Source: Ignavibacteriales bacterium (GTDB lineage Bacteria > Bacteroidota > Ignavibacteria > UBA10030 > SZUA-254). From it: a DNA stretch of 64,000 nucleotides. A program made the position numbers and the translations under genes. Location of the stretch: positions 602,510 through 666,509 of the forward strand of contig JACRMQ010000006.1 in assembly GCA_016214905.1 (NCBI GenBank), given 5' to 3'. Below are positions 1 through 64,000 of this stretch, piece by piece; position 1 is the stretch's first letter; every line of letters starts with the position of its first letter. The notes beneath the pieces were generated by a model. It made no database searches, had not been told where the DNA came from, and saw nothing but the letters and a program-made list of their open reading frames with translations.

Positions 1-560
1 CCTGCGCACAGATCGATGAATTTCCCTGAGTGGTAAAATGTGATGATTTGTCCTTTTAACTCTTCGAGAAGCTCAAGCTTATATGGATCATCTTTTTCTT
101 TAAAATATGCGACGGCATCTTCCCACTTTTTTTCTTCTCTAACAATCTTGGAATCTACCTTCGATAGTTCCAACATCTTTTGTTCAATCTTCGAGAGATC
201 ATCTGGGGATAAAGTGTGACCGCCTAAATCGATGTCGTAATAAAATCCCGCATCGATCGATGGTCCAACGCCAAACTTTGCGCCGGGAAAGATTGCTTCA
301 ACTGCTTCCGCCATCAGATGCGCGGTACTGTGCCAATAGGTATCTTTTCCGCCTATATCATTCCATTTTAAAATTCTCACCTGAGAATCAGCGTTTATCG
401 CCCTGACAAGATCCCAAACTTCCCCGTTCACTTCAATCGCAAGGGCATCACGAAGTAATCCGTTGCTGATACTCTTGGCAATATCTAATCCGGAGATACC
501 TTTTGAGTATTCCCTAGTATTACCGTCAGGAAATTTTATTGTAATAGTTGTCATCATCAT
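1..560 (-). CDS. thrS: Threonyl-tRNA synthetase, N-terminal part (cut by window edge)
   Basis: Charges tRNA-Thr in the cytoplasm. Only the first ~186 codons lie in the window; the catalytic class II core is beyond position 1. Reading from 560 gives a TGS domain (starting MMMTTITIKFPDGNTREYS), then the editing domain with the HSTAHLMAEAV motif and FGVGPSIDAGFYYDID, ending at DLCAG. These are landmarks of ThrRS. Three in-frame ATGs (560, 557, 554) are stacked; no clear Shine-Dalgarno is visible because a terminator-like hairpin occupies 567-591, seven bases upstream. The gene follows a tRNA operon on the same strand with no other promoter visible between, so it may be expressed by read-through. 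Identification is secure. Confidence 0.95.
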   Translation of the reverse strand, partial: MMMTTITIKFPDGNTREYSKGISGLDIAKSISNGLLRDALAIEVNGEVWDLVRAINADSQVRILKWNDIGGKDTYWHSTAHLMAEAVEAIFPGAKFGVGPSIDAGFYYDIDLGGHTLSPDDLSKIEQKMLELSKVDSKIVREEKKWEDAVAYFKEKDDPYKLELLEELKGQIITFYHSGKFIDLCA

Positions 561-566
561 TTAAAC

Positions 567-591
567 AAAAAAATCGGATAAAATCCGATTT
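567..591 (-). terminator. Hairpin with T-run between tRNA-Val and thrS
   Basis: On the minus strand, AAATCGGAT and ATCCGATTT form a 9-bp stem with a 3-nt loop, followed by seven T. It would end the tRNA operon transcript. The T-run ends about 7 nt before the first thrS ATG, so any thrS message must read through it or start inside it. Confidence 0.75.
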
Positions 592-652
592 CAGAAAATA
601 AATTCAATTTTATAAAATATCTGTTCTGAAATTTTCATTTCTCCTATTAATG

Positions 653-726
<74 letters not shown>

Positions 727-743
727 AAAATATTTTTTCCGAG

Positions 744-829
744 TGCCGGGGATCGGAATCGAACCGACACTCCCCTTGCGGAGAACAGGATTTTAAGTCC
801 TGTGCGTCTACCAGTTTCGCCACCCCGGC
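744..829 (-). tRNA. tRNA-Leu(TAA)
   Basis: 86-nt class II tRNA on the minus strand. Acceptor GCCGGGG/CCCCGGC, anticodon loop CTTAAAA inside a CAGGA/TCCTG stem, and a long variable arm (CTCCGC/GGGGAG region) typical of tRNA-Leu. CCA is not encoded. Confidence 0.95.
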
Positions 830-910
830 AATCTTTGTTCTTTGTCACCTGTTATTGGATGTCCTTTAAAAAAAAAAAAACACTTTACCAATAACTAATA
901 ATTAATCAAG

Positions 911-982
911 AGGCGCCGGGCGGATTCGGACCGCCGCATAAAGGTTTTGCAGACCTCTCCCTTACCACTTGGGTACGGCGCC
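911..982 (-). tRNA. tRNA-Cys(GCA)
   Basis: Minus-strand cloverleaf with acceptor GGCGCCG/CGGCGCC, discriminator T (usual for tRNA-Cys), anticodon loop CTGCAAA (GCA) in a GGT/ACC-closed stem, and T arm GGCGGTCCGAATCCGCC. CCA is not encoded. Confidence 0.95.
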
Positions 983-1096
983 ATTTTTATTTTTAAAAAT
1001 AAGCCCCGCCGCCTGATGTAATGGGAGCAGCAGGGCGATTCTCTGTAACCATGATACGCTATCAATACTTAATAATCGCGTAATCAGATAAAATTG

Positions 1097-1169
1097 AGCG
1101 GGAAACGGGATTCGGACCCGCGACATTCACCTTGGCAAGGTGACGCTCTACCAACTGAGCTATTCCCGC
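1097..1169 (-). tRNA. tRNA-Gly(GCC)
   Basis: Minus-strand cloverleaf with acceptor GCGGGAA/TTCCCGC, D arm GCTCAGTTGGTAGAGC, anticodon loop TTGCCAA (GCC) closed by CACC/GGTG, and discriminator T. First tRNA of the cluster, about 15 nt downstream of a good sigma70-type -10 box. Confidence 0.95.
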
Positions 1170-1183
1170 AATTAATGCTGAAT

Positions 1184-1212
1184 AATATACTGAAATTTTC
1201 ATGCACACGCAA
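1184..1212 (-). promoter_or_regulatory. sigma70-type promoter of the tRNA operon
   Basis: On the minus strand TTGCGT (1207-1212), 17 nt, TATATT (1184-1189). Transcription would start just before tRNA-Gly and continue through Cys, Leu and Val. Confidence 0.7.
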
Positions 1213-1274
1213 ATAAAATTAATAGTTCACGTAGAATTTTTACAGAGCGGGTTAAATGCAACCATTTCCACCAT

Positions 1275-1796
1275 TTAGAAGACCTGCTCTTTGTTTAATA
1301 ACATCAAATCTATGTAGGATTTGGTGATGAATTGATCGTGTGAGATGTTGAATCTATCGATTAAATAATTCATTATTCCACTTGGTGTTTGATTATTATC
1401 CCCCATCGGTATCTCGAATTCTAAGAATGAACCTAGGTCTTTGACTTGATCGATGTGAATTCTGGTTGTTCCCAGCATGTACAACTTCCGCTTTTTCTCA
1501 ACGACCGCGCGAATACCGTACGATGATGCCAATATTTCTTTAAGATCAGATGCATTGATAGTTTTGTATATATAAAAATTACTTCTTCTTTGAACTGAAT
1601 CCTCTTCGCGATTGTAAAAAATCAATTCAGCATCTGAATCTGGGACTTCTCTCATCTTCAGTCGACCATTTGGAGAATTGAAATAAGTATCGGTTTGAAT
1701 CAATACTCCGGTTTCATGTGCGCCAATTTCAATGGCAATATTTTCTGCAACTTGCAAATCATTAACGTGTGCTTTAATTTCGAGGTTTACCGGCAT
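1275..1796 (-). CDS. CYTH-domain protein (class IV adenylate cyclase / triphosphatase family)
   Basis: A 173-residue single-domain CYTH protein. The family binds a triphosphate group inside a beta tunnel and includes CyaB-type adenylate cyclases, thiamine triphosphatases and inorganic triphosphatases. Visible hallmarks: N-terminal ExK motif (NLEIKAHV, residues 4-11), TDTYF, RLKMRE, and the late acidic strand LGSFLEFEIP. The first Met is used because the ExK motif must lie at the extreme N-terminus. It sits 16 nt downstream of greA on the same strand and may be co-transcribed. The substrate cannot be told from sequence; CyaB-like is the usual annotation. Confidence 0.8.
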   Translation of the reverse strand: MPVNLEIKAHVNDLQVAENIAIEIGAHETGVLIQTDTYFNSPNGRLKMREVPDSDAELIFYNREEDSVQRRSNFYIYKTINASDLKEILASSYGIRAVVEKKRKLYMLGTTRIHIDQVKDLGSFLEFEIPMGDNNQTPSGIMNYLIDRFNISHDQFITKSYIDLMLLNKEQVF

Positions 1797-1812
1797 AGTA
1801 GAAATAATTTAT

Positions 1813-2301
1813 CTATCGACTGATGCCAAGAATTTCGTATTCCAAAGTTCCGGCAGGTACCGGTACTTTGATTTTTTCTCCCTGAACTTTCCCCATCAAT
1901 CCTTTGCCAATAGGAGAAGTAACTGAAATTTTATTTTTTTCAAAATCTGCTTCTTCAGGTGAAACGAGCAGATAGGTAACGGTTTCTTTTGTTTTTAAAT
2001 CTTTTAATTTTACCGTTGAAAGAATATAAACTTTATCGTTTGGAAGATCTTTGCTTTCGATTATCCGGGTTCGAGAAAGAGTCTGTTCCAATTTTGAAAT
2101 CCGCAACTCAAGATGCTGTTGCTCTTCTTTGGCTGCGTCATACTCAGCGTTCTCAGATAAATCGCCGTGACTGCGCGCTTCCTGAATTTTTTGAGCGACT
2201 TCAAGTCTTCCGTGTATTTTTAAATCGTGAAGTTCTTTTTCAATCTCAACTAAACGCTCGCGCGTAAGATAGACTGACCCGTTATTTTTATTTTCTTGCA
2301 T
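1813..2301 (-). CDS. greA: Transcription elongation factor GreA
   Basis: Enters the RNA polymerase secondary channel and stimulates cleavage of backtracked RNA. The protein has the expected N-terminal coiled-coil hairpin with YLTRERLVEIEKELHDLK and EARSHGDLSENAEYDAAKEE (acidic tip DLSENAEYD), then the FKBP-like C-terminal domain ending PAGTLEYEILGI. I place the start at 2301 (MQENKNNGS; 162 residues, normal for GreA). The reading frame is open further upstream to 2376, but that extension would translate through the terminator hairpin at 2361-2396. TTGCTA-17-TATTGT just upstream of 2301 could be its promoter. Confidence 0.95.
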   Translation of the reverse strand: MQENKNNGSVYLTRERLVEIEKELHDLKIHGRLEVAQKIQEARSHGDLSENAEYDAAKEEQQHLELRISKLEQTLSRTRIIESKDLPNDKVYILSTVKLKDLKTKETVTYLLVSPEEADFEKNKISVTSPIGKGLMGKVQGEKIKVPVPAGTLEYEILGISR

Positions 2302-2358
2302 AATAAAAACGTAAATGATATAACAATAGTTCGATAATAAATAGGTAGCAAAATGGAA

Positions 2359-2396
2359 GAAAAAAACAGCCATCACGCTTTGGGGTGATGGCTGTT
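2359..2396 (-). terminator. Intrinsic terminator after ribBA
   Basis: 12-bp perfect stem (AACAGCCATCAC / GTGATGGCTGTT) with a G-rich loop. On the minus strand it is followed by a run of T (A-run 2361-2366 on plus). It separates ribBA from greA. Confidence 0.85.
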
Positions 2397-2446
2397 GTAT
2401 TCATTACTTGATTAAATCTACAACATGTAAATTAGAAAATCAAGTT

Positions 2447-3673
2447 TTATTTGTTTTGATCGAGTAAAATCAGATGTCCCAATTTATCTCTTTTTGTTTT
2501 TAGATAACGTTCATTATGTTCGTGTGGTTTTACTTCGATCGGTACCCGCTCAACGATATCAAGCTCATAACCGTGCAAACCAACCACTTTTTTAGGATTG
2601 TTTGTAATCAATCTCATTCGGCGAACACCAAGATCGCGAAGTATCTGCGCACCTATCCCGTAATCTCTCAAATCATCCCGGAAACCCAATTTCTCATTGG
2701 CTTCAACAGTGTCTAAACCGTCATCCTGCAAACGATATGCCCGCAATTTATTCAGCAATCCGATCCCTCTTCCCTCCTGCCGCATATAAAGGATAATACC
2801 ATTTCCTTCCTTCTCTATCATTTTCAGGGAAGAGACCAGTTGATCGTTGCAATCGCATCGCATCGAACCGAATACATCACCGGTCAGACATTCCGAATGA
2901 ACACGAACCAGCATAGGTTTCTCCGGATCAATATCACCTTTGACAAGCGCGACATGTTCTTTGCTATCGTTTTCGCTTTTGTAGAGATGGATTTTAAAAA
3001 TACCATATTTGGATGGTAGTTGGGTTGAGGCGAGACGTTGAACTAACTTTTCCCGTTTCATCCTGTATTCGATTAAGTCTTGAACCGAGATGATTCGGAT
3101 GTTGAATTCCTTTGATAATTTAATCAGATCAGGCACACGCGCCATGGCACCATCTTCATTCATGATTTCGCAAAGTACACCTGCAGGATATAAGCCGGCT
3201 ATTTTACACAAATCGATGACAGCTTCTGTATGCCCAGCACGTCTAAGTATGCCACCTTCCATTGCTCGGAGCGGAAAGATATGACCGGGCCGAGCTAGAT
3301 CGCTTGCCTTCGCATTTTGATTAATCAAAGTATGGACAGTTGCATTTCTATCGTGAGCAGAAACACCTGTTGTAGTACCGTGGATCGAATCGACTGAAAC
3401 AGTGAAAGAAGTTTCGTGAAGCGAAGTATTGCTATCCACCATCATGTCGAGAGATAATTCCGCTGTCCTTTGCTCAGTCAGTGCCACGCAGATAATTCCT
3501 CTGCCATGTTTCGCTAGAAAATTTATCGCCGCAGGAGTGCATTTCTCTGCCGCGACAATAAAATCTCCTTCATTCTCGCGATCTTCATCGTCAACGACGA
3601 TTATGATTTTACCGTTTTTTAAATCGGCTACCGCTTCGTCTATGCTATTAAATTTGAAATGATCTCTGCTCAC
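2447..3673 (-). CDS. ribBA: Bifunctional DHBP synthase / GTP cyclohydrolase II
   Basis: Makes the two riboflavin precursors: 3,4-dihydroxy-2-butanone 4-phosphate from ribulose 5-phosphate (RibB half, residues ~1-205, with [12 protein letters not shown] and the RAGHTEA motif) and the pyrimidine precursor from GTP (RibA half, ~206-408). The RibA zinc site is visible as [14 protein letters not shown], and the GTP-binding part as [16 protein letters not shown]. Length 408 matches fused RibBA proteins. Both catalytic halves look intact. It is followed by a strong terminator at 2361-2396 and preceded by yajC 19 nt upstream, so yajC-ribBA are probably co-transcribed. Confidence 0.97.
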
Positions 3674-3692
3674 AGTTCACTTTTATTTTTTT

Positions 3693-4031
3693 TTAATTAG
3701 TTTTTCCTACGCTATCACTTGTGCTTCGTACAACTGATGAGATAGCAGATTTTTCGATCTTTACTTTTACATTATCAGAAATTTGAACCAAAACAGTTTT
3801 ATCTTCTAAGCCAACAACATTTCCGTGCATACCACCAACAGTGATAATCTTATCACCTTTTTGAACATCGTTTAGCATTTTATCTCTTTCTTTTTGTCTT
3901 TTCTGTTGTGGTCTCAATATCATAAAGTAAAATATCACAATGATCAAGCCGAACATAATTAGGGTGCTGAACATACCTCCACCCTGTCCCTGACCTTGTG
4001 GTGCCATCAAAATAATGTTATATAAATTCAA
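3693..4031 (-). CDS. yajC: Preprotein translocase accessory subunit YajC
   Basis: Small inner-membrane partner of SecDF in the Sec export machinery. 112 residues: a glycine/glutamine-rich start, one membrane helix (MFSTLIMFGLIIVIFYFMI), the signature LRPQQKRQKE just after it, then a small cytoplasmic domain with VQKGDKIITVGGMHGNV. The start at 4031 is the first ATG; an alternative is the ATG at 4007 (MAPQGQGQ), which would give a more typical N-terminus. It lies between tgt and ribBA, and tgt-yajC adjacency is common in bacteria. Confidence 0.93.
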   Translation of the reverse strand: MNLYNIILMAPQGQGQGGGMFSTLIMFGLIIVIFYFMILRPQQKRQKERDKMLNDVQKGDKIITVGGMHGNVVGLEDKTVLVQISDNVKVKIEKSAISSVVRSTSDSVGKTN

Positions 4032-4103
4032 TTTAATCTCCTTTAATGAATAAGTTTTTGTTTTGTTTAAAAATATTTATTGCTTATTTTCTTTAACTAA
4101 TTT

Positions 4104-5237
<1,134 letters not shown>

Positions 5238-5340
5238 CTATTTTTTTGATGGAAAAACAAATACAGCATTTATTATCTGCTGGTAATTGTAAGCAAACTT
5301 TTATTCCGGGTGCGAGATATGCAATAACAAAAACTATTCT

Positions 5341-5745
5341 TTATTCTGAGACAATTACACGTTTATTACGCTTTGCTAAAAAAATAACCAGTAACGCGGC
5401 TAATATACCACCGATTGTATCGGCTATTCCATCATAGAAATCAAGTGATCTGCCAGGGACTGTTCCTTGGTAAAGTTCGTCAAGTATCCCATAACCGACG
5501 ACAATCATTACAGTAATTATCAACCGGCGCCAATTAATATCGTGCCGGTTTTGATAAGGTGTTAGCGCCCGATAGACAAACACTCCCAATACAAAAAACA
5601 AGAATATATGAATTAATTTATCGTACGTAAATATCCTCGATGATGGAAAATATTTTGACGGTATTGATGAACCGATAAAGATCAATAAAGCCCAGGCAAT
5701 AGCCGGGAATTGATATCGTATGAAATGTTTAAAATGTATGCTCAC
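5341..5745 (-). CDS. VanZ-like membrane protein
   Basis: 134-residue integral membrane protein with about four helices. The VanZ pattern is visible as DKLIHIFLFFVLGVFVYRAL, followed by a GILDELYQ..VPGRSLDFYDGIADTIGG block, which is the family signature (the D/E-rich turn after helix 3). The biochemical role of chromosomal VanZ homologues outside glycopeptide-resistance clusters is unknown. It follows nnr by 2 nt and is the last gene of the nuoN-nnr-vanZ strand run. Confidence 0.8.
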   Translation of the reverse strand: MSIHFKHFIRYQFPAIAWALLIFIGSSIPSKYFPSSRIFTYDKLIHIFLFFVLGVFVYRALTPYQNRHDINWRRLIITVMIVVGYGILDELYQGTVPGRSLDFYDGIADTIGGILAALLVIFLAKRNKRVIVSE

Positions 5746-5747
5746 AA

Positions 5748-7322
5748 TCAGATATGCTTTTCAATATGAAGTAATGATTCCGGTATTAATGAGAGAAGGT
5801 CAAGAGCCATCAAACTCTTTTCACCGAATTTTATTTTGGCAAAGTCCCCCGCTAAACCGTGTAGATAAACTCCCGCAATTGCAGCATCATCCTGGCTGAC
5901 ACCCTGTGCCCATAGACCTCCAATTATACCAGTTAACACATCTCCCATTCCGGCAGATGCCATACCAGCATTGCCGGTTGAATTTATAAAAATTTTTCCA
6001 TTATCCGATCCCGTAATTGTCGGTGCCCCTTTCAGAACGCATGTCAATTTAAATTGTTTGGTGATATCTCTTACAACTTGAGGACGATTTCTATTTATTT
6101 CATCCGTGGTTAAACCTGTTAATCTTGAAAATTCCCCGGTGTGAGGTGTAATAATAAAATTAGAAGCTGCATGATTCTTTAAGATTGATAATTTTTCGGA
6201 AATATTATTCAAGCCATCGGCATCTAAAAGAAGCGGTTTCTTCCATGATGAGACTATTTTCCAAATCAATTCTGCCGATTCCGGGTTTCTCGAAAATCCT
6301 GGTCCGCAAATAACTATATCAGCCCATTGGGAATATTTATCGATAAAGTTATACGCATCTAAACTTAACGTTCCGTACTCAGTCTCAGGAAGCGGTTCAA
6401 CCATCACCTCAGTCATTTTTCTCCCCAGTATCGGATAAACCGATTTGGGTGTTCCAAGAATCACCGATCCTGCTCCTGCGCGCATCGCTGCCCGTGCCGT
6501 TAATGCTGCAGCTCCTGTCATCCCGCGTGATCCTGCTAAAAGTATTATTTTCCCTACCGAATGTTTATGCGCGTTGAAACGCCGTCTTGGCAACAATTTT
6601 TTTACATCATCAATTCCAACAATGAAATTATTTGGTTCAACTGTTTTAATAATTTCATCCGGTAAAGATATATCAATTACATCAACCTTACCGGCGTATT
6701 CTCTTCCATCGCCGATGGTTAAACCGATTTTTTTAAATCCCATTGTTGCCGTATCTGATGCGGTGACTGCATTGTTTCCAATTGTTCCTGTATCCGCATC
6801 GATGCCCGAAGGAATATCAATACTTATTTTTTTCTCCGGGCGGTTATTGATCCATTGTATCACTCCGAGTTGAGGTTCGCATACTTTCCCTTTAAATCCA
6901 GTACCAAAAAGTGCATCAATAATGAAATCTGCTTTGGGGAGCATGGATATTTTTTTCTTACTGTAATCTTGCAGTAGTTTCAGCTTCTTTGTGGTTCCAT
7001 ACTTTCGTTCTATAGTCGATAATGTGAGATAATTTGTTTTCGCATCTCCTTTCAATTCACTCGATTTTCCAATCAAAACGGTTACAACCATCCCACCCCG
7101 GACAAAAAGATGCCTGGCAATAACAAAGCCATCGCCGCCATTGTTTCCTTTCCCACACACCACAATAAACTTTTTCCCCAGAACGGGGCCGTATCTTTTT
7201 TCTATCAAATCAACGGTACCTCTCCCGGCATTCTCCATTAAGATTAAACCGGGAATTTTCAACGTGTTAATCGCGTAGCGATCACACTGTTGCATCTGTG
7301 AAGATGTTAAAACAATTTCCAC
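5748..7322 (-). CDS. nnr: Bifunctional NAD(P)H-hydrate epimerase / ADP-dependent dehydratase
   Basis: Repairs damaged NAD(P)HX. 524 residues: N-terminal YjeF_N epimerase domain (~1-215; VVCGKGNNGGDGFVIARHL and FGTGFKG..) and C-terminal ribokinase-like dehydratase domain (~235-520; LLAGSRGMTGAA, ITPHTGEFSRL and the diagnostic GMASAGMGDVLTGIIGGL). The start at 7322 is 4 nt after the nuoN stop, arguing for translational coupling with the complex I subunit, a sensible pairing for a NADH repair enzyme. Both domains look complete. Confidence 0.95.
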   Translation of the reverse strand: MEIVLTSSQMQQCDRYAINTLKIPGLILMENAGRGTVDLIEKRYGPVLGKKFIVVCGKGNNGGDGFVIARHLFVRGGMVVTVLIGKSSELKGDAKTNYLTLSTIERKYGTTKKLKLLQDYSKKKISMLPKADFIIDALFGTGFKGKVCEPQLGVIQWINNRPEKKISIDIPSGIDADTGTIGNNAVTASDTATMGFKKIGLTIGDGREYAGKVDVIDISLPDEIIKTVEPNNFIVGIDDVKKLLPRRRFNAHKHSVGKIILLAGSRGMTGAAALTARAAMRAGAGSVILGTPKSVYPILGRKMTEVMVEPLPETEYGTLSLDAYNFIDKYSQWADIVICGPGFSRNPESAELIWKIVSSWKKPLLLDADGLNNISEKLSILKNHAASNFIITPHTGEFSRLTGLTTDEINRNRPQVVRDITKQFKLTCVLKGAPTITGSDNGKIFINSTGNAGMASAGMGDVLTGIIGGLWAQGVSQDDAAIAGVYLHGLAGDFAKIKFGEKSLMALDLLSLIPESLLHIEKHI

Positions 7323-7326
7323 AAAA

Positions 7327-8742
7327 CTAAGGAATCTGATTTATGATGGAAAGGATAGAACTTGGATAAACACCAATTCCGGTTATGAATATAATTATTG
7401 CGATGAGAACGAGATAGCTCAACTGAGATACTTTAGCAGGTAGAATCTCTTCTCCTCCTTTAAAATACATAACAACAACAAGTCTTAGATAATAATAGAC
7501 CGAGATTACACTTGTCAGAACGCCAAGAATTGCCAGCCACGTTAAATTAGAATTAACTGCTGAGATGAAGATATAATATTTTCCGAAGAATCCGGCGAAT
7601 GGCGGAATCCCGGCGAGTGAGAACATCAAGACAGATAATATCGCGGCAAGTGCAGGTTTTTTTGTTCCAAGTCCTTTGTAATCGTCGAATGAAAGATTTT
7701 TTTCCTCACCTGTTTCAAGCATAGAAATTACACCGAACGCGCCCACGTTCATCAACATATAAGATAGCAGATAAAATAAAATTCCATCTCGTCCTAATTG
7801 GTTAGCTGCAGCCAAACCGCTGAGCATATAACCTGCATGGGCAATGCTTGAATATGCGAGCATTCTTTTGACATTGTTTTGTGAGATTGCAATTATGTTA
7901 CCGACTATCATTGATAACGCGGAGAGTAGAATCAAGACTGTTTTGATTTCCGGTGATGTTGAATTGATGAACAAAACAACGAACGCGGAAAACGCCGCCG
8001 CTTTTGCGCCCGTAGCCATGAAACCGGATATCGGGGTTGGTGAACCTTGATACACATCCGGTACCCACATATGAAAAGGAACTGCACCTACTTTGAATGC
8101 AAGTCCGATTAATATCAATCCGATTCCAACCGACATGAAGTATGAATTACTAATGTTTGTTAAATTTTGGACAATTATGTCGATATTAGTCGATCCCGTT
8201 GCGCCGTACACCAAAGCAATTCCATATAAAAGAAAACTTGTGGCAAAAGCTCCAAGTAAAAAATATTTTAATGCCGCCTCGTTAGATAATTGACGGTTGC
8301 GGAAGAATCCTGCTAATACATAAAGACAAATCGACATCAATTCTAAACCGATGAATAATAATATTAAATCGGCGGCAGATGCCATTAACATCATTCCGAT
8401 TGTCGAGAATATTATCAGCAGATAAAATTCACCGATCTTTGATTGTTGGTAATTTAAATATTCCTTGGAAAAGATTATCGTAAATAATGCTGCAGAACAA
8501 AATATAATTGAAAAATAACTGCTGTATCCTCCGATTATAATCATCGAATTTAAAACTGTACCTCTCAACGGCATGGTTACTATAGCGAGATAAGAGGTTA
8601 CAAACAAACCGATTATACTTATCCAATAACTCAGCCGCTCGCTCTGCTTCACCAATGCTTCGGTGAGCAAAACGATTAGCGATACGATTGTAAGAGAAAT
8701 TAATGGCGCTATTGCAAAAAGTTCAGAGCTTAGTATGTTCAT
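7327..8742 (-). CDS. nuoN: NADH-quinone oxidoreductase subunit N
   Basis: Antiporter-like proton-pumping subunit of complex I. 471 residues with about 14 hydrophobic segments and the Proton_antipo_M core: GLELMSICLYVLAGF (conserved Glu), FKVGAVPFHMWVPDVYQG (conserved Lys and HxW), QNNVKRMLAYSSIAHAGYM. It is separated from nuoJKLM (15360-19808) by nhaD and a five-gene plus-strand block, whereas nuoN normally follows nuoM directly. A long stem-loop (8858-8904) lies upstream and could be in its leader. Confidence 0.96.
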   Translation of the reverse strand: MNILSSELFAIAPLISLTIVSLIVLLTEALVKQSERLSYWISIIGLFVTSYLAIVTMPLRGTVLNSMIIIGGYSSYFSIIFCSAALFTIIFSKEYLNYQQSKIGEFYLLIIFSTIGMMLMASAADLILLFIGLELMSICLYVLAGFFRNRQLSNEAALKYFLLGAFATSFLLYGIALVYGATGSTNIDIIVQNLTNISNSYFMSVGIGLILIGLAFKVGAVPFHMWVPDVYQGSPTPISGFMATGAKAAAFSAFVVLFINSTSPEIKTVLILLSALSMIVGNIIAISQNNVKRMLAYSSIAHAGYMLSGLAAANQLGRDGILFYLLSYMLMNVGAFGVISMLETGEEKNLSFDDYKGLGTKKPALAAILSVLMFSLAGIPPFAGFFGKYYIFISAVNSNLTWLAILGVLTSVISVYYYLRLVVVMYFKGGEEILPAKVSQLSYLVLIAIIIFITGIGVYPSSILSIINQIP

Positions 8743-8857
8743 TGCTTTTACAAATGTCTGTTAAATGTTTTGATAAATTAGGGATTTTTTGTGAAAGAAA
8801 CAAGAATAACACTTAGAATCCACAAGTCTGCACCGTAATAATTGTGTTCAAATATTA

Positions 8858-8904
8858 CTTCCCGAAAGATGTGGTTAATCGAAATCGTGGTAACTTTCGG
8901 GAAG
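8858..8904. repeat. 11-bp inverted repeat in the gap upstream of nuoN
   Basis: CTTCCCGAAAG (8858-8868) and CTTTCGGGAAG (8894-8904) are perfect inverted copies around a 25-nt spacer. There is no T-run on either side, so it is not an obvious terminator. The 8743-9068 gap holds no gene I can support. The dyad could be an mRNA stem in the nuoN leader or a regulator site; its geometry resembles the dyad at 9750-9799. Confidence 0.6.
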
Positions 8905-9068
8905 TTAATTATTGCAAAACATACCTCACCTCACTCCCCTCCTTTGTATGTCCCGAAGCGATTATAAAGAGAGGAGACGAAAGGAATGGTAAAAATATCA
9001 TTATGACTTAAATATGGTTCAGGTATATTTTGCTTGCATCTTTAATAGAAATGGTATATCTTAATTAT

Positions 9069-9422
9069 ATGAACAATTGCAAAACAAAAATATTATTTAT
9101 CATATCTTCAATTGTGTTTTTGTTTTTTGCTCTTTCATGGCAAGTTCAAATTGTCCATACTGCTTCCCATTCAACAATTTTACAAATATCTTCAATTGAA
9201 ACATCTACACGGTCGGATTCCCCTGTCCCTGTACCAAAATTATTAGCAAAGAGACCCAGACCATCTGTAATTAAAGTTGAAATACAATCCGGCATAATAA
9301 GAATTCCGGATCAATTTGCTAGAGTAGAAAAATTTGTCATTATCAAAACAGCAAACCTTTATCATTTAAAGCCACAATTCTCCTTTGTAAGATATCTTCC
9401 CCGCGATCCGCCGTTAGCGTAG
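9069..9422 (+). CDS. Small single-helix membrane or exported protein, unknown
   Basis: From the ATG at 9069 the product is 117 residues. A short basic start (MNNCKTK) leads into one strongly hydrophobic stretch (ILFIISSIVFLFFALSW), which acts as a signal anchor or uncleaved signal. A Ser/Pro-rich linker (SPVPVPKLLAKRPRPS) and a ~45-residue extracytoplasmic tail ending LPRDPPLA follow. The same frame is open from 9030, but codons before 9069 do not look like protein. I recognise no family. It is the first gene of the plus-strand block between nuoN and nhaD. Weakly supported as a real gene: the only arguments are the signal-like N-terminus and strand agreement. Confidence 0.5.
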   Translation: MNNCKTKILFIISSIVFLFFALSWQVQIVHTASHSTILQISSIETSTRSDSPVPVPKLLAKRPRPSVIKVEIQSGIIRIPDQFARVEKFVIIKTANLYHLKPQFSFVRYLPRDPPLA

Positions 9423-9469
9423 TTCCCTTAAGTATCACCATAACTCGATCTTTTTAAGCAATATTGAAG

Positions 9470-9495
9470 TTTTAGTATAAAACTAAATACTAAAA
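9470..9495. repeat. 9-bp dyad upstream of small membrane ORF
   Basis: TTTTAGTAT (9470-9478) and ATACTAAAA (9487-9495), separated by 8 nt, lie about 48 nt before the small gene at 9543. This could be an operator; AT-rich, so chance is possible. Confidence 0.4.
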
Positions 9496-9542
9496 ATCTC
9501 TTGCTTTTATATTTATTTCTTTTTCAAAAACGGAGAACTACA

Positions 9543-9680
9543 ATGAAAACGAATGAAAAACATGTTGAGCCAAATCAGCAGAAAATTGATGAAGGCACTC
9601 CCATCCAATTAATAATTTTACTTATCATCATTTTGTTATCTATTTCGGGGATCATCTTAAAATCAATTGGACTTTTTTAA
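9543..9680 (+). CDS. 45-residue single-span membrane peptide
   Basis: ATG at 9543 is preceded by GGAGAA 8-11 nt upstream, a reasonable ribosome binding site. The product starts MKTNEKHVEPNQQKIDEG, a charged hydrophilic ~19-residue segment, then a single hydrophobic helix (residues ~21-39, rich in I and L) and a short SIGLF tail: a typical N-in/C-out small membrane protein. No family recognised. It is followed 70 nt later by a 12-bp dyad and then a cation/proton antiporter gene on the same strand, so it could be an accessory peptide of that transporter (inference from position only). Confidence 0.55.
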   Translation: MKTNEKHVEPNQQKIDEGTPIQLIILLIIILLSISGIILKSIGLF

Positions 9681-9749
9681 TTCTGAATTAGAAGTAAATC
9701 GATTAGAAAAGAGGACCATTCTAATCAATTTTAAGACACAAGATGCATG

Positions 9750-9799
9750 GGTGTCACTTTCAGAAATGAATCACTTGGTGGACTATGGAAAGTGACACC
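9750..9799. repeat. 12-bp perfect inverted repeat upstream of antiporter
   Basis: GGTGTCACTTTC (9750-9761) and GAAAGTGACACC (9788-9799) are perfect inverted copies with a 26-nt spacer. They lie between the small membrane gene and the antiporter at 9963. No T-run follows, so a terminator is unlikely; a regulator dyad or structured leader is possible. Confidence 0.6.
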
Positions 9800-9962
9800 T
9801 ATTGCACGGTAGACATTAAAAGATAATATGAATTTAGTGACTAAATTGAAAGAGTGAACGTTTATCGTGCATTTTAATATAGGTTGTAGCTAAAATTTTA
9901 CTGTAAATTAATAATCTGTTTGTAAGATTGGATTTTCATCACTAAAAATTTTATATTCGCAC

Positions 9963-11228
9963 ATGAATGTAGCACCTGTAATCGTCTTCGTTGGAATACT
10001 TATTTTTCTAGCCCATCTTTTCGCGGGAATTTTTAGAAGAACAAAGATCCCTGATGTTTTATTTCTTTTCATAATAGGTTTAGTATTAGGACCGGTTTTA
10101 AGCATTGTGACACCTGATAAATTTGGTGCTGTTGGTTCGATTTTTACTACCATCACTCTTGTAATAATACTATTCGAAGGCGGGATCAGCATTCCTTTTG
10201 ATAGCATTCGATTTGCAATTCGCGGGGCGCTGCCGCTTACAATACTTAATTTCTTCGCTACAATGATTGCGTTTGGTTTTATCGGAGTAATATTCAGTGA
10301 ACTCGATTTGATGAAATCCTTGATGCTCGGTGCAATGGTGGGCGGTACATCTTCTGCTATTGTAATTCCTCTAGTACGACAACTTTCAATGCATGAGAAT
10401 TCAAGATCAATTCTCGTTCTTGAATCAGCCATCAGCGATGTCCTATGCATTGTGGTTGTGCTCGGTTTCCTTGAGGCGATGAGATTTGGTGAATTACAAT
10501 TAGGTTTGATGATAGGTAAGATGATTGCATCTTTTTTGTTGGCTATAATTTTAGGAGGCTTTGGTGCATTCGTTTGGTCGTTAATATTACATAAAGTTAG
10601 GACATTGCAGAATTCATTATTCTTAACTCCGGCATTTGTTTTTATAGTTTTTGGCATTGTTGAATTATTAGGTTATAGCGGAGCCATTTCATCCTTGGCG
10701 TTTGGTTTTACAATCGCAAATATCAATCTCGTAAAAATACCTTTATTGAAGAAATATATTTCTAAAGAACCAATCTCATTGAACGAGCCGGAGAAACTAT
10801 TTGAGGCGGAGATTGTTTTTTTGTTGAAAACATTTTTCTTCGTTTATATTGGATTATCGATTCAATTCTTAAATGTTGGGTGGATAATTTTCGGACTACT
10901 TTTAACTATCGCGTTGTTCGCATTGAGAGTTCCTGTAGTGAAATATTCTATATCCAAAGCGACACCTGTAAGCGATGTTCGACTAATGTCTGTTATAGTT
11001 CCCAAAGGATTGGCTGCAGCAGTCTTAGCATCACTTCCATTTCAACAAGGAATCGAAGGTGGAGAGTTTATCCAAAATATCACCTATATAGTCATACTCT
11101 TCAGCGTGATATTTACATCAGTCATGATTGTTTTAATTAATAATCCGGCAATAAAAAAATATTACAATACTTATTTTAAAAACTTTCATATATCCTCAGA
11201 TACAAATACCGAAAATTCTGAACTATAG
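9963..11228 (+). CDS. Cation:proton antiporter (CPA family)
   Basis: 421-residue integral membrane transporter exchanging monovalent cations for protons. About 12-13 hydrophobic segments span residues 5-400. The Na_H_exchanger fold is visible through GLVLGPVLSIV, LVIILFEGGISIPFDSI (helix 4 region) and VGGTSSAIVIPLVRQL followed by LVLESAISDVLCIVVVLGF (the conserved Ser-Asp pair of helix 6). The C-terminus is short, with no TrkA-type regulatory domain. It stands 25 nt before the GNAT-nitrilase gene on the same strand. Cation specificity (Na, K) cannot be read from sequence. Confidence 0.88.
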   Translation: MNVAPVIVFVGILIFLAHLFAGIFRRTKIPDVLFLFIIGLVLGPVLSIVTPDKFGAVGSIFTTITLVIILFEGGISIPFDSIRFAIRGALPLTILNFFATMIAFGFIGVIFSELDLMKSLMLGAMVGGTSSAIVIPLVRQLSMHENSRSILVLESAISDVLCIVVVLGFLEAMRFGELQLGLMIGKMIASFLLAIILGGFGAFVWSLILHKVRTLQNSLFLTPAFVFIVFGIVELLGYSGAISSLAFGFTIANINLVKIPLLKKYISKEPISLNEPEKLFEAEIVFLLKTFFFVYIGLSIQFLNVGWIIFGLLLTIALFALRVPVVKYSISKATPVSDVRLMSVIVPKGLAAAVLASLPFQQGIEGGEFIQNITYIVILFSVIFTSVMIVLINNPAIKKYYNTYFKNFHISSDTNTENSEL

Positions 11229-11252
11229 AAATTATACAATAGGAATAATCTT

Positions 11253-12791
11253 ATGCCTCAGATAGACTTGAAAACATTTGAAAAGAATATTATCGTCCGT
11301 CCCTTGCAGATTCGAGATTATAATGATGTGGTTGAAATACAACTTAACTGTTTTCCCGGAATGATACCATGGTCAATGGAACAATTTGAAAGCCAACTTT
11401 CAATATTTGGAGAAGGACAATTAGGTGTTGAATATCAAAATCGATTAATAGCTTCTTCGAGCAGTCTTGTTCTCGATTTTGAGTTATATGCTTCATGGCA
11501 TAACTGGAAAGAGATCGCTGACGCAGGATACATCAGAAACCATGATCCGAAAGGTAATACACTATATGGCATAGAGATAATGGTTGATCCTGAGTTCAGG
11601 GGACTAAAACTAGCGCGCAGATTGTATCACGCAAGGAAAACGCTTGCAAAAGAAATGAATTTAATGCGGATAATTATTGGTGGACGAATACCTGGTTACG
11701 GACAATATGCCGACCAGATGTCTGCACGAGAATATGTTGATAAAGTTATTGATAAGATTCTTATCGATCCGGTTTTAACAACACAACTTTCAAACGGTTT
11801 TATTCTTAAACGCCTTATTCCCAATTACCTTACTTCCGATAAGGAATCAAAAGGATATGCCACATTTCTAGAGTGGACAAATATCGATTATGTACCTGAT
11901 ACAACGCGAAAATATATGCCCATTGCACCAGTTAGAATTTGTGCAGTTCAATTTCAGATGCGTTTAGTTGAAAACTTTGATGCTTTTGCAAAACAATGTG
12001 AATACTTTGTTGATGTTGCTTCTGATTACCGAAGTGATTTTGTACTTTTTCCTGAAATATTTACGCTACAGTTACTTTCATTCTTACCACCATTACGTCC
12101 TGCTCTTGCGATGAGAAAACTTTCTGAATATACACCCAATTATCTTGAGTTGTTCACAAAGCTCGCCGTCAAGTATGATGTGAATATAATTGGTGGCTCC
12201 CATTACACGGTTGAGGATGATAATTTATACAATATCTCATATCTTTTTCGTCGTGATGGAACTATTGGTAAGCAATATAAATTACACATAACGCCTAACG
12301 AACAGCGATGGTGGGGTGTTAAGCCCGGAAATTCGATTGAGGTCTTCGATACTGATAAGGGGAAAATATCAATTCAAATCTGCTATGACATTGAATTTCC
12401 TGAGGTAAGTAGAATTGCTGTTGAAAAAGGGGCACAAATAATTTTTGTTCCATTTAGTACCGATGAAAGATACGCTTACCTGAGAGTTCGTTATTGCGCT
12501 CAAGCAAGATGTATCGAAAACCATGTCTATGTAGCAATGGCTGGTACCGTAGGTAATCTTCCATCTGTAGAAAACATGGATATACAATATGCCCAATCAG
12601 CGATTTTCACTCCGTCCGATATCCCTTTTACTCGCGATGCAATTCAATCAGAAGCAACCCCAAATATTGAAACCGTCATAATAGACGATGTTGATTTAGA
12701 ATTGTTAAAATCACACCGTCAAACCGGAAGTGTTCTTAATTGGAAAGATCGAAGAATAGATTTATACGAAATAAATTTTAAAAAAGAATAA
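11253..12791 (+). CDS. GNAT acetyltransferase - nitrilase-superfamily amidohydrolase fusion
   Basis: 512-residue two-domain enzyme. Residues ~14-190 form a GNAT N-acetyltransferase fold (acetyl-CoA loop region [19 protein letters not shown]). Residues ~228-505 form a carbon-nitrogen hydrolase with the full E-K-C triad: Glu in LFPEIFT, Lys in [12 protein letters not shown], and Cys in [11 protein letters not shown]. This fusion architecture is widespread in bacteria, but its substrate is unknown to me. The ATG at 11253 lies 25 nt after the antiporter stop, so the two are probably co-transcribed. Both domains appear intact. Confidence 0.9.
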
Positions 12792-12864
12792 TCTAAATAA
12801 TAAAGATGAAAGATACATCTTGTTTAAACAAACGAATTAAAATGCAAGTTTAATAAAGGATATA

Positions 12865-13764
12865 ATGTATAAACTTGAAAAAATACTGTGCCCGACAGAT
12901 TTTTCTGCAAGCTCACTTGATGCAATCCGTTTTGCGATCCATGCCACTGAACGGTTAAAGGGAACAATTACCTTACTTTTTGTTGACGGATATTTTACAA
13001 CTGCCCCGGGATATTTTATGCAGAGTGAACAACAACGACTTGAGCATCACAAAGTCATTGAGGAATTGGCTCATAATAAATTTTCTGAGATTGTTCAGAC
13101 CCTTCAATTAGACAAAGACCGTACTAATTTCCTGATCCGCTCCGGAACGCCTTATATTGAAATTATCAACGAAGCTGAAACAAATGGATATTCAGCAGTC
13201 GTACTTTCAACTCTTGGATTGGGACGCTCCTCCCCGCATCTCATAGGAAGGACTGCGGAACGTGTGGTTCGGCTCATACGAACTCCAATATTTACTGTAG
13301 GTCCTCAAAACACAATATTGATTCCTAAAATTACAACCATATTATGTTCCACAGATTTTTCCGAGTACGGAAATTATGCTCTCCCCTATGCAATCTCGAT
13401 TGCACAGCAATACTCTGCAAGACTCTTCTTGGTACATATTGCAGATATCTCTTTTACTCACCCTGAACGATTGATGGATAAATTTCCAGATCTGAATATA
13501 TATCATGACAATGCGAATGATGTTTTCATAGAAAAGATAATCGATAAAGATATTGAACCGGAGAATGCAATTGTACGATTAGCACAAGAATATGAGGCAG
13601 ATCTTATTGTAATGGGAACACATGGTGCGCGCGGAATGCGAAGAGTTCAAATAGGAAACACTACCGAAGAGGTTGTTCGTCGTGTGAGTGTACCGGTACT
13701 TACCGTCACTCATCCGGTGCATAAGGTTGTATTCCGAAACCGTTTCGGTGAATATCAACAATAA
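12865..13764 (+). CDS. Tandem universal stress protein
   Basis: 299 residues comprising two Usp domains (~1-147 and ~150-285), each starting with the strand-turn KILCPTDFSASS / TTILCSTDFSEYG. The second domain carries a complete ATP-binding signature GTHGARGMRRVQIGNTTEEVVR; the first has a weaker version (STLGLGRSSPHLIGRTAERVVR). Usp proteins bind ATP and modulate stress survival or transporter activity. Here it is the last gene of the plus-strand block with the antiporter, facing nhaD. The start at 12865 is preceded by AAAGGA. Confidence 0.92.
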   Translation: MYKLEKILCPTDFSASSLDAIRFAIHATERLKGTITLLFVDGYFTTAPGYFMQSEQQRLEHHKVIEELAHNKFSEIVQTLQLDKDRTNFLIRSGTPYIEIINEAETNGYSAVVLSTLGLGRSSPHLIGRTAERVVRLIRTPIFTVGPQNTILIPKITTILCSTDFSEYGNYALPYAISIAQQYSARLFLVHIADISFTHPERLMDKFPDLNIYHDNANDVFIEKIIDKDIEPENAIVRLAQEYEADLIVMGTHGARGMRRVQIGNTTEEVVRRVSVPVLTVTHPVHKVVFRNRFGEYQQ

Positions 13765-13857
13765 CAAGATTTATTTATATATCATTTCTATCATCATTCA
13801 GAACAATACTTATAAGATGTGAAATCTAATATGCGATTTCTTGCATACTAATCATTA

Positions 13858-15351
13858 TTAGTCTGTAAAGAACAACAACCAAATGATAAAGAGTATAGGA
13901 AGCAATATTGGAACAGCATACTTCAATATATATCCACCAAAGCTCGGAGTTTTTACGCCTGATTGTTCGGCTATAGATTTTACCATGAAGTTTGGTCCAT
14001 TCCCGATGTATGTACCAGCCCCGAAGAATACAGCCGCTATCGAAATTGCTTTTAGATAAATGGCATGATTTCCGATTAAGTAACTTACCTGTATATCGGA
14101 CAGTGGAACATTTCCTGTTGCAACCAGATCGGAATGATATTTCATTAACACTGCAAATGTGTTTTTAATTTCGTCACTGTGAGCACCTGCAATATTCGCT
14201 ATATCGGCACCCCTCGTCGTTATTAGGTGCTGAACTTGAGCGACGATGTTTTGATCGACAAATAAACCAATTGCCGCGCTGAGGTAGTTAAGGTATGTTG
14301 GAGCGTTATCTAAAAAGCCCGAAAGTATCCCTGTCCCCCAATAAAATTGTCCTGCTGATGTGATGCCGATTTTTGCCGCGTTCAGTTCCAACCAATCAAG
14401 CGCCGGAACCATTGTGGCAAAAATTCCTAAAAATAAAATCGCCACCTCTTTAATCGGGATGAAGTTGAAATCGTTTTTCTTGTGAATTTCTTTCTTCGTC
14501 ATCTTGTAAGAGCCGACTGCCGCAATCACCATCAAAAACTCGCGTAAGAAAATCGGCTTCTGAATGAAAACCGAGGCGAGTATAACCAGCAGAAAAAATA
14601 TGTTGTGCAATCCGCTGACTTCCGCTTCTTCATGCAACTCAGATTCAGGAACACGATCAATGCTGTGCTCGAACTTCCAAAAACTTATATAATCGATTGC
14701 AAGAAATACAAGTAAAATTATACTAATTGCAATTGCCCAAATATGCCATACAGCAGCCAGTACCCAGAAGAACGGAACACCTTTTAAATAACCAAGAAAC
14801 AAAGGCGGATCTCCTATAGGTGTAAGCGCGCCTCCCATATTACTGACAATGAAAATAAAAAACACGATATGAAATGGTCGCAGCCGGTATCTGTTTACTC
14901 GCAGATATGGTCTGATTAAAATCATCGAAGCACCGGTAGTACCTAAAAAGTTTGATGCTATAGCTCCGATTGCTAGTAATGTAACATTCGCAACCGGTGT
15001 CGACTTACCTTTGATACGAATATGAATGCCACCCGCTACAACAAATAAAGATCCTATTAAAATGATGAAGCTCAGGTATTCAATGCCGGTATAGAGCATT
15101 CTAGCCGCATTCTGCAAGAAAAAGAGGTAATAAATGACTGAAATTGCCCCTAAAACGATTGAAACGTGAGGATAGTACCTTTCCCACCAATGCCGGTTAA
15201 TAAACGGTATAATCGCAATTGAGAGCAATAGAAGAACAAACGGTATGATCATCCAGGGACTTACCGCAACTACCTCGTAACCTTCATTCGCATAAACTGA
15301 TAATGAACTTAAAACGAAGAGAAGAGCTAGTGAGGTAATTCTTTTGATCAT
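13858..15351 (-). CDS. nhaD: NhaD-type sodium:proton antiporter
   Basis: 497-residue polytopic protein of the ArsB/NhaD ion-transporter superfamily exporting Na+ in exchange for H+. It has an N-terminal signal-like segment (LALLFVLSSLSVYANEG), then ~12 helices. Characteristic stretches are ASNFLGTTGASMILIRPYLR and SNMGGALTPIGDPPLFLGYLKG in the first half, GILSGFLDNAPTYLNYLSAA and AVFFGAGTYIGNGPNFMVKSIAE in the second. The start at 15351 is 8 nt from the nuoM stop on the same strand, so nhaD appears to be a cistron of the nuoJKLM operon. This suggests coupling of complex I with Na+ extrusion. Confidence 0.9.
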   Translation of the reverse strand: MIKRITSLALLFVLSSLSVYANEGYEVVAVSPWMIIPFVLLLLSIAIIPFINRHWWERYYPHVSIVLGAISVIYYLFFLQNAARMLYTGIEYLSFIILIGSLFVVAGGIHIRIKGKSTPVANVTLLAIGAIASNFLGTTGASMILIRPYLRVNRYRLRPFHIVFFIFIVSNMGGALTPIGDPPLFLGYLKGVPFFWVLAAVWHIWAIAISIILLVFLAIDYISFWKFEHSIDRVPESELHEEAEVSGLHNIFFLLVILASVFIQKPIFLREFLMVIAAVGSYKMTKKEIHKKNDFNFIPIKEVAILFLGIFATMVPALDWLELNAAKIGITSAGQFYWGTGILSGFLDNAPTYLNYLSAAIGLFVDQNIVAQVQHLITTRGADIANIAGAHSDEIKNTFAVLMKYHSDLVATGNVPLSDIQVSYLIGNHAIYLKAISIAAVFFGAGTYIGNGPNFMVKSIAEQSGVKTPSFGGYILKYAVPILLPILFIIWLLFFTD

Positions 15352-15359
15352 TTAGAGGA

Positions 15360-16919
15360 TCATTTCCCCTGAGAATCCGCGGGTACTGTTTGCTGAACAG
15401 AAGGCGGTAACACCGGAAGCGGTTTTTGAGTAGCTATTGAAACGATTTGTTTTGTTGTTGACGCAGATTGATGAAGAAAGGTATTTGGATAAATTCCGAT
15501 CCAGACGATAAACAGCAACACAGGTACAAGTACTGCAATTTCACGTTTCGAAAGATCAAGAAGATTCTGGTTGAGCGGATTCGTGACTTTGCCGAATATC
15601 ACTCGCTGGTACATCCACAATAGATATACTGCAGCAAATATAACTCCGGTCGCCGCAAAAATAGTAAACCACTGATTCAGATATGGCGATTGAAACGAGC
15701 CAAGCAGAATAAGAAACTCACCAACGAATCCGTTAAGTCCCGGTAACCCGATTGACGAAAGTGAAATGATCATAAAAAATGTAGAAAAGATAGGCATCAC
15801 TTTCGCAATTCCTCCGAATTCCGAAATCTCGCGAGTGTGCCTGCGTTCGTAAATCATCCCGACAATTAAGAAGAGCGCTCCTGTGGATAATCCATGATTG
15901 ATCGTCTGAATGATCGCACCTTGAATTCCTTCTTCTGTCAAAGCAAAAATACCGAGTACAACAAAACCTAAATGACTGACGGAAGAATATGCCACGAGTT
16001 TTTTAATATCGGTTTGTACCATGGAGACGAGCGCGCCATAGATAATTCCAATCACCGCAAGGCCAGCAATGTACGGCATAAACTCCAATGTCGCTTGCGG
16101 AAATAGCGGGATAGAAAATCTTAACAATCCGTAAGTCCCCATCTTCAATAAAACACCTGCAAGAATGACACTGCCAGCTGTTGGGGCTTCAACGTGCGCA
16201 TCGGGTAACCATGTGTGGAACGGGAACAACGGAACCTTGATTGCAAAACTCAAAGTGAATGCGAGAAACATCCATGATTGAATCGCAAGCGGAATAGTTG
16301 GACCTATCCTGTAAAGCTGGAGGAGATCCGTCGTGAATTGTCCGTTCGGTTGTGTTGATGCATAGTATCCAAGCCATATAATAGCGATCAACATCAATAA
16401 ACTTCCGAACATGGTGTAAATGAAAAATTTTATCGCGGCATAAATGCGATTGCCACCACCCCAGATACCGATAATAAAATACATCGGAATCAACATCGCT
16501 TCCCAAAAAATATAAAAGAGGGCTAAATCGAGTGAGCAAAATACACCGAGCATGCCTGTTTCGAGAAGAAGAATCATCATCGTGTACTCTTTGATACTTT
16601 TCTCAATCGAATTCCACGATGATAGCAGCGCAATCGGGGTTAAAAATGTCGTCAACATTAAGAGTAGAATCGACAAACCATCAATACCAACGTTGTAAGA
16701 AATGTTTAACGAAGGAATCCATGGAACTTTATGCAGAAATTGAATTCCGGGATTTGATGGATCGAAATTGAAATAAAGCAATAGCGAAAGTACGAACGTA
16801 AGTAAACTAATCACCATCCCCGATACTTTGATCGCATTAACTCTGTCACGGTTGAAAATCAAGAGTAAAGCAGTACCAACGAGCGGTAAGAAGATGATAT
16901 ATGTTAAAAGATTCGCCAT
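15360..16919 (-). CDS. nuoM: NADH-quinone oxidoreductase subunit M
   Basis: Antiporter-like complex I subunit, 519 residues. Conserved features include FYIFWEAMLIPMYFIIGIWGG (key Glu), AIKVPLFPFHTWLPDAHVEAPTAGSVILAGVLLKMG split here around FPFHTWLPDAHVEAPT (key Lys and HTW) and KKLVAYSSVSHLGFV. The C-terminal tail is Pro/Gln-rich (KPLPVLPPSVQQTV). It follows nuoL by 33 nt and precedes nhaD. Confidence 0.97.
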   Translation of the reverse strand: MANLLTYIIFLPLVGTALLLIFNRDRVNAIKVSGMVISLLTFVLSLLLYFNFDPSNPGIQFLHKVPWIPSLNISYNVGIDGLSILLLMLTTFLTPIALLSSWNSIEKSIKEYTMMILLLETGMLGVFCSLDLALFYIFWEAMLIPMYFIIGIWGGGNRIYAAIKFFIYTMFGSLLMLIAIIWLGYYASTQPNGQFTTDLLQLYRIGPTIPLAIQSWMFLAFTLSFAIKVPLFPFHTWLPDAHVEAPTAGSVILAGVLLKMGTYGLLRFSIPLFPQATLEFMPYIAGLAVIGIIYGALVSMVQTDIKKLVAYSSVSHLGFVVLGIFALTEEGIQGAIIQTINHGLSTGALFLIVGMIYERRHTREISEFGGIAKVMPIFSTFFMIISLSSIGLPGLNGFVGEFLILLGSFQSPYLNQWFTIFAATGVIFAAVYLLWMYQRVIFGKVTNPLNQNLLDLSKREIAVLVPVLLFIVWIGIYPNTFLHQSASTTKQIVSIATQKPLPVLPPSVQQTVPADSQGK

Positions 16920-16952
16920 TATTGTATTTCTAAATTCTGAATAGTTTAAATA

Positions 16953-18905
16953 TTACTTGAATATTATTATCCACAAGATTACTACGATGCCAATTATAAA
17001 AGCGAAAGCATAATTTTGAACCACGCCGCTCTGGATTTTCCTCAATCCGCCGCTGATGAAACCGATCAACTTCGCCGAACCGTTCACCATCCCATCGATT
17101 ATATTGACATCGAAACCTTTCCATAAAAGTTTTTCCGATCCGACCTTTATCGGCTTAACGATTGTATATTCGTATATCTCATCGATAAAATATTTGTTCC
17201 AGAGAAGATTATAAAATTTCTTCATCGCTATTGTAAGGTTCTCCACCACTTCAGGTTTCGAAAGATACCAACGTCGCGCGAGCAAAATACCTACGATACC
17301 TGCGAGGACTGAGAGAGCCATCAATAGATATTCTACAAAAAGATTTGCCTCGTGTCCGTGCAACAATTTCGATGTTGCCGGTTCGAAAATCGGTTCTAAC
17401 CATTGCTCAATCGCATTACCGCCGCCCAGAGCATGCGGAATACCTACAAATCCACCAACTATCGATAAAAACGCAAGTATGATTAATGGAACTGTCATTA
17501 CTCTCGGTGACTCATGTGGATGTTTATCGTGACCGTATCGTTCTTTACCTTCGAAGGTCAACGTAACTAATCGGAACATATAGAAAGCTGTTAATCCGGC
17601 TGTAATCCATCCGATAATCCAGAATGCGGGCGAACCCTGACTGAACGCTTTCCACAATATTTCATCCTTACTAAAAAAACCGGACAAAGGTGGAATACCG
17701 GCAATAGCAAACGCAGCTACAACAAAAGTTTTGTAGGTAGTGGGCATCTTAGATTTCAGTCCACCCATCTTTTGAATATCCTGCTCATCGTGCATGGCGT
17801 GAATAACAGCCCCCGCACCTAAAAAGAGTAGAGCTTTGAAAAATGCATGTGTCATCACATGGAATATGCCTGCCGAAAATGCACCAACACCCAAACCGAG
17901 GAACATATAACCTAACTGTGAGATGGTAGAATATGCGAGAACTTTTTTGATATCATTCTGTACCAGGCCCATTGTCGCTGCAAAAAATGCTGTAGCCAAA
18001 CCAACAATGGCAACAACTTCCATCGAGATTGGTGCCAGCGCATACAAGACGGAACATCTCGCTACCATGTAAACACCTGCAGTTACCATAGTTGCAGCAT
18101 GAATTAGCGCACTAACGGGTGTTGGACCAGCCATCGCATCGGGTAACCAAATGAATAACGGTATCTGAGCCGATTTACCTGTGGCACCCAAAAATAACAA
18201 TAACGTAATCCACATGATTGTGCTGTCTCCCGTCATAATCATTGAGGATGCTCTTGAAAATACATCAGTGAAAGTAAGTGTTCCAAAAACTTTAAAAATA
18301 AGAAACATGGCGATGAGGAAACCAAAATCACCGATTCGGTTCACCACGAATGCTTTTTTAGCGGCATCGTTTGTGGTTGCCTCTCCGGTTTTATATCCAC
18401 CGGTATCGAATTTCCTATCATGCCAAAAACCGATTAAGAGATATGAACATAGCCCAACTCCCTCCCATCCAAGAAACATCAGAAGAAAATTATTCGCGAG
18501 GATGAGATTAAGCATCATGAAAATGAACAAATTCAGATATGCAAAGAATCTCCATAAACCTTTATCTCCATGCATATATCCGATCGAATAAACATGGATT
18601 AAAAATCCGACACCTGTAACAACAAGCGTCATTAGTATCGAAAGTTGATCTATCTGGTACGCGGCTGAAACATTCAGCGATCCGGCAACTATCCATTGAA
18701 ATACTGTTATAATGTGTGACCGTTCTTCGACGGGTGATTTGAGCATCTCAAGAAAAATCGATAGCGCAATGAGGAACGATAGACCAACAGCGCCGCTGCC
18801 GATGATGCCACTGAGCTTTTCGGAATTTATCTTCTTACCCATCAATCCATTGATGAGAAAACCGATAAAAGGAAGAAGAACTATGTAAGGAGCTAAATTA
18901 TACAT
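16953..18905 (-). CDS. nuoL: NADH-quinone oxidoreductase subunit L
   Basis: Largest proton-pumping subunit of complex I, 650 residues. Visible are the N-terminal Proton_antipo_N stretch (VLLPFIGFLINGLMGK), GWEGVGLCSYLLIGFWH (key Glu), KSAQIPLFIWLPDAMAGPTP (key Lys) and KKVLAYSTISQLGYM. The C-terminal lateral helix and last transmembrane segment (AFAFIIGIVVILWIIIF) are present, so it is full length. It lies between nuoK (73 nt upstream) and nuoM in the standard order. Confidence 0.97.
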   Translation of the reverse strand: MYNLAPYIVLLPFIGFLINGLMGKKINSEKLSGIIGSGAVGLSFLIALSIFLEMLKSPVEERSHIITVFQWIVAGSLNVSAAYQIDQLSILMTLVVTGVGFLIHVYSIGYMHGDKGLWRFFAYLNLFIFMMLNLILANNFLLMFLGWEGVGLCSYLLIGFWHDRKFDTGGYKTGEATTNDAAKKAFVVNRIGDFGFLIAMFLIFKVFGTLTFTDVFSRASSMIMTGDSTIMWITLLLFLGATGKSAQIPLFIWLPDAMAGPTPVSALIHAATMVTAGVYMVARCSVLYALAPISMEVVAIVGLATAFFAATMGLVQNDIKKVLAYSTISQLGYMFLGLGVGAFSAGIFHVMTHAFFKALLFLGAGAVIHAMHDEQDIQKMGGLKSKMPTTYKTFVVAAFAIAGIPPLSGFFSKDEILWKAFSQGSPAFWIIGWITAGLTAFYMFRLVTLTFEGKERYGHDKHPHESPRVMTVPLIILAFLSIVGGFVGIPHALGGGNAIEQWLEPIFEPATSKLLHGHEANLFVEYLLMALSVLAGIVGILLARRWYLSKPEVVENLTIAMKKFYNLLWNKYFIDEIYEYTIVKPIKVGSEKLLWKGFDVNIIDGMVNGSAKLIGFISGGLRKIQSGVVQNYAFAFIIGIVVILWIIIFK

Positions 18906-18978
18906 ATTTGATTTCGGATTTCGGATTTTCGAATTCGGATTTTATACGAAACCAAAATTCGCAATCCGCAATTTTATT

Positions 18979-19299
18979 TCACCATTTCATAATATTAATT
19001 TCATCTATATTCACTGTCATTTTATTTCTGAATATAGATATAACAATTGCTAGACCGACCGCGGCTTCTGCCGCCGCAACAGCCATTACGAAAAATACAA
19101 GTATCTGCCCGGCCGGATTTCCAAGAAAAGCTGAAAATGCTACCAGTGTAAGGTTCACCGAATTCAGCATCATCTCGATACAAATAAAAACTATTATCGC
19201 GTTTCTGCGTGTAAGAACACCTACAATACCGATACTGAATAAAATTGCGCTTAGTGCCAGATAGTAATTCAGCGGTATTTCTGTCAATGTGAAATTCAT
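18979..19299 (-). CDS. nuoK: NADH-quinone oxidoreductase subunit K
   Basis: 106-residue three-helix subunit of the complex I membrane arm. The two buried glutamates lie in the helices [16 protein letters not shown] and [19 protein letters not shown], and the N-terminal GVLTRRNAI loop is present. Its ATG overlaps the nuoJ stop by 4 nt, typical of translational coupling. Confidence 0.97.
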
Positions 19300-19808
19300 T
19301 TGAATTTTTTCTTTGCTAAGACTACAACACCAACTATCGCCGCCAGCAGGAGGATCGAAACTGCTTCGAACGGCAGTAAATAATTTTGGAATAAGGTAGC
19401 GCCGATCGCTTCGACCGTGCCGATCTTGAATGCATCCGGAGATTGCCGTATCGGGTGTAGATTCGGCGGAAGAATGATACCGACAATCAATTCCAGCAGG
19501 ATAACTCCCGACAAAATATATGCGATTGTTTTTCTGAAATTCACCTTCTCCTTGAGAAGAGATTCATCGCCAAGATTAAGCAGCATGATCACAAAAAGAA
19601 ACAGAACCATGATTGCCCCGGCATACACTAAGATTTGAATGATTGCGATAAACTGAGCGTGAAGCAGAAGATAGATCACCGCGAGGCAGAAAAAATTCAC
19701 AATCATGAAAAGAACACTCTTAATGGGATTTTTTTGGATCACCATCAAAACAGCGGATGCAACCGCGGCCACTGCAATCAGAATAAATATGATAACTTCA
19801 ATGTTCAT
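19296..19808 (-). CDS. nuoJ: NADH-quinone oxidoreductase subunit J
   Basis: 170-residue complex I subunit with five membrane helices. Typical family stretches are [23 protein letters not shown] split here around [11 protein letters not shown], and [20 protein letters not shown]. It is the first complex I gene of this cluster: nuoA-I are not upstream, where an outer-membrane protein and an ABC exporter stand instead. The catalytic arm must therefore be encoded elsewhere. Confidence 0.95.
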
Positions 19809-19863
19809 TTAGGTTATTGTAAATAGAAAAATTCTTTCGAAGATAACAATTTTCAAACAATTT

Positions 19864-20352
19864 TCAAAAGAAATAATAGTGTAGTGCGATTTGCGGCAGC
19901 GGTAATATTGTTCCATCGTTGAAGAAGGTGAACAATAATTCACCGCTCAGGTGTAATGGTTCTAATTTATTCAATTCACCGCCTATTCCCAATCCGAACC
20001 TGATTGGAGCTGATAGCTGGTTTTCCGATCGTCCCCTGTAAAAATATCCAAGCGCTCCGGCTCCAAAAAAGCGGGTCGTTTCTCCCCGTACGAAATCATA
20101 CTGCAGTTCAGTTCCGACATTCAGTAAGGTTTGATTATCGGCTTTAATTACACCTCCGATAATTTGATATGAAAAATCTCCGGGCAAATGATGACGAAAG
20201 CTCAGTCCGAAACCGCTTGCTAATCCACCTGCGAGTCCTACACCGAACACAGACTGTTCAATCGCCTCGGTTGTTTGTGCCGGCTCAGCAACCTGAGCAT
20301 GCAGAGAATTATATAAAATGAATGTTGATAATATTAATAAAGATATCTTCAT
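19864..20352 (-). CDS. Putative outer-membrane beta-barrel protein
   Basis: 162 residues from the ATG at 20352 (MKISLLILSTFILYNSLHAQ, a clean signal peptide with AQ cleavage context). The same frame is open to 20391, but that would overlap the upstream permease gene and spoil the signal peptide. The mature part alternates Gly and aromatic residues in beta-strand style (GVGLAGGLASGFGLSFRHHL, RFFGAGALGYFYRG) and ends in YYF, as expected for an outer-membrane barrel. No specific family recognised. It follows the ABC permease gene by 14 nt and may be co-transcribed. Confidence 0.65.
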   Translation of the reverse strand: MKISLLILSTFILYNSLHAQVAEPAQTTEAIEQSVFGVGLAGGLASGFGLSFRHHLPGDFSYQIIGGVIKADNQTLLNVGTELQYDFVRGETTRFFGAGALGYFYRGRSENQLSAPIRFGLGIGGELNKLEPLHLSGELLFTFFNDGTILPLPQIALHYYFF

Positions 20353-20366
20353 GTAATTCTTCCTTC

Positions 20367-21617
20367 TCATTTCGATTTGACGAGTAACCATAATTCCTTG
20401 ATCGAGGGGCGCTTTCCGTACGATAAAATAGTTGTCCGGAATATTTTCCCAGCCACCCAGATGGCAGCAACCGACGAAACCACTAAAAGCGTAACAGTTG
20501 AAATAATTTCCAATGTTGATGGCATTTGAATCGGAATTCTCACCGCCATCATCGATGCTGTTAAGAATGGGATATAAGACAATATTTTCGATAAGGTTGA
20601 TTCAGGATTTTGAATAATCATTATTGCAAGCATGATTGGTATAATCAATACTATGACCAAATAACCTGTTACCTGCTGGGCTTCTTGCTCAGTGGATAAT
20701 GGCGCGCCTGCCGCAACAAAAATTGCCGCATAAAATATATAGCCGAGAATAAAATAAACCAGAAGAAGCGCGGCACCAGCAAGAGGTATCATTGTAACGG
20801 AAAATTTTAAGCTCGCGATAATTCCTATTAATGCCCAGAATCCGATCTGTGTTAATCCCAGGGCGCTTAATCCTAAAATCTTTCCTGCCATCAGGTGATT
20901 TGCGGGGCTTGACGACATGAGCACCTCGACTACCCTATTCGATTTTTCTTCTAACATACTGCGAACAAGAAGCTGCCCTGAAGTCATGATCAAGAAAAAC
21001 ATCATCATCATGAAAATATATGACGACATGAAGATTTTTTCGAATCCTCCCTCTTCTTCTTTCCCGCTCTTTGTTAATTTGATCGACTTTAAATCAATTG
21101 TTGCAGTTATTTCTTTGACGATAGATGGATTAAGTCCTCTTTCCGTTGCCTTTTTCTCCATTACAACGTCTTTTAGTGCCCGTTCCAGCCGACTTGTTAC
21201 CTTTATATTCCCTGCATTTTTGGAACGGTAATCCACAACGCTGTCCGTAAGGATATTTTTTTTCAATATCAAATATCCTTCGATCATCTCGTCTATTACC
21301 ATCTTATCTGCCCTGCGCTTCGCATCTTCCAAATCTCCCACTGATGTAATCGGTATTTGATGAAGCAGATAATTTGGTTGTCCGTTTGGTAATTTATAAC
21401 GCGATTCAAGGGTTTTAGTTAATGGCACTTCGAAATTTCCGGTTTCATCAATTATTCCGATGACTACACTTTCAGTATCAGGTCTGCTCATAAGCAACGA
21501 TGGAACAATTCCGGCTCCTAACATTATCAACGGAGTCAAAAAAAGAGAAATTAAAAAAGATTTGGATTTTATTTTTTCAATATATTCCCACTTGGCAACC
21601 GCGAATGCTTTTTTCAT
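20367..21617 (-). CDS. ABC-2 type permease (NatB-like)
   Basis: 416-residue membrane subunit of an ABC exporter. Architecture: one N-terminal helix (SFLISLFLTPLIMLGAGIV), a large extracytoplasmic domain (~50-190), then five or six helices with the ABC-2 signature EEKSNRVVEVLMSSSPANHLMAGKI (split as EEKSNRVVEVLMS and HLMAGKILGL). The start overlaps the ATPase stop by 4 nt, so the two form one transporter. NatAB homologues export Na+ or other small substrates; the true substrate is unknown. Confidence 0.88.
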   Translation of the reverse strand: MKKAFAVAKWEYIEKIKSKSFLISLFLTPLIMLGAGIVPSLLMSRPDTESVVIGIIDETGNFEVPLTKTLESRYKLPNGQPNYLLHQIPITSVGDLEDAKRRADKMVIDEMIEGYLILKKNILTDSVVDYRSKNAGNIKVTSRLERALKDVVMEKKATERGLNPSIVKEITATIDLKSIKLTKSGKEEEGGFEKIFMSSYIFMMMMFFLIMTSGQLLVRSMLEEKSNRVVEVLMSSSPANHLMAGKILGLSALGLTQIGFWALIGIIASLKFSVTMIPLAGAALLLVYFILGYIFYAAIFVAAGAPLSTEQEAQQVTGYLVIVLIIPIMLAIMIIQNPESTLSKILSYIPFLTASMMAVRIPIQMPSTLEIISTVTLLVVSSVAAIWVAGKIFRTTILSYGKRPSIKELWLLVKSK

Positions 21618-22534
21618 ACCGACTCCTCAGATTGCCCATCCGATTTTTTAGTACCTACCATTTTCAAGAAGATTGAATTTAGCGATGGCTCAGTATTTTC
21701 GAATTTTCTGATATCGAGTAGTTGAGAAATATCTCTTAAGACTGTGTGAGGTTTTATTGAATCGGCTAAAACAAGTTCCGCATAATTATCGTACAATTGA
21801 ACCGCGGAAAATGCCGGATGCATCGATAGGAACTTCGGATCTCCGTCGAATTCAATCCTGACAGTGTTGCTGCCGTAACTGCCCTTCACATCTGTGAGGG
21901 CACCTTCTAGGACAACTTTGCCTTTGTTGATAAGACAAATATTATCGCATAATTTTTCTGCCTGATCCATTTGATGAGTTGAAAATATCACCGCTTTGCC
22001 TTGATGTTTCATCTCAAGCATTATATCTTTTAGAATAATTTGATTGACCGGATCAAGTCCTGAGAATGGCTCATCTAAAATCACAAGTTCAGGTTCATGA
22101 ATCACCGATGTAATGAATTGGACTTTTTGCTGATTACCCTTTGAAAGCTCTTCGATTTTTCTATCGTACGCAGTCAACAGATCGAATCTCTCAAGCCATT
22201 TATATGCGCGGCGCTTCCCTTCCGCAGTATCAATTCCTTTCAGACTCGCGAAGTAAAGAATCGTATTCAATAATTTATTTTTCCGGTATAATCCTCTCTC
22301 CTCGGGCAGGTAACCTAAACGATCGCGTATTTCCTCGCTAAAATGTTTTCCGTCGAATAAAATTTCCCCAGAATCCGGTTGGGTTATATTTAAGATCATC
22401 CTGATCGAAGTGGTTTTACCGGCTCCGTTTGGTCCCAGTAGACCGAGAATTTCTCCCCTTTTGGCTTCCAGAGAAACACCATCAACTGCTACAACTGTTG
22501 CGAACTCTTTCCGAATATCGATAGTAGTTAACAT
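21614..22534 (-). CDS. ABC transporter ATP-binding protein (NatA-like)
   Basis: 306 residues with all nucleotide-binding motifs: Walker A LLGPNGAGKTTSIR, signature LSKGNQQKVQF, Walker B ELVILDEPFSGLDPVN, and switch His in VIFSTHQMDQAEKL. A C-terminal ~80-residue extension of the DUF4162 type (FDGDPKFL..LNSIFLKMVG) is typical of ABC-2 ATPases. It pairs with the overlapping permease gene downstream and starts 4 nt after asnS, so asnS-ATPase-permease form a run. Confidence 0.93.
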   Translation of the reverse strand: MLTTIDIRKEFATVVAVDGVSLEAKRGEILGLLGPNGAGKTTSIRMILNITQPDSGEILFDGKHFSEEIRDRLGYLPEERGLYRKNKLLNTILYFASLKGIDTAEGKRRAYKWLERFDLLTAYDRKIEELSKGNQQKVQFITSVIHEPELVILDEPFSGLDPVNQIILKDIMLEMKHQGKAVIFSTHQMDQAEKLCDNICLINKGKVVLEGALTDVKGSYGSNTVRIEFDGDPKFLSMHPAFSAVQLYDNYAELVLADSIKPHTVLRDISQLLDIRKFENTEPSLNSIFLKMVGTKKSDGQSEESV

Positions 22535-22538
22535 ATCC

Positions 22539-23840
22539 TTATGGATTCAATCTGTAAATCATTCTTGGGAATGGGATCGTTTCCCTCACATGATCCAAAC
22601 CGCAAATCCAACCCACAGTACGTTCAATCCCGAGTCCGAATCCGGCATGTGGAACCGATCCGTATCTTCGCAAATCGAGATACCACTCGAAAGGTGCGTG
22701 CGGAAGCTTATGTTCATCTAATCTCCTTATCAAAGTATCGTAATCATCTTCTCTCTGGCTACCGCCGATTATCTCGCCGTAACCTTCAGGGGCAAGAACA
22801 TCCATGGCAAGTGCAAGTTTGGGATTTTGTGGATCCCGCTTCATGTAAAATGCTTTCACCTGAGCAGGATAACGATGAACGATTACCGGTCGGTCATATT
22901 GTTCAGATATTACTGTTTCATCTGTCCCACCTAAATCATTCCCCCATTCGAATGCAATTCCTTTTTTCTTCAAAATATCGATGGCTTCATCATAAGTTAT
23001 TTTAGGAAGCGGCTTTTTTACGTTTTCCAAAAATTTTGTGTTGCGCTCCAGCACTTTGAGTTCCTGTTGTCTGTGTTTGAGAACAGAAGAAACAATATGC
23101 TCTAAAAATTCTTCAGCAAGTTCCATGTTATCATTCAAATCGTTAAATGCCACTTCCGGTTCAACCATCCAGAATTCAGTAAGATGGCGTCGGGTTTTAG
23201 ATTTCTCCGCCCGAAATGTTGGACCAAAAACGTACACTTTTCCGTGTGCCATAGCTCCGGCTTCGCCGTAAAGTTGTCCGGATTGTGTTAAGTATGCTTT
23301 ACCGAGATCGAAATAATCGGTTTCGAATAAGGTGCTGGTACCTTCGCAAGCGGCGGGTGTGAAGATTGGTGCATCCATTAAAACAAATCCACGATTATCA
23401 AAAAATTCCCGAATCGCTTTAATGATTTGATGACGAACCCGCAAAACCGCGTGCTGTTTTGATGAGCGAAGCCATAAATGTCGATGGTCCATCAGGAATT
23501 CCACACCATGCTCTTTAGGTGTGATAGGATATTCCTTTGCAATCTGTATGATTTCAACATTCATGACCTCCATTTCGAATCCACCGGGCGCGCGATCTTC
23601 TTTCTTGATCTTTCCAAAAACAGCAAGAGATGATTCTTGTGTTATTGAATCGAATAAATCGAATACGTTATCAGATACATTCCCTTTTACAATCACACAT
23701 TGAAGTAAACCGCTTCCGTCGCGAACGACAAGAAATCTGATTTTTCCGCTCGATCGTTTGTTATACAGCCAGCCGTTGATTTTAACTTCACCGCCGACAT
23801 GTTCGCCTAATTTATCTATTGTCACTCTTGTCATACTCAC
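22539..23840 (-). CDS. asnS: Asparaginyl-tRNA synthetase
   Basis: 433-residue class IIb synthetase. The N-terminal OB-fold anticodon-binding domain (~15-110; [21 protein letters not shown]) and the catalytic core contain motif 2 ([20 protein letters not shown]) and motif 3 ([13 protein letters not shown]). [14 protein letters not shown] and the E-W-G-N-D spacing favour Asn rather than Asp specificity. A second in-frame ATG at 23834 is an equally good start. Full length and intact. Confidence 0.96.
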
Positions 23841-23900
23841 TTTTTTATTTTAATCAATGAATAATATTTCCGGGGTCTTATTAAGATTATTGTAAACAAT

Positions 23901-24578
23901 TCAAGCTGAGAGATCGATCATTTTGATATCCTTGATATATTTTACGGTACGATACTCTTTGAGACTTTTCAATTTTTCCAATTTATCGTGAATACGATGA
24001 ACATTCTCTTCAATTATCTTGATATATTTACTATGTGTTTCCGATGGAAAATATGATTTAATATCATCAGATAATGATTTCATTTCGTTAATAGATGGTT
24101 GGAATTCACCAACCACTCCCATCAACGTTTCTCTGATTGCCTTCAAGCGCTGCTGACTTATTTCCAGTTGCATTAAATGATCCCTTAGCCGATGCTTTTC
24201 GATAACACTCAAAACGGTCTTGGGTAGAATAGGTGATGATATCTCTTCTTTAACGAGATAATCATCGACGCCTATTTTCATCACATCAACAGCAAGATCG
24301 AAATCCTTATTTACGGTTAAAAATATAATCGGGAAATTGAATTTTTTCGCTTTCAGTTCTTTAGTAATTTCCAATCCATTTTTGCCCGGAAGAAAATAAT
24401 CCATAAGCACTATATCATAATTGGGATCTTGCTCAAGTTCTTTAATCGTGTCGTGATAATTTTCCTTCCAGGTAATTTGAAATTTATCTTTTTCAAATCG
24501 CTGCAGGTAAACGCTGACGAGTTTCGCGAAATCTTTATTATCTTCGACTAAAAGAATCCGTATTTTTTCCTTCTCCAT
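23901..24578 (-). CDS. Response regulator with receiver domain and non-DNA-binding C-terminus
   Basis: 225 residues. The receiver domain (1-125) is complete: acidic pair in LLVEDN, phosphoacceptor Asp about residue 60 in IVLMDYFLPGKNG, Thr in IFLTVN and Lys in DYLVKEE. The remaining ~100 residues are helical and charged (LEISQQRLKAIRETLMGVVG) without a helix-turn-helix, enzymatic GGDEF/EAL or HATPase signature. They look like a four-helix dimer, perhaps an interaction or phosphotransfer module, but no conserved His stands out. It starts 1 nt after the giant kinase stop, so it is its cognate partner. Confidence 0.88.
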   Translation of the reverse strand: MEKEKIRILLVEDNKDFAKLVSVYLQRFEKDKFQITWKENYHDTIKELEQDPNYDIVLMDYFLPGKNGLEITKELKAKKFNFPIIFLTVNKDFDLAVDVMKIGVDDYLVKEEISSPILPKTVLSVIEKHRLRDHLMQLEISQQRLKAIRETLMGVVGEFQPSINEMKSLSDDIKSYFPSETHSKYIKIIEENVHRIHDKLEKLKSLKEYRTVKYIKDIKMIDLSA

Positions 24579-24579
24579 A

Positions 24580-27500
24580 TCAAACTTGTTCCTTATATGA
24601 ACTTACCCTGGGTAATGTGAAATAAAATGTTGAACCCGTTTCGGGAACCGATTCGACCCAAATATTACCTTTATGTAATTCGATTATTTTTTTCACAATC
24701 GCTAAACCGGCTCCGGTACCCTCATATTCTTCGCGTCTATGAAGCCGCTGGAAAATGACAAATATTTTTTCATAGAATTCCCGGTCAATCCCGATTCCGT
24801 TATCTTTGATAGAAAAAAGATAGTAATTATTTTCGGCATTTTGAAATTTCACTTCAACAACAGGATTTTTTTTATCGTTGAATTTTATTGCATTACCGAT
24901 CAGATTACGGAATACGATACGCACCTGAGTTTCGTTTCCATACACCTCAGGTAAATCATCCGGGAGTATGAACGATACATCTTTTTGCCTGATGGTGAAT
25001 TCCATATCAGTCCGAATATCTCGAATAACGTCGCCTATTGCAATTCCCTTGAACGATTCAGCCGGTCGGCTAACGCGCGATAATAACAACAAATCATCTA
25101 TCAAACCTTTCATCCTGGTTGTGGCACCGACAATTGAATCTAAATATTCTTTGCCTTCTCCTTGTATAATATCCTGGAAATCAGTTTGTAATATCCTGCT
25201 GAAACCCTCCACACTGATTAACGGTTCTTTGAGATCATGCGAAACTACGTATGTAAAATCGTCAAGTTCTTTATTCCGTCTTTCTATCTCAGTTGATTTT
25301 TGCAACGTCTCTTCGTGAAGTTTCCCTTTTTCCAGAGCAAGCGCTGTTAAATTGGCTATACTTTCCATTAATCTTTTTTGAGTTTCGGAATAACTGCTAT
25401 CAGGTTCCGCTTCAATCGACATCAGGCCGAATAGAACTTCTTTCGATAACATCGGGATGAACATAGTTCGGTTATCCGATGAATGATATGCTTTTCTGCT
25501 TTCAACTACCTGCCCGAGTATTGATCCGGATATTATCGTGCTAGATTGTGCCGGTGCAGGAATAAATATTTCCTGACCACCGAGTCGCTCTACGTGAAGA
25601 ATAGGTGATTTTGTTTTTGTCTTCTCATCGTACAACTCGATCTTGAACATTTGGAACGGAATAACTTGTTTAACCTGATTATAAACCGTGGCAAATATTT
25701 CATCGATATTTAATGTCGAGGTGAGGTGCTGACTTATTTCATAGAGAACCGTCAACCGCTCAACTTGTACTCGCAATTCACTGTAGAGTCTGGCATTTTC
25801 AATAGCAGAACCGAATTGGTTTCCGACCAATGTTAAGATTTGCTTCTCTTTTTCGGTAAACGGATGAATATGATTATAAAATATATCGATCACCCCAAGT
25901 GCCCGATCATTTGAGACGATAGGAATCAATGCCATCGCTTCTAAATTAAGTTTTTTAAGAATCGATCTATTATCAGGCATTATTCTCTCATCAAGATATG
26001 CATTCTGATTAATGTACATCGGTTCTTTCAATACTGCCACCACTCCGGTTGCGGATGCCGATTGGTTCAATCGCATGATGGACTTATTTTCTTCGATATT
26101 AAAACCGGTATGTGATATCATGACCAGATCGTTTGAGTCGGTATCATGCAGATATAAAATAACGGCTGAAGCTCTTATCAGTTCTTTTAAGTGTGGTAAT
26201 GCCTTCTCAAGCATTCTCTGGAATTCAAGTGAGCTGCTGATGATACCCGAAATTTCGTTGAGTGCCATGAGCTGCTCGTTGTTCCTCTTCAGTTCGGCTT
26301 CCGAGTTCTTGAGTGCCGTAATATCTGTTTGTGTGAATACCAAGCCGGTAATTTTTTTACCGATCTCCATCGGGTTGACCGTAAGCTGATATGTTCTGTC
26401 GCCTGATGAAGTTGTATAAAGAATTTCTTGAGAGAATATATATATCTCGCCTGCAAGCATCTTATCGACAATGCCATGCAAAATATATTTTACAGCATCA
26501 TTCGGCAGTAAATCGTAAAGGTATTTTCCTTCATAATTATCGGTTCCGGCTTTGCCGAATTCTTTCATGAACTGCCGCCATGCGTTATTCACTTCACGAA
26601 TGCGGAGTTCCGTATCAACAGTGTAAACTATACTGTTAATTGAATCTAACAGATTATGAATATACGACGAATCCTCCGAAACCTGACGGAATAATAAGAC
26701 GCGATCTATGATTGTCCCGATCTGCTGCGCTATTGGTGTTAAGAGTAGTGAATGGTCATCTGTATATGTAAACGGCTCAACGCTAAAGAGCTCCAAAGTC
26801 CCTAATATTTTATCTTTAAGAGTTATAGGAACACCGATGTGAGACCTTATTTCTCCAAGATGTTGACTTATCTCTTTTAACTGTGCGTCTCCATGAAAAT
26901 CATTCACTATCAGCGGTTTTTTTTCTTTGAGCACAATTTGTGATATAGTTCGCTCAAGAGGTATTATTTTCCCTTCAATTATTCCCGTTAAGGTCCCTGA
27001 GTAGACAGTCAGATATTTTGAATCATCTTTGAGTATGTTGATGCTGATATTATCGTACTGCACAAGATTTTTTATTTCACTCGATACTGTAACAAATATA
27101 TCGCGAAGATCAAAGGTTTGATTTGCTTTTGAAACTATACGGTTGAAAAGTTCAATCTGTTTATTTCTTTTTTCCAAAGTTTGAACTAAACGTTTCCGCT
27201 CTGTTATGTTACGGGCGATATTCAGCATTGCTATTGGTTCGCCCATCCTATTCCGCAATAAGGTCGTGCTCAAACTTACTGGAATCAATGTTCCGTCTTT
27301 CGCCCGAAGGGTCATATCAAAATCATGGAGCCAGTTATGTTCACGCAGACTTGCTATCCAAAGCACGAATCTACCCATTTCTTCTTCAACCAACCATGGA
27401 TATGGAAATTCGCAACCGTTAATGTCATTCCGGTTATATCCGAGCAAATTCAGGAATGTGCGGTTAACCTGCACAACCGTCCCCTCCAGATTAGTAAGAA

Positions 27501-30500
27501 TCAGAATGTCTCCCATAGTATCGATCACGTTGCTTAAAACGTATTGAGATTCCCGGATCTCATTTTCAGATCGTTTCTGGACAGTGATATCATCGAAAAC
27601 AACAACATTTCCGATTTTATTTTTTTCGGTATCGAGCAGGTTAGTAAAGAGGCATCGGAAAAAGATTTCTTTATCTTCTCTTTTCCAATTAAATTCTATC
27701 ATCTCTTCTTTATCACCCGCCGAGACATGCTTAATCACATCGTCGAATGATATCTCATCATAAAATGGAATGATCGATCGGGCATCCTTTAGCTTTATCT
27801 TCTCGAACTCGACATCAAAAAGATTTTGGAATGAGACATTGCAGAAAATACATCGCTGGTTATTGTCGAATACTATAACAGCTTCGGGGATCGATCTTAT
27901 CAGATTATTTTGGAATATATTTTCTTCCTTCAGTGTTTTCAATAAATTCTTGGACTCTGTTTGATCGATTATTGTTCCCAATATCTGTATAGCATGCCCG
28001 TCCACATCCCTATACACTTCGATCCCGTCTTTTACAAACCTGTATTCCGCTTTCCCTTTCGGAAGAATACGGTATTCAATTTCATCCCGTCCGGTAATAT
28101 CTTCAAGCCGGGTAATTCTTTCGAAGAAATATTTTTTATCGTCCGGATGGATCAGCTTGAGCCATAAATCTTTTATGCGCGTGAATTCATTTCTTGTATA
28201 TCCTGTCAGGGATTCTATTCTTCTGTTCACCAGCGTGAATGAGCCAGATGCAGACGCCTGATAAAGCACATCCGGACTCGATTCGATCAATGAGGTTGCC
28301 AAATTGGCTTTTGATTTCGCGGTTTTAAACATTCCGGCATTGATCAGATGATTGCCAATTAAATGTCCGATCGTGATGTAAAGGTCTTGCGTGAAATGCA
28401 GTGCGCCTTGATCTTTCCGCGAACAAAAGAGAAACATCCCGACCAACTTTTCGTTCGCCACCAACGGTATTAATGCTACAATTTTTATTCCCGCAGATTT
28501 AAAAATACTTCGATGAGGAAGATAACTTGGGTAGCGATCAATGCGGAATAGATGAGGTAAAAGAGTTTTTGATATAAACCCGCCTATACCATGTTCATTT
28601 TCAATTTCGTGAAGCTTTTGCGCAACATCGGATGGTATATTCCTTGAATCTGCCAATATTAATTTCGATCCCCCATCATCGGGCAGGTAAGCGGCTCCAA
28701 TTTCTAAACCGGACAGCTCCGATATTTTGATGATTATGCTTCTCAGAGATTTTGTTAAATCAAAGTTATTGAATAATGTTGAGCTGATATTTTTAAGGTA
28801 TTCAATCTCCTGCCGACGTTGAAAGATTTCATTCTCAAGAGCGTTTTGTGCTGTCGTGTCTTCAATATAAATTGCAATATCACCGGTTTTCTGATCGTTG
28901 AGATTGAAGAATGTAAGTACGCATTCAATAATCTTATTATCTTGTCGCTTTATTATAAATTTATCGGCAGCCGGTTTCGATTTTGGACCTGCCTGCTTCT
29001 CGAGACGCTGACTAAATTTCTCTCGATCTTCATCTGCGATAATCGATACAATTTCTTTACCGACAATCTGTGCGGATTCTTGTTTCAGTAATTCGAGAAA
29101 TGAGTTGTTTGCATATTTTACAATTCCATTGTTCGTAATTGTAATAGGTAAAATTGAGTTTTCAATCAACGCTCTGAATGATACTATTTTTTCAGTCACC
29201 TCTGTCAATGTTTTTTTATCGGCGGTGATATCCTGAACCGAAAGCTGGATGCAATCATTTCCTTCATACCGTATCGATGAAAGATATATTCTCGCTTCTA
29301 ATGTTTTTCCTGTATTTGTATTAATAGAAATTTCTATAACAGCCGGTTCACCCGATTCACGTACCGATTGTATTAACTTTTGAACTTTGCGATATGAATC
29401 ATTCGACAAAAACGATTTTATATTTTTCTGTGATAGTTCTTCTGCTTTATTGAATTCAAATAGGGAAACAAATTTATTATTGGTAAATACAATCTTATTT
29501 TCTCTCAGAAGCGCAATGGCAATGTTAGATGATGAAATGATTAATTCATAATCGGACTTCTGTTGCTCTAACTTTATGACCATTTCTTGATGCTCTTCAA
29601 TAACACGGACAATCGCGAAATACCATCCATCTGCCACAGTTGAAATATTTATTTCAACCGGTAAAATTCTTCCGTTCTTTTTAATTAAATCGATCGCAAT
29701 TTCCACTGACCGTTTCTTCTGTAAATCTAAAATTGATTTTATAAATTTCCGGCGATGAGATGGTATTATTATGTCGGTCAACTTTATTATTTTCAATTCT
29801 TCCAGTTCATATCCGAGAAGCGATAGTAATCGGTCATTAAACTCTCGATGATTACCATTACGGTCGAAGAGGAGAAGCGCGTCAGAAGCTTTATTAAAAC
29901 TTTGTTCAAATCTCTTTTCAAAATTCCCCATCATTGATTCCGAAGAAATAATTAGAGGAGTTTCAGGGGAATCATCCGACAATGCCTTGGTTATGTTGAA
30001 CGGCACGATCGCGGATGCTGTATATCTTCCTTTTAGCGATATGGGCAAACAATACAATTCATTTTTATAAAGAATCACATCCAAACATATTGAAGATAAA
30101 TCTTTAATATCTGCGATCATTTTAAGAGTTGGAATATCTTTTAGAAGGGTAACGACGGTGAATAATTTCTTTCTTCTGCAAATATTTGCAAGCGCCTCGA
30201 AAAGAAGGATAATATTCTTATCCGTCATTCCAATCTTATGTAAATAATTTAAACCATCAATAATAACTACAGATTTGTTCTCAATGGAAGATAGATTTTT
30301 AATGAATTTGTTAACGAATATTTTGGATTTGATTTCTTCAGGATGGAATTCAATTACTTTATAATATTTTTGATTTTTAACTTCGGACAAATCACTCTTA
30401 CCGAAATTGAAACGTTGAATCGGTATTTTATTACGTGAGGAGTAGCTAAGAAGACTTTTTAATAACGGTGCGACATTCGATTCGGAGCTTAGAAGCAACA

Positions 30501-30579
30501 ATAGTGTATCGCCCGGAACGATTCCTCCCAGATGATTATCTAACTTTTTTGAACCTGTAGAAAATTGTATCTCGTGCAT
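24580..30579 (-). CDS. Giant multi-PAS/GAF sensor histidine kinase with degenerate KaiC/RecA-like N-terminus
   Basis: 1999 residues. The N-terminal ~215 residues resemble a KaiC/RecA-like module (STGSKKLDNHLGGIVPGDTLLLLL; Walker B-like VVIIDGLNYL), but where the P-loop should be there is SSESNVAP, lacking GxGK[ST]. PAS domains follow at about 222, 345 and 465, a GAF at ~600-750, PAS at ~760, 890 and 1010, GAF at ~1140-1290, PAS at ~1300, and two GAFs at ~1430-1750. HisKA (FTYVVSHDLKEPL) and an HATPase_c with NAIKFND, DNGIGIDREFYE and GTGAGLAIVKKI complete it. There are no transmembrane segments, so it senses cytoplasmic signals. The downstream gene is its response regulator. Domain borders are approximate. 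Confidence 0.92.
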   Translation of the reverse strand: MHEIQFSTGSKKLDNHLGGIVPGDTLLLLLSSESNVAPLLKSLLSYSSRNKIPIQRFNFGKSDLSEVKNQKYYKVIEFHPEEIKSKIFVNKFIKNLSSIENKSVVIIDGLNYLHKIGMTDKNIILLFEALANICRRKKLFTVVTLLKDIPTLKMIADIKDLSSICLDVILYKNELYCLPISLKGRYTASAIVPFNITKALSDDSPETPLIISSESMMGNFEKRFEQSFNKASDALLLFDRNGNHREFNDRLLSLLGYELEELKIIKLTDIIIPSHRRKFIKSILDLQKKRSVEIAIDLIKKNGRILPVEINISTVADGWYFAIVRVIEEHQEMVIKLEQQKSDYELIISSSNIAIALLRENKIVFTNNKFVSLFEFNKAEELSQKNIKSFLSNDSYRKVQKLIQSVRESGEPAVIEISINTNTGKTLEARIYLSSIRYEGNDCIQLSVQDITADKKTLTEVTEKIVSFRALIENSILPITITNNGIVKYANNSFLELLKQESAQIVGKEIVSIIADEDREKFSQRLEKQAGPKSKPAADKFIIKRQDNKIIECVLTFFNLNDQKTGDIAIYIEDTTAQNALENEIFQRRQEIEYLKNISSTLFNNFDLTKSLRSIIIKISELSGLEIGAAYLPDDGGSKLILADSRNIPSDVAQKLHEIENEHGIGGFISKTLLPHLFRIDRYPSYLPHRSIFKSAGIKIVALIPLVANEKLVGMFLFCSRKDQGALHFTQDLYITIGHLIGNHLINAGMFKTAKSKANLATSLIESSPDVLYQASASGSFTLVNRRIESLTGYTRNEFTRIKDLWLKLIHPDDKKYFFERITRLEDITGRDEIEYRILPKGKAEYRFVKDGIEVYRDVDGHAIQILGTIIDQTESKNLLKTLKEENIFQNNLIRSIPEAVIVFDNNQRCIFCNVSFQNLFDVEFEKIKLKDARSIIPFYDEISFDDVIKHVSAGDKEEMIEFNWKREDKEIFFRCLFTNLLDTEKNKIGNVVVFDDITVQKRSENEIRESQYVLSNVIDTMGDILILTNLEGTVVQVNRTFLNLLGYNRNDINGCEFPYPWLVEEEMGRFVLWIASLREHNWLHDFDMTLRAKDGTLIPVSLSTTLLRNRMGEPIAMLNIARNITERKRLVQTLEKRNKQIELFNRIVSKANQTFDLRDIFVTVSSEIKNLVQYDNISINILKDDSKYLTVYSGTLTGIIEGKIIPLERTISQIVLKEKKPLIVNDFHGDAQLKEISQHLGEIRSHIGVPITLKDKILGTLELFSVEPFTYTDDHSLLLTPIAQQIGTIIDRVLLFRQVSEDSSYIHNLLDSINSIVYTVDTELRIREVNNAWRQFMKEFGKAGTDNYEGKYLYDLLPNDAVKYILHGIVDKMLAGEIYIFSQEILYTTSSGDRTYQLTVNPMEIGKKITGLVFTQTDITALKNSEAELKRNNEQLMALNEISGIISSSLEFQRMLEKALPHLKELIRASAVILYLHDTDSNDLVMISHTGFNIEENKSIMRLNQSASATGVVAVLKEPMYINQNAYLDERIMPDNRSILKKLNLEAMALIPIVSNDRALGVIDIFYNHIHPFTEKEKQILTLVGNQFGSAIENARLYSELRVQVERLTVLYEISQHLTSTLNIDEIFATVYNQVKQVIPFQMFKIELYDEKTKTKSPILHVERLGGQEIFIPAPAQSSTIISGSILGQVVESRKAYHSSDNRTMFIPMLSKEVLFGLMSIEAEPDSSYSETQKRLMESIANLTALALEKGKLHEETLQKSTEIERRNKELDDFTYVVSHDLKEPLISVEGFSRILQTDFQDIIQGEGKEYLDSIVGATTRMKGLIDDLLLLSRVSRPAESFKGIAIGDVIRDIRTDMEFTIRQKDVSFILPDDLPEVYGNETQVRIVFRNLIGNAIKFNDKKNPVVEVKFQNAENNYYLFSIKDNGIGIDREFYEKIFVIFQRLHRREEYEGTGAGLAIVKKIIELHKGNIWVESVPETGSTFYFTLPRVSSYKEQV

Positions 30580-30701
30580 GCGTGGAATTAATTTCTGTCA
30601 AAGATTATATAAAATGTACAAATAATTCATTCATTGCACAAAAACGAAATGTTTGAATATGAATTGAATGAAAATAGATTTTCACTTGATATTAATTCAA
30701 T

Positions 30702-30735
30702 AAAAAAGGCGACCGAAGATAATCGGTCGCCTTTT
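30702..30735 (-). terminator. Intrinsic terminator after the 30757 barrel gene
   Basis: 13-bp stem AAAAGGCGACCGA / TCGGTCGCCTTTT with a 6-nt loop and T-run on the minus strand. It separates the outer-membrane gene from the kinase gene and would also work weakly in the opposite direction. Confidence 0.85.
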
Positions 30736-30756
30736 AATAAGTTTATGACTTAAAAA

Positions 30757-32286
30757 TTACTCGGCAAAATTATAACTTGCTGTCATAAATCCAAACGTAT
30801 TTAAATTATCGTTTGAACCGAATAATCCGAGACCACGACGGAGTGCTTCTTCACTCACCGTTGCGTCGAGTGAGAATCCGCCAAATTTAAATCCAACACC
30901 CATTGTGACTAAACCATCGAATGTTGACGGATTTAGACCGCCAACTAACATCATGCTGTGAGCAATGGATTGATTATTTTCATATTTATATGTTTCTGAT
31001 TGCGTTAAAGAAGTTCCCTGTCGATCGGTCCTGGTCCATTTAGCTTCAAATTCATGTTTGACGCTACCGATAGCTCGTTGATATCCCAATCTGCATGCAA
31101 GCCAATCTGTTGCCCACCATTCGGCACCGAGATTAATTACCGGCAGAGCAGTGTAAGTATAAGTTTCAGTCCCTGAGAAACTTCGGGTGACCGTGTCTGC
31201 GGGAAAATAATAATAGTCTATGTAACTTCCGGTTGTATCCATTTTCATTTCAACGCTACCTGATTGGAAACTAACACCGCCGGCAAAATAAAACGATTGG
31301 GTTTTGTATTCACCGCCAAGACCGAATGCAAATGCTGTTCCGGATTCTTCCATTGAAAATGTTCTCGGAAATGCATTTAAGAATCGCGTTTCGGATGAAG
31401 TTTTCATTACCGCTTTATCTTCTTTTGGTTCTCCACTAACTGTAGCAAACATCGCATAAGGGACAAAATTAAATTTATTGTTGATTTTGAATTTACCGCG
31501 TGCCGCCAATTGCAATTCTGTAGCTGAAACAGAATATTCACCATTGTCACGATACCACATGTTATACCCAGTATCTGCCGGTGAGGATTTTGCAATATCA
31601 GTCGCACTGTTGAATCTGACAGCACCACTGAAATCAACTGACGAACCATTACCTAGATCAAGAATCGCGCCTGCTCTGAGACCCATCATGCTCGAGGAAC
31701 CTTCTCCTTCTCCAGTATAAGTTGTACTCGTATCGCGGCGTAGTGGATATAAAAGAGTCCATGTATATTTATCATCATAATTATAATCATAATTAGACCA
31801 GCCATACATGAAACCAAATCCAAGTGTCAAGTTGCTCATTTTGTACGCTGCAAGCACTTCCCAAACATTATTGACGTAAGGGATGTCATTCGCGTAACGT
31901 TGCATGAATGGAGGTTCTAATGTTTGATTGATTGAATTGATTGTGGTAGGATCATAACTCAGGATTGTTCCAACTGTTAAATTATCAGTAACGCCAAATG
32001 AAACACCGGCGTTCTGCTGCCCGTATCCGTTATCTGAACTCGAGCTGCTGTACAACCTACCGCCGGAGATGTTCATCCAGAGATAATCTTTGTAATCTGC
32101 TTGATATGCCGGATTGACAAAAATTAACGCAGGATCATTCATGATAAATGGATTTAATACTAATCCATAACCTGCCTGTGATCCGCCCATACTTGCCTGG
32201 CGAGCAATTCCACCCGGCTTTGCCTGGGAGAAAGCTAAGCTAACTACCATGACCACCAAAATTATTGCAATAACAAACTTCTTCAT
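30757..32286 (-). CDS. Large outer-membrane beta-barrel protein
   Basis: 509 residues with a signal peptide (MKKFVIAIILVVMVVSLAFSQ) and a long series of alternating beta strands with Gly/Tyr/Asn turns (LTLGFGFMYGWSNYDYNYDD, AFAFGLGGEYKTQSFYFAGG), ending GFMTASYNFAE. The early NPAYQADYKDYLW region recalls PorV/FadL-type barrels of Bacteroidota, but I cannot assign a family. First of three neighbouring barrel genes on one strand; it ends at a strong terminator (30702-30735). Role unknown: porin, transport or secretion accessory. Confidence 0.72.
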   Translation of the reverse strand: MKKFVIAIILVVMVVSLAFSQAKPGGIARQASMGGSQAGYGLVLNPFIMNDPALIFVNPAYQADYKDYLWMNISGGRLYSSSSSDNGYGQQNAGVSFGVTDNLTVGTILSYDPTTINSINQTLEPPFMQRYANDIPYVNNVWEVLAAYKMSNLTLGFGFMYGWSNYDYNYDDKYTWTLLYPLRRDTSTTYTGEGEGSSSMMGLRAGAILDLGNGSSVDFSGAVRFNSATDIAKSSPADTGYNMWYRDNGEYSVSATELQLAARGKFKINNKFNFVPYAMFATVSGEPKEDKAVMKTSSETRFLNAFPRTFSMEESGTAFAFGLGGEYKTQSFYFAGGVSFQSGSVEMKMDTTGSYIDYYYFPADTVTRSFSGTETYTYTALPVINLGAEWWATDWLACRLGYQRAIGSVKHEFEAKWTRTDRQGTSLTQSETYKYENNQSIAHSMMLVGGLNPSTFDGLVTMGVGFKFGGFSLDATVSEEALRRGLGLFGSNDNLNTFGFMTASYNFAE

Positions 32287-32326
32287 AATACCCTCTAATA
32301 TTTGTGAATATTTAGTGATTTAATTT

Positions 32327-32905
32327 TTATAACGTATATTTAATTCCTGCAAATATTCCGAGCCACTCAGTCGGTTTATCTTCAGTTGCTAAATAATTGA
32401 ATGAAATATTACAATCTATTGCCATTTTATCATCGATCTTATATTCGGCACCCAACGATGGAATTATTCCGAATTTTGTTTCTGTGTTAGTGGCACTTCC
32501 TTCTTTATAATCCAATGCGATAATTTTTGAGGTAATCGTTGAACTCATTACGAAGACGCCTATATCAAATTTACCGTATATGCTTATCTGATCGTCCATT
32601 TGCGCAGAGTACTTAGTGCCTACCAAGATCGGTATAATTTCAAATTTTGTTGTGTTAACCGCTACCGTTGAGGTAATTTCTTTCCCCGGAAAATAGAGAT
32701 ATCCCGACGTTAAAGTAATTGCGACATTTTGGTCGAAATCGTATCCGCAGGTCACCAATCCGCCAAATCCCATTTTTATAGAATCGCTCATCTTACCCAT
32801 CGGCAGAGCAATTCCTCCATCAAATTTAAAAAAAATGTTTTGGCTAAATAAATTGATCGAGCCGAATATTATTAAAAATGTTAGAATAATGATATTTTTT
32901 TTCAT
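32327..32905 (-). CDS. Outer-membrane beta-barrel protein, OmpA/OmpW-like size
   Basis: 192 residues with a signal peptide (MKKNIIILTFLIIFGSINLFSQ) followed by eight or so predicted strands, beginning KFDGGIALPMGKMSDSIKMGFGG and ending LGIFAGIKYTL, typical of eight-stranded barrels. It is paralogous to the protein at 33197-33760: both share a near N-terminal GxxLPMGxxxD motif and the same strand pattern. A consensus-like sigma70 promoter lies upstream (32981-33009). Function unknown. Confidence 0.7.
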   Translation of the reverse strand: MKKNIIILTFLIIFGSINLFSQNIFFKFDGGIALPMGKMSDSIKMGFGGLVTCGYDFDQNVAITLTSGYLYFPGKEITSTVAVNTTKFEIIPILVGTKYSAQMDDQISIYGKFDIGVFVMSSTITSKIIALDYKEGSATNTETKFGIIPSLGAEYKIDDKMAIDCNISFNYLATEDKPTEWLGIFAGIKYTL

Positions 32906-32980
32906 AGATGCCTTGTTAATATTTTATTAGTATCAATTATCAAAAAATAATTTTAAAAATTACAACCAATAACCGCGTAA

Positions 32981-33009
32981 AGTATACCAAAAAAAAAGGA
33001 ATTTGTCAA
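32981..33009 (-). promoter_or_regulatory. sigma70-type promoter
   Basis: Minus strand TTGACA (33004-33009), 17 nt, TATACT (32981-32986), about 75 nt upstream of the 32905 start codon. Nearly consensus. Confidence 0.75.
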
Positions 33010-33134
33010 GTTTTATTTTATTGTTTAACCTAAGCGGGTTATCTCCTTATTTTTCAATAGGTCGATATTTTTTGCAATCTTGATCAAATATTTTGATTTT
33101 TGTGCGTTTTTCTCAATAATCAGCAAAATTGGAA

Positions 33135-33166
33135 TAAAAAAAGGCGTTCTGAAACAGAACGCCTTT
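33135..33166 (-). terminator. Intrinsic terminator after the 33197 barrel gene
   Basis: AAAGGCGTTCTG / CAGAACGCCTTT stem with a 3-nt loop and seven T on the minus strand. Confidence 0.88.
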
Positions 33167-33196
33167 ATCAACTAGTTTGACTAAAAACTGAGATGA

Positions 33197-33760
33197 TTAA
33201 TTGATTACAAAATTAACTCCAGCGCGAATATTGAAATTGCTCATATCAGAAATTACAAGATATTTGGCGGCTAAATCTAAATTCATGTTATCGCCAATCT
33301 TCATTTCATAGCCAATTCCGGGTGCAATTGTGAATTCGCTACTGGTTTCAGAGACCTCACCACCAAATGAATATGGTCCTACAGTATATGTAGGTGATTC
33401 GAAAGTCCAGCTAAACATATACATTCCAATTTCAGCGCTTCCATAAACACGTCCGTCACCTTCAGTGAAATAATATCTTCCACCAACAAGAATTGGAATA
33501 GCTGAATATGAATAACTAAAAACTCCAAAATCCTTTCCACCCCAGCTAATATAGCCAGCCGTACCGGAAAGGGAGATCTGGTTATTTAACTGATATAAGA
33601 AGTTGGCAGTTCCACCAATACCCGTACCAGCAAAATCACCGAAGGTACCCATGGGAAGTGCAAGCTCAAGACCAACGCCTGCTTTCATTTGACCTTCCTG
33701 AGCGAAACCGATTCCGGTCACTACTAAAATCAACATTAAAACGGAAACTAATTTTTTCAT
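33197..33760 (-). CDS. Outer-membrane beta-barrel protein, paralogue of 32327-32905
   Basis: 187 residues. The signal peptide MKKLVSVLMLILVVTGIGFAQ is followed by a barrel with GVGLELALPMGTFGDFAGTG near the start and a terminal strand IRAGVNFVIN. The shared GLELALPMG / GGIALPMG segment and length indicate duplication with the neighbouring gene, though each has its own promoter and terminator. AGGAG lies 8 nt before the ATG. Function unknown; likely a structural or porin-like envelope protein. Confidence 0.7.
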   Translation of the reverse strand: MKKLVSVLMLILVVTGIGFAQEGQMKAGVGLELALPMGTFGDFAGTGIGGTANFLYQLNNQISLSGTAGYISWGGKDFGVFSYSYSAIPILVGGRYYFTEGDGRVYGSAEIGMYMFSWTFESPTYTVGPYSFGGEVSETSSEFTIAPGIGYEMKIGDNMNLDLAAKYLVISDMSNFNIRAGVNFVIN

Positions 33761-33814
33761 TTATAACTCCTGTTATGTTTATGATTGTTAATTATGTTAA
33801 ATAACTGACTTGCA

Positions 33815-33843
33815 ATTATAAGAAAAACAACACTATTTGTCAA
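33815..33843 (-). promoter_or_regulatory. Consensus sigma70 promoter
   Basis: Minus strand TTGACA (33838-33843), exactly 17 nt, TATAAT (33815-33820), 55 nt before the barrel gene start at 33760. Perfect match to the classical housekeeping consensus. Confidence 0.85.
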
Positions 33844-33880
33844 GTCAAGAGTTCCACTGAGAATAATAATTAGTGAATTT

Positions 33881-35023
33881 TTAATCTTTTAACAGATTTC
33901 TTGATATAACAATTCTTTGAACCTCTGAAGTACCTTCATAAATTTCGGTTATTTTCGCATCACGCAAATACCGCTCAACATTATATTCCTGGCAGTATCC
34001 ATATCCACCATGAATTTGGATTGCATCGAGAGCGGCATCGACCGCAACTTTTGATGCGTACAATTTTGCCATTGCCGACATATTACCGAACGGTTCATGA
34101 GCATCTTTTAATGCGGCAGCTTTTAGCGTTAATAACCGCGCTGCTTCAATTCGTGTTGCCATATCGGCTATCTTAAATTGTATCGCCTGAAATTCTGCAA
34201 TATATTTACCAAATGCTTTTCTTTGTTTTGCGTATGCAACAGAGGCATCTAACGATGCCTGTGCGATACCGAGAGCTTGAGAGGCGATTCCTATTCTACC
34301 GCCATCAAGCGTCTTCATCGCAAATTTAAATCCGAATCCTTCTTCACCTATGCGGTTTGCAACCGGCACTTTACAATCTTGAAATGATAACGAAACAGTA
34401 TCGGAACTTCGTATTCCTAATTTCTTTTCTTTCTTCGCCACGGAAAAACCCGGCGTTCCTTTTTCAACAATAAAAGTGCTAACACCATGGGCGCCTTTTG
34501 TTTTATCGGTTGTTGCCATAACCAATATTACATCTGCTGTAGATCCATTTGTAATAAAATTCTTTGTTCCGTTTAATATGTAATAATCACCTGATCTCTC
34601 CGCCATCGTTTTTTGATTTGATGCATCGCTTCCGGCTTCAGGTTCGGATAACGCGAACGCACCAAGCAATTTTCCACTAGCGAGCGGGATAAGATATTTT
34701 TGCTTTTGCTCTTCACTCCCCCATTCATTTAATCCGTAAGTTACAAGCGAATTATTAACAGACATGATTACACCGCAAGAAGCATCGATCCTGGAAATTT
34801 CTTCCATGGCAAGTACGTAACTTACCGCATCCAGCCCCGCACCGCCATACTGTTCCGGGACCATCATCCCCATAAAACCTAACTCGCCTAATTTCTTGAC
34901 GATCTCGTGCGGAAATTTTTCTTTTTCATCTCTCTCAATAGCAGAAGCCACTAACTCATCCTCGGCAAATTTACGCGCGGTATCTTTTATCATTAATTGT
35001 GTTTCATTGAAATTGAATTGCAT
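33881..35023 (-). CDS. Acyl-CoA dehydrogenase (short-chain/butyryl-CoA type)
   Basis: 380-residue FAD enzyme that introduces the alpha-beta double bond in acyl-CoA. FAD and substrate signatures are visible: AFALSEPEAGSDASNQKT, FITNGSTADVILVMA, and the catalytic Glu in ITEIYEGTSEVQRIVISR near residue 365. It lies 2 nt downstream of the 3-hydroxyacyl-CoA dehydrogenase gene, in a thiolase-dehydrogenase-acyl-CoA dehydrogenase cluster. Direction (butyrate oxidation or synthesis) cannot be told. No electron-transfer flavoprotein or crotonase gene is adjacent. Confidence 0.92.
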   Translation of the reverse strand: MQFNFNETQLMIKDTARKFAEDELVASAIERDEKEKFPHEIVKKLGELGFMGMMVPEQYGGAGLDAVSYVLAMEEISRIDASCGVIMSVNNSLVTYGLNEWGSEEQKQKYLIPLASGKLLGAFALSEPEAGSDASNQKTMAERSGDYYILNGTKNFITNGSTADVILVMATTDKTKGAHGVSTFIVEKGTPGFSVAKKEKKLGIRSSDTVSLSFQDCKVPVANRIGEEGFGFKFAMKTLDGGRIGIASQALGIAQASLDASVAYAKQRKAFGKYIAEFQAIQFKIADMATRIEAARLLTLKAAALKDAHEPFGNMSAMAKLYASKVAVDAALDAIQIHGGYGYCQEYNVERYLRDAKITEIYEGTSEVQRIVISRNLLKD

Positions 35024-35025
35024 TC

Positions 35026-35886
35026 TTACTTTCCTTCGTATTTATAAAATCCTTGACCGGTTTTTCTTCCTAAATGTCCTGCCGCAACCATCTTTTTTAA
35101 TAATGGAGATGGTCGGTATTTTGAATCTCCTAATCCTTCATGAAGGACATTCATGATGGAAAGGCAAACATCTAATCCGATAAAATCAGCAAGTGTAAGC
35201 GGACCCATGGGGTGGTTCATACCCAATTTCATTATCGTATCAACTGCCTCGGGTGTTGCAACTCCTTCCATAACGCAATAGACCGCCTCATTTATCATCG
35301 GCATTAAAATTCGGTTTGCTATGAAACCCGGGTAATCATTCACCTCTACCGGCACTTTCTCAAGCTTTTTTGAAATCGCAACGACTGTTTCCAATGTTTC
35401 ATTTGAAGTTGCGAGGCCGCGAATTATTTCAACAAGTTTCATCATCGGTACCGGATTCATGAAGTGCATGCCGATTACCTTATCGGGACGTTTTACTTTT
35501 CCGGCGATCTCAGTGATTGAAATTGACGACGTGTTCGTAGCGAGAATCGCGTTCGCTGGTGCTGCCACATCGATCGTTTGAAATATTTTTGTTTTAATCC
35601 CACGATCTTCAATTGCCGCTTCAATAACTAAATCTGCATTCTTAACACTTTCTTCCAAGACAAGTGAAGTTCGGATATTTCCTAATGTTTCTTTCTTCTT
35701 ATCCTCGGTAATGATTTCTTTTTTAATCTGGCGATCAAGATTGTCGGTGATAGTTTTTATCGCATGGTCAAGATATTGTTGACTGATATCATTCAACGTA
35801 ACGTTAAATCCATACTGGGCGAATACGTGGGCGATTCCGTTACCCATTGTTCCCGCACCGATCACTGTAACATTTTTTATTTCCAT
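35026..35886 (-). CDS. hbd: 3-hydroxybutyryl-CoA dehydrogenase
   Basis: 286 residues catalysing NAD(P)-dependent interconversion of 3-hydroxybutyryl-CoA and acetoacetyl-CoA. The Rossmann motif [17 protein letters not shown] is at residues 11-27, the catalytic His is in [19 protein letters not shown], and the C-terminal domain carries [18 protein letters not shown]. It is a single-function enzyme of clostridial Hbd length, without a fused crotonase. It starts 12 nt after the thiolase stop. Confidence 0.95.
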
Positions 35887-35898
35887 AATAAACCTTCC

Positions 35899-37080
35899 TT
35901 AATAAAGTTCAACAATCATCGCGCTCGCCTCTCCACCGCCGATGCACAAAGATGCTATTCCCCGTTTTAAATTTCGTTGTTTAAGAGCGTGAAGCAAAGT
36001 AACTAATATACGAGAGCCGCTTGCTCCAATCGGATGACCTAACGCCACCGCTCCGCCGTTGACATTCACTTTGTTGTTATCTAAACCCAGAATTTGATTA
36101 ACCACGAGCGTTACGACAGCGAATGCTTCATTGATTTCAAATAAATCAATTTGCTCTTTTGTCAAATTAGCTTTCTTTAGCACTTTCGCTATAGCATCGG
36201 CAGGAGCTGTTGTGAACCACTCAGGTTGTTTTGCGGCAGAACTGGATGCAATGATTCGTGCGAGCGGTTTTACTCCGAGTTGAGTTGCTTTTTCTTTAGA
36301 CATGATGACTAATGCTGCTGCTCCATCGTTGATCTTAGAAGCATTTGCTGCCGTGATTGTTCCGTCTTGAACAAATGCCGGTTTCAAAGTCGTTATTTTA
36401 TCGAACTTAACTTTTTTCGGTTCCTCATCATCACTTATGATTAATGGCTCTGCGCCTTTTTGCGGAATCGTTATTGGAATTATTTCTTCTTTGAACGATC
36501 CGTTCTTTTGCGCTTCCAATGCCCGTTGATAACTTTGAACTGCAAAATCATCTTGCGCCTTTCTTGAGAGGTTGCATTCCTTTGCACAAAGCTCACCGGC
36601 ATTCCCCATGTGAAAATCTTTATAAGGATCCCACAAACCGTCTTTAATCATCAGATCGGTAATTTGTCCGTGACCCATCCGGTAACCATTTCGCGCTTTT
36701 TCGAGAGTGTAAGGAACATTTGACATACTTTCCATTCCACCTGCAACAACTATCTCAGCATCGCCAAGAGCAATAGCTTGTGAAGCAAGCATAACCGATT
36801 TCAAACCTGAGCCGCAGACTTTATTTATCGTCATGCACTCAACCGATGTGGGTAATCCCGCGTAAATCGCGGCTTGACGAGCCGGGGCTTGACCCATTCC
36901 ACTCGGAAGTACACAACCCATTATCACTTCATCAACTTGCTCAGATTTGATGTTTGCTCTTTTAACAGCTTCTTGGATGACATAGGCACCTAATCTTGTT
37001 GCGGGAAAGGAACTTAATGAACCGCCGAACGATCCAATCGGAGTTCGGCAGGCGCTCGCAATAATAACTTCTTTACTCAT
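35899..37080 (-). CDS. Acetyl-CoA C-acetyltransferase (thiolase)
   Basis: 393-residue thiolase condensing two acetyl-CoA or cleaving acetoacetyl-CoA. Nucleophilic Cys is in INKVCGSGLKSV (residue ~88), the His in GGAVALGHPIGASGSR and the second Cys in SLCIGGGEASAM. It is the first gene of the three-gene four-carbon acyl-CoA cluster. Confidence 0.95.
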   Translation of the reverse strand: MSKEVIIASACRTPIGSFGGSLSSFPATRLGAYVIQEAVKRANIKSEQVDEVIMGCVLPSGMGQAPARQAAIYAGLPTSVECMTINKVCGSGLKSVMLASQAIALGDAEIVVAGGMESMSNVPYTLEKARNGYRMGHGQITDLMIKDGLWDPYKDFHMGNAGELCAKECNLSRKAQDDFAVQSYQRALEAQKNGSFKEEIIPITIPQKGAEPLIISDDEEPKKVKFDKITTLKPAFVQDGTITAANASKINDGAAALVIMSKEKATQLGVKPLARIIASSSAAKQPEWFTTAPADAIAKVLKKANLTKEQIDLFEINEAFAVVTLVVNQILGLDNNKVNVNGGAVALGHPIGASGSRILVTLLHALKQRNLKRGIASLCIGGGEASAMIVELY

Positions 37081-37137
37081 ATTAATTAAACTAACGAGTT
37101 AATAATCAGTGATTTAATTTTTTAGATCTATCGGATT

Positions 37138-38658
37138 TTATTTAACCCGAACGAATTCTATTCTTCTGTTTTTCGCTCGTCCGTCGGCGGTAGTATTATC
37201 GGCAATCGGTTTTGTAAAGCCGTAACCTTTTGTCGTTATCCGTTTTGCATCGATTCCTTTACTGACAAGGTACGCTTTAACAGATTCGGCTCTGCCCGAT
37301 GAAAGATTCATGTTATATTTAGCTCCGCCAACATTATCGGTATGACCGTGAATTGCAACTTCTATCGCAATATTTGAATATAAACTAACGGCAACTTGGT
37401 CAAGAATTTGTCGCGCTTCAGGCAGCAAAGTCGTTTTTGCTGTTTCAAAATTTACGCCTTCTAAAATAATGCGTTCACCGATTTTAATTGTTGGAACATC
37501 ATCGGACGGATCTAAGGGATTCAGACCGAGTTGAATTTCTTTTCCATCCGGCATTCCACCATCATCAGTATCAGGTTTTAATGGAAGTGTTTTATGCTTC
37601 AACACTTCATCACCATCAGTCAATCCGTCTTCATCGGTATCAGGTTTCAACGGATTGGTTTTGTGCGTCATTATTTCATCACAATCGGTCAATCCTTCAC
37701 CATCGGTATCCAGCTTCAATGGATTTGTTTTGTACTTTAGCACCTCATCAGCATCTGAGCAGCCGTCACCGTCGGTATCAGGTTTTAGCGGATCTGTCTT
37801 GTGTGTCTTCAATTCATCGCAATCTGTCAATCCTTCACCATCGGTATCAGGATTTAATGGATTTGTTTGATATGTAAGCACTTCTTCGCCATCCTTACAT
37901 CCATCACCATCGGTATCGGGATTTAACGGATCTGTCTTATATGTATGAACTTCTTCGCCATCTTTTAGACCATCGCCGTCTGTATCGGGATTAAGCGGAT
38001 CGGTTCCTAATTGTTTTTCTTCATCGTTCAGTAATCCATCGCCATCCAAATCAGGATTCTGTTCTTTAAGAAATGCGAATAGTTCGATAGTGAAACTCCA
38101 ATACGCATCTCGAACGTTCGTTTTGATATCTTCTAAAAATTTTGTTGATGTAATGTTATAAGTCGCTGCCAGACCAATTGTAGTACTTTTTGATAAATTA
38201 ACAGTCGCTCCACCTCCAAGAGGATAAAAAGATGTCAGCAATTTGTAATCACCTCTGGCATTACGAGGTAATTTTTTGCCGGTTGAATCCTTTGGATTAA
38301 AAGATAAAAGTCCGGCACCTGCATAAAAGTATGGAGTTACCGATTTAATTTTAACCGGTTGGAAAATAAATCTGACATCGAAAGGATATATTGTTGAAGT
38401 GAAGAATTGTGTATCTTTTTTTGCTTCTAGAGCGCCAATTCCCGCCCCAAATTCAATTCCAACAGCCGGGGAAGGAAAATATCTCACAAAAGCCCGACCG
38501 ATCGGAGATTCAACTGCGCCTTTGATATCTGTTCGGGGAACAGTTAAGCCGAAAGAAGTTCCAACACCATAAGCACTCTCCAGATCCTGAGAATTCACAA
38601 TTGGTGTCAACAGGAATAATAAGACTATTATTTTAGCTATATTTTTCGGCATACGCAT
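37138..38658 (-). CDS. OmpA-family protein with eight thrombospondin type 3 repeats
   Basis: 506 residues: signal peptide ([15 protein letters not shown]), N-terminal beta-barrel (~25-200), eight 23-residue TSP3 calcium repeats (202-384, pattern [14 protein letters not shown]), and a C-terminal OmpA peptidoglycan-binding domain (~395-506; [32 protein letters not shown]). It anchors the outer membrane to the cell wall. This architecture is common in Bacteroidota and relatives. An upstream promoter TTGACT-17-TAAATT is visible. Alternative start at 38652. Confidence 0.93.
37507..38055 (-). repeat. 69-bp tandem coding repeat (TSP3 array)
   Basis: Eight in-frame copies of a 69-bp unit encode the TSP3 repeats. 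Units 4 and 6 (with [11 protein letters not shown]) and units 3 and 5 (DGDGC) resemble each other more than their neighbours, giving an alternating higher-order pattern suggestive of two-unit duplications. The repeat is a candidate for length variation by slippage or recombination. Confidence 0.85.
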
Positions 38659-38687
38659 TCGACCGTTATGATATCAGTTGTTTGCCC

Positions 38688-38716
38688 AATTTAATGTTTG
38701 CTCTTGATAAAGTCAA
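38688..38716 (-). promoter_or_regulatory. sigma70-type promoter of the OmpA-TSP3 gene
   Basis: Minus strand TTGACT (38711-38716), 17 nt, TAAATT (38688-38693), 30 nt before the start codon. Confidence 0.65.
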
Positions 38717-38770
38717 GCATTTTGACCGGATATTCATATTAAATCTGAGATATTCGGAAAAATCGTTTCA

Positions 38771-40024
38771 TCAGCTGTTCATCGAGCGTAAAAACTCTTT
38801 GTTCGATTTTGTTCCTCGTATTTTATCTATAAGGAATTCCATCGCTTCAACAGTTGAAAAATCGCTTAATAATTTCCGTAGTATCCAAACTCTGTTCAAT
38901 TCATCCGATTCGAAGAGGAGCTCTTCTTTCCTTGTTCCAGAGCGATTAACGTCCATCGCCGGGAATATTCTCTTATCACTTAATTTACGATCGAGAATAA
39001 TTTCCATATTACCGGTACCTTTGAATTCTTCGAATATAACTTCGTCCATTCTGCTTCCGGTTTCGATAAGAGCAGTTGCAATGATTGTGAGTGAACCGCC
39101 TTCTTCTACATTACGCGCAGCGCCAAAAAACCGTTTCGGACGATGAAGCGCATTCGCATCAACACCTCCGGATAATATCTTTCCGGAATGCGGGACAACA
39201 GTGTTATGTGCGCGAGCCAACCGTGTTATGCTATCCAGCAAGATCACAACATCTTTTTTCGCTTCCACTAATCGCTTGGCTTTCTCGTGCACCATATCGG
39301 CAACTTGAACGTGGCGTTCTGGTGGTTCATCGAATGTCGAGCTGATTACTTCAGCGTTGACCGATCTTTCCATATCGGTAACTTCTTCGGGACGCTCATC
39401 GATCAGTAAAACAATCAAATAAACTTCTGGATGATTTCTGAGAATACTGTTCGCGATTTTCTGAAGCAAAATTGTTTTACCGGCTTTGGGTGGAGATACA
39501 ATCATACCTCGCTGACCTTTACCCAGCGGTGATAAAAGATCCATTACACGCATTGCGTACTCACCCGGAGCAGTCTCGAGCTTTAACCGATTGTTGGGAT
39601 ATAAAGGCGTTAAGTTATCGAATAACACCCGATCCCGCACCATATCAGGATTTTCATCGTTGACTGCTTCAACCCGCAACAGCGCAAAAAATCTCTCCCC
39701 TTCTTTAGGGGGACGAACCTGGCCGCTTACAGTATCTCCGGTTCGCAAATTAAATTTTTTAATTTGAGATGGCGATACGTATATATCGTCTGGGGACGGC
39801 AAATAATTATAATCAACCGACCTGAGAAATCCATACCCATCGGGTAAAGTCTCCAGAACACCTTTACTAAAAGTGAGACCGTCTTTTTCTGTTTGAGCTT
39901 CAAGAATTTTGAATATCAATTCCTGTTTCCGCATGTCTGCGTAACCGGTGATATTCAACTCTTTTGCGATCGTTGTTAACTCAGCAATCTTTTTTGACTT
40001 GAGCTCTCCAATATCCATTGGCAT
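38771..40024 (-). CDS. rho: Transcription termination factor Rho
   Basis: 417-residue hexameric RNA helicase. N-terminal helical Rho_N segment ([20 protein letters not shown]), cold-shock RNA-binding domain ([26 protein letters not shown]), then the RecA-like motor with Walker [15 protein letters not shown], Walker [18 protein letters not shown] and the Q/R-loop region [21 protein letters not shown]. Compact, no acidic or Arg-rich insertion as in some Bacteroidia. Full length. Confidence 0.97.
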
Positions 40025-40240
40025 GGTGTTTTACATCCTTATGAAAAATATATTATGTTGAATGAATTACCCTCATTTATCCGTACGATGATTAAATATC
40101 CGTTTCGAACTAATGCATTATGAGGAGAAGAAAAATTGATATGTTAAATGGTGGATTATCTATTGTTAGAAATAAAAATTAGGAGCTTCCTCTATAAGCT
40201 TTTTAAATATATATGCTTTTCTTAAAAAAAGCAAGTTTTT

Positions 40241-41557
40241 TTAGATGAATTTATTGATATTCTGTAAAATTTCTGATAGAACATAATGCGAACCGGTTAT
40301 TAAAATTGGCTCATTTTCACGTTTTTCAACTAATCCAAGTCGAAGCCCTTCTTCACACGTTTTGCCTTTAACTGCCGGAATACCAAGTTTGTTGAAACAA
40401 TCGATGAGAATTGATTTATCTAAAGAACGCAGACCCTTGGGTTGAACTGCAACAGCAACTCTTGTGATTGGCTGCAAATATTCTATCATCTCAGTGAACC
40501 TTTTATCTTTCATTACGCCGAATAGTAAAACAACTTTTCCGTGGATTAATTTTCTTATTGATTCCACCAGCTTTTTTACTGCATCCGGATTGTGTGCAAC
40601 ATCTCCGATTATTAGCGGAGATATGGAGATCATATCCATTCTCCCGAATAAACCGGTATATTTTTTTATGAATTCGAAACCATTATAAATACTATTTTTT
40701 GTAATTAATCTAAAATTCCCTGATTTTTTTAAATATTCCAAAACAAGAATAGAAAGTCGTGAATTGATCAGTTGATGAACTCCCACAAGTGAGATTTTTA
40801 ATTCCGGATATATATTGTCGCTGGTATAGATATCAGTCTTTATACCAGTTAATGAATTAGATATTAAAACTGCTTTTGAGTTTTCATCTATATGGTATAG
40901 CTTTGATTGGTTTGATTTCGCAATTGACCTGAGTTTTTTTAACGCCTCTGGATTTTTAGTCGCTGTAAAAGATGGGATATACGGTTTTATAATGCCTCCC
41001 TTTTCTCGTGCTACGCTTGAATATGTTTTCCCAAGATATTGCTCATGCTCAATATTAATATTGGTGATGACACTGACAAGCGGTGATAAAACATTTGTTG
41101 CATCCCACCTACCACCAAGCCCGGTTTCTACAACTGCTATATCTATTTTTTGCTCAGCGAAATATTTGAAGGCAATTGCCGTTGTTGCCTCGAAGAAAGT
41201 CGCTTTTTGTTTTATTATTTTTGATTTAAAATAATTCGCGTAAGCAATAATATCATCCCACGATATTTTCCTCCCATCAATCCTGATTCGTTCCGCAAAA
41301 TCAACAAGATGAGGAGATGTATATAATCCTGTTTTGTAACCGGATGCAGTCAGCACAGATGCGATCATTGCTGCGGTCGATCCTTTGCCGTTTGTGCCGG
41401 CAATATGTACAGATGGAAAATTGTTTTCAGGATTGCCGCAATAGTCAAGAAGTGAATTTATATTTTTTAAACCGAGTTTTATACCGAAGAATTCGAGATC
41501 GAATAAGAATTTTATTGTTCGATCATACCTGGCGGATGTTGTTATCTTGCCCATCAA
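40241..41557 (-). CDS. folC: Folylpolyglutamate / dihydrofolate synthase
   Basis: 438-residue Mur-ligase-like enzyme adding glutamates to folates. ATP-binding loop HIAGTNGKGSTAAMIASVL, the folate/Glu binding FFEATTAIAFKYFAE and VVETGLGGRWDATNVL motifs, and the C-terminal domain with GDVAHNPDAVK are present. The start abuts the pyrD stop with no intervening base, indicating an operon with pyrK-pyrD. Confidence 0.94.
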   Translation of the reverse strand: MMGKITTSARYDRTIKFLFDLEFFGIKLGLKNINSLLDYCGNPENNFPSVHIAGTNGKGSTAAMIASVLTASGYKTGLYTSPHLVDFAERIRIDGRKISWDDIIAYANYFKSKIIKQKATFFEATTAIAFKYFAEQKIDIAVVETGLGGRWDATNVLSPLVSVITNINIEHEQYLGKTYSSVAREKGGIIKPYIPSFTATKNPEALKKLRSIAKSNQSKLYHIDENSKAVLISNSLTGIKTDIYTSDNIYPELKISLVGVHQLINSRLSILVLEYLKKSGNFRLITKNSIYNGFEFIKKYTGLFGRMDMISISPLIIGDVAHNPDAVKKLVESIRKLIHGKVVLLFGVMKDKRFTEMIEYLQPITRVAVAVQPKGLRSLDKSILIDCFNKLGIPAVKGKTCEEGLRLGLVEKRENEPILITGSHYVLSEILQNINKFI

Positions 41558-42469
41558 TCAAATTTTCAGAGCGCCAACCAAATCAACAACCTGTGCCAGT
41601 TTTCGATCGGCACAATATTGTTCAATCCCATCAGCAATTTTCAATCCTACCGCGGGATCGATGAAATTAGCTGTTCCAACTTGAACGGCCCTCGCTCCTA
41701 CCAGCATGAACTCTACAGCATCCGACCAATTCATTATTCCTCCCAATCCAATAATCGGAATTTTGACAGATTTATAAACTTCATAAACTTTTGCCAGAGC
41801 CACAGGTTTAATCGCAGGTCCCGACAATCCTCCGGTGACGGTTGAAAGTTTCGGTTTTTGAGTTTTCACATCTACTGTAAGTCCGACCAAAGTGTTTATC
41901 ACGGAAACCGCGTCGGCACCTTCCCCCTCCACTGCTACAGCAAATTCAGCTATTCTGGTTACGTTTGGGGTAAGCTTAACGATTATCGGTTTCTTAGTTA
42001 GCTTTCGAACGCGTCGTGTGATTTCTGCAGTTGTATCACATTTGGTCCCGAAGGCAAGTCCGCCCTCTTTTACATTAGGGCAAGAGACATTTATTTCATA
42101 CGCATCAATCCCAGCATGATCTTCTAATAAGATTATAAGTTCTTCATACTCTTCAATCGTGTTACCGGCAATATTGACTATGATTGAAGTGTCTAATTTC
42201 CTCAACAGATGAATTTTATCTTCAATAAATTTTTTCACTCCGATATTAGCAAGTCCGATTGAATTCAACATGCCGCTTGCGGTTTCAACAATTCGTGGAG
42301 GAGGATTTCCATCTCGAGGTTTAAGGGTTAAAGATTTTGTAACAATTCCGCCCAGCAATGAAACATTGACCAGATCCAAGACTTCATCTCCGTAACCGAA
42401 AGTTCCGGATGCAACAACGACAGGATTTTTTAATTTCAACGATCCGATATTTACAGTAGTATCAACCAT
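41558..42469 (-). CDS. pyrD: Dihydroorotate dehydrogenase, class 1B catalytic subunit
   Basis: Oxidises dihydroorotate to orotate with FMN. From 42469 (MVDTTVNIGSLKLKNP) the product is 303 residues, the usual PyrDB length. The reading frame is open further upstream to 42682 but that extension overlaps pyrK and has no family resemblance. Conserved segments: VVASGTFGYG, VNIAGNTIEEY, INVSCPNVKEGG (catalytic Cys) and GLGGIMNWSDAVEFMLVGA. The start overlaps the pyrK stop by 8 nt; the two subunits form the NAD-dependent heterotetramer. Confidence 0.95.
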   Translation of the reverse strand: MVDTTVNIGSLKLKNPVVVASGTFGYGDEVLDLVNVSLLGGIVTKSLTLKPRDGNPPPRIVETASGMLNSIGLANIGVKKFIEDKIHLLRKLDTSIIVNIAGNTIEEYEELIILLEDHAGIDAYEINVSCPNVKEGGLAFGTKCDTTAEITRRVRKLTKKPIIVKLTPNVTRIAEFAVAVEGEGADAVSVINTLVGLTVDVKTQKPKLSTVTGGLSGPAIKPVALAKVYEVYKSVKIPIIGLGGIMNWSDAVEFMLVGARAVQVGTANFIDPAVGLKIADGIEQYCADRKLAQVVDLVGALKI

Positions 42470-43238
42470 GTAAAACATAATTGATAGTATTGCTTTCGAA
42501 GATTGGACCATCCTTGCACACCAGAGAATATTTGTTTGTGGTACCGATACGCTCAACCGGACACCCTTGGCAGATTCCGATTCCACAAGCCATAGCGCTC
42601 TCAATTGAAACTTCGCACAAGATGTTGTATTTATCGGCAAGTTTAGATATTGCCCGAAGCATTGGAGGAGGACCACAGGCAAATATTTTCGGTTTTATAA
42701 TATCATTTTTATTTAGATATTGTTCAACCAGAGAAACAACATTCCCTTTATAACCATCGCTTCCATCATCTGTTGCACAACTGACATTTTGTAAGTAATC
42801 GAGAATCAGACTTTCTTTATTCCTTGCACCCACAAATATTGTAACAGGTATTTTGTTGACCTGAATTTCTGAATACAATAAAGGCAACGATGCCACACCC
42901 ATACCTCCACCAACAAGTAGTGTGTTTTCGAAATCTCCTGTTAAGGAGAATGAATTCCCTAACGGACCAATAATGTCGAGACTGTCTCCTTCTTTTCTTT
43001 TGGAGATAATGGCAGTTCCTCTTCCAACAGCATTAAAAAGAATTTGTAATTTATCACCGACTTTATTGTAGACGCTAAAAGGACGTCTTAATAATGGATA
43101 ACTATCATCAGAAATCCGGATATTTATAAACTGTCCCGGAGCAACGGTATTGGCGATCTCCGGGGCTTCAAACGTTAATCTGTATATTGAATTCCCTAAA
43201 TTCGCTAAGTTGACTATTTTTGCAAAAATCTGCTTCAT
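42462..43238 (-). CDS. pyrK: Dihydroorotate dehydrogenase electron transfer subunit
   Basis: 258-residue FAD and [2Fe-2S] subunit passing electrons from PyrD to NAD. FAD motif YPLLRRPFSVYN, NAD-binding GGGMGVASLPLL and CGPPPMLRAI, and the iron-sulfur cysteines in ACGIGICQGCPVE plus SLVCKDGPIFE. Overlaps pyrD; starts 22 nt after the TPR lipoprotein gene. Confidence 0.95.
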   Translation of the reverse strand: MKQIFAKIVNLANLGNSIYRLTFEAPEIANTVAPGQFINIRISDDSYPLLRRPFSVYNKVGDKLQILFNAVGRGTAIISKRKEGDSLDIIGPLGNSFSLTGDFENTLLVGGGMGVASLPLLYSEIQVNKIPVTIFVGARNKESLILDYLQNVSCATDDGSDGYKGNVVSLVEQYLNKNDIIKPKIFACGPPPMLRAISKLADKYNILCEVSIESAMACGIGICQGCPVERIGTTNKYSLVCKDGPIFESNTINYVLHG

Positions 43239-43260
43239 TCAAGAGTTGTTGATTTTTTTC

Positions 43261-45576
43261 TTAGATGCCCCCACCTTCATCATCATCGGGTGGTGGTTCT
43301 TCTTCCTCTTCTTCATCGGGTGGAGTATCTTCTTCGGGATCTTCCTCTAGAGGAATCGGCTGTAATACTTGCGGCTTTTTATCTTGATCGGCGGTCTTAG
43401 TTGTCTCTTTTTTAGGTACTGCGGTTTTTCCAAGAGATGGTATTTCTTTTATCTTGATTAATTGATCCGCACTTTTAGGATCATCTTTGATGGAAACTTT
43501 GGGTTTAGCTTCAACGGCATAAACCGAAGTTGGATATTCTTTTATTAATTTTTTATACCAAAATGTTGCGCTATCGTTTTTTGAATCGTTTTCTAATAAC
43601 CACGCTATGGTGAACAATGATTTTGAAGCGAATGGTGATGTTGGATAATTGATGGCGAGTTGGTCGAATATTTTCATTGCTGTATCAAGCTTACCCTCCA
43701 TCGCGATTTGATATGCCGATGTGAAAATAGAATCGATCGGATCAACAGATATCGTTACTTCTTGTCCAATAGATTTTTTTAGCGCAGAAGTATACTCAGA
43801 ATTTTCATATTGCGTGAATAAAATATTTTTAACTGAGTCTGCCATGATGCTGTCGGATTCCTCATTATATATTTCTACCATAGCGTAACATGCCCTCGGA
43901 GCGAACTGCTCGGAGCTATAATTATCTACAACATCCCAGTAAAAAATAAGGGCTGAGTCAGGGAGATCCATTTCAAGATAGAAATGAGCACCTAATTCAA
44001 ATTTTGTCTGTCCGATTAATTTATTAAGCGAATCGATCGAAACTTTCAATAAAGGATCAGAGGCTGGTGCTTTCAATGCATCCTTTTGAGACAATTTAAC
44101 TGCATTTGAATCTGCAGCTTCTCCAGGTCTTAATTGTCCGGCTATTCTATCCCCCATTCTATCTTGTCTATAATCCCGAGAGGCGATTCCCGACTCACGT
44201 CTAGAAAATAACGCAGATTGCAACGATTGCTCTTCAGCAAGTGGTTCTAAATTATCTTCAAGATTATCGTAGGATTCTGCATCAGAAATGTCAGTTATAT
44301 TTTGATTATCTTGAGGCGTCAATAGTTTGTTGTCATTAACATGTTCAGGAGCGTTTCCGATAGTTTTATTTTCTATGGAATCTGTAAGAGCTAACGAATC
44401 CGTTTCAATAGCTGATGTATCCAGATGTGCTTTCAGTTCAATCAAACTATCATAACGGATCAAACTATTTGTAAGTTTAAAATAATTAGATAATGCAAGA
44501 TATCTTTTTGTAGCAAGTGGTGTAATTTCAGATGCGGTAAATTCCGATTTCGCCTTTTCATAATAAACCGCGGCACGCTTGTAATCAGGATACTCTTTTT
44601 CAAATGTCAAACCTCTCTCATAAAAACTTTTAGCCGCGGCATCTGTTCGTTTGTATAATGTATCAATCCTCTCATATATTTCGAAAGCAGATAATGTATC
44701 GCCTTTTATTTTATACGTATTACCGATACCGAGTTCGACTAAAGCCCGTTCATCAGGTTTGAGCGCTTCCCCCTGCAGGTCAGAGAATACATCGAACGCT
44801 TCCTCGAATCGATGTTCCCGCGCAAGCATGGCACCCTGTCGCAACCGTGCCTGAAACACTTTTGAAAATGATGATCCATGAGAAGCTACACCTCCGTATG
44901 CTTCTGCAGATTTTGATTGATTACCTAACCGTTCATATGAAACTCCTCGTTGGAATTGTACCTCAGCCAGCAAGGCGTTATCTCCGGAGTATGTTGAGGC
45001 TTTATCTAATATTTCGACGGCTGAGTTGTAATCTTCACGTTCAAAATAAATTCGCCCTTGTAGCATAGAAGCTTGTATTAATCTGTCGTTCTCCCCCGTA
45101 ATTTCAGATTCAGTGAAAACTTCTTTTGCAATCCGCAACCCCTCATCATCGTGTTTCGATTGATATTCCGAAACTGCTAAAAGCATTTTTGCCTCGCCAC
45201 AAAGATCGCTATCAGGAAAATTATCGAGTAGTTCTTTGAATTTCCTTATTGCTGATTCACTTTCTCCTTTATAAACATACGATTTTCCTATCATCAAAAG
45301 TGCATCATCTATCCAACTGCATTGAGGGTACAATTGAATCAACTTTGAACTCTTCTCAATAACCTTATCCAATTTATCTGAAGCGCTTTTAGGGATTGTG
45401 TAAACAGCGAAGTAATTCGTATCTCGTCCCTTTTGAGGATTTTTTTCTATCTCAGTGATTGCGTCATCGAAATTCTTTTTCGCATTGTAGTAGGTATTAA
45501 AATACCCGGTCACATTTTCATAGAATGTACAACTTGAGAAAATATGAAGAGCGGAGAAGAGTATTACAATCTTCAA
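43261..45576 (-). CDS. PorW/SprE-like TPR lipoprotein
   Basis: TPR-rich envelope protein resembling PorW/SprE of the Bacteroidota type IX secretion and gliding machinery. I place the start at a TTG (45576), giving MKIVILFSALHIFSSC, a good lipoprotein signal with lipobox FSSC. The frame is open to 45762, but that would overlap the divergent yifB start. After CTFYENVTGYFNTYYNAKKNF come TPR units (~45-370), a low-complexity acidic middle, further TPRs (~530-690) and an extremely acidic/proline tail (EEDPEEDTPPDEEEEEEPPP). Function by analogy only; no other type IX genes are in view. It leads the pyrK-pyrD-folC run. Confidence 0.75.
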   Translation of the reverse strand: MKIVILFSALHIFSSCTFYENVTGYFNTYYNAKKNFDDAITEIEKNPQKGRDTNYFAVYTIPKSASDKLDKVIEKSSKLIQLYPQCSWIDDALLMIGKSYVYKGESESAIRKFKELLDNFPDSDLCGEAKMLLAVSEYQSKHDDEGLRIAKEVFTESEITGENDRLIQASMLQGRIYFEREDYNSAVEILDKASTYSGDNALLAEVQFQRGVSYERLGNQSKSAEAYGGVASHGSSFSKVFQARLRQGAMLAREHRFEEAFDVFSDLQGEALKPDERALVELGIGNTYKIKGDTLSAFEIYERIDTLYKRTDAAAKSFYERGLTFEKEYPDYKRAAVYYEKAKSEFTASEITPLATKRYLALSNYFKLTNSLIRYDSLIELKAHLDTSAIETDSLALTDSIENKTIGNAPEHVNDNKLLTPQDNQNITDISDAESYDNLEDNLEPLAEEQSLQSALFSRRESGIASRDYRQDRMGDRIAGQLRPGEAADSNAVKLSQKDALKAPASDPLLKVSIDSLNKLIGQTKFELGAHFYLEMDLPDSALIFYWDVVDNYSSEQFAPRACYAMVEIYNEESDSIMADSVKNILFTQYENSEYTSALKKSIGQEVTISVDPIDSIFTSAYQIAMEGKLDTAMKIFDQLAINYPTSPFASKSLFTIAWLLENDSKNDSATFWYKKLIKEYPTSVYAVEAKPKVSIKDDPKSADQLIKIKEIPSLGKTAVPKKETTKTADQDKKPQVLQPIPLEEDPEEDTPPDEEEEEEPPPDDDEGGGI

Positions 45577-45690
45577 GAAAACGTCTTTTTTTGGCAAGTA
45601 TCTTTCCTTATCAGAACATCTAATCTTTATCACAACATTAGAATAATACGTAAAAATAAATGCAAAAGCAACGGTAATTATTTTCCTAAT

Positions 45691-45719
45691 TTGCATTTTA
45701 CTGGACACTTCATTATTTT
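45691..45719 (+). promoter_or_regulatory. sigma70-type promoter of yifB
   Basis: TTGCAT (45691-45696), 17 nt, TATTTT (45714-45719), 28 nt upstream of the yifB ATG. Confidence 0.6.
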
Positions 45720-45746
45720 TCGACAAAAAAAGTATGGGAGACATAT

Positions 45747-46811
45747 ATGGGAATGTTCTCACAATGCCTTAGCGGTTCAACTCTGGGAATCAAAGCTCAA
45801 GTAGTTCAGGTCGAAACGCATATTTCACCGGCTTCACATGTATTTAATGTGGTAGGTTTGCCTGATAATGCGATAAAAGAGAGCCGCGACCGAGTTTTCG
45901 CATCGATTAAAACAACGGGATTCAAATGGCCCGGTCAACGCATTACAGTAAATCTTGCTCCTGCAGACATTCGAAAAGAAGGTGTAGGATTTGATTTACC
46001 GATGGCTATCGGAATCCTTGCCGCTACCAATCAGGTTACATTAAATCTTTTAAATGAATTTGTTCTACTCGGTGAATTAGCACTCGACGGTACGCTCCGC
46101 CCTATCCATGGCACATTGCCTATTGCAGTCGAAGTGAAGAGAAACAATATCCGCGGTATGATAGTACCCAGAGAAAATGCCAAAGAAGCGGCGATGGTTG
46201 AGGGGTTAGAAGTGTACCCGATGGATTCGCTTGTTGAAACAGTTTCTTTCTTAAACGGTGAATACAAATTACTAAAACCATTCCATGTTGATATCAAAGA
46301 AATCTTCACGGCAGAACAAAAATATCCGACTGATTTCTCTGACGTGAAGGGACAGGAAAATGTTAAGCGTGCACTCGAGGTTGCTGCAGCAGGCGGACAT
46401 AATATCATCATGATCGGTCCACCCGGTTCCGGGAAAACAATGTTGGCAAAACGATTACCAACTATTCTTCCTCCACTCACATTCGATGAGGCGATTGAGA
46501 CCACAAAAATTCATTCGGTAGCAGGATTACTTCCACCCGATACGGCGTTAATCTCAACCCGACCATTCCGCTCACCTCATCATACAATTTCTGATAGCGC
46601 GCTCGTTGGTGGTGGGACAATCCCACGACCGGGAGAGATTTCGCTTTCACATCATGGAGTTTTATTCTTAGATGAACTCCCTGAATTCGCCCGTAATGTT
46701 CTCGAAGTTTTAAGGCAACCATTGGAAGACGGACATGTAACCATCAATCGCTCTAAAATGTCAATCGACTACCCCGCAAACTTTATGATGGTTTGTGCCA
46801 TGAATCCCTGA
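45747..46811 (+). pseudogene. yifB: yifB/comM, 5' part interrupted by mobile element
   Basis: Encodes the Mg-chelatase-like AAA ATPase YifB/ComM, a branch-migration motor used in natural transformation. The normal protein is about 500-515 residues; here the frame stops after 354 codons at MMVCAMNP, exactly where the family continues CPCG. Present are the LonC-like N-terminal domain (~1-190), Walker [17 protein letters not shown] and Walker [10 protein letters not shown]. The remaining ATPase domain and C-terminal lid are absent from the window. The break coincides with the end of a serine recombinase gene, so this is integration damage. A truncated product could still be made but should be inactive. 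Confidence 0.93.
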
Positions 46812-48276
46812 GGTTGTATTGCATTCCTGCTGTCATTTCTGCCGATGAAGGCATGTAAGACAGATTGATTGAAACCTCGTCACTTCCAACAGTTATTCTT
46901 TTTGTTATTGTATCAATGATGTTTCTCTTTTCAACCAATTCAAGTGTCGGCCATCGCTCATACAGGTCTTTAGCCTCGGTAAGTACTTCGTCACTTGATA
47001 GATATTGGATCTTTAGGTAATCTATCTCACCCTGCAATTCTGGGAGTTGATTCTGTATCTGCTTCAGCCTGTCTTCCAGCGGCCGGTAGTGATTCCCGAA
47101 TCCTTCTTTAGGCATCTCTCCATCAAGGTGTAGTCGGACCAATTTGTCCATTTCATGCTTTAGCTTCTTGGCTTCTTCCTCGATGGACACAAATAGGTTT
47201 TGCCGATCATTGATAAGTTCATCAGCCTTATTCAGATAAGTTGAAATTTCCTCATTCGAAAAAAAGAATGTTTTTAGTTGTTCATGGTATATAACTTCAA
47301 GATCAGATGTGGGAATTTTATTGTGACATTTATAGCAAGTATACTTCGACGATTTGTGTGGAACATACATTTTATTGTTACATGAACAGAAGACTATACC
47401 TGTAAAAAGGTGTTCAGCCGGACGTCGATTCTGCCTTTGATGTTGTTCACCTAAGATCTGGTTACACTGTCCCCATACCTCGTCACTCACAATTGGCTCA
47501 ATATTAATATGTACCCACTCATCCTCAGGCTTCACCACCCATTTTTTATTCTGTCCCAAGCTTCTCGTGTAGTTCATACGGCGTTTCCCCTTGGCTATCG
47601 GATCACGCAACAGACGATCCACCGTGGTATCTGAGAATTGGCCACCATTCCGGGTACGATATCCTGATTCGTTTAGTAGACGGGCGACTGTTCTTTTACG
47701 TCTATGTTCAAGGAATAGTTCATAGACTCGTTTTCGTATGGGAGCTTCTTTCGGATCAATCACCAGCCTTTTGTCTACCCACTGGTATCCAAATGGAGCC
47801 GCTCCACCAAGAGGTTTGCCAAGTTTCGCTCGTATAGGAACTGAAGCTGCGACGCGTTCAGCAATTTCTTCGCGTTCCCATTGAGCCATCGCAGCTATCA
47901 TAGTATAGAATAACCGTCCCGCAGGCGTAGATGTATCAATAGACTCTTGCAAGCTTACCAAATCAGCATCGCATTCACGAAAAATATCAGCAAAGTCCAA
48001 AAGTTCTTTTGTGTTACGAGCTAATCGTGCTAACTTTGAAAAGATAATCCCTGTGATTTTATGAGACCGTACGTCTGCCAGCATTCGTTTCGTCTCGGGA
48101 TGTTCCATTACAGACTTGCCACTCACAGCTTCAAGACGATACACATCTTTGACTATCCAGTCTTTTGACTCAGCATAGTATCGAGCACGCTTTTCATGGT
48201 GTTCAGGGCTTTCGCCCTTCACCTGATCTTCAGTTGAAACCCTAATCCAAATACCGACATGTTTCTCGTTTTCCAT
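46783..48276 (-). CDS. Large serine recombinase (integrase) of the yifB-inserted element
   Basis: 497 residues. Resolvase catalytic domain (~7-150) with nucleophile Ser14 in [10 protein letters not shown] and the Arg cluster [13 protein letters not shown]; Recombinase domain (~165-270; [10 protein letters not shown]); zinc ribbon with [10 protein letters not shown] and YTCYKCHNK; then a coiled coil (~355-440) typical of phage-type serine integrases. The last eight codons (DSWHKPS and stop) lie in sequence antisense to yifB, so the gene end was supplied by the integration site. In the excised circle the C-terminus should differ. It lies at the element's left end, as usual for such integrases. 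Confidence 0.93.
46795..46815. other. Predicted left attachment junction (attL) in yifB
   Basis: yifB sequence is recognisable through AATCCCTG (46803-46810, codons Asn-Pro-Cys start). The following bases no longer encode the expected CPCG, so the crossover lies at about 46806-46811. The exact core dinucleotide cannot be set without the right junction. Confidence 0.7.
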
Positions 48277-48507
48277 CGACGAAATTCCGTAAGGTTTGAT
48301 GATAATAAATTATGACTGCCATAATAAAATGAAAAGTGATAATTTTTGTATTCGTCTTTACCTTTCACACCCGAAAACTATCCATTCATATATGATATAC
48401 CATGGGCAGTTCAAATATAAGATAATAAATTTTTTAACTATCTTTAACTGCCCAATATTTATAACCAGTCAAAATATTTCGTTTGCCAATATAGTATCGA
48501 TCTCAAT

Positions 48508-49302
48508 TCATTGCTTCGTGATTGTGATGGCATCAATCCGAAAATTGGCATACTGCTTTTTAGGGTTATAATAAATATCTAAGATAGAATACTGGTAATA
48601 TAGTATTATTAATAATTTGACATGTGTCGAACCTGGACCAACAAACGAGGAGAGATTTGCGTCGAATCGTTGCCACGTTTTTCTGGGTGTGGCTCCCCTG
48701 ATGATATCCCATGATGACCCGCCATCGAGTGAAATATATATTTGCACAAGCAGATCATTCGTGGAAGTATTAGAAGCCCAGAACCGAAGCCAGGCAGTTG
48801 ACACTGAAGCAAGGCTAAATTCCTCTTTCAACCAAGCTTGAGCAACCCAATATTGATCGTGTGATGGATAATCATAGCCATTATAACCAGCCGCAAATGC
48901 GCCCTCATATACGCTATCCGTCCTGAGCGACCATTTATCGGAGAATGACCATCTGCTCAAGCCTGTTTCCCATGATTCTTCAAAGATTGGAGCTTCTTGC
49001 AAGGTGGCATTGATAGTGAGACTTTGGCCGGGGACAGTTGCGACTTGTTGTGCCCAATAATAGTAACCTGATAATTTCAGCTGGACCAAGTGATTTCCAG
49101 CTGCCACTAAGATCGATGCTGGTGTTTGTTGATTGGTAATCGCACTGTCAATCCATATTACTGCACCGCTTGGTATAGAAGTAATGTTTAGCGTGGCTTT
49201 TTGTTGTTCTGTCACCTCCGTAGATGAGTCACCCTTTTCGCATCCAAGAGTTAGCAGGACTATACCAACAAACAAATTGATGTAAAAAAATACGTTCTTC
49301 AT
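48508..49302 (-). CDS. PEGA-domain lipoprotein with jelly-roll C-terminus
   Basis: 264 residues. Lipoprotein signal MKNVFFYINLFVGIVLLTLGC with lipobox LTLGC; a PEGA-type beta domain at ~35-105 (ATLNITSIPSGAVIWIDS); then a ~150-residue domain with FEESWETGLSRWSFSD..W and many aromatic residues, resembling adhesion or carbohydrate-binding jelly rolls (MAM/anchor-J type). Strong RBS GGAGG before the ATG. Predicted to be exported and membrane anchored; it may be a surface adhesin of the element. It lies about 50 nt after the terminator of a structured RNA on the same strand, so it could also be read by read-through. Confidence 0.75.
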   Translation of the reverse strand: MKNVFFYINLFVGIVLLTLGCEKGDSSTEVTEQQKATLNITSIPSGAVIWIDSAITNQQTPASILVAAGNHLVQLKLSGYYYWAQQVATVPGQSLTINATLQEAPIFEESWETGLSRWSFSDKWSLRTDSVYEGAFAAGYNGYDYPSHDQYWVAQAWLKEEFSLASVSTAWLRFWASNTSTNDLLVQIYISLDGGSSWDIIRGATPRKTWQRFDANLSSFVGPGSTHVKLLIILYYQYSILDIYYNPKKQYANFRIDAITITKQ

Positions 49303-49351
49303 AGATCCTCCAGAGAGTTAATGATTAATTGAGAGTGAATTAGTATAAAAT

Positions 49352-49577
49352 AGAAAAACCTCTTCCAGCACAATTGCCGAAAGAGGTTTCCATCAATCTT
49401 GGGTAAGCCGACCAACAGAAACCCCGGTCACAAGTGCACTGGGGTCTATCTGATCGGCAGACCAGTATAGAGCATCCACAGCCATCAAGCAACCGGGGCG
49501 AACTCTCGCCCCAGTCCGCACATTCGGCTGTGGTACCGCTGCTACAAAAATAAAAAAGCTCTAATACTGGTCTGCCT
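49352..49577 (-). ncRNA. Structured RNA of unknown class, about 225 nt, with own promoter and terminator
   Basis: Minus-strand transcript. GGCAGACCAGTATTAGAGC (49558-49576) pairs with GCTCTATACTGGTCTGCC (49456-49473), an 18-bp stem with one bulge. Nested inside are CCACAGCC/GGCTGTGG (49526-49533 with 49476-49483) and a 7-bp GGGGCGA/TCGCCCC hairpin (49495-49512). A second hairpin of 8-11 bp (ACCCC/GGGGT ends, 49421-49445) follows, then a terminator stem AAACCTCTT/AAGAGGTTT with T-run (49354-49389). A sigma70-like promoter lies just upstream. The region is more G+C-rich than its surroundings. It matches no RNA family I can name; it could also be a leader of the lipoprotein gene. Confidence 0.65.
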
Positions 49578-49583
49578 ATGAAA

Positions 49584-49612
49584 AAGGTATGAAGAATAAT
49601 TTGGAAAGTCAA
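49584..49612 (-). promoter_or_regulatory. sigma70-type promoter of the 49352-49577 RNA
   Basis: Minus strand TTGACT (49607-49612), 17 nt, TACCTT (49584-49589), about 8 nt before the first base of the long stem. Confidence 0.6.
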
Positions 49613-49841
49613 ATCTTTATGAAAATGTTGATTATTTTCATTATTTCTTGGAACAAGTGATTAATAGCATTTAGATACCAGGAATTTTGAAGAACATCGG
49701 CCCTCGCTACTGGTTTTGTGTCTTGAAGAAAATTCAGAGCTTTTGTATTTCTCTCCTAACATACACGGATACCAAGGTGAAGTTCGAAGAAGTTACAATC
49801 AAAATTAAAATTAATTTGAAATACTTGAATAAAGTATAAAT

Positions 49842-49908
49842 AAAAAAGCGTGTCTGGCGGTGAAACCAAGTGGGAGGGCCTTGATTTCGAAGCGGGAACC
49901 AGACACGC
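49842..49908 (-). ncRNA. Second small structured RNA, about 65 nt, hairpin with T-run
   Basis: Minus strand. GCGTGTCTGG (49899-49908) pairs perfectly with CCAGACACGC (49848-49857), and six T follow. The 41-nt interior contains a short CAAG/CTTG hairpin and is G+C-rich. The transcript would begin almost exactly at the stem because TATATT ends 6 nt before it. Not a known RNA class to me; a bare terminator would not need its own adjacent promoter and a 41-nt loop. Confidence 0.55.
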
Positions 49909-49914
49909 GTTAAG

Positions 49915-49943
49915 AATATATGAAAGAATATTTTTAAATTCAA
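49915..49943 (-). promoter_or_regulatory. sigma70-type promoter of the 49842-49908 RNA
   Basis: Minus strand TTGAAT (49938-49943), 17 nt, TATATT (49915-49920). The spacer shares a TATTCTT..CA segment with the promoter at 49584-49612. Confidence 0.55.
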
Positions 49944-50380
49944 ACTAATATTGATGAAATAATGTATATCTCAATTGAATAGGGGAATCATTATTCACTT
50001 CATGAAGAGTTATAATTTGCGAAACCAAGATAAAAATCGATTTCGAGTTCAGTGTTATTATTGTTTCTGCGTATATCTCTTCTTACTCGTTTCGTTTACT
50101 CTTTCTGCGATCCTAATTTATTAATTTATCTTTGGATCATATATCGGGGGTTAGTCAATATTGATCTTTTTCAACATTCCCATTCTCAATTAGATGTAAT
50201 CAAATATAGCACACTACCTATTCCTAGGTATCTTTTTATTCTTTGCTGCTTTCCATCTATCAAGAGTTGGCTCCATTTTAGAATTAACAAGTTAACCATA
50301 CTTTTTCTCAATAATTATTTTCATCCACTTGTAACTTTCTCTCACTCTTATTATAATTAACAATGGAATCATTCGAGGAG
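49944..50380. other. AT-rich gap, no supported gene
   Basis: No coding frame with protein-like composition; a possible 102-codon plus-strand frame (50052-50360) is Leu/Phe/Ser-rich AT-driven sequence without ribosome binding site. GAGGAG at 50375-50380 belongs to the decayed nuclease that follows. Confidence 0.5.
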
Positions 50381-50742
50381 ATGTTCATGGTAGTTGCTTG
50401 GACTAGTTTTCATCGTCTACCTGAGGATAATGTCAAGAAATATACACCAATTGGTGCCGGTGTTTATTTACTCTGGTTTCAACTTAATAATAACAAATGG
50501 AAATGTTAGTATGCCGGACAATCTGATAATTTAGAGCGAAGACTTTTCGAGCATTTATCAGATAACGAAAAAACAATTGTATGAAAAAACATGTTCATGA
50601 ACATATTAAAGAATATGAATGTGCTGAAGTTTCAACACAGAGTGACCGAGATGGAATTGATTAGTTCCTGCATGATCACTTTACACCAGAGTGCAACGAG
50701 AATGACCCAGGTGGAGAACCAATCGAAGTCAATATCCCATAG
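50381..50742 (+). pseudogene. Decayed GIY-YIG nuclease-like gene with three in-frame stops
   Basis: A single uninterrupted frame from ATG 50381 (or 50387) to TAG 50740 reads as a small GIY-YIG-type protein: GAGVYLLWFQ, YAGQSDNLERRLFEHLSDNE, KKHVHEHIKEYECAEVSTQS and FLHDHFTPECNENDPGGEP. It contains internal TAG after KWKC, TGA after KTIV and TAG after RDGID, with no frameshift. GAGGAG precedes the start. Length (~120 codons) fits the small stand-alone nuclease family. Three point nonsense changes without indels suggest fairly recent decay; recoding is unlikely since both stops are used normally nearby. Confidence 0.8.
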
Positions 50743-51049
50743 AATCTATATTTGTAAAAAACATAAGTTTTATTAATTCAGCCACGAACCTTCCACCATC
50801 ACAGAAAGGGTTTGCTTCGCCCATAGCGACTCATTTTAAAAGAAAAATCTAGTTCTGTTTTCTTTCCCTGACAATCGGATTTATTAAGATTTATACTTCC
50901 TGTTAGAATAAAATTAAAATAAACAAATAGAAGATTTGTCAAAATCAAATACCAAACCAATCACTTTCTTAGGGAAACTGCCCTTGCTTATAAAAGCAAG
51001 ACCTAATACACAGTTTTATAAACAAAGAAAGTTTTCTTAAGGAGGTAAT
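50743..51049. other. Gap before small membrane gene
   Basis: No supported gene. A short hairpin CTTGCTT/AAAGCAAG (about 50983-51001) lies 45 nt before the small gene at 51050 and could be in its leader. Otherwise AT-rich sequence. Confidence 0.4.
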
Positions 51050-51196
51050 ATGGTTCTTTTACTTTGGATAGTTGTTGTGATGCTTGCATACATGCTCTTT
51101 CTTCTTTATCACAGATTTAAACGTGATATTGAATGGCTCAATCAAAGAGTGGTGAATCTTGAGGATAAAGATCAAAGCGTTACTAAACAAAAATAA
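51050..51196 (+). CDS. 48-residue single-span membrane peptide
   Basis: A near-perfect ribosome binding site AAGGAGGT (51039-51046) precedes ATG 51050. The product begins MVLLLWIVVVMLAYMLFLLYH (one membrane helix) and continues with a charged amphipathic tail RFKRDIEWLNQRVVNLEDKD that could form a short coiled coil. An intrinsic terminator follows 13 nt after the stop, so it is an independent gene. No family recognised; phage-like holin/spanin or small regulatory membrane peptide are possibilities, not evidence-based assignments. Confidence 0.7.
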   Translation: MVLLLWIVVVMLAYMLFLLYHRFKRDIEWLNQRVVNLEDKDQSVTKQK

Positions 51197-51209
51197 CAAT
51201 GTACCAAGC

Positions 51210-51243
51210 AATTCCACTGTTATATTAACAGTGGAATTTTTTT
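51210..51243 (+). terminator. Intrinsic terminator after the 51050 gene
   Basis: 13-bp stem AATTCCACTGTTA / TAACAGTGGAATT with 3-nt loop and seven T. It also lies just beyond the end of the convergent prenyltransferase gene and may serve both. Confidence 0.88.
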
Positions 51244-51249
51244 GCCAAT

Positions 51250-52107
51250 TTACAATAACAACGCAGGAAGCAAACAAAGAAAGGCGATCCTTGTAAGAAT
51301 CAAAAATCTTTCCATTGCAGATATACTTAAGTGAAAACGGTAATAAAGGAAACCAACCCACAACAATCCATTTAAGATCACACCGACAAAGAGGATAAAT
51401 GAGGCTGTACCCCAGGTTGTTGCTGATACAACAAATATAAGTGAACTTACTCCAAGAAGAGACATAGAGATATCTACCGCCTTCACTATACCAAATCGAA
51501 TTGGAACTGATGTTTTTCCCCATGCCTTATCGGCAACGAAATCTCTGATGTCTAAAATAATTTCTCGAGCAAATATCAGAAAGAACGCTCCCATGGCAGA
51601 AAATAGAAGCGGCAAAGAGAAGTTCCCAACACTCATTCCAAATATTATCGTGAAAGAACTTGTAAGGGCAGTAATTGCATTCGCCCAAATCCCATATTTG
51701 TTGTTAACAAAGGAATACACCGATAATAAAGCAATGACAATTATATCGATAAATAGAGCAAGACTGTTAAGTAAGAATGAAAAATAAATTGAGACGATCA
51801 CAAGTATAGGTATCAATAACAAGACCTGCCTCCGGGATAATTTACCACTAGGTAGAGCACGATAAGTATGATTGATTTTATCTTTATCCAAGTCAATATA
51901 ATCATTCAATGCAAATCCAAATCCAGACGTTAATACAACAACAGCAAAGGTAATTAATGCTGTCATCATAGAAGGATTCAAAGTTGTTGCATAATAGACC
52001 GTTGCCGCAATAGTTCCTGCAATAGATGATATGAATAATCTTAGTGTAGAAATTATGGCGATAAAGATTGTAGTAAAGTTATTCCCCACTTTTTGTGGGA
52101 TCCTCAT
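51250..52107 (-). CDS. UbiA-family prenyltransferase
   Basis: Integral membrane enzyme attaching an isoprenoid chain to an acceptor. 285 residues, about nine helices. First Asp-rich motif NDYIDLDKDKINHTYRALPSGKL and second DIRDFVADKAWGKTSVP are intact. The first motif most resembles archaeal-type geranylgeranylglyceryl-phosphate (DGGGP) and related polyprenyl transferases. I choose the ATG at 52107 because GAGGAA lies 9 nt upstream; the ATG at 52122 is also in frame. It overlaps the upstream membrane protein gene by 29 nt. Acceptor unknown; lycopene-cyclase-like genes 8-10 kb away suggest C40/C50 isoprenoid chemistry. Confidence 0.82.
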   Translation of the reverse strand: MRIPQKVGNNFTTIFIAIISTLRLFISSIAGTIAATVYYATTLNPSMMTALITFAVVVLTSGFGFALNDYIDLDKDKINHTYRALPSGKLSRRQVLLLIPILVIVSIYFSFLLNSLALFIDIIVIALLSVYSFVNNKYGIWANAITALTSSFTIIFGMSVGNFSLPLLFSAMGAFFLIFAREIILDIRDFVADKAWGKTSVPIRFGIVKAVDISMSLLGVSSLIFVVSATTWGTASFILFVGVILNGLLWVGFLYYRFHLSISAMERFLILTRIAFLCLLPALLL

Positions 52108-52942
52108 TTGGGTGTTCCTCATAATATTTTTTGTAATGTCCTTCTAATTCTTTCAATACATATTCAAGTGGGTATTTCCTTATTAAAGCACCCTTATATG
52201 CACCATACACTATAACAATAAGTAGAGCTAAAATTCCTCCAAATAGAATTGTATTACTTCTTGTCTTCACCTCTTTCCAGTTGGCGTATAATTCATCCAC
52301 ATTCCTTCCGAGTGAGTCTATCTCTTGTTTGACTTTGACGCTGTCAAGAATCTGGTTCCCGACCAAACTAAGATTTGTAATTTCCTCTCTAGCTTTTTCA
52401 TATGCTTGTAATGACTGATCTTTTGGAAAAAGATAAATAGTCTCCTTGTCGGCTAAAATACCAAGCGGTAAGATTAAAAGAAACAAAGTAACATATGTTA
52501 TTAATATCCTCTTGAAATACTTTTTTGAGATCTCATTATTATCAAACTTCTTCGAATTTTGATACAGTAGTAAAGCCTTCCAACATATAAATCCTATCCC
52601 GATTCCTATAAGGAAAAGAAGTGGATAAAACATACCAATTACAATAAGCAGTAATAAAACGATTACCAACCAAATTGATAGCATCTGACCAAATTCATTC
52701 TCTCTCAACTTTATGACAAGTTTGTGATAAAAAGTCAAACTTTGAATTGAAAGAGCCCCTAGAATAAGAGCGATGGTCAACTCATTCGCTGGAGTTATTC
52801 CTTGTCGAACAGCAGGCACTATTTTTGATAGAAATAATATCGTTAATGCAAAAAGTGCTCCACTATAAAGCCTTTCAATCCAAGACGTGACCCATGCATT
52901 TCGCATCACGTTTTTTTGTAGAGCCGGAATATTCTGAGCCAT
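52079..52942 (-). CDS. Membrane protein of unknown function with extracytoplasmic helical domain
   Basis: 287 residues with about six predicted helices: residues ~28-45, 55-72, 85-130 (two), 145-165 and 233-252. Between the fifth and sixth is a ~65-residue soluble helical stretch (DQSLQAYEKAREEITNLSLVG..VKQEIDSLGRNVDELYANW), probably coiled coil on one face of the membrane. The tail is hydrophilic (HYKKYYEEHPNEDPTKSGE). AGGAAAC lies before the ATG. It is translationally coupled to the UbiA gene downstream. No family recognised. Confidence 0.7.
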   Translation of the reverse strand: MAQNIPALQKNVMRNAWVTSWIERLYSGALFALTILFLSKIVPAVRQGITPANELTIALILGALSIQSLTFYHKLVIKLRENEFGQMLSIWLVIVLLLLIVIGMFYPLLFLIGIGIGFICWKALLLYQNSKKFDNNEISKKYFKRILITYVTLFLLILPLGILADKETIYLFPKDQSLQAYEKAREEITNLSLVGNQILDSVKVKQEIDSLGRNVDELYANWKEVKTRSNTILFGGILALLIVIVYGAYKGALIRKYPLEYVLKELEGHYKKYYEEHPNEDPTKSGE

Positions 52943-53036
52943 TTTATTTGTTTCCTCAGTGATAATGTCCTGAAAATTAATGTAGTAAATTGTTTACGAT
53001 TTAGCAACCCATTTAACCCATGGGTAGTGTCTCAGT

Positions 53037-53065
53037 TTGAAAGTTTATAGAATAATACTTACCTT
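53037..53065 (+). promoter_or_regulatory. sigma70-type promoter
   Basis: TTGAAA (53037-53042), 17 nt, TACCTT (53060-53065), 26 nt before the ATG at 53091. It supports the internal start rather than an upstream one. Confidence 0.5.
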
Positions 53066-53090
53066 GCTTGCCATTATTAGGAGTATACTA

Positions 53091-53972
53091 ATGGCAAAAG
53101 ATATTGATCGATCTGAGTTTAAGCTCAAATTTCAAGGTGAAGCGGCAGAGATAAATGCATCTACTTTGGTCAGTTCCCTATCTGGAATTATTTCGATTTT
53201 AGAGGAATCAAATAAAAAGCTTTTACCAAAGCGTAAGATAAAAATTAAGGTACAATCTCCTAAGCGCGGTAGTTTTTTGATAAATATGGCAGTTGAATCT
53301 CCATCGATAATTCAGACTATACTTGAGCATGCAACCATTCAAAATGCGGCTTACCTTGTTACAACACTCGTTGGCATACTAACAATTAGAAAATATTTTA
53401 GTAAGGAAAAAGCCGAAGTTACTGAGAAGGATGAGAATAATTATCAATTAAAGTCAAAAAGTGGTAATAATATCGTTATTGACAAAAGGATATACAATAT
53501 CTATAAGGATAACATTCAGATTAATAATGCGGTAGATAGAGTATTTGGGGAGTTATCCATTGATCCAGCCGTTGAGGAAATTGATATTTTAGATAAAAAT
53601 AACACCGAATTATTTTCAGCGACAAAAGAACACTTTCCAGAAATTAGCGCAGAGGTCGAAGAGATTACCGAGAAACAGAGATCACAAACCATATCGGCAA
53701 GCGTTAATGTCTTTAAAATCGTTTGGGATGAACATTATAAATGGGAATTTTTTTGGAGAGGGAACAAAATATCAGCAAAGATATTGGATGATAATTTTTT
53801 CAAACGTGTTCACAGCGGCGAAAAATTTGCAGAAGGTGACATCTTAGAGGTTAAGTTGAAGATTGAACAAACATTCAATGAATCTGCAAATACATGGGTA
53901 AACGGTTCGTATGAAATTGTAGAGGTCATAAATCACATACCGCGACCAGAACAGGGAAAACTCAATCTTTAA
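53091..53972 (+). CDS. Protein of unknown function from mobile element
   Basis: 293 residues from ATG 53091, preceded by AGGAG at 53078-53082; the frame is open to 53037 but overlaps the promoter. The N-terminal part (FKLKFQGEAAEINASTLVSSL..IISILEESNKKLLPKRKIKIKVQSP) looks like an alpha/beta module, with a hydrophobic stretch AAYLVTTLVGILTI at about residue 95. The second half has a beta-rich region (VNVFKIVWDEHYKWEFFWRGNKI, GDILEVKLKIEQTF, SYEIVEVINHI). I do not recognise it. It stands alone, divergent from the membrane protein gene upstream. Confidence 0.7.
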   Translation: MAKDIDRSEFKLKFQGEAAEINASTLVSSLSGIISILEESNKKLLPKRKIKIKVQSPKRGSFLINMAVESPSIIQTILEHATIQNAAYLVTTLVGILTIRKYFSKEKAEVTEKDENNYQLKSKSGNNIVIDKRIYNIYKDNIQINNAVDRVFGELSIDPAVEEIDILDKNNTELFSATKEHFPEISAEVEEITEKQRSQTISASVNVFKIVWDEHYKWEFFWRGNKISAKILDDNFFKRVHSGEKFAEGDILEVKLKIEQTFNESANTWVNGSYEIVEVINHIPRPEQGKLNL

Positions 53973-54210
53973 TTGGTTAATTTAATCAAGTCTTCGATTT
54001 CCCATAGTTTTGTTATAATTCCAGATGCATTGGAAGGATTTACACGTAATGTTTTACTTTTTTTATAGGCCACGCTTGCTGACTGGTATTTATATTCAAA
54101 ACTGAGAACACTGCCCATCCCTGCAAACCTTTTAATATCTGTTACCCAGATATAAGACCAACTACCTCCTTAGAGCATAACATCTGATCTTACCCTAGAT
54201 TTTCGGACAG

Positions 54211-54242
54211 AAAAAAACCCGGTGCAATTTGCATCAGGTTTT
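54211..54242 (-). terminator. Intrinsic terminator after the first radC-like gene
   Basis: AAAACCTGATGCAA pairs with TTGCACCGGGTTTT (two mismatches), followed by a T-run on the minus strand. It lies 15 nt after the radC-like stop. The rest of 53973-54256 shows no gene. Confidence 0.75.
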
Positions 54243-54256
54243 GAGGTCGCTTAAAA

Positions 54257-54721
54257 TTAGAGCAATCCCTTTTCAGCGAAGCTCGTATAACCATTGTATT
54301 CAGTTACGATGATATGATCATTCAGAGGTATTCCAAGAATTTTTCCAGCGTCGACAAGTTGTTTTGTCAAAGTAATATCATCGCTAGAAGGTTCAACATT
54401 TCCGGAAGGATGGTTGTGAGAGACAATAATCGTTGCGGCGTTCATCATATAAGCAAGCTTGAATACCTCACGCGGATGAACCAACGACGAGTTCAAAATA
54501 CCAATCGATATCGTGTGTATTCCGATTAGGTAATTTGCACTGTTGAGATACAAACCTATGAAATGTTCTCGATCAACTCCTTGAAGATGCTTTCGGACGA
54601 TCTTGGCAGCTTCTTCCGGTGATTGGATGCATCGATTCTCAACCTCAATCATTCCCTCTCGTACGAGTACAACTTTGTACAATGGCGTCTCGCAGACTAC
54701 TTTGATTTTTTTCATATTCAT
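54257..54721 (-). CDS. RadC-like JAB-domain protein (copy 1)
   Basis: 154 residues with the MPN/JAB metal-binding core of the RadC family: catalytic motif SHNHPSGNVEPSSDD (HxHPSG..PSxxD), preceded by GIHTISIGILNSSLVHPREVFKLA and followed by GIPLNDHIIV. It lacks the helix-hairpin-helix start of chromosomal RadC. This short form is typical of plasmids, phages and islands; despite the name it is not established as a DNA repair enzyme. AAAGGAAC precedes the ATG region. Paralogous to the next gene. Confidence 0.88.
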   Translation of the reverse strand: MNMKKIKVVCETPLYKVVLVREGMIEVENRCIQSPEEAAKIVRKHLQGVDREHFIGLYLNSANYLIGIHTISIGILNSSLVHPREVFKLAYMMNAATIIVSHNHPSGNVEPSSDDITLTKQLVDAGKILGIPLNDHIIVTEYNGYTSFAEKGLL

Positions 54722-54916
54722 GTTCCTTTTTGTTGTGAGAATTATTTTTGCGAATTGTTAATATGCTACCTTGGGATTGTAGAACAATGCAAATCCGATT
54801 TAAAGACTGGAGAAATTGTCTAAATAGTCATCCAAGTTTTTCTTCAATCCGTCCAAAACACCAAGTCTTCTGGCGTATGTTTTGTTGATGAATTGGAATT
54901 GACCGCAATAAAATCG

Positions 54917-55393
54917 CTACCACCTCTGTCGAGATATTTGCTTCAGCAATCCACGCTTGGCCAGACTGACATAACCGTTTTGCTCCGTTACGATAAGATG
55001 ATCCTGCAATGAAATGCCTAATATTCCTGCCGCCTCTACCAGACGCGAGGTCAGTCGTTTATCGGCAATACTCGGAGTCGGGTCACCTGATGGATGGTTG
55101 TGTGCAACGATGATAGAAACGGCATTGATCATGAAAGCGAGCTTAAAGACTTCACGTGGGTGGACAATCGATGAATTAACGATACCAACCGAAATGGTGT
55201 GGATACCTAAGGGATGGTTAGCGGCATCTAGGTAAAGCCCTACGAAGTGTTCTCGATCGGCACCTTTAAGGTAACTCTTGATGAGTTTTGCAGCGTCACT
55301 TGATGTGCAAATTACCGAATTGTCAGTCTGGATAGTCCCTTTCCTCACAAGTACTACTTGGTATTGTGGAATTTCAAATACCACTTTCTCCAT
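54917..55393 (-). CDS. RadC-like JAB-domain protein (copy 2)
   Basis: 158 residues, clearly paralogous to copy 1 over its full length (e.g. GADREHFVGLYLDAANHPLG against GVDREHFIGLYLNSANYLIG). Metal motif AHNHPSGDPTPSIADKR is intact. The C-terminus extends slightly (KQISRQRW). The two copies are tandem on the minus strand with a 195-nt spacer showing no gene, suggesting a duplication or acquisition of two related copies rather than one transcription unit with overlap. Confidence 0.88.
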   Translation of the reverse strand: MEKVVFEIPQYQVVLVRKGTIQTDNSVICTSSDAAKLIKSYLKGADREHFVGLYLDAANHPLGIHTISVGIVNSSIVHPREVFKLAFMINAVSIIVAHNHPSGDPTPSIADKRLTSRLVEAAGILGISLQDHLIVTEQNGYVSLAKRGLLKQISRQRW

Positions 55394-55572
55394 TAGGATT
55401 ATTCTTCATTAGTATTCCAATTCTACCCTAGGCGATCATGTGTTCGGTAGACTGGATATTTTGCCGCTGAAGGACATTTCTCCTGTCTTGTTGCAGTATT
55501 GATTCAGGAAAATACTATAGGAAAGAGACAACACAGTTCATTCACAACATAACAAGAAAGGAGAAAGACAAC

Positions 55573-56001
55573 ATGCAACCACAATCGGCAGCTAGGCTTG
55601 AGGTACGCTCAGCCAGTGGTAACCTTCTATTTACTGTTACAGTTTCTGAAACAGAAACCACACCTGCTCAATTTGATCAGGTGAAACTTAGCGGAAATAA
55701 TGGTGAAGCAAAACTGCACGAGATACCCAAAGCTTCAACGCAAGAAAAGGATAGTAAGTCCCATCCTACGATAAGACCCAAACCGGAAAACGGAGAGGCA
55801 CTCATGACCGACTCACAAAAGCGACTTCTGTTCCGCCTCTTGGCAGATCAAGGAGTTGAAGGCGACAAAGCCCATGAGCATCTGAAGAATAAGTTTCAGG
55901 TGAATTCCTTGAAGGAAGTAACCAAACTTGAGGCGAGCCGTGAAATTGAGAAGCTTCTCGGGGACGCGAAAGGAGGCAAGCCATTCCATGCAGCAGCTTG
56001 A
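55573..56001 (+). CDS. Accessory protein of unknown function upstream of Cas4-like nuclease
   Basis: 142 residues, preceded by AAAGGAG. The N-terminal ~40 residues are beta-like (ARLEVRSASGNLLFTVTVSE), the middle is a charged linker, and the C-terminal ~65 residues form a helical module (MTDSQKRLLFRLLADQGVEG..VNSLKEVTKLEASREIEKLL) of a kind seen at the ends of several phage and plasmid recombination proteins (recognition uncertain). It overlaps the nuclease gene by 14 nt, so the two are translationally coupled. More G+C-rich than the genes to its left. Confidence 0.7.
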   Translation: MQPQSAARLEVRSASGNLLFTVTVSETETTPAQFDQVKLSGNNGEAKLHEIPKASTQEKDSKSHPTIRPKPENGEALMTDSQKRLLFRLLADQGVEGDKAHEHLKNKFQVNSLKEVTKLEASREIEKLLGDAKGGKPFHAAA

Positions 56002-56770
56002 TCATTTATCCAGCAGCCAGCTAAGGCTCTACCTTCAGTGCCCTCAAAAATACCAGTTCCAGTACATTGATCTTATTCCAAAAACGTTCCGCCCTTCTGC
56101 ACTCGCATTTGGCAGTGCGCTTCACTCGGCACTGTCATGGTTCCACAAGGCAGAGCTTGCCGGAGCGAAGGTGTCTCAGGAACAGCTTGCTAAGGTCTTC
56201 GAGACAGATTGGTATAGTCAAAAGGTAGATGAGGACATCCGATACAAAGATAGTGACGATGATATGAAGTTCATCGCTATGGGGAGAGAAATGCTATCAC
56301 TCTACCTGAGGCAACCACACCGTCCACAGGTGAAGGGAAGTGAAATTCCTTTCACCATACCCCTAGTCAGTCCTGTGGACGGCCGAGAACTCGGAGTAAA
56401 TCTTGAAGGATTCTTCGACATTATTGAACGCGATGATACAATCACTGAGTTCAAAACCTCAGCCCAGATCATGACCTCATTCGATATTCAATCAATGCTC
56501 CAACTTACGGCCTATGGATATGCCTTCAAGAGGCTTTACGGTCGACCGCCAAAGGGATTCAAGGTTATCAACTTCATCAAAAACAAGAAGCCGCGCATCG
56601 AAGTGACTGAAACTCGAAGGAACGATGCAGACTATGAAGTCTTCTTTCACCTTCTCGAACAGGTTCTTTACGCAATCACTAAAGGAATCTTCTATCCTCG
56701 AGCCGGTTTCTGGTGCAAGGAGTGCGAGTATGCACACTTGTGTCCCCTATGGCAGAGAAAATCTGCCTGA
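55988..56770 (+). CDS. PD-(D/E)XK nuclease of the Cas4/RecB type
   Basis: 260 residues from ATG 55988 (AAAGGAGG upstream; an earlier in-frame ATG at 55928 lies inside the previous gene). Motifs: HLSSSQLRLYLQCPQKYQFQ, ALAFGSALHSALSW (motif I), LEGFFDIIERDDTITEFKTS (catalytic D..EFK) and QLTAYGYAF. The C-terminal CKECEYAHLCP plus the early Cys in QCPQ could hold an iron-sulfur cluster as in Cas4/AddB. No CRISPR genes nearby, so a role in plasmid or phage recombination is more likely. Confidence 0.88.
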   Translation: MQQLDHLSSSQLRLYLQCPQKYQFQYIDLIPKTFRPSALAFGSALHSALSWFHKAELAGAKVSQEQLAKVFETDWYSQKVDEDIRYKDSDDDMKFIAMGREMLSLYLRQPHRPQVKGSEIPFTIPLVSPVDGRELGVNLEGFFDIIERDDTITEFKTSAQIMTSFDIQSMLQLTAYGYAFKRLYGRPPKGFKVINFIKNKKPRIEVTETRRNDADYEVFFHLLEQVLYAITKGIFYPRAGFWCKECEYAHLCPLWQRKSA

Positions 56771-56842
56771 AAATCAACACATGCAAAATAATTCACGAGG
56801 CGTATGCCTTATTTGTATTCACTAATTACAAAGGACAATATT

Positions 56843-57067
56843 ATGTCAGATCAAGATGCAATCTACTCAACGTCGATACGAGCCGGAAAGACGACTTATT
56901 TCGTCGACGTAAAAGAAGCGAAGAATGGCAACAAGTATCTCGCGATCTCGGAAAATAGGATCGACGGGGAAAAGAGACAGCGAACGACCCTACGAATCTT
57001 TGAGGAAACAGTTGCCGAATTCCAAAAAGTCATTGATGAAGCAGCGGCAGCTATTTCACAGACGTGA
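56843..57067 (+). CDS. PUR-family DNA/RNA-binding protein (DUF3276-like)
   Basis: 74 residues from ATG 56843 with AAAGGA upstream. IYSTSIRAGKTTYFVDVKEAKNG and KYLAISENR followed by TLRIFEETVAEFQKVIDEA match the strand-strand-strand-helix PUR repeat (IxxxxxRAGkrTYFfDVKeTrng), a single-stranded nucleic acid-binding fold common in Bacteroidota and spirochaetes. It lies 72 nt after the nuclease gene, suggesting a DNA-processing function. A terminator follows. Confidence 0.82.
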   Translation: MSDQDAIYSTSIRAGKTTYFVDVKEAKNGNKYLAISENRIDGEKRQRTTLRIFEETVAEFQKVIDEAAAAISQT

Positions 57068-57107
57068 GTTGCCCTGGGTTCTTCAATACTATCATACATT
57101 CATACAT

Positions 57108-57149
57108 GCCCGTGTGCTTAATAAAATGAAGTTCACGGGCGTTTCTTTT
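57108..57149 (+). terminator. Intrinsic terminator after the PUR-like gene
   Basis: GCCCGTG (57108-57114) pairs with CACGGGC (57134-57140), and an inner CTT/AAG extends the stem. GTTTCTTTT follows. Confidence 0.75.
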
Positions 57150-57206
57150 CTCACACGAACAAATATCACAATACAATACAACATAAAAATGAAAGGAGAA
57201 TTAACT

Positions 57207-58208
57207 ATGGGACACAATCTAAACGAAACAAACGGCCAGGTATCCATGATGTATGTTGGTGAAGTGCCTTGGCATAAGCTCGGCACGAAGCTCGACCATC
57301 CGGCTACAGCTCATGAAGCAATTGAGTCTGCTGGTTTGGGATTTACAGTCGAAAAACTTTCCCTTAAGACGGAGGCTCTTGATCTTCCGGTTGAAAGTCA
57401 CTTTGCAACGGTTCGCGGCGATACACAGCAGGTGCTCGGTGTGGTCGGGTCACGATACGTACCTATACAGAACCAAGAGGCATTCTCTACCTTCGACGCT
57501 CTGGTCGGAGAAGGTGAGACGATCTACCACACCGCAGGAGCGCTTGGTAAAGGAGAACGGATATGGCTCTTGGCGAAGTTGCCCGACTACATTAGGGTCA
57601 AGGGCAACGACTTGGTGGAGAAGTTTTTACTCCTCACCAACTCCCATGACGGGAGTAGTGTGGTTAGAGTGAAGCTCACACCGGTGCGTGTAGTATGTGA
57701 GAATACACTGTCTCTTGCTCTGAGCGGAGGAGAACAAGAAGTACGCATCAAGCATACTGCTCACGCTTCAGAACGAATGAAGAAAGCTCATGAGATTCTT
57801 GGGCTCACTAACAAACTCTACGAGGAGCTTGATAAAATCTTCAACCAAATGAGCAATATTAGAATCGATGGACGGGTGTTGGCTGATTACGTAAAGAAGG
57901 TCTTCCCCGATCCGCCTACCAACGGCCATTCACATCGAAAGAACTCGATTCGAGAGAAGGTGTTCGAGCTAGCACACGTTGGCAAGGGAGCCGATCTCTC
58001 TCTGGGCACGCTTTGGGGTGCGTATAACGCGGTGACGGAATACGTGGACTACTATCGCCAGTTGACCGCCGATGATTCGACCCGGCTACGATCAATTTGG
58101 TTCGGATCCGGTGAAAGGATAAAGAAGCATGCCTTCAAGGTTGCTGTGAACATAATCAATGGTGGAGTCGAGACGGCAGGCATTAAACATGATTACTCTC
58201 GCAACTGA
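57207..58208 (+). CDS. DUF932 phage/plasmid-like protein
   Basis: 333 residues from ATG 57207 with AAAGGAG 9 nt upstream. Matches the DUF932/TIGR03299 family found on plasmids and islands: VPWHKLGTKLDHPATAHEAI at the start, VVGSRYVPIQNQEAFSTFD, HDGSSVVRVKLTPVRVVCENTL split around VRVVCENTLSLAL, and a C-terminal RSIWFGSGERIKKHAF. The biochemical role of the family is unknown. The stop overlaps the start of the broken SymE-like gene (TGATG), so the two were coupled. Confidence 0.9.
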   Translation: MGHNLNETNGQVSMMYVGEVPWHKLGTKLDHPATAHEAIESAGLGFTVEKLSLKTEALDLPVESHFATVRGDTQQVLGVVGSRYVPIQNQEAFSTFDALVGEGETIYHTAGALGKGERIWLLAKLPDYIRVKGNDLVEKFLLLTNSHDGSSVVRVKLTPVRVVCENTLSLALSGGEQEVRIKHTAHASERMKKAHEILGLTNKLYEELDKIFNQMSNIRIDGRVLADYVKKVFPDPPTNGHSHRKNSIREKVFELAHVGKGADLSLGTLWGAYNAVTEYVDYYRQLTADDSTRLRSIWFGSGERIKKHAFKVAVNIINGGVETAGIKHDYSRN

Positions 58209-58419
58209 TGTGCTCAAGAAAAACGATTGAGCTTCCCACCTACGAAAGGTTTATCACGGGCACTACGATTCTGAAACTAGTACACCACATCCCGTGATTC
58301 GCATAGGTGGGAAGTATCTTGAAACATTCGGTTTCCTGATCGGTGATACGATTAAGGTGAAATTGGAACACTGTCGTATTACAATTATTAAACAATTTCA
58401 AACAAACACATCCAACTAA
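58208..58419 (+). pseudogene. SymE-like toxin gene, frameshifted
   Basis: The ATG at 58208 overlaps the DUF932 stop. Its frame gives MCSRKTIELPTYE and ends at TGA near 58296. A second frame, open from just after 58229, gives YHGHYDSETSTPHPVIRIGG, KYLETFGFLIGDTIKVKLE and CRITIIK, ending at TAA 58417. The second part is recognisably the SymE/AbrB-like fold (P-x-I-R-x-G-K-Y-L-E..GF..GD). The RK-x-I-x-L start is in the first frame, so about one base is gained or lost around 58240-58255. Alternatively GTG 58294 starts a 41-residue remnant. Intrinsic terminator directly downstream. Confidence 0.65.
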
Positions 58420-58424
58420 TCCTT

Positions 58425-58462
58425 AAGCTTGGCTCTAAAATGAAGAGTCAGGCTTTTTTTTT
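58425..58462 (+). terminator. Intrinsic terminator after the DUF932/SymE-like unit
   Basis: 12-bp stem AAGCTTGGCTCT / AGAGTCAGGCTT (two G-T pairs) and ten T. Confidence 0.85.
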
Positions 58463-58542
58463 ACCATTTTGATATCGTTCACATCTTTTTCGGAAGTATT
58501 TTCTAACCTTTCATATCAAATCAATATTAAAAGGAACCGAGC

Positions 58543-59496
58543 ATGTGTGAACTCACCGAAACGATTGATCAGTATATCAGATATTGTAGATACGATAAAA
58601 ACTTAAGCAGATTAACAATTAAAGCGTATCAACAAGATCTCAAGCAATTTACCCATATTATTGGGAAGAATTCTTCTTTGAAGAAGATCAATAAAGAAAA
58701 TATTCGAAATTATATTCAAGAGTTATATGCTCTACACCTAAAAGAAACCAGCATTAAGAGAAAAGTTGCTGCGCTTAAAGCATTCTTGCGATATCTAGAA
58801 TACGAAGATAAGATATCTGTTAGTCCATTTAGAAAATTAAACATTCGAATACGTGTTCCTAAGAAAATTCCAAGATACCTAAGCATGAATGATATTCGCC
58901 TTCTTTATTCTCAAGTCCGAAATACTCTTTCAAACGTTAAGGTAGAACCGTCAATTTCAAATCCGGATAGAAAATCAATTAAATCTTTATTCGCAATTCA
59001 GACTGAATTGATAATTCTGGAAATCCTTTTTACAACAGGTATCAGAGTAAGTGAACTATGTAATCTTAATATTGATGATGTTGATCTAAATAAGAGAAAC
59101 ATCCGGGTCTTAGGAAAAGGCTCCCGAGAACGTGACATTGCAATCACAAACGATGAAACGATTCTGGTTATAGAAAGATACATTAGACTAAGAAAACGAT
59201 TGGCTAATGGCTCCTCCCCATTATTACTGAACCGCTGCCTGAATAGAATCCAACCTCATTCGATAAGAAGTATTCTAAAAAATGTCTCCAGCTTTGCATG
59301 TTTGAACTATAAAATAACACCACACATGTTCCGACATACGGTAGCAACTATGCTCATTGAAAATGGTTTGGATACGAGATTCGTCCAGAAATTTCTTGGG
59401 CATAGTTCGATCCTTACTACCCAAATTTACACTAATCCCACAACTTTAGCAGAAAGACAACAGATTAGCATGAAACACCCTCGAAATTTTGTTTAA
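58543..59496 (+). CDS. Xer-type tyrosine recombinase
   Basis: 317 residues with AAAGGAA before the ATG. N-terminal SAM-like core-binding domain (~8-90) and catalytic domain with the full set R168 (TTGIRVSEL), K192 (LGKGSRERD), H261-x-x-R264 (HMFRHTVA), H287 (LGHSSI) and nucleophile Y296 (QIYTNP). A 20-residue insertion (~128-148) precedes the catalytic Arg helix. Its stop lies 10 nt before a palindromic site that recurs inverted at 61727, so the likely job is DNA inversion of the segment downstream; alternatives are dimer resolution or element transposition. Confidence 0.9.
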   Translation: MCELTETIDQYIRYCRYDKNLSRLTIKAYQQDLKQFTHIIGKNSSLKKINKENIRNYIQELYALHLKETSIKRKVAALKAFLRYLEYEDKISVSPFRKLNIRIRVPKKIPRYLSMNDIRLLYSQVRNTLSNVKVEPSISNPDRKSIKSLFAIQTELIILEILFTTGIRVSELCNLNIDDVDLNKRNIRVLGKGSRERDIAITNDETILVIERYIRLRKRLANGSSPLLLNRCLNRIQPHSIRSILKNVSSFACLNYKITPHMFRHTVATMLIENGLDTRFVQKFLGHSSILTTQIYTNPTTLAERQQISMKHPRNFV

Positions 59497-59506
59497 TTTT
59501 TTGGAG

Positions 59507-59531
59507 TTAGGATAACTAGAGATTATCCTAA
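59507..59531 (+). repeat. Left palindromic site (predicted inversion site)
   Basis: Perfect 9-bp arms TTAGGATAA and TTATCCTAA surround a 7-nt asymmetric core CTAGAGA (59516-59522). The 19-nt string GATAACTAGAGATTATCCT recurs exactly, inverted, at 61727-61745. It lies between the tyrosine recombinase gene and the TTG start of the FAD gene (2 nt). Confidence 0.85.
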
Positions 59532-59533
59532 AA

Positions 59534-60712
59534 TTGAAACACGCGTTTTATGACGTAATCATTCTTGGCGGGGGGATTTCAGGATTATTACTTGGGAATG
59601 AACTTTCTAAGCTACACTCAGTCTTGATTATAGAAAAAGAAACTAATATACCCAGCAATAAGTTTTGGTTGACTAAGAGAAACTGTGTAATGGGGAATGC
59701 TGAACTGTTGTCCTGTGTCGATTCCTATTATACAAACCTTGATTTTGTAGCTTCCGATCTTACAACATATCGTTGTTCTGGCGATTATGCATTATGGAAT
59801 ACAAATCTTTTGGTTTCCAATTTACACGAAACGATAAAAACTCAAAACGGGCACGTGCTCAATGCTCACAAGTTTTATAGTTACTATTATTCCAATAATA
59901 AAATTATTGTGTTGGCAAATTCTTCAGAATATTCTGCCTCTTTAGTGATAGATTGCATGGGTTATTCATCACCGATCATCTACGCAAAAGGTATTGTGCA
60001 AATTATCGGGTATTATATTCTTCACGGGAAAATTTTAAAACTTAAAAAAGATATTGCTCCCATTGGACTCAGCAACGTAATGATTGATCAAAAACCAAAA
60101 TACCTAGAGATATTTCCACTTAGCAATGGTGAGGCGTATTCAATTCTGATTGTCCCAGAAAGAAGCATTCGATCTTCTACGAATATTCAGAAAGAATTTG
60201 AATTTATTATTAATGAATCAAGTTACAACCAATATTTTCTTAACCACCAGTCAAATGTACAATCTTTATGGGGAATTATTCCCGTTGGATTTTTGAGACA
60301 AAGAGCTCTCGATCGTATTTATTTCTTTGGTGAGGCAGGCCAACTTAATCCTGGAACAACAGCAACCTGCCTCACGAAAATATTGTACTCATACAAAAAA
60401 GTTGCAGAATTTATCTCAACAAATTTAAGAAATAACACGTTAACTCAATCTGATTTGGACAGAGACCTAAGTTCGATGAATAGATTTAATAGAAAATATC
60501 AATTGCATCTTTTTCAGGATATTCTAAATTGGAACTCTGACGACTTCAAACAATTAGTTATTGGTATGAACGATTTAGGAGATAAGTTGGTAAACGATAT
60601 CATTTTTGGCGAATTAGATCCCAAAGATATAATGCGATTTGAAATTATATCTAAGTTATTAAAAAATAAGCGTTTTTTTATCTTAAAACCTTTCTTAAAA
60701 TCGGTTATGTAA
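59534..60712 (+). CDS. FAD-dependent protein of the lycopene cyclase / geranylgeranyl reductase type
   Basis: 392 residues. N-terminal dinucleotide motif VIILGGGISGLLLGNEL, followed by IIEKE at the second strand; VIDCMGYSS in the middle; and RIYFFGEAGQLNPGTTATCLTKIL, the FAD-contacting GEA segment of CrtY/CrtL-like cyclases. The last ~100 residues are helical. The start is a TTG at 59534, placed 2 nt after the left palindromic site; a stop at 59513 in the same frame excludes an upstream start. No ribosome binding site is visible. Substrate unknown; a cyclic carotenoid or other polyprenyl product is suggested by the nearby CarR-like gene. It converges on the next gene, with stops 2 nt apart. 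Confidence 0.72.
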   Translation: MKHAFYDVIILGGGISGLLLGNELSKLHSVLIIEKETNIPSNKFWLTKRNCVMGNAELLSCVDSYYTNLDFVASDLTTYRCSGDYALWNTNLLVSNLHETIKTQNGHVLNAHKFYSYYYSNNKIIVLANSSEYSASLVIDCMGYSSPIIYAKGIVQIIGYYILHGKILKLKKDIAPIGLSNVMIDQKPKYLEIFPLSNGEAYSILIVPERSIRSSTNIQKEFEFIINESSYNQYFLNHQSNVQSLWGIIPVGFLRQRALDRIYFFGEAGQLNPGTTATCLTKILYSYKKVAEFISTNLRNNTLTQSDLDRDLSSMNRFNRKYQLHLFQDILNWNSDDFKQLVIGMNDLGDKLVNDIIFGELDPKDIMRFEIISKLLKNKRFFILKPFLKSVM

Positions 60713-60714
60713 GT

Positions 60715-61716
60715 CTATTTAGAGAAGATCTTAAAAAATTCATTTATTGCAGTATCGTACTGTGCTATGAATTGAATTACCATGATTATGCTTATTAATA
60801 AGCTGGGAGAATCTTTTAAGCTAATCAATGGGAATTGATCCCGCTCCATAATTAGTTTCTCTCTAATTTCAGAAAGTGTCATATCAATCTCAATTTTATC
60901 CTTTAACGAGATCAATTCATTTGGAATATTCCGTCGTTTCTCTTCTATTTCTTTTACTTTCTTAATGATGTCGTTCTCGTATATTTTTTTGAGAACATAT
61001 CTTGGATAAAAACTATAGCAAAGTGTCAAAGGCAGAAAAAGGATTACTGGAAAGATTAAAAGTTTTCTGGTAATAATTCCGTCAGGATCAAGAATAAAAT
61101 TTGCAGTAAGAGTACCCCTGAATCCCAAATAAATCCCAGCGACTCCAATTGTAGAGGTGATAACAAAAAAATAATTAAGATTTTCAAATTCAAGCGGCAC
61201 AATGTTTCTGGTAACTTCCAACCTCTTTTCTGAATCTTCTAGAGATTTAAACATCAAGAGTGAGAAAATAAAAAAGGTTAATAAATAGGAACCAATATAA
61301 TAAATTGAAATTGAGCTGATCGCCAAGTAATATTTTGCAAATCCTTCCATAGGATAACCACAATTCCACATGATAATTCCACCAACTATAGTTAATGGAA
61401 TACCGATCGTGTTTTTCCAGAGCGTAGAATTCATTCGTCGCGAATAGACAAATATCTTCGGTAAATCTTCCTCTGAAATTGTAATTACCTCATTGATTTG
61501 GGCCAGCAGACTGCTACCGTATTTTCTTATAAACCAGACTAAACCGTAACCTACTCCACCCACAAGAATGCCGTCAAAATAGAATATCCAGGAGTTAAAT
61601 AATTCCTTTGCGATTATTGGACCTTGATAAAAATAGCTAATTAGAAAGCCAACTAAACAGAGCGCCAAGCTGATGCCGCACCAAATAATAATATTAAAGA
61701 AACTTTTTATCAGCAT
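60715..61716 (-). CDS. Polytopic membrane protein of unknown function
   Basis: 333 residues with about seven or eight hydrophobic segments (e.g. IIIWCGISLALCLVGFLISY, GIPLTIVGGIIMW, YYFIGSY-like IYYIGSYLLTFFIFSLLM, LLIFPVILFLPLTLCYSF) and a soluble charged helical region near residues 250-300 (VKEIEEKRRNIPNELISLKDK). No family recognised. The ATG is 10 nt inside the right palindromic site, the mirror image of the arrangement at the FAD gene. A promoter outside the site points at it in the present orientation. Confidence 0.7.
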   Translation of the reverse strand: MLIKSFFNIIIWCGISLALCLVGFLISYFYQGPIIAKELFNSWIFYFDGILVGGVGYGLVWFIRKYGSSLLAQINEVITISEEDLPKIFVYSRRMNSTLWKNTIGIPLTIVGGIIMWNCGYPMEGFAKYYLAISSISIYYIGSYLLTFFIFSLLMFKSLEDSEKRLEVTRNIVPLEFENLNYFFVITSTIGVAGIYLGFRGTLTANFILDPDGIITRKLLIFPVILFLPLTLCYSFYPRYVLKKIYENDIIKKVKEIEEKRRNIPNELISLKDKIEIDMTLSEIREKLIMERDQFPLISLKDSPSLLISIIMVIQFIAQYDTAINEFFKIFSK

Positions 61717-61726
61717 AATTTTGGTA

Positions 61727-61747
61727 AGGATAATCTCTAGTTATCTT
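61727..61747 (-). repeat. Right palindromic site, inverted copy of 59507-59531
   Basis: Minus strand reads AAGATAA, CTAGAGA, TTATCCT: the core is identical to the left site and in opposite orientation, and the outer arm has one mismatch. Both sites are followed inward by AAAATT directly at the start of a gene. Confidence 0.85.
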
Positions 61748-61780
61748 TATTACAATTGTTTATCAACGAATATTGAATGG

Positions 61781-61809
61781 AATCTATAAAAAAAGATTGA
61801 GAAATTCAA
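61781..61809 (-). promoter_or_regulatory. Inward-facing sigma70-type promoter outside the right site
   Basis: Minus strand TTGAAT (61804-61809), 17 nt, TAGATT (61781-61786). Predicted start near 61774, so the transcript crosses the palindromic site and enters whichever gene is next to it. Confidence 0.5.
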
Positions 61810-61917
61810 ATACAGACGTTCAGGTAAGTGACAAAAGAACGCTGGTTTAATTAACTCACAATTTCCTACCAATCAACTTATCTATTATCAGTTAAACTAT
61901 GTAAATTCGTCCAATGA

Positions 61918-62757
61918 TCACACTTCCTCTTTATTCTTATTCCTAATTAATAAATGCTTAGTACCAAGCTTTGTATCATCTGCGAAATATTCATAATACA
62001 CTAAAAAAGATGGGGTCGCCAATATCATCCAAATTATTAGTTCTTCAATCGGAAATCGAAAACCAATTATATTGATAAATCCTATGAATCCATTTCCTGG
62101 AAAGACCCATTGACCTGCATATAATGCGGCTAGCTCGAACATTAAAAGAATAGGAAATGAAAATAGACTTACCACAAAATATCTGTCACAGAATTCAGGA
62201 TATTTGAACAAAAATAAAATCAGCGGGAATATCACAAATACAACTCCCACCCACAAATAAAAATATGGTATAGAGAGAAACTCACTTTTTTCAAAAAACA
62301 TAACCGATACAGTCAAAACAAGTATCAAGAAAAAGAGCCACAAATATTTGATTCGTTTGGATAACCTATCTGCTCGTTTTCCATTATCAAAATAATGTTC
62401 ATAGAAAAGCACTACCCAAAGTCCCCATAATAAACCAAATATATAAACCTCGATAGTTGCGAGACCAAATATTCTGAGCGGAAATATACTTTGAGGTACC
62501 AACCATGATCCATTATATGCTGCCAAAGCATCAGCAAAAAGTGATAATGGTATTGAAAATGGAATAACAAATGCAAGGCTTTTTAATGCAATTCCCGGAT
62601 TTTTGCAAATAATGTAAACAGATGGAACCCCGAAATACAATAAAGTAGAAATCAAGAGACTCGTGCGAAACCATATTGTAATCAAAGTTGCAATAACCGC
62701 AAATATAAGTATCCTGAATATATCTTGACTCATTTCAACCTTGTAAAGCGTAAACAT
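61918..62757 (-). CDS. Lycopene cyclase domain protein (CarR/CrtYcd type)
   Basis: 279-residue membrane protein with seven to eight helices containing two copies of the CrtYc/CrtYd-like unit. First: GSWLVPQSIFPLRIFGLATIEVYIFG; second: GQWVFPGNGFIG followed by RFPIEELIIWMILATPSFLVYYEY. The PxEEL-type motif in the second unit is the family's key acidic pair; the first has only TIEVY. Related proteins cyclise lycopene (bacterial CrtYcd, myxobacterial CarR, fungal fusions) or act on C50 carotenoids. No phytoene synthase or desaturase is in the window. Extended -10 promoter upstream. Confidence 0.8.
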   Translation of the reverse strand: MFTLYKVEMSQDIFRILIFAVIATLITIWFRTSLLISTLLYFGVPSVYIICKNPGIALKSLAFVIPFSIPLSLFADALAAYNGSWLVPQSIFPLRIFGLATIEVYIFGLLWGLWVVLFYEHYFDNGKRADRLSKRIKYLWLFFLILVLTVSVMFFEKSEFLSIPYFYLWVGVVFVIFPLILFLFKYPEFCDRYFVVSLFSFPILLMFELAALYAGQWVFPGNGFIGFINIIGFRFPIEELIIWMILATPSFLVYYEYFADDTKLGTKHLLIRNKNKEEV

Positions 62758-62798
62758 AAGAAAAGAGATTAGTAATAAATCTATTCTGTGTTTTATTT

Positions 62799-62807
62799 AT
62801 TATAGCA
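62799..62807 (-). promoter_or_regulatory. Extended -10 promoter of the lycopene-cyclase-domain gene
   Basis: Minus strand TGCTATAAT (TGn plus perfect TATAAT); -35 is weak. About 42 nt before the start at 62757. Confidence 0.55.
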
Positions 62808-63130
62808 TAATTTTTGCAGAAATAGCCAACGCGAATATCCTCAGCTCGTCGCTAATCTAGTGAGGCAGGTCATTACGTTTCTCGGCCCTCTTTAAAAAAT
62901 ATCCTATCTCCCGCTTATCTTTTTGTCCGAACGATCTAAACAATACATTGATTGGTTTACAGTATAATTCTATCAAACTAGAACTCAAGAACTCTGTTGT
63001 CTAAAAATCACGAACCTTGCGTTGATATTAATGCTGGTCTAGGAAGTAGCAGATGCTGCTTCCTGTTTAATAGAAACGTCCTAGTTATATCTCATAATGA
63101 AACTCTGGAGAGTAGGTATAAAATGTATCA
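62808..63130. other. Gap with one hairpin, no supported gene
   Basis: The only structure I see is GGAAGTAGCA / TGCTGCTTCC (63042-63063, 10 bp with one G-T), about 70 nt past the end of the E1-like gene. It lacks a T-run on the minus strand and has only TGTTT on the plus strand, so it is at best a weak terminator. Confidence 0.4.
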
Positions 63131-63994
63131 TTAATCTGTCCGAAACAAGTTCCAATACTTTGTGGCTTTGTTTATGTGCTGATATTTTCTTTGATCACAG
63201 CAGATACATTTTAGATCCGGTTTCCTATCCCACATCTGGATTTCCTTGAATCCACAACCGAAATCAAATAGTGCAAAATTAGGTATCTGCGGATAATCCG
63301 TCATCTGGGCTCGTACCATATCCGCAGTCACCAGAAGTCCCGCGAACATTGAAATAAATGGCAGAGCTGCGTCTATTGATCCTTGATTTGTCTTGATTTG
63401 TGTCGTTGAGCACGTTAGTGCATCAACCCGAACAGTTTCTGGGAATCGATCAGACAAACAATCGTCGCGCCCGGGGATATGTCTGCCGTGATTCACACCC
63501 CAATTTAAAGTTGTAGAAGAATGAATCATGAGCGGAGGGATATTATTCTGCATCGACCATCGGACGCCGTGATCGTTCGCTAAAGGAAGCCACATGTCAA
63601 AATTACGTTCACTTCCCTGAGCCTGCATAACATACTCGTTCCACCAGCCGGGAAAAGCCTTAGTATTGATCTTCGAGGCACTGAAGTAGGCAGCAACAGT
63701 CTCTGCTTTGTTTTGCCCAAAATTATTTCTTCCGAAAATAGGAGACCTATTGAAATTTTCCACCTTTACTACGTCCTTATCGAGGATGGTCAGCTCACCT
63801 GCCAAACCAGTGAGTTTTAGACAATAGGCCGCCGATGATCCGACTGATCCTGCCCCAACCATAAGTATACGTCCCGCATTGACACAAGTGGGATACGAAA
63901 TATGCTGTGGCTTTTGTTCTTGGTTATAGATAAATCTGAATAGATTGAAAATCCCATCTTCAATCAATTTCTCTTGGGGAAATCCTATAGCCAT
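63131..63994 (-). CDS. E1/ThiF-like adenylating protein (5' end may lie outside the window)
   Basis: At least 287 residues. Adenylation core: GRILMVGAGSVGSSAAYCLK (ATP loop, ~41-60), TILDKDVVKVENFNRSPIF (D-D-N-R residues) and FGQNKAETVAAYF (Lys). A possible catalytic Cys is in DALTCSTTQIK. The C-terminus has a cysteine cluster (FDFGCGF and LKCICCDQRK) that could bind zinc. Such E1-like proteins activate ubiquitin-like or sulfur-carrier proteins; plasmid versions occur in PRTRC-type and ubiquitin-like conjugation operons. Two sense codons precede the ATG up to the window edge, so an N-terminal extension (such as an E2-like domain) cannot be excluded. Confidence 0.78.
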   Translation of the reverse strand: MAIGFPQEKLIEDGIFNLFRFIYNQEQKPQHISYPTCVNAGRILMVGAGSVGSSAAYCLKLTGLAGELTILDKDVVKVENFNRSPIFGRNNFGQNKAETVAAYFSASKINTKAFPGWWNEYVMQAQGSERNFDMWLPLANDHGVRWSMQNNIPPLMIHSSTTLNWGVNHGRHIPGRDDCLSDRFPETVRVDALTCSTTQIKTNQGSIDAALPFISMFAGLLVTADMVRAQMTDYPQIPNFALFDFGCGFKEIQMWDRKPDLKCICCDQRKYQHINKATKYWNLFRTD

Positions 63995-64000
63995 CTTAAA

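What the first reader, a model, noticed from the sequence alone, without database searches (positions are those of the whole stretch)
59507..61747. Predicted DNA-inversion switch carrying two convergent isoprenoid/membrane genes beside a tyrosine recombinase
Seen: a 19-nt string (GATAACTAGAGATTATCCT) occurs at 59513-59531 and, exactly inverted, at 61727-61745. Each copy is a palindrome with arms of 7-9 bp around the same asymmetric CTAGAGA core, the layout of a simple tyrosine-recombinase site. The copies enclose exactly two genes, convergent with stops 2 nt apart and no terminator between. Each gene starts 2-10 nt inside its site. A complete Xer-type recombinase gene ends 10 nt outside the left site, and an inward promoter (TTGAAT-17-TAGATT) lies outside the right site. 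Inverted sites with identical cores predict inversion, which would swap which gene (FAD cyclase-like or unknown membrane protein) is read from the fixed right promoter and which follows the recombinase. I know of phase-variable inversions in Bacteroidota, but not of one toggling a lycopene-cyclase-type enzyme against a membrane protein.
Basis: partly seen in the sequence, partly recalled or inferred. Interest (0 to 1): 0.9.

Follow-up and report, generated by a model that had tools for sequence, protein, structure and literature searches.

The report
Flip-and-swap two-gene cassette
A pair of head-on genes sits between two mirror-image recombination sites beside its own DNA-flipping enzyme, and relatives across several bacterial phyla show that such gene pairs are both turned around and exchanged for other pairs, a little-noticed way for bacteria to switch and trade enzyme-plus-partner modules.

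Summary
GATAACTAGAGATTATCCT lies at 59511-59529 and exactly inverted at 61727-61745, with no other exact copy in the 3.3-Mb genome. The sites bracket only a convergent FAD lycopene-cyclase-like gene and a membrane-protein gene, beside a complete Xer-type recombinase.

Inversion is strongly supported, though not seen in this strain (no reads). A genome of the same class has the same pair in opposite orientation between its own inverted sites (50% and 47% identity). Two Aliarcobacter plasmids with a related recombinase differ by a 99.9%-identical inversion running exactly site to site.

It belongs to a widespread family. Of 85 related recombinase loci, 48 had a bracketed segment, all 48 convergent; 19 were cut by contig ends and 18 showed none. 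Sites share GATAA-N7-TTAT; the spacer is identical within a locus and variable between loci. Similar platforms carry different gene pairs with homology ending at the sites, so cassettes are also swapped. The usual layout is an enzyme facing a partner; one cargo is Thoeris.

I found no description in print, but the main inversion survey could not be read.

The parts
58425..58455 (+). terminator-like hairpin upstream of the recombinase gene; would insulate it from the upstream island genes
   Evidence: consensus scan; 4 found, 2.2 expected in the region
58543..59496 (+). Xer-type tyrosine recombinase (317 aa) of the cassette-recombinase clade; predicted invertase
   Evidence: Pfam PF00589 2e-36 and PF02899 1e-16; catalytic-pattern residues R168, K192, H261xxR264, H287, Y296 among invariant columns of A1 (their catalytic role is recalled); one clade with 86 other cassette recombinases against 10 other Xer proteins, SH-aLRT 99
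59507..59531 (+). left recombination site TTAGGATAA-CTAGAGA-TTATCCTAA
59534..60712 (+). enzyme arm: FAD protein related to lycopene cyclases (392 aa, TTG start 2 nt inside the site)
   Evidence: PF05834 1.8e-10 above gathering score, N-terminal 164 of 380 positions only; below the NCBIfam cut-off; homolog 50% identical in G489
60715..61716 (-). partner arm: polytopic membrane protein (333 aa), convergent with the FAD gene
   Evidence: no family above cut-off; homologs in G489 (47%) and L065 (22%) in the same kind of cassette; low-confidence model resembles insect odorant/gustatory receptors
61725..61749 (-). right recombination site, inverted, same spacer CTAGAGA
61918..62757 (-). neighbouring polytopic membrane protein (279 aa) pointing into the cassette; not shown to belong to it
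   Evidence: 7 hydrophobic segments; no family above cut-off

Best explanation
The segment between the two inverted sites is an invertible and exchangeable two-gene cassette. The adjacent Xer-type recombinase recombines the two GATAA-N7-TTAT sites, whose identical asymmetric spacers in inverted orientation lead to inversion rather than excision. Because the sites lie at the two gene starts, each flip swaps which gene is joined to the recombinase-side leader and which to the distal flank. The same sites mark the limits of cassette exchange between platforms. Each cassette is a pair (sometimes with one or two more genes) of convergent genes that recurs as a unit, typically an enzyme facing a partner protein. 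In the window the pair is an isoprenoid-cyclase-like flavoenzyme facing a polytopic membrane protein. Shown here: anatomy, family, spacer rule, opposite orientations in relatives, different cassettes between matching flanks. Inferred: that this recombinase does it, that flipping changes expression, and what the pair does.
For: Same cargo pair in opposite orientation between inverted sites in G489. Aliarcobacter pACRY43158 vs pM830MA: cassette 6951-10408 aligns at 99.9% in reverse, exactly site to site, with flanks 100% and 99.8% in direct orientation. Three further cargo families are seen in both orientations relative to the recombinase: L047/L056, L049 and L067/L062, L060/L104. 48 of 48 bracketed segments are convergent, from 85 recombinase loci. 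44 of 49 loci could be aligned on the site core (I required 13 of 16 matches between the two sites); left and right are identical at 15 of 16 positions in all 44, while spacers vary between loci: 29 distinct among 43, mean identity 0.47. The core lies within 250 nt after the stop in 53 of the 76 cassette recombinases with at least 40 nt downstream, vs 0 of 42 ordinary Xer genes. Contig ends within 250 nt downstream 18 of 76 scan loci vs upstream 2 of 76; 8 of these visibly end at the site. Exchange: A. cryaerophilus vs A. faecis flanks 97.6% and 90.8% identical up to the sites with a different gene pair between. Cargo class needs 30 changes on the recombinase tree vs 29.3 for shuffled labels, 37 loci in 14 classes. 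Start codon within 12 nt of the core in 66 of 85 gene ends for which a start was found.
Against: No reads or second strain of this organism, so no inversion was seen here. 18 of 85 recombinase loci had neither a bracketed segment by my search nor a contig end nearby, and 19 were cut by a contig end. In the phylum survey one of 7 genomes with this recombinase (G226) has a site but no second copy found. An inward promoter at the distal flank could not be shown. Thoeris needs both genes at once (recalled), which sits badly with a strict either/or switch. Orientation is not 50:50 (enzyme next to recombinase 26, partner 10; p 0.011, my assignments). The contig-end signal could partly come from other assembly repeats.
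Confidence: 0.82

Rival explanations
1. A classic either/or phase switch: one fixed flanking promoter reads whichever of two alternative genes faces it, giving two phenotypes.
For: The window's genes start 2 and 8 nt inside their sites and most others within 12 nt, leaving no room for promoters of their own there; the distal flank is usually long (median gap 219 nt; next gene on the + strand 18, on the - strand 22).
Against: Inward TAnnTTTG motifs on the distal flank of Bacteroidota-like loci: 7 of 29, 5.2 expected from shuffles (outward 2 of 29); in 18 other loci the mean best sigma-70 score is 8.7 inward and 8.2 outward. In the window the recombinase side also reads inward without a terminator. 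The two genes recur as conserved pairs, which suggests joint rather than alternative use.
Confidence: 0.45
2. Primarily a cassette-exchange platform: inversion is a by-product of having inverted sites, and the selected function is capture and swapping of gene pairs, with both flanks supplying transcription.
For: Cargo is unlinked to recombinase phylogeny; recombinases 84-93% identical in DNA carry GT, GNAT, Thoeris-like and ATP-grasp cassettes (L093, L091, L086, L100); homology breaks at the sites.
Against: Exchange could be by ordinary homologous recombination in the flanks; no free or excised cassette was seen; the strict convergence and the contig breaks fit active flipping.
Confidence: 0.35
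3. An imperfect palindrome that is an operator for a regulator, with no recombination.
For: The site is a palindrome at gene starts.
Against: Only two exact copies in the genome; opposite orientations in relatives; spacer varies between loci but is identical within a locus.
Confidence: 0.03

Closest known systems
Acinetobacter dif modules (pdif sites, XerC/XerD)
   Same: Gene modules, often toxin-antitoxin pairs, bounded by inversely oriented Xer-type sites; they invert and shuffle between plasmids; [quoted passage not shown] The inner motif of the pdif sites shown there (ATAA-6 nt-TTAT) resembles ours (ATAA-7 nt-TTAT).
   Different: pdif sites have a 6-bp spacer and two different arms for host XerC and XerD; several modules alternate on one plasmid. 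Here there is a 7-nt spacer, a dedicated recombinase at the locus, usually one cassette per platform, and convergent genes that start at the sites.
Phage Mu G segment / P1 C segment (Gin, Cin) (recalled)
   Same: Convergent gene sets on an invertible segment beside the recombinase gene.
   Different: Serine recombinases with enhancer; alternative versions of tail-fibre genes; no cassette exchange; not a tyrosine recombinase.
Bacterial invertons / invertible promoters (PMC8748976, abstract and passages; PMC11892184, abstract start in the listing)
   Same: Inverted repeats flipped by a nearby recombinase; phase variation.
   Different: There the promoter is flipped; here two whole genes are flipped and the flanks stay.
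Integrons (recalled)
   Same: A tyrosine recombinase platform that captures promoterless genes.
   Different: attC/attI were not looked for; the cassette here has two inverted sites and two facing genes.
Thoeris (ThsA/ThsB)
   Same: Cargo of some cassettes: L077 ThsA 7.8e-100 and a TIR partner.
   Different: It is a passenger, not the cassette system itself.

Membership tests
Tyrosine-recombinase DNA inversion switch | Two inverted sites with identical asymmetric core | tested here: met
   19-mer exact and inverted, spacer CTAGAGA not its own complement; left and right core alike in 44 aligned loci
Tyrosine-recombinase DNA inversion switch | Adjacent intact tyrosine recombinase | tested here: met
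   317 aa, both Pfam domains, pattern residues invariant in A1
Tyrosine-recombinase DNA inversion switch | Both orientations occur | tested here: met
   In relatives: G489 vs window; L031 vs L032. Not seen within the window's own strain.
Tyrosine-recombinase DNA inversion switch | The recombinase acts on these sites | not testable with these tools
   Needs a bench assay
Tyrosine-recombinase DNA inversion switch | Inversion changes expression | not testable with these tools
   Promoter scans inconclusive
XerC / XerD (equivalogs) | NCBIfam equivalog cut-off | tested here: not met
   TIGR02224 217.8 bits vs 335.15; TIGR02225 211.7 vs 329.6; separate clade from 10 other Xer proteins
Acinetobacter-type dif module | 6-bp spacer between distinct XerC and XerD arms | tested here: not met
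   7 nt between ATAA and TTAT; left window site is a perfect 9-7-9 palindrome
Acinetobacter-type dif module | Worked by host XerC/XerD | not testable with these tools
   A dedicated recombinase is present, but which enzyme acts was not tested
Invertible promoter (inverton) | Promoter inside the flipped segment reading outward | tested here: not met
   Segment holds two inward-reading genes starting 2 and 8 nt inside the sites
Mu/P1-type G-loop | Serine invertase | tested here: not met
   Tyrosine recombinase
Lycopene cyclase (CrtY/CrtL family) | Family model over the whole protein | tested here: inconclusive
   Pfam PF05834 above gathering score but only profile positions 1-164 of 380; TIGR01790 40.1 vs cut-off 209.5; product unknown
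Insect-chemoreceptor-like 7TM proteins (7TMIC), for the membrane arm | Fold | tested here: inconclusive
   Model pLDDT 60, pTM 0.60; first 15 rows all insect OR/GR, Z 8.1-11.4, next unrelated 7.3; Foldseek E at least 0.1
Insect-chemoreceptor-like 7TM proteins (7TMIC), for the membrane arm | TM7 motif TYhhhhhQF (motif as given in PMC9998090) | tested here: inconclusive
   hhhhhQF in the last helix of the window protein and of its G489 homolog, without TY; 4 of the other 110 cargo proteins also hold hhhhhQF somewhere; absent in L065_2m
Integron | Integron-type integrase | tested here: not met
   NCBIfam TIGR02249 93.3 bits vs cut-off 265
Integron | attC/attI sites | not tested
   Not searched

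The most novel reading that the evidence does not exclude
An undescribed, cross-phylum class of flip-and-swap element: a dedicated Xer-type recombinase platform that inverts and trades convergent pairs, each a small-molecule or lipid enzyme facing a protein that may sense its product. Flipping would make a cell alternately a maker or a receiver, with a short overlap of both proteins after each flip. In the window the pair would be an isoprenoid cyclase and a bacterial membrane protein with the fold of insect smell and taste receptors.
Probability: 0.3. Interest if true: 0.94.

Novelty: new variant of a known kind. Interest (0 to 1): 0.85.

Why it matters
DNA inversion is usually described as turning a promoter or swapping versions of one surface protein. 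Here whole gene pairs, including an anti-phage system, appear to be flipped by a dedicated recombinase and exchanged at the same sites, in records titled Bacteroidota, Campylobacterota, Bacillota, Cloacimonadota, Delongbacteria and Chitinispirillales or members of these. If confirmed, it adds a gene-trading system comparable in logic to integrons and dif modules. It also gives a simple DNA signature (recombinase, GATAA-N7-TTAT, two facing genes, inverted site) for finding new enzyme/partner and defence pairs, and asks a clear question: why should two partner genes be put under alternating control?

Tried and rejected
Operator instead of recombination site: rejected. Host XerC/XerD gene: rejected as membership. 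Close relatives of the FAD protein in 150 relatives, 26 locus genomes, plasmids and viral contigs: none beyond a 40-residue match in one genome. In 79 genomes of G489's family only G489 itself matched over the full length; the other 31 matching genomes gave only short, weak matches, nearly all in the N-terminal FAD-binding part. The FAD protein was not searched in the other genomes of the 395-genome phylum set. The first search for the membrane protein gave 2 weak matches in 150 relatives, not followed; the profile search of 395 genomes found the window's genome and G489 only. AlphaFold model of the FAD protein: pLDDT 35, not used. Profile search of the membrane protein against sequences of solved structures: no match. 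PADLOC found nothing for the window's two cargo proteins or for 4 of the 5 large NTPases scanned, and a weak partial match for the fifth. The control with ordinary Xer genes had flanks of at most about 1.5 kb, so its inverted-repeat part (0 of 42) is weak; only the site-motif part is used. An inverted repeat upstream of the L040 recombinase passed my score but was dropped by hand as unlike the site.

Literature: ten searches gave no description of convergent gene pairs flipped by a dedicated recombinase; I saw listings and abstract starts, and passages of four papers. The systematic survey of gene-altering inversions (Milman et al. 2023) is not held and was seen only as a reference-list entry, so it may contain some of these loci. 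A later paper on insect-receptor-like proteins across life (recalled, looked up without success) may already list bacterial ones.
Full report
Observation. The two 19-nt strings are real, exact and inverted (59511-59529 and 61727-61745), and a whole-genome search with their first 18 bases finds no other exact copy in 3.3 Mb. The left site is a perfect 9-7-9 palindrome, the right one lacks one arm pair, and both share the asymmetric spacer CTAGAGA. They bracket two convergent genes whose stops are 2 nt apart. The recombinase gene (58543-59496) is complete.

Relatives of the recombinase. The best plasmid matches (39%) are in Aliarcobacter. There the recombinase is followed by two convergent genes between inverted AATAATAGGATATTATA sites. 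In pACRY43158 and pM830MA the same 3,458-bp segment, 99.9% identical, lies in opposite orientations, with the breakpoints at the sites and the flanks 100% and 99.8% identical. In A. faecis pAFAEC the same recombinase and flanks (97.6% and 90.8% identical) carry a different pair, and homology ends at the sites. This shows both inversion and exchange in nature; the agent is inferred.

Survey. 76 of these 80 gave a recombinase frame by my motif; L045, L051, L059 and L072 dropped out, as did L041 from the viral scan. With 8 plasmid, phage or viral loci and the window, 85 were analysed. 48 had an inverted-repeat pair (score 16 or more) bracketing a segment next to the recombinase (41 downstream, 7 upstream; one further upstream pair, in L040, was dropped by hand). 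Random anchors in the same loci gave 21 of 1371, some probably on true sites. 48 of 48 segments were convergent. L031/L032 and L116/L120 are two views each of one cassette. Of the other 37, 19 were cut by a contig end and 18 had no pair by this search; among these at least L094 and L074 show inverted site pairs, so 48 is probably a lower bound. L033, outside the 85, carries a SIR2/STALD-like and a TIR-like gene (by eye) between such sites.

Both orientations. Five cargo families are seen in both orientations relative to a recombinase on the same side: window/L154; L031/L032 (and L038 against L090 and L103 in the same ATP-grasp cluster); L047/L056; L049 and L067 against L062; L060/L104.

The site. 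44 of 49 distinct loci could be aligned on the core; I required 13 of 16 matches between the two sites. The two copies are identical at 15 of 16 positions in all 44 and at the first in 98%, while identity falls to about 0.3-0.8 just outside and lower further off. Spacers differ between loci (29 distinct among 43; mean identity 0.47). This is the pattern expected of strand exchange across a spacer, and close to the rule reported for Acinetobacter dif modules (PMC13141974, passages). The start codon lies within 12 nt of the core in 66 of 85 gene ends for which one was found, so a flip leaves the leader outside and the coding sequence inside. 53 of the 76 cassette recombinases with at least 40 nt downstream have such a core within 250 nt of the stop (11 have one before the start, 59 either), against 0 of 42 ordinary Xer genes after the stop.

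Mixed orientations in sequenced material. Contigs end within 250 nt downstream of the recombinase in 18 of 76 scan loci but within 250 nt upstream in 2 of 76. In 8 of them (L052, L053, L070, L071, L075, L080, L084, L085) the contig visibly stops at the site, and in G246 it stops just past it. The likeliest reason is that both orientations were in the sample; other repeats cannot be excluded.

The window's own pair. In 395 genomes of the phylum, 7 (with the window's) have a recombinase of this type at 117 bits or more; all others are at 69 or less. Five of the 7 have a bracketed convergent segment (window, G489, G141, G264, G238; in G264 each arm is split into two frames), G246 is cut by its contig end, and G226 has one site but no second one found. 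G489 (same class, other family) has the window's two cargo genes in the opposite orientation: recombinase, site TTAAACGAAGGATAACTAAAGGTTAT, membrane protein (+), FAD protein (-), inverted site. Identities are 50.5% (FAD), 47% (membrane), 37% (recombinase), so the cargo is better conserved than the recombinase. In the other genomes searched only short or weak matches were found (FAD protein; membrane protein). L065 has a distant membrane-arm homolog opposite a UbiA prenyltransferase.

Cassettes are exchanged. On the recombinase tree the 87 cassette recombinases form one group against 10 other Xer proteins (SH-aLRT 99, quick method); the window's row is long and its place inside is unsure. Of my 14 cargo classes with two or more members (37 loci), the tree needs 30 changes; shuffled labels need 29.3 on average. 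Recombinases of L086, L091, L093 and L100 are close (84-93% DNA identity) yet carry a Thoeris-like, a GNAT/methyltransferase, a GT/NTPase and an ATP-grasp/NTPase cassette. Classes were assigned by me from BLAST clusters and Pfam hits.

Cargo. Pfam scans of 50 cargo proteins and a few more show a recurring plan: an enzyme (glycosyltransferase, ATP-grasp, SHMT-like, aminotransferase, methyltransferase, spermidine-synthase-like, UbiA, CDP-alcohol transferase, polyprenyl synthase, KAS III, lycopene-cyclase-like) opposite a partner (AAA/STAND-type NTPase, pentapeptide, HEAT or unknown protein). L077 is Thoeris (ThsA 7.8e-100; TIR partner). I sorted 40 of 51 cassettes; left out were two second views (L031, L116), the Thoeris-type (L077, L086, L118), the GNAT/methyltransferase type (L037, L039, L091) and three I could not assign (L081, L088, L115). 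In the 8 whose enzyme makes a lipid or isoprenoid, the partner has 4 or more hydrophobic segments in 8 of 8; in the others in 2 of 32 (L050, L157; p 6e-7; my classification, related cassettes not independent). Together with Thoeris, where one protein makes a signal that the other senses (recalled), this suggests maker/receiver pairs. That is inference.

The membrane arm. A model from three sequences has pLDDT 60 and pTM 0.60. In the VIA-align comparison the first 15 rows are all insect odorant or gustatory receptors (Z 8.1-11.4 over 259-287 residues), and the first unrelated row is at 7.3; Foldseek itself gives no significant match. The tool's notes warn that helical bundles can reach such Z values by a common arrangement. 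The window protein and its G489 homolog hold hhhhhQF in the last helix (4 of the other 110 cargo proteins hold it somewhere), part of the receptor motif TYhhhhhQF (PMC9998090, passages), without TY; L065's homolog lacks it. That 2023 paper reports no prokaryotic relatives of Orco in the proteomes it screened. This is a lead, not a result.

How it most likely works. Shown: anatomy, family, both orientations in relatives, different cassettes between matching flanks. Inferred: the recombinase binds the arms, pairs the two sites, exchanges strands in the 7-nt spacer and inverts the cassette. After a flip the other gene follows the recombinase and the first one faces the distal flank. What this does to expression is open: promoter motifs on the distal flank are near chance (7 of 29 inward, 5.2 expected, 2 of 29 outward; window), and both flanks could transcribe inward. 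The enzyme arm is next to the recombinase in 26 of the 36 downstream-type cassettes that I could assign (p 0.011; counted by me).

Novelty. Each element has a known counterpart: tyrosine-recombinase inversion, convergent invertible segments of Mu (recalled), and dif modules. The combination, its breadth and the enzyme/partner rule were not found in ten full-text searches, but Milman et al. 2023 could not be read. I therefore call it a new variant of a known kind, with a bolder reading kept in the novel case.

Noticed in passing
window 60715-61716 (-) and L154 6201-7193 (-): Membrane arm: low-confidence model ranks only insect odorant/gustatory receptors in its first 15 rows (Z 8.1-11.4), and both proteins hold an hhhhhQF stretch in the last helix like the insect TM7 motif.
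   Followed up: partly
L077 7420-9569, L086, L118, L033 3548-5721: Thoeris-type TIR and SIR2 (STALD) genes, convergent between inverted GATAA-N7-TTAT-type sites beside the same recombinase type; PADLOC was run only on L077, L086 and L118 go by BLAST cluster, L033 by eye.
   Followed up: partly
L049, L062, L064, L065, L067, L110, L154, window: Cassettes with a lipid or isoprenoid enzyme face a multi-pass membrane partner in 8 of 8 cases vs 2 of 32 otherwise.
   Followed up: partly
L116 / L120 (Lachnospiraceae bacterium 3-2): One GT/NTPase cassette with long inverted repeats (109 nt) has a recombinase gene on each outer side.
   Followed up: no
L074 and L094: Extra inverted site pairs (in L074 with a spacer different from the one at the recombinase), suggesting neighbouring cassettes.
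   Followed up: no
L031 1937-4407: The 823-aa gene of the Aliarcobacter cassette is intact in pACRY43158 but split in pM830MA.
   Followed up: no
window 57195-64000 and L029: The cassette lies in an island with a DUF932 gene, a ThiF-type E1 gene at 63131-63994, and, by eye only, a JAB-type and an E2-like gene and an integrase further right (L029 1051-2062, 13644-14798).
   Followed up: no
window 51250-52122 (-): A UbiA-like prenyltransferase gene (by eye) about 6.4 kb left of the recombinase, in the same region as the isoprenoid-type cargo.
   Followed up: no
L155 8291-8752 (-) of its reverse complement: A TIR-like small gene (by eye) just outside a spermidine-synthase-like cassette, pointing into it; outside genes may be a third component.
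   Followed up: no
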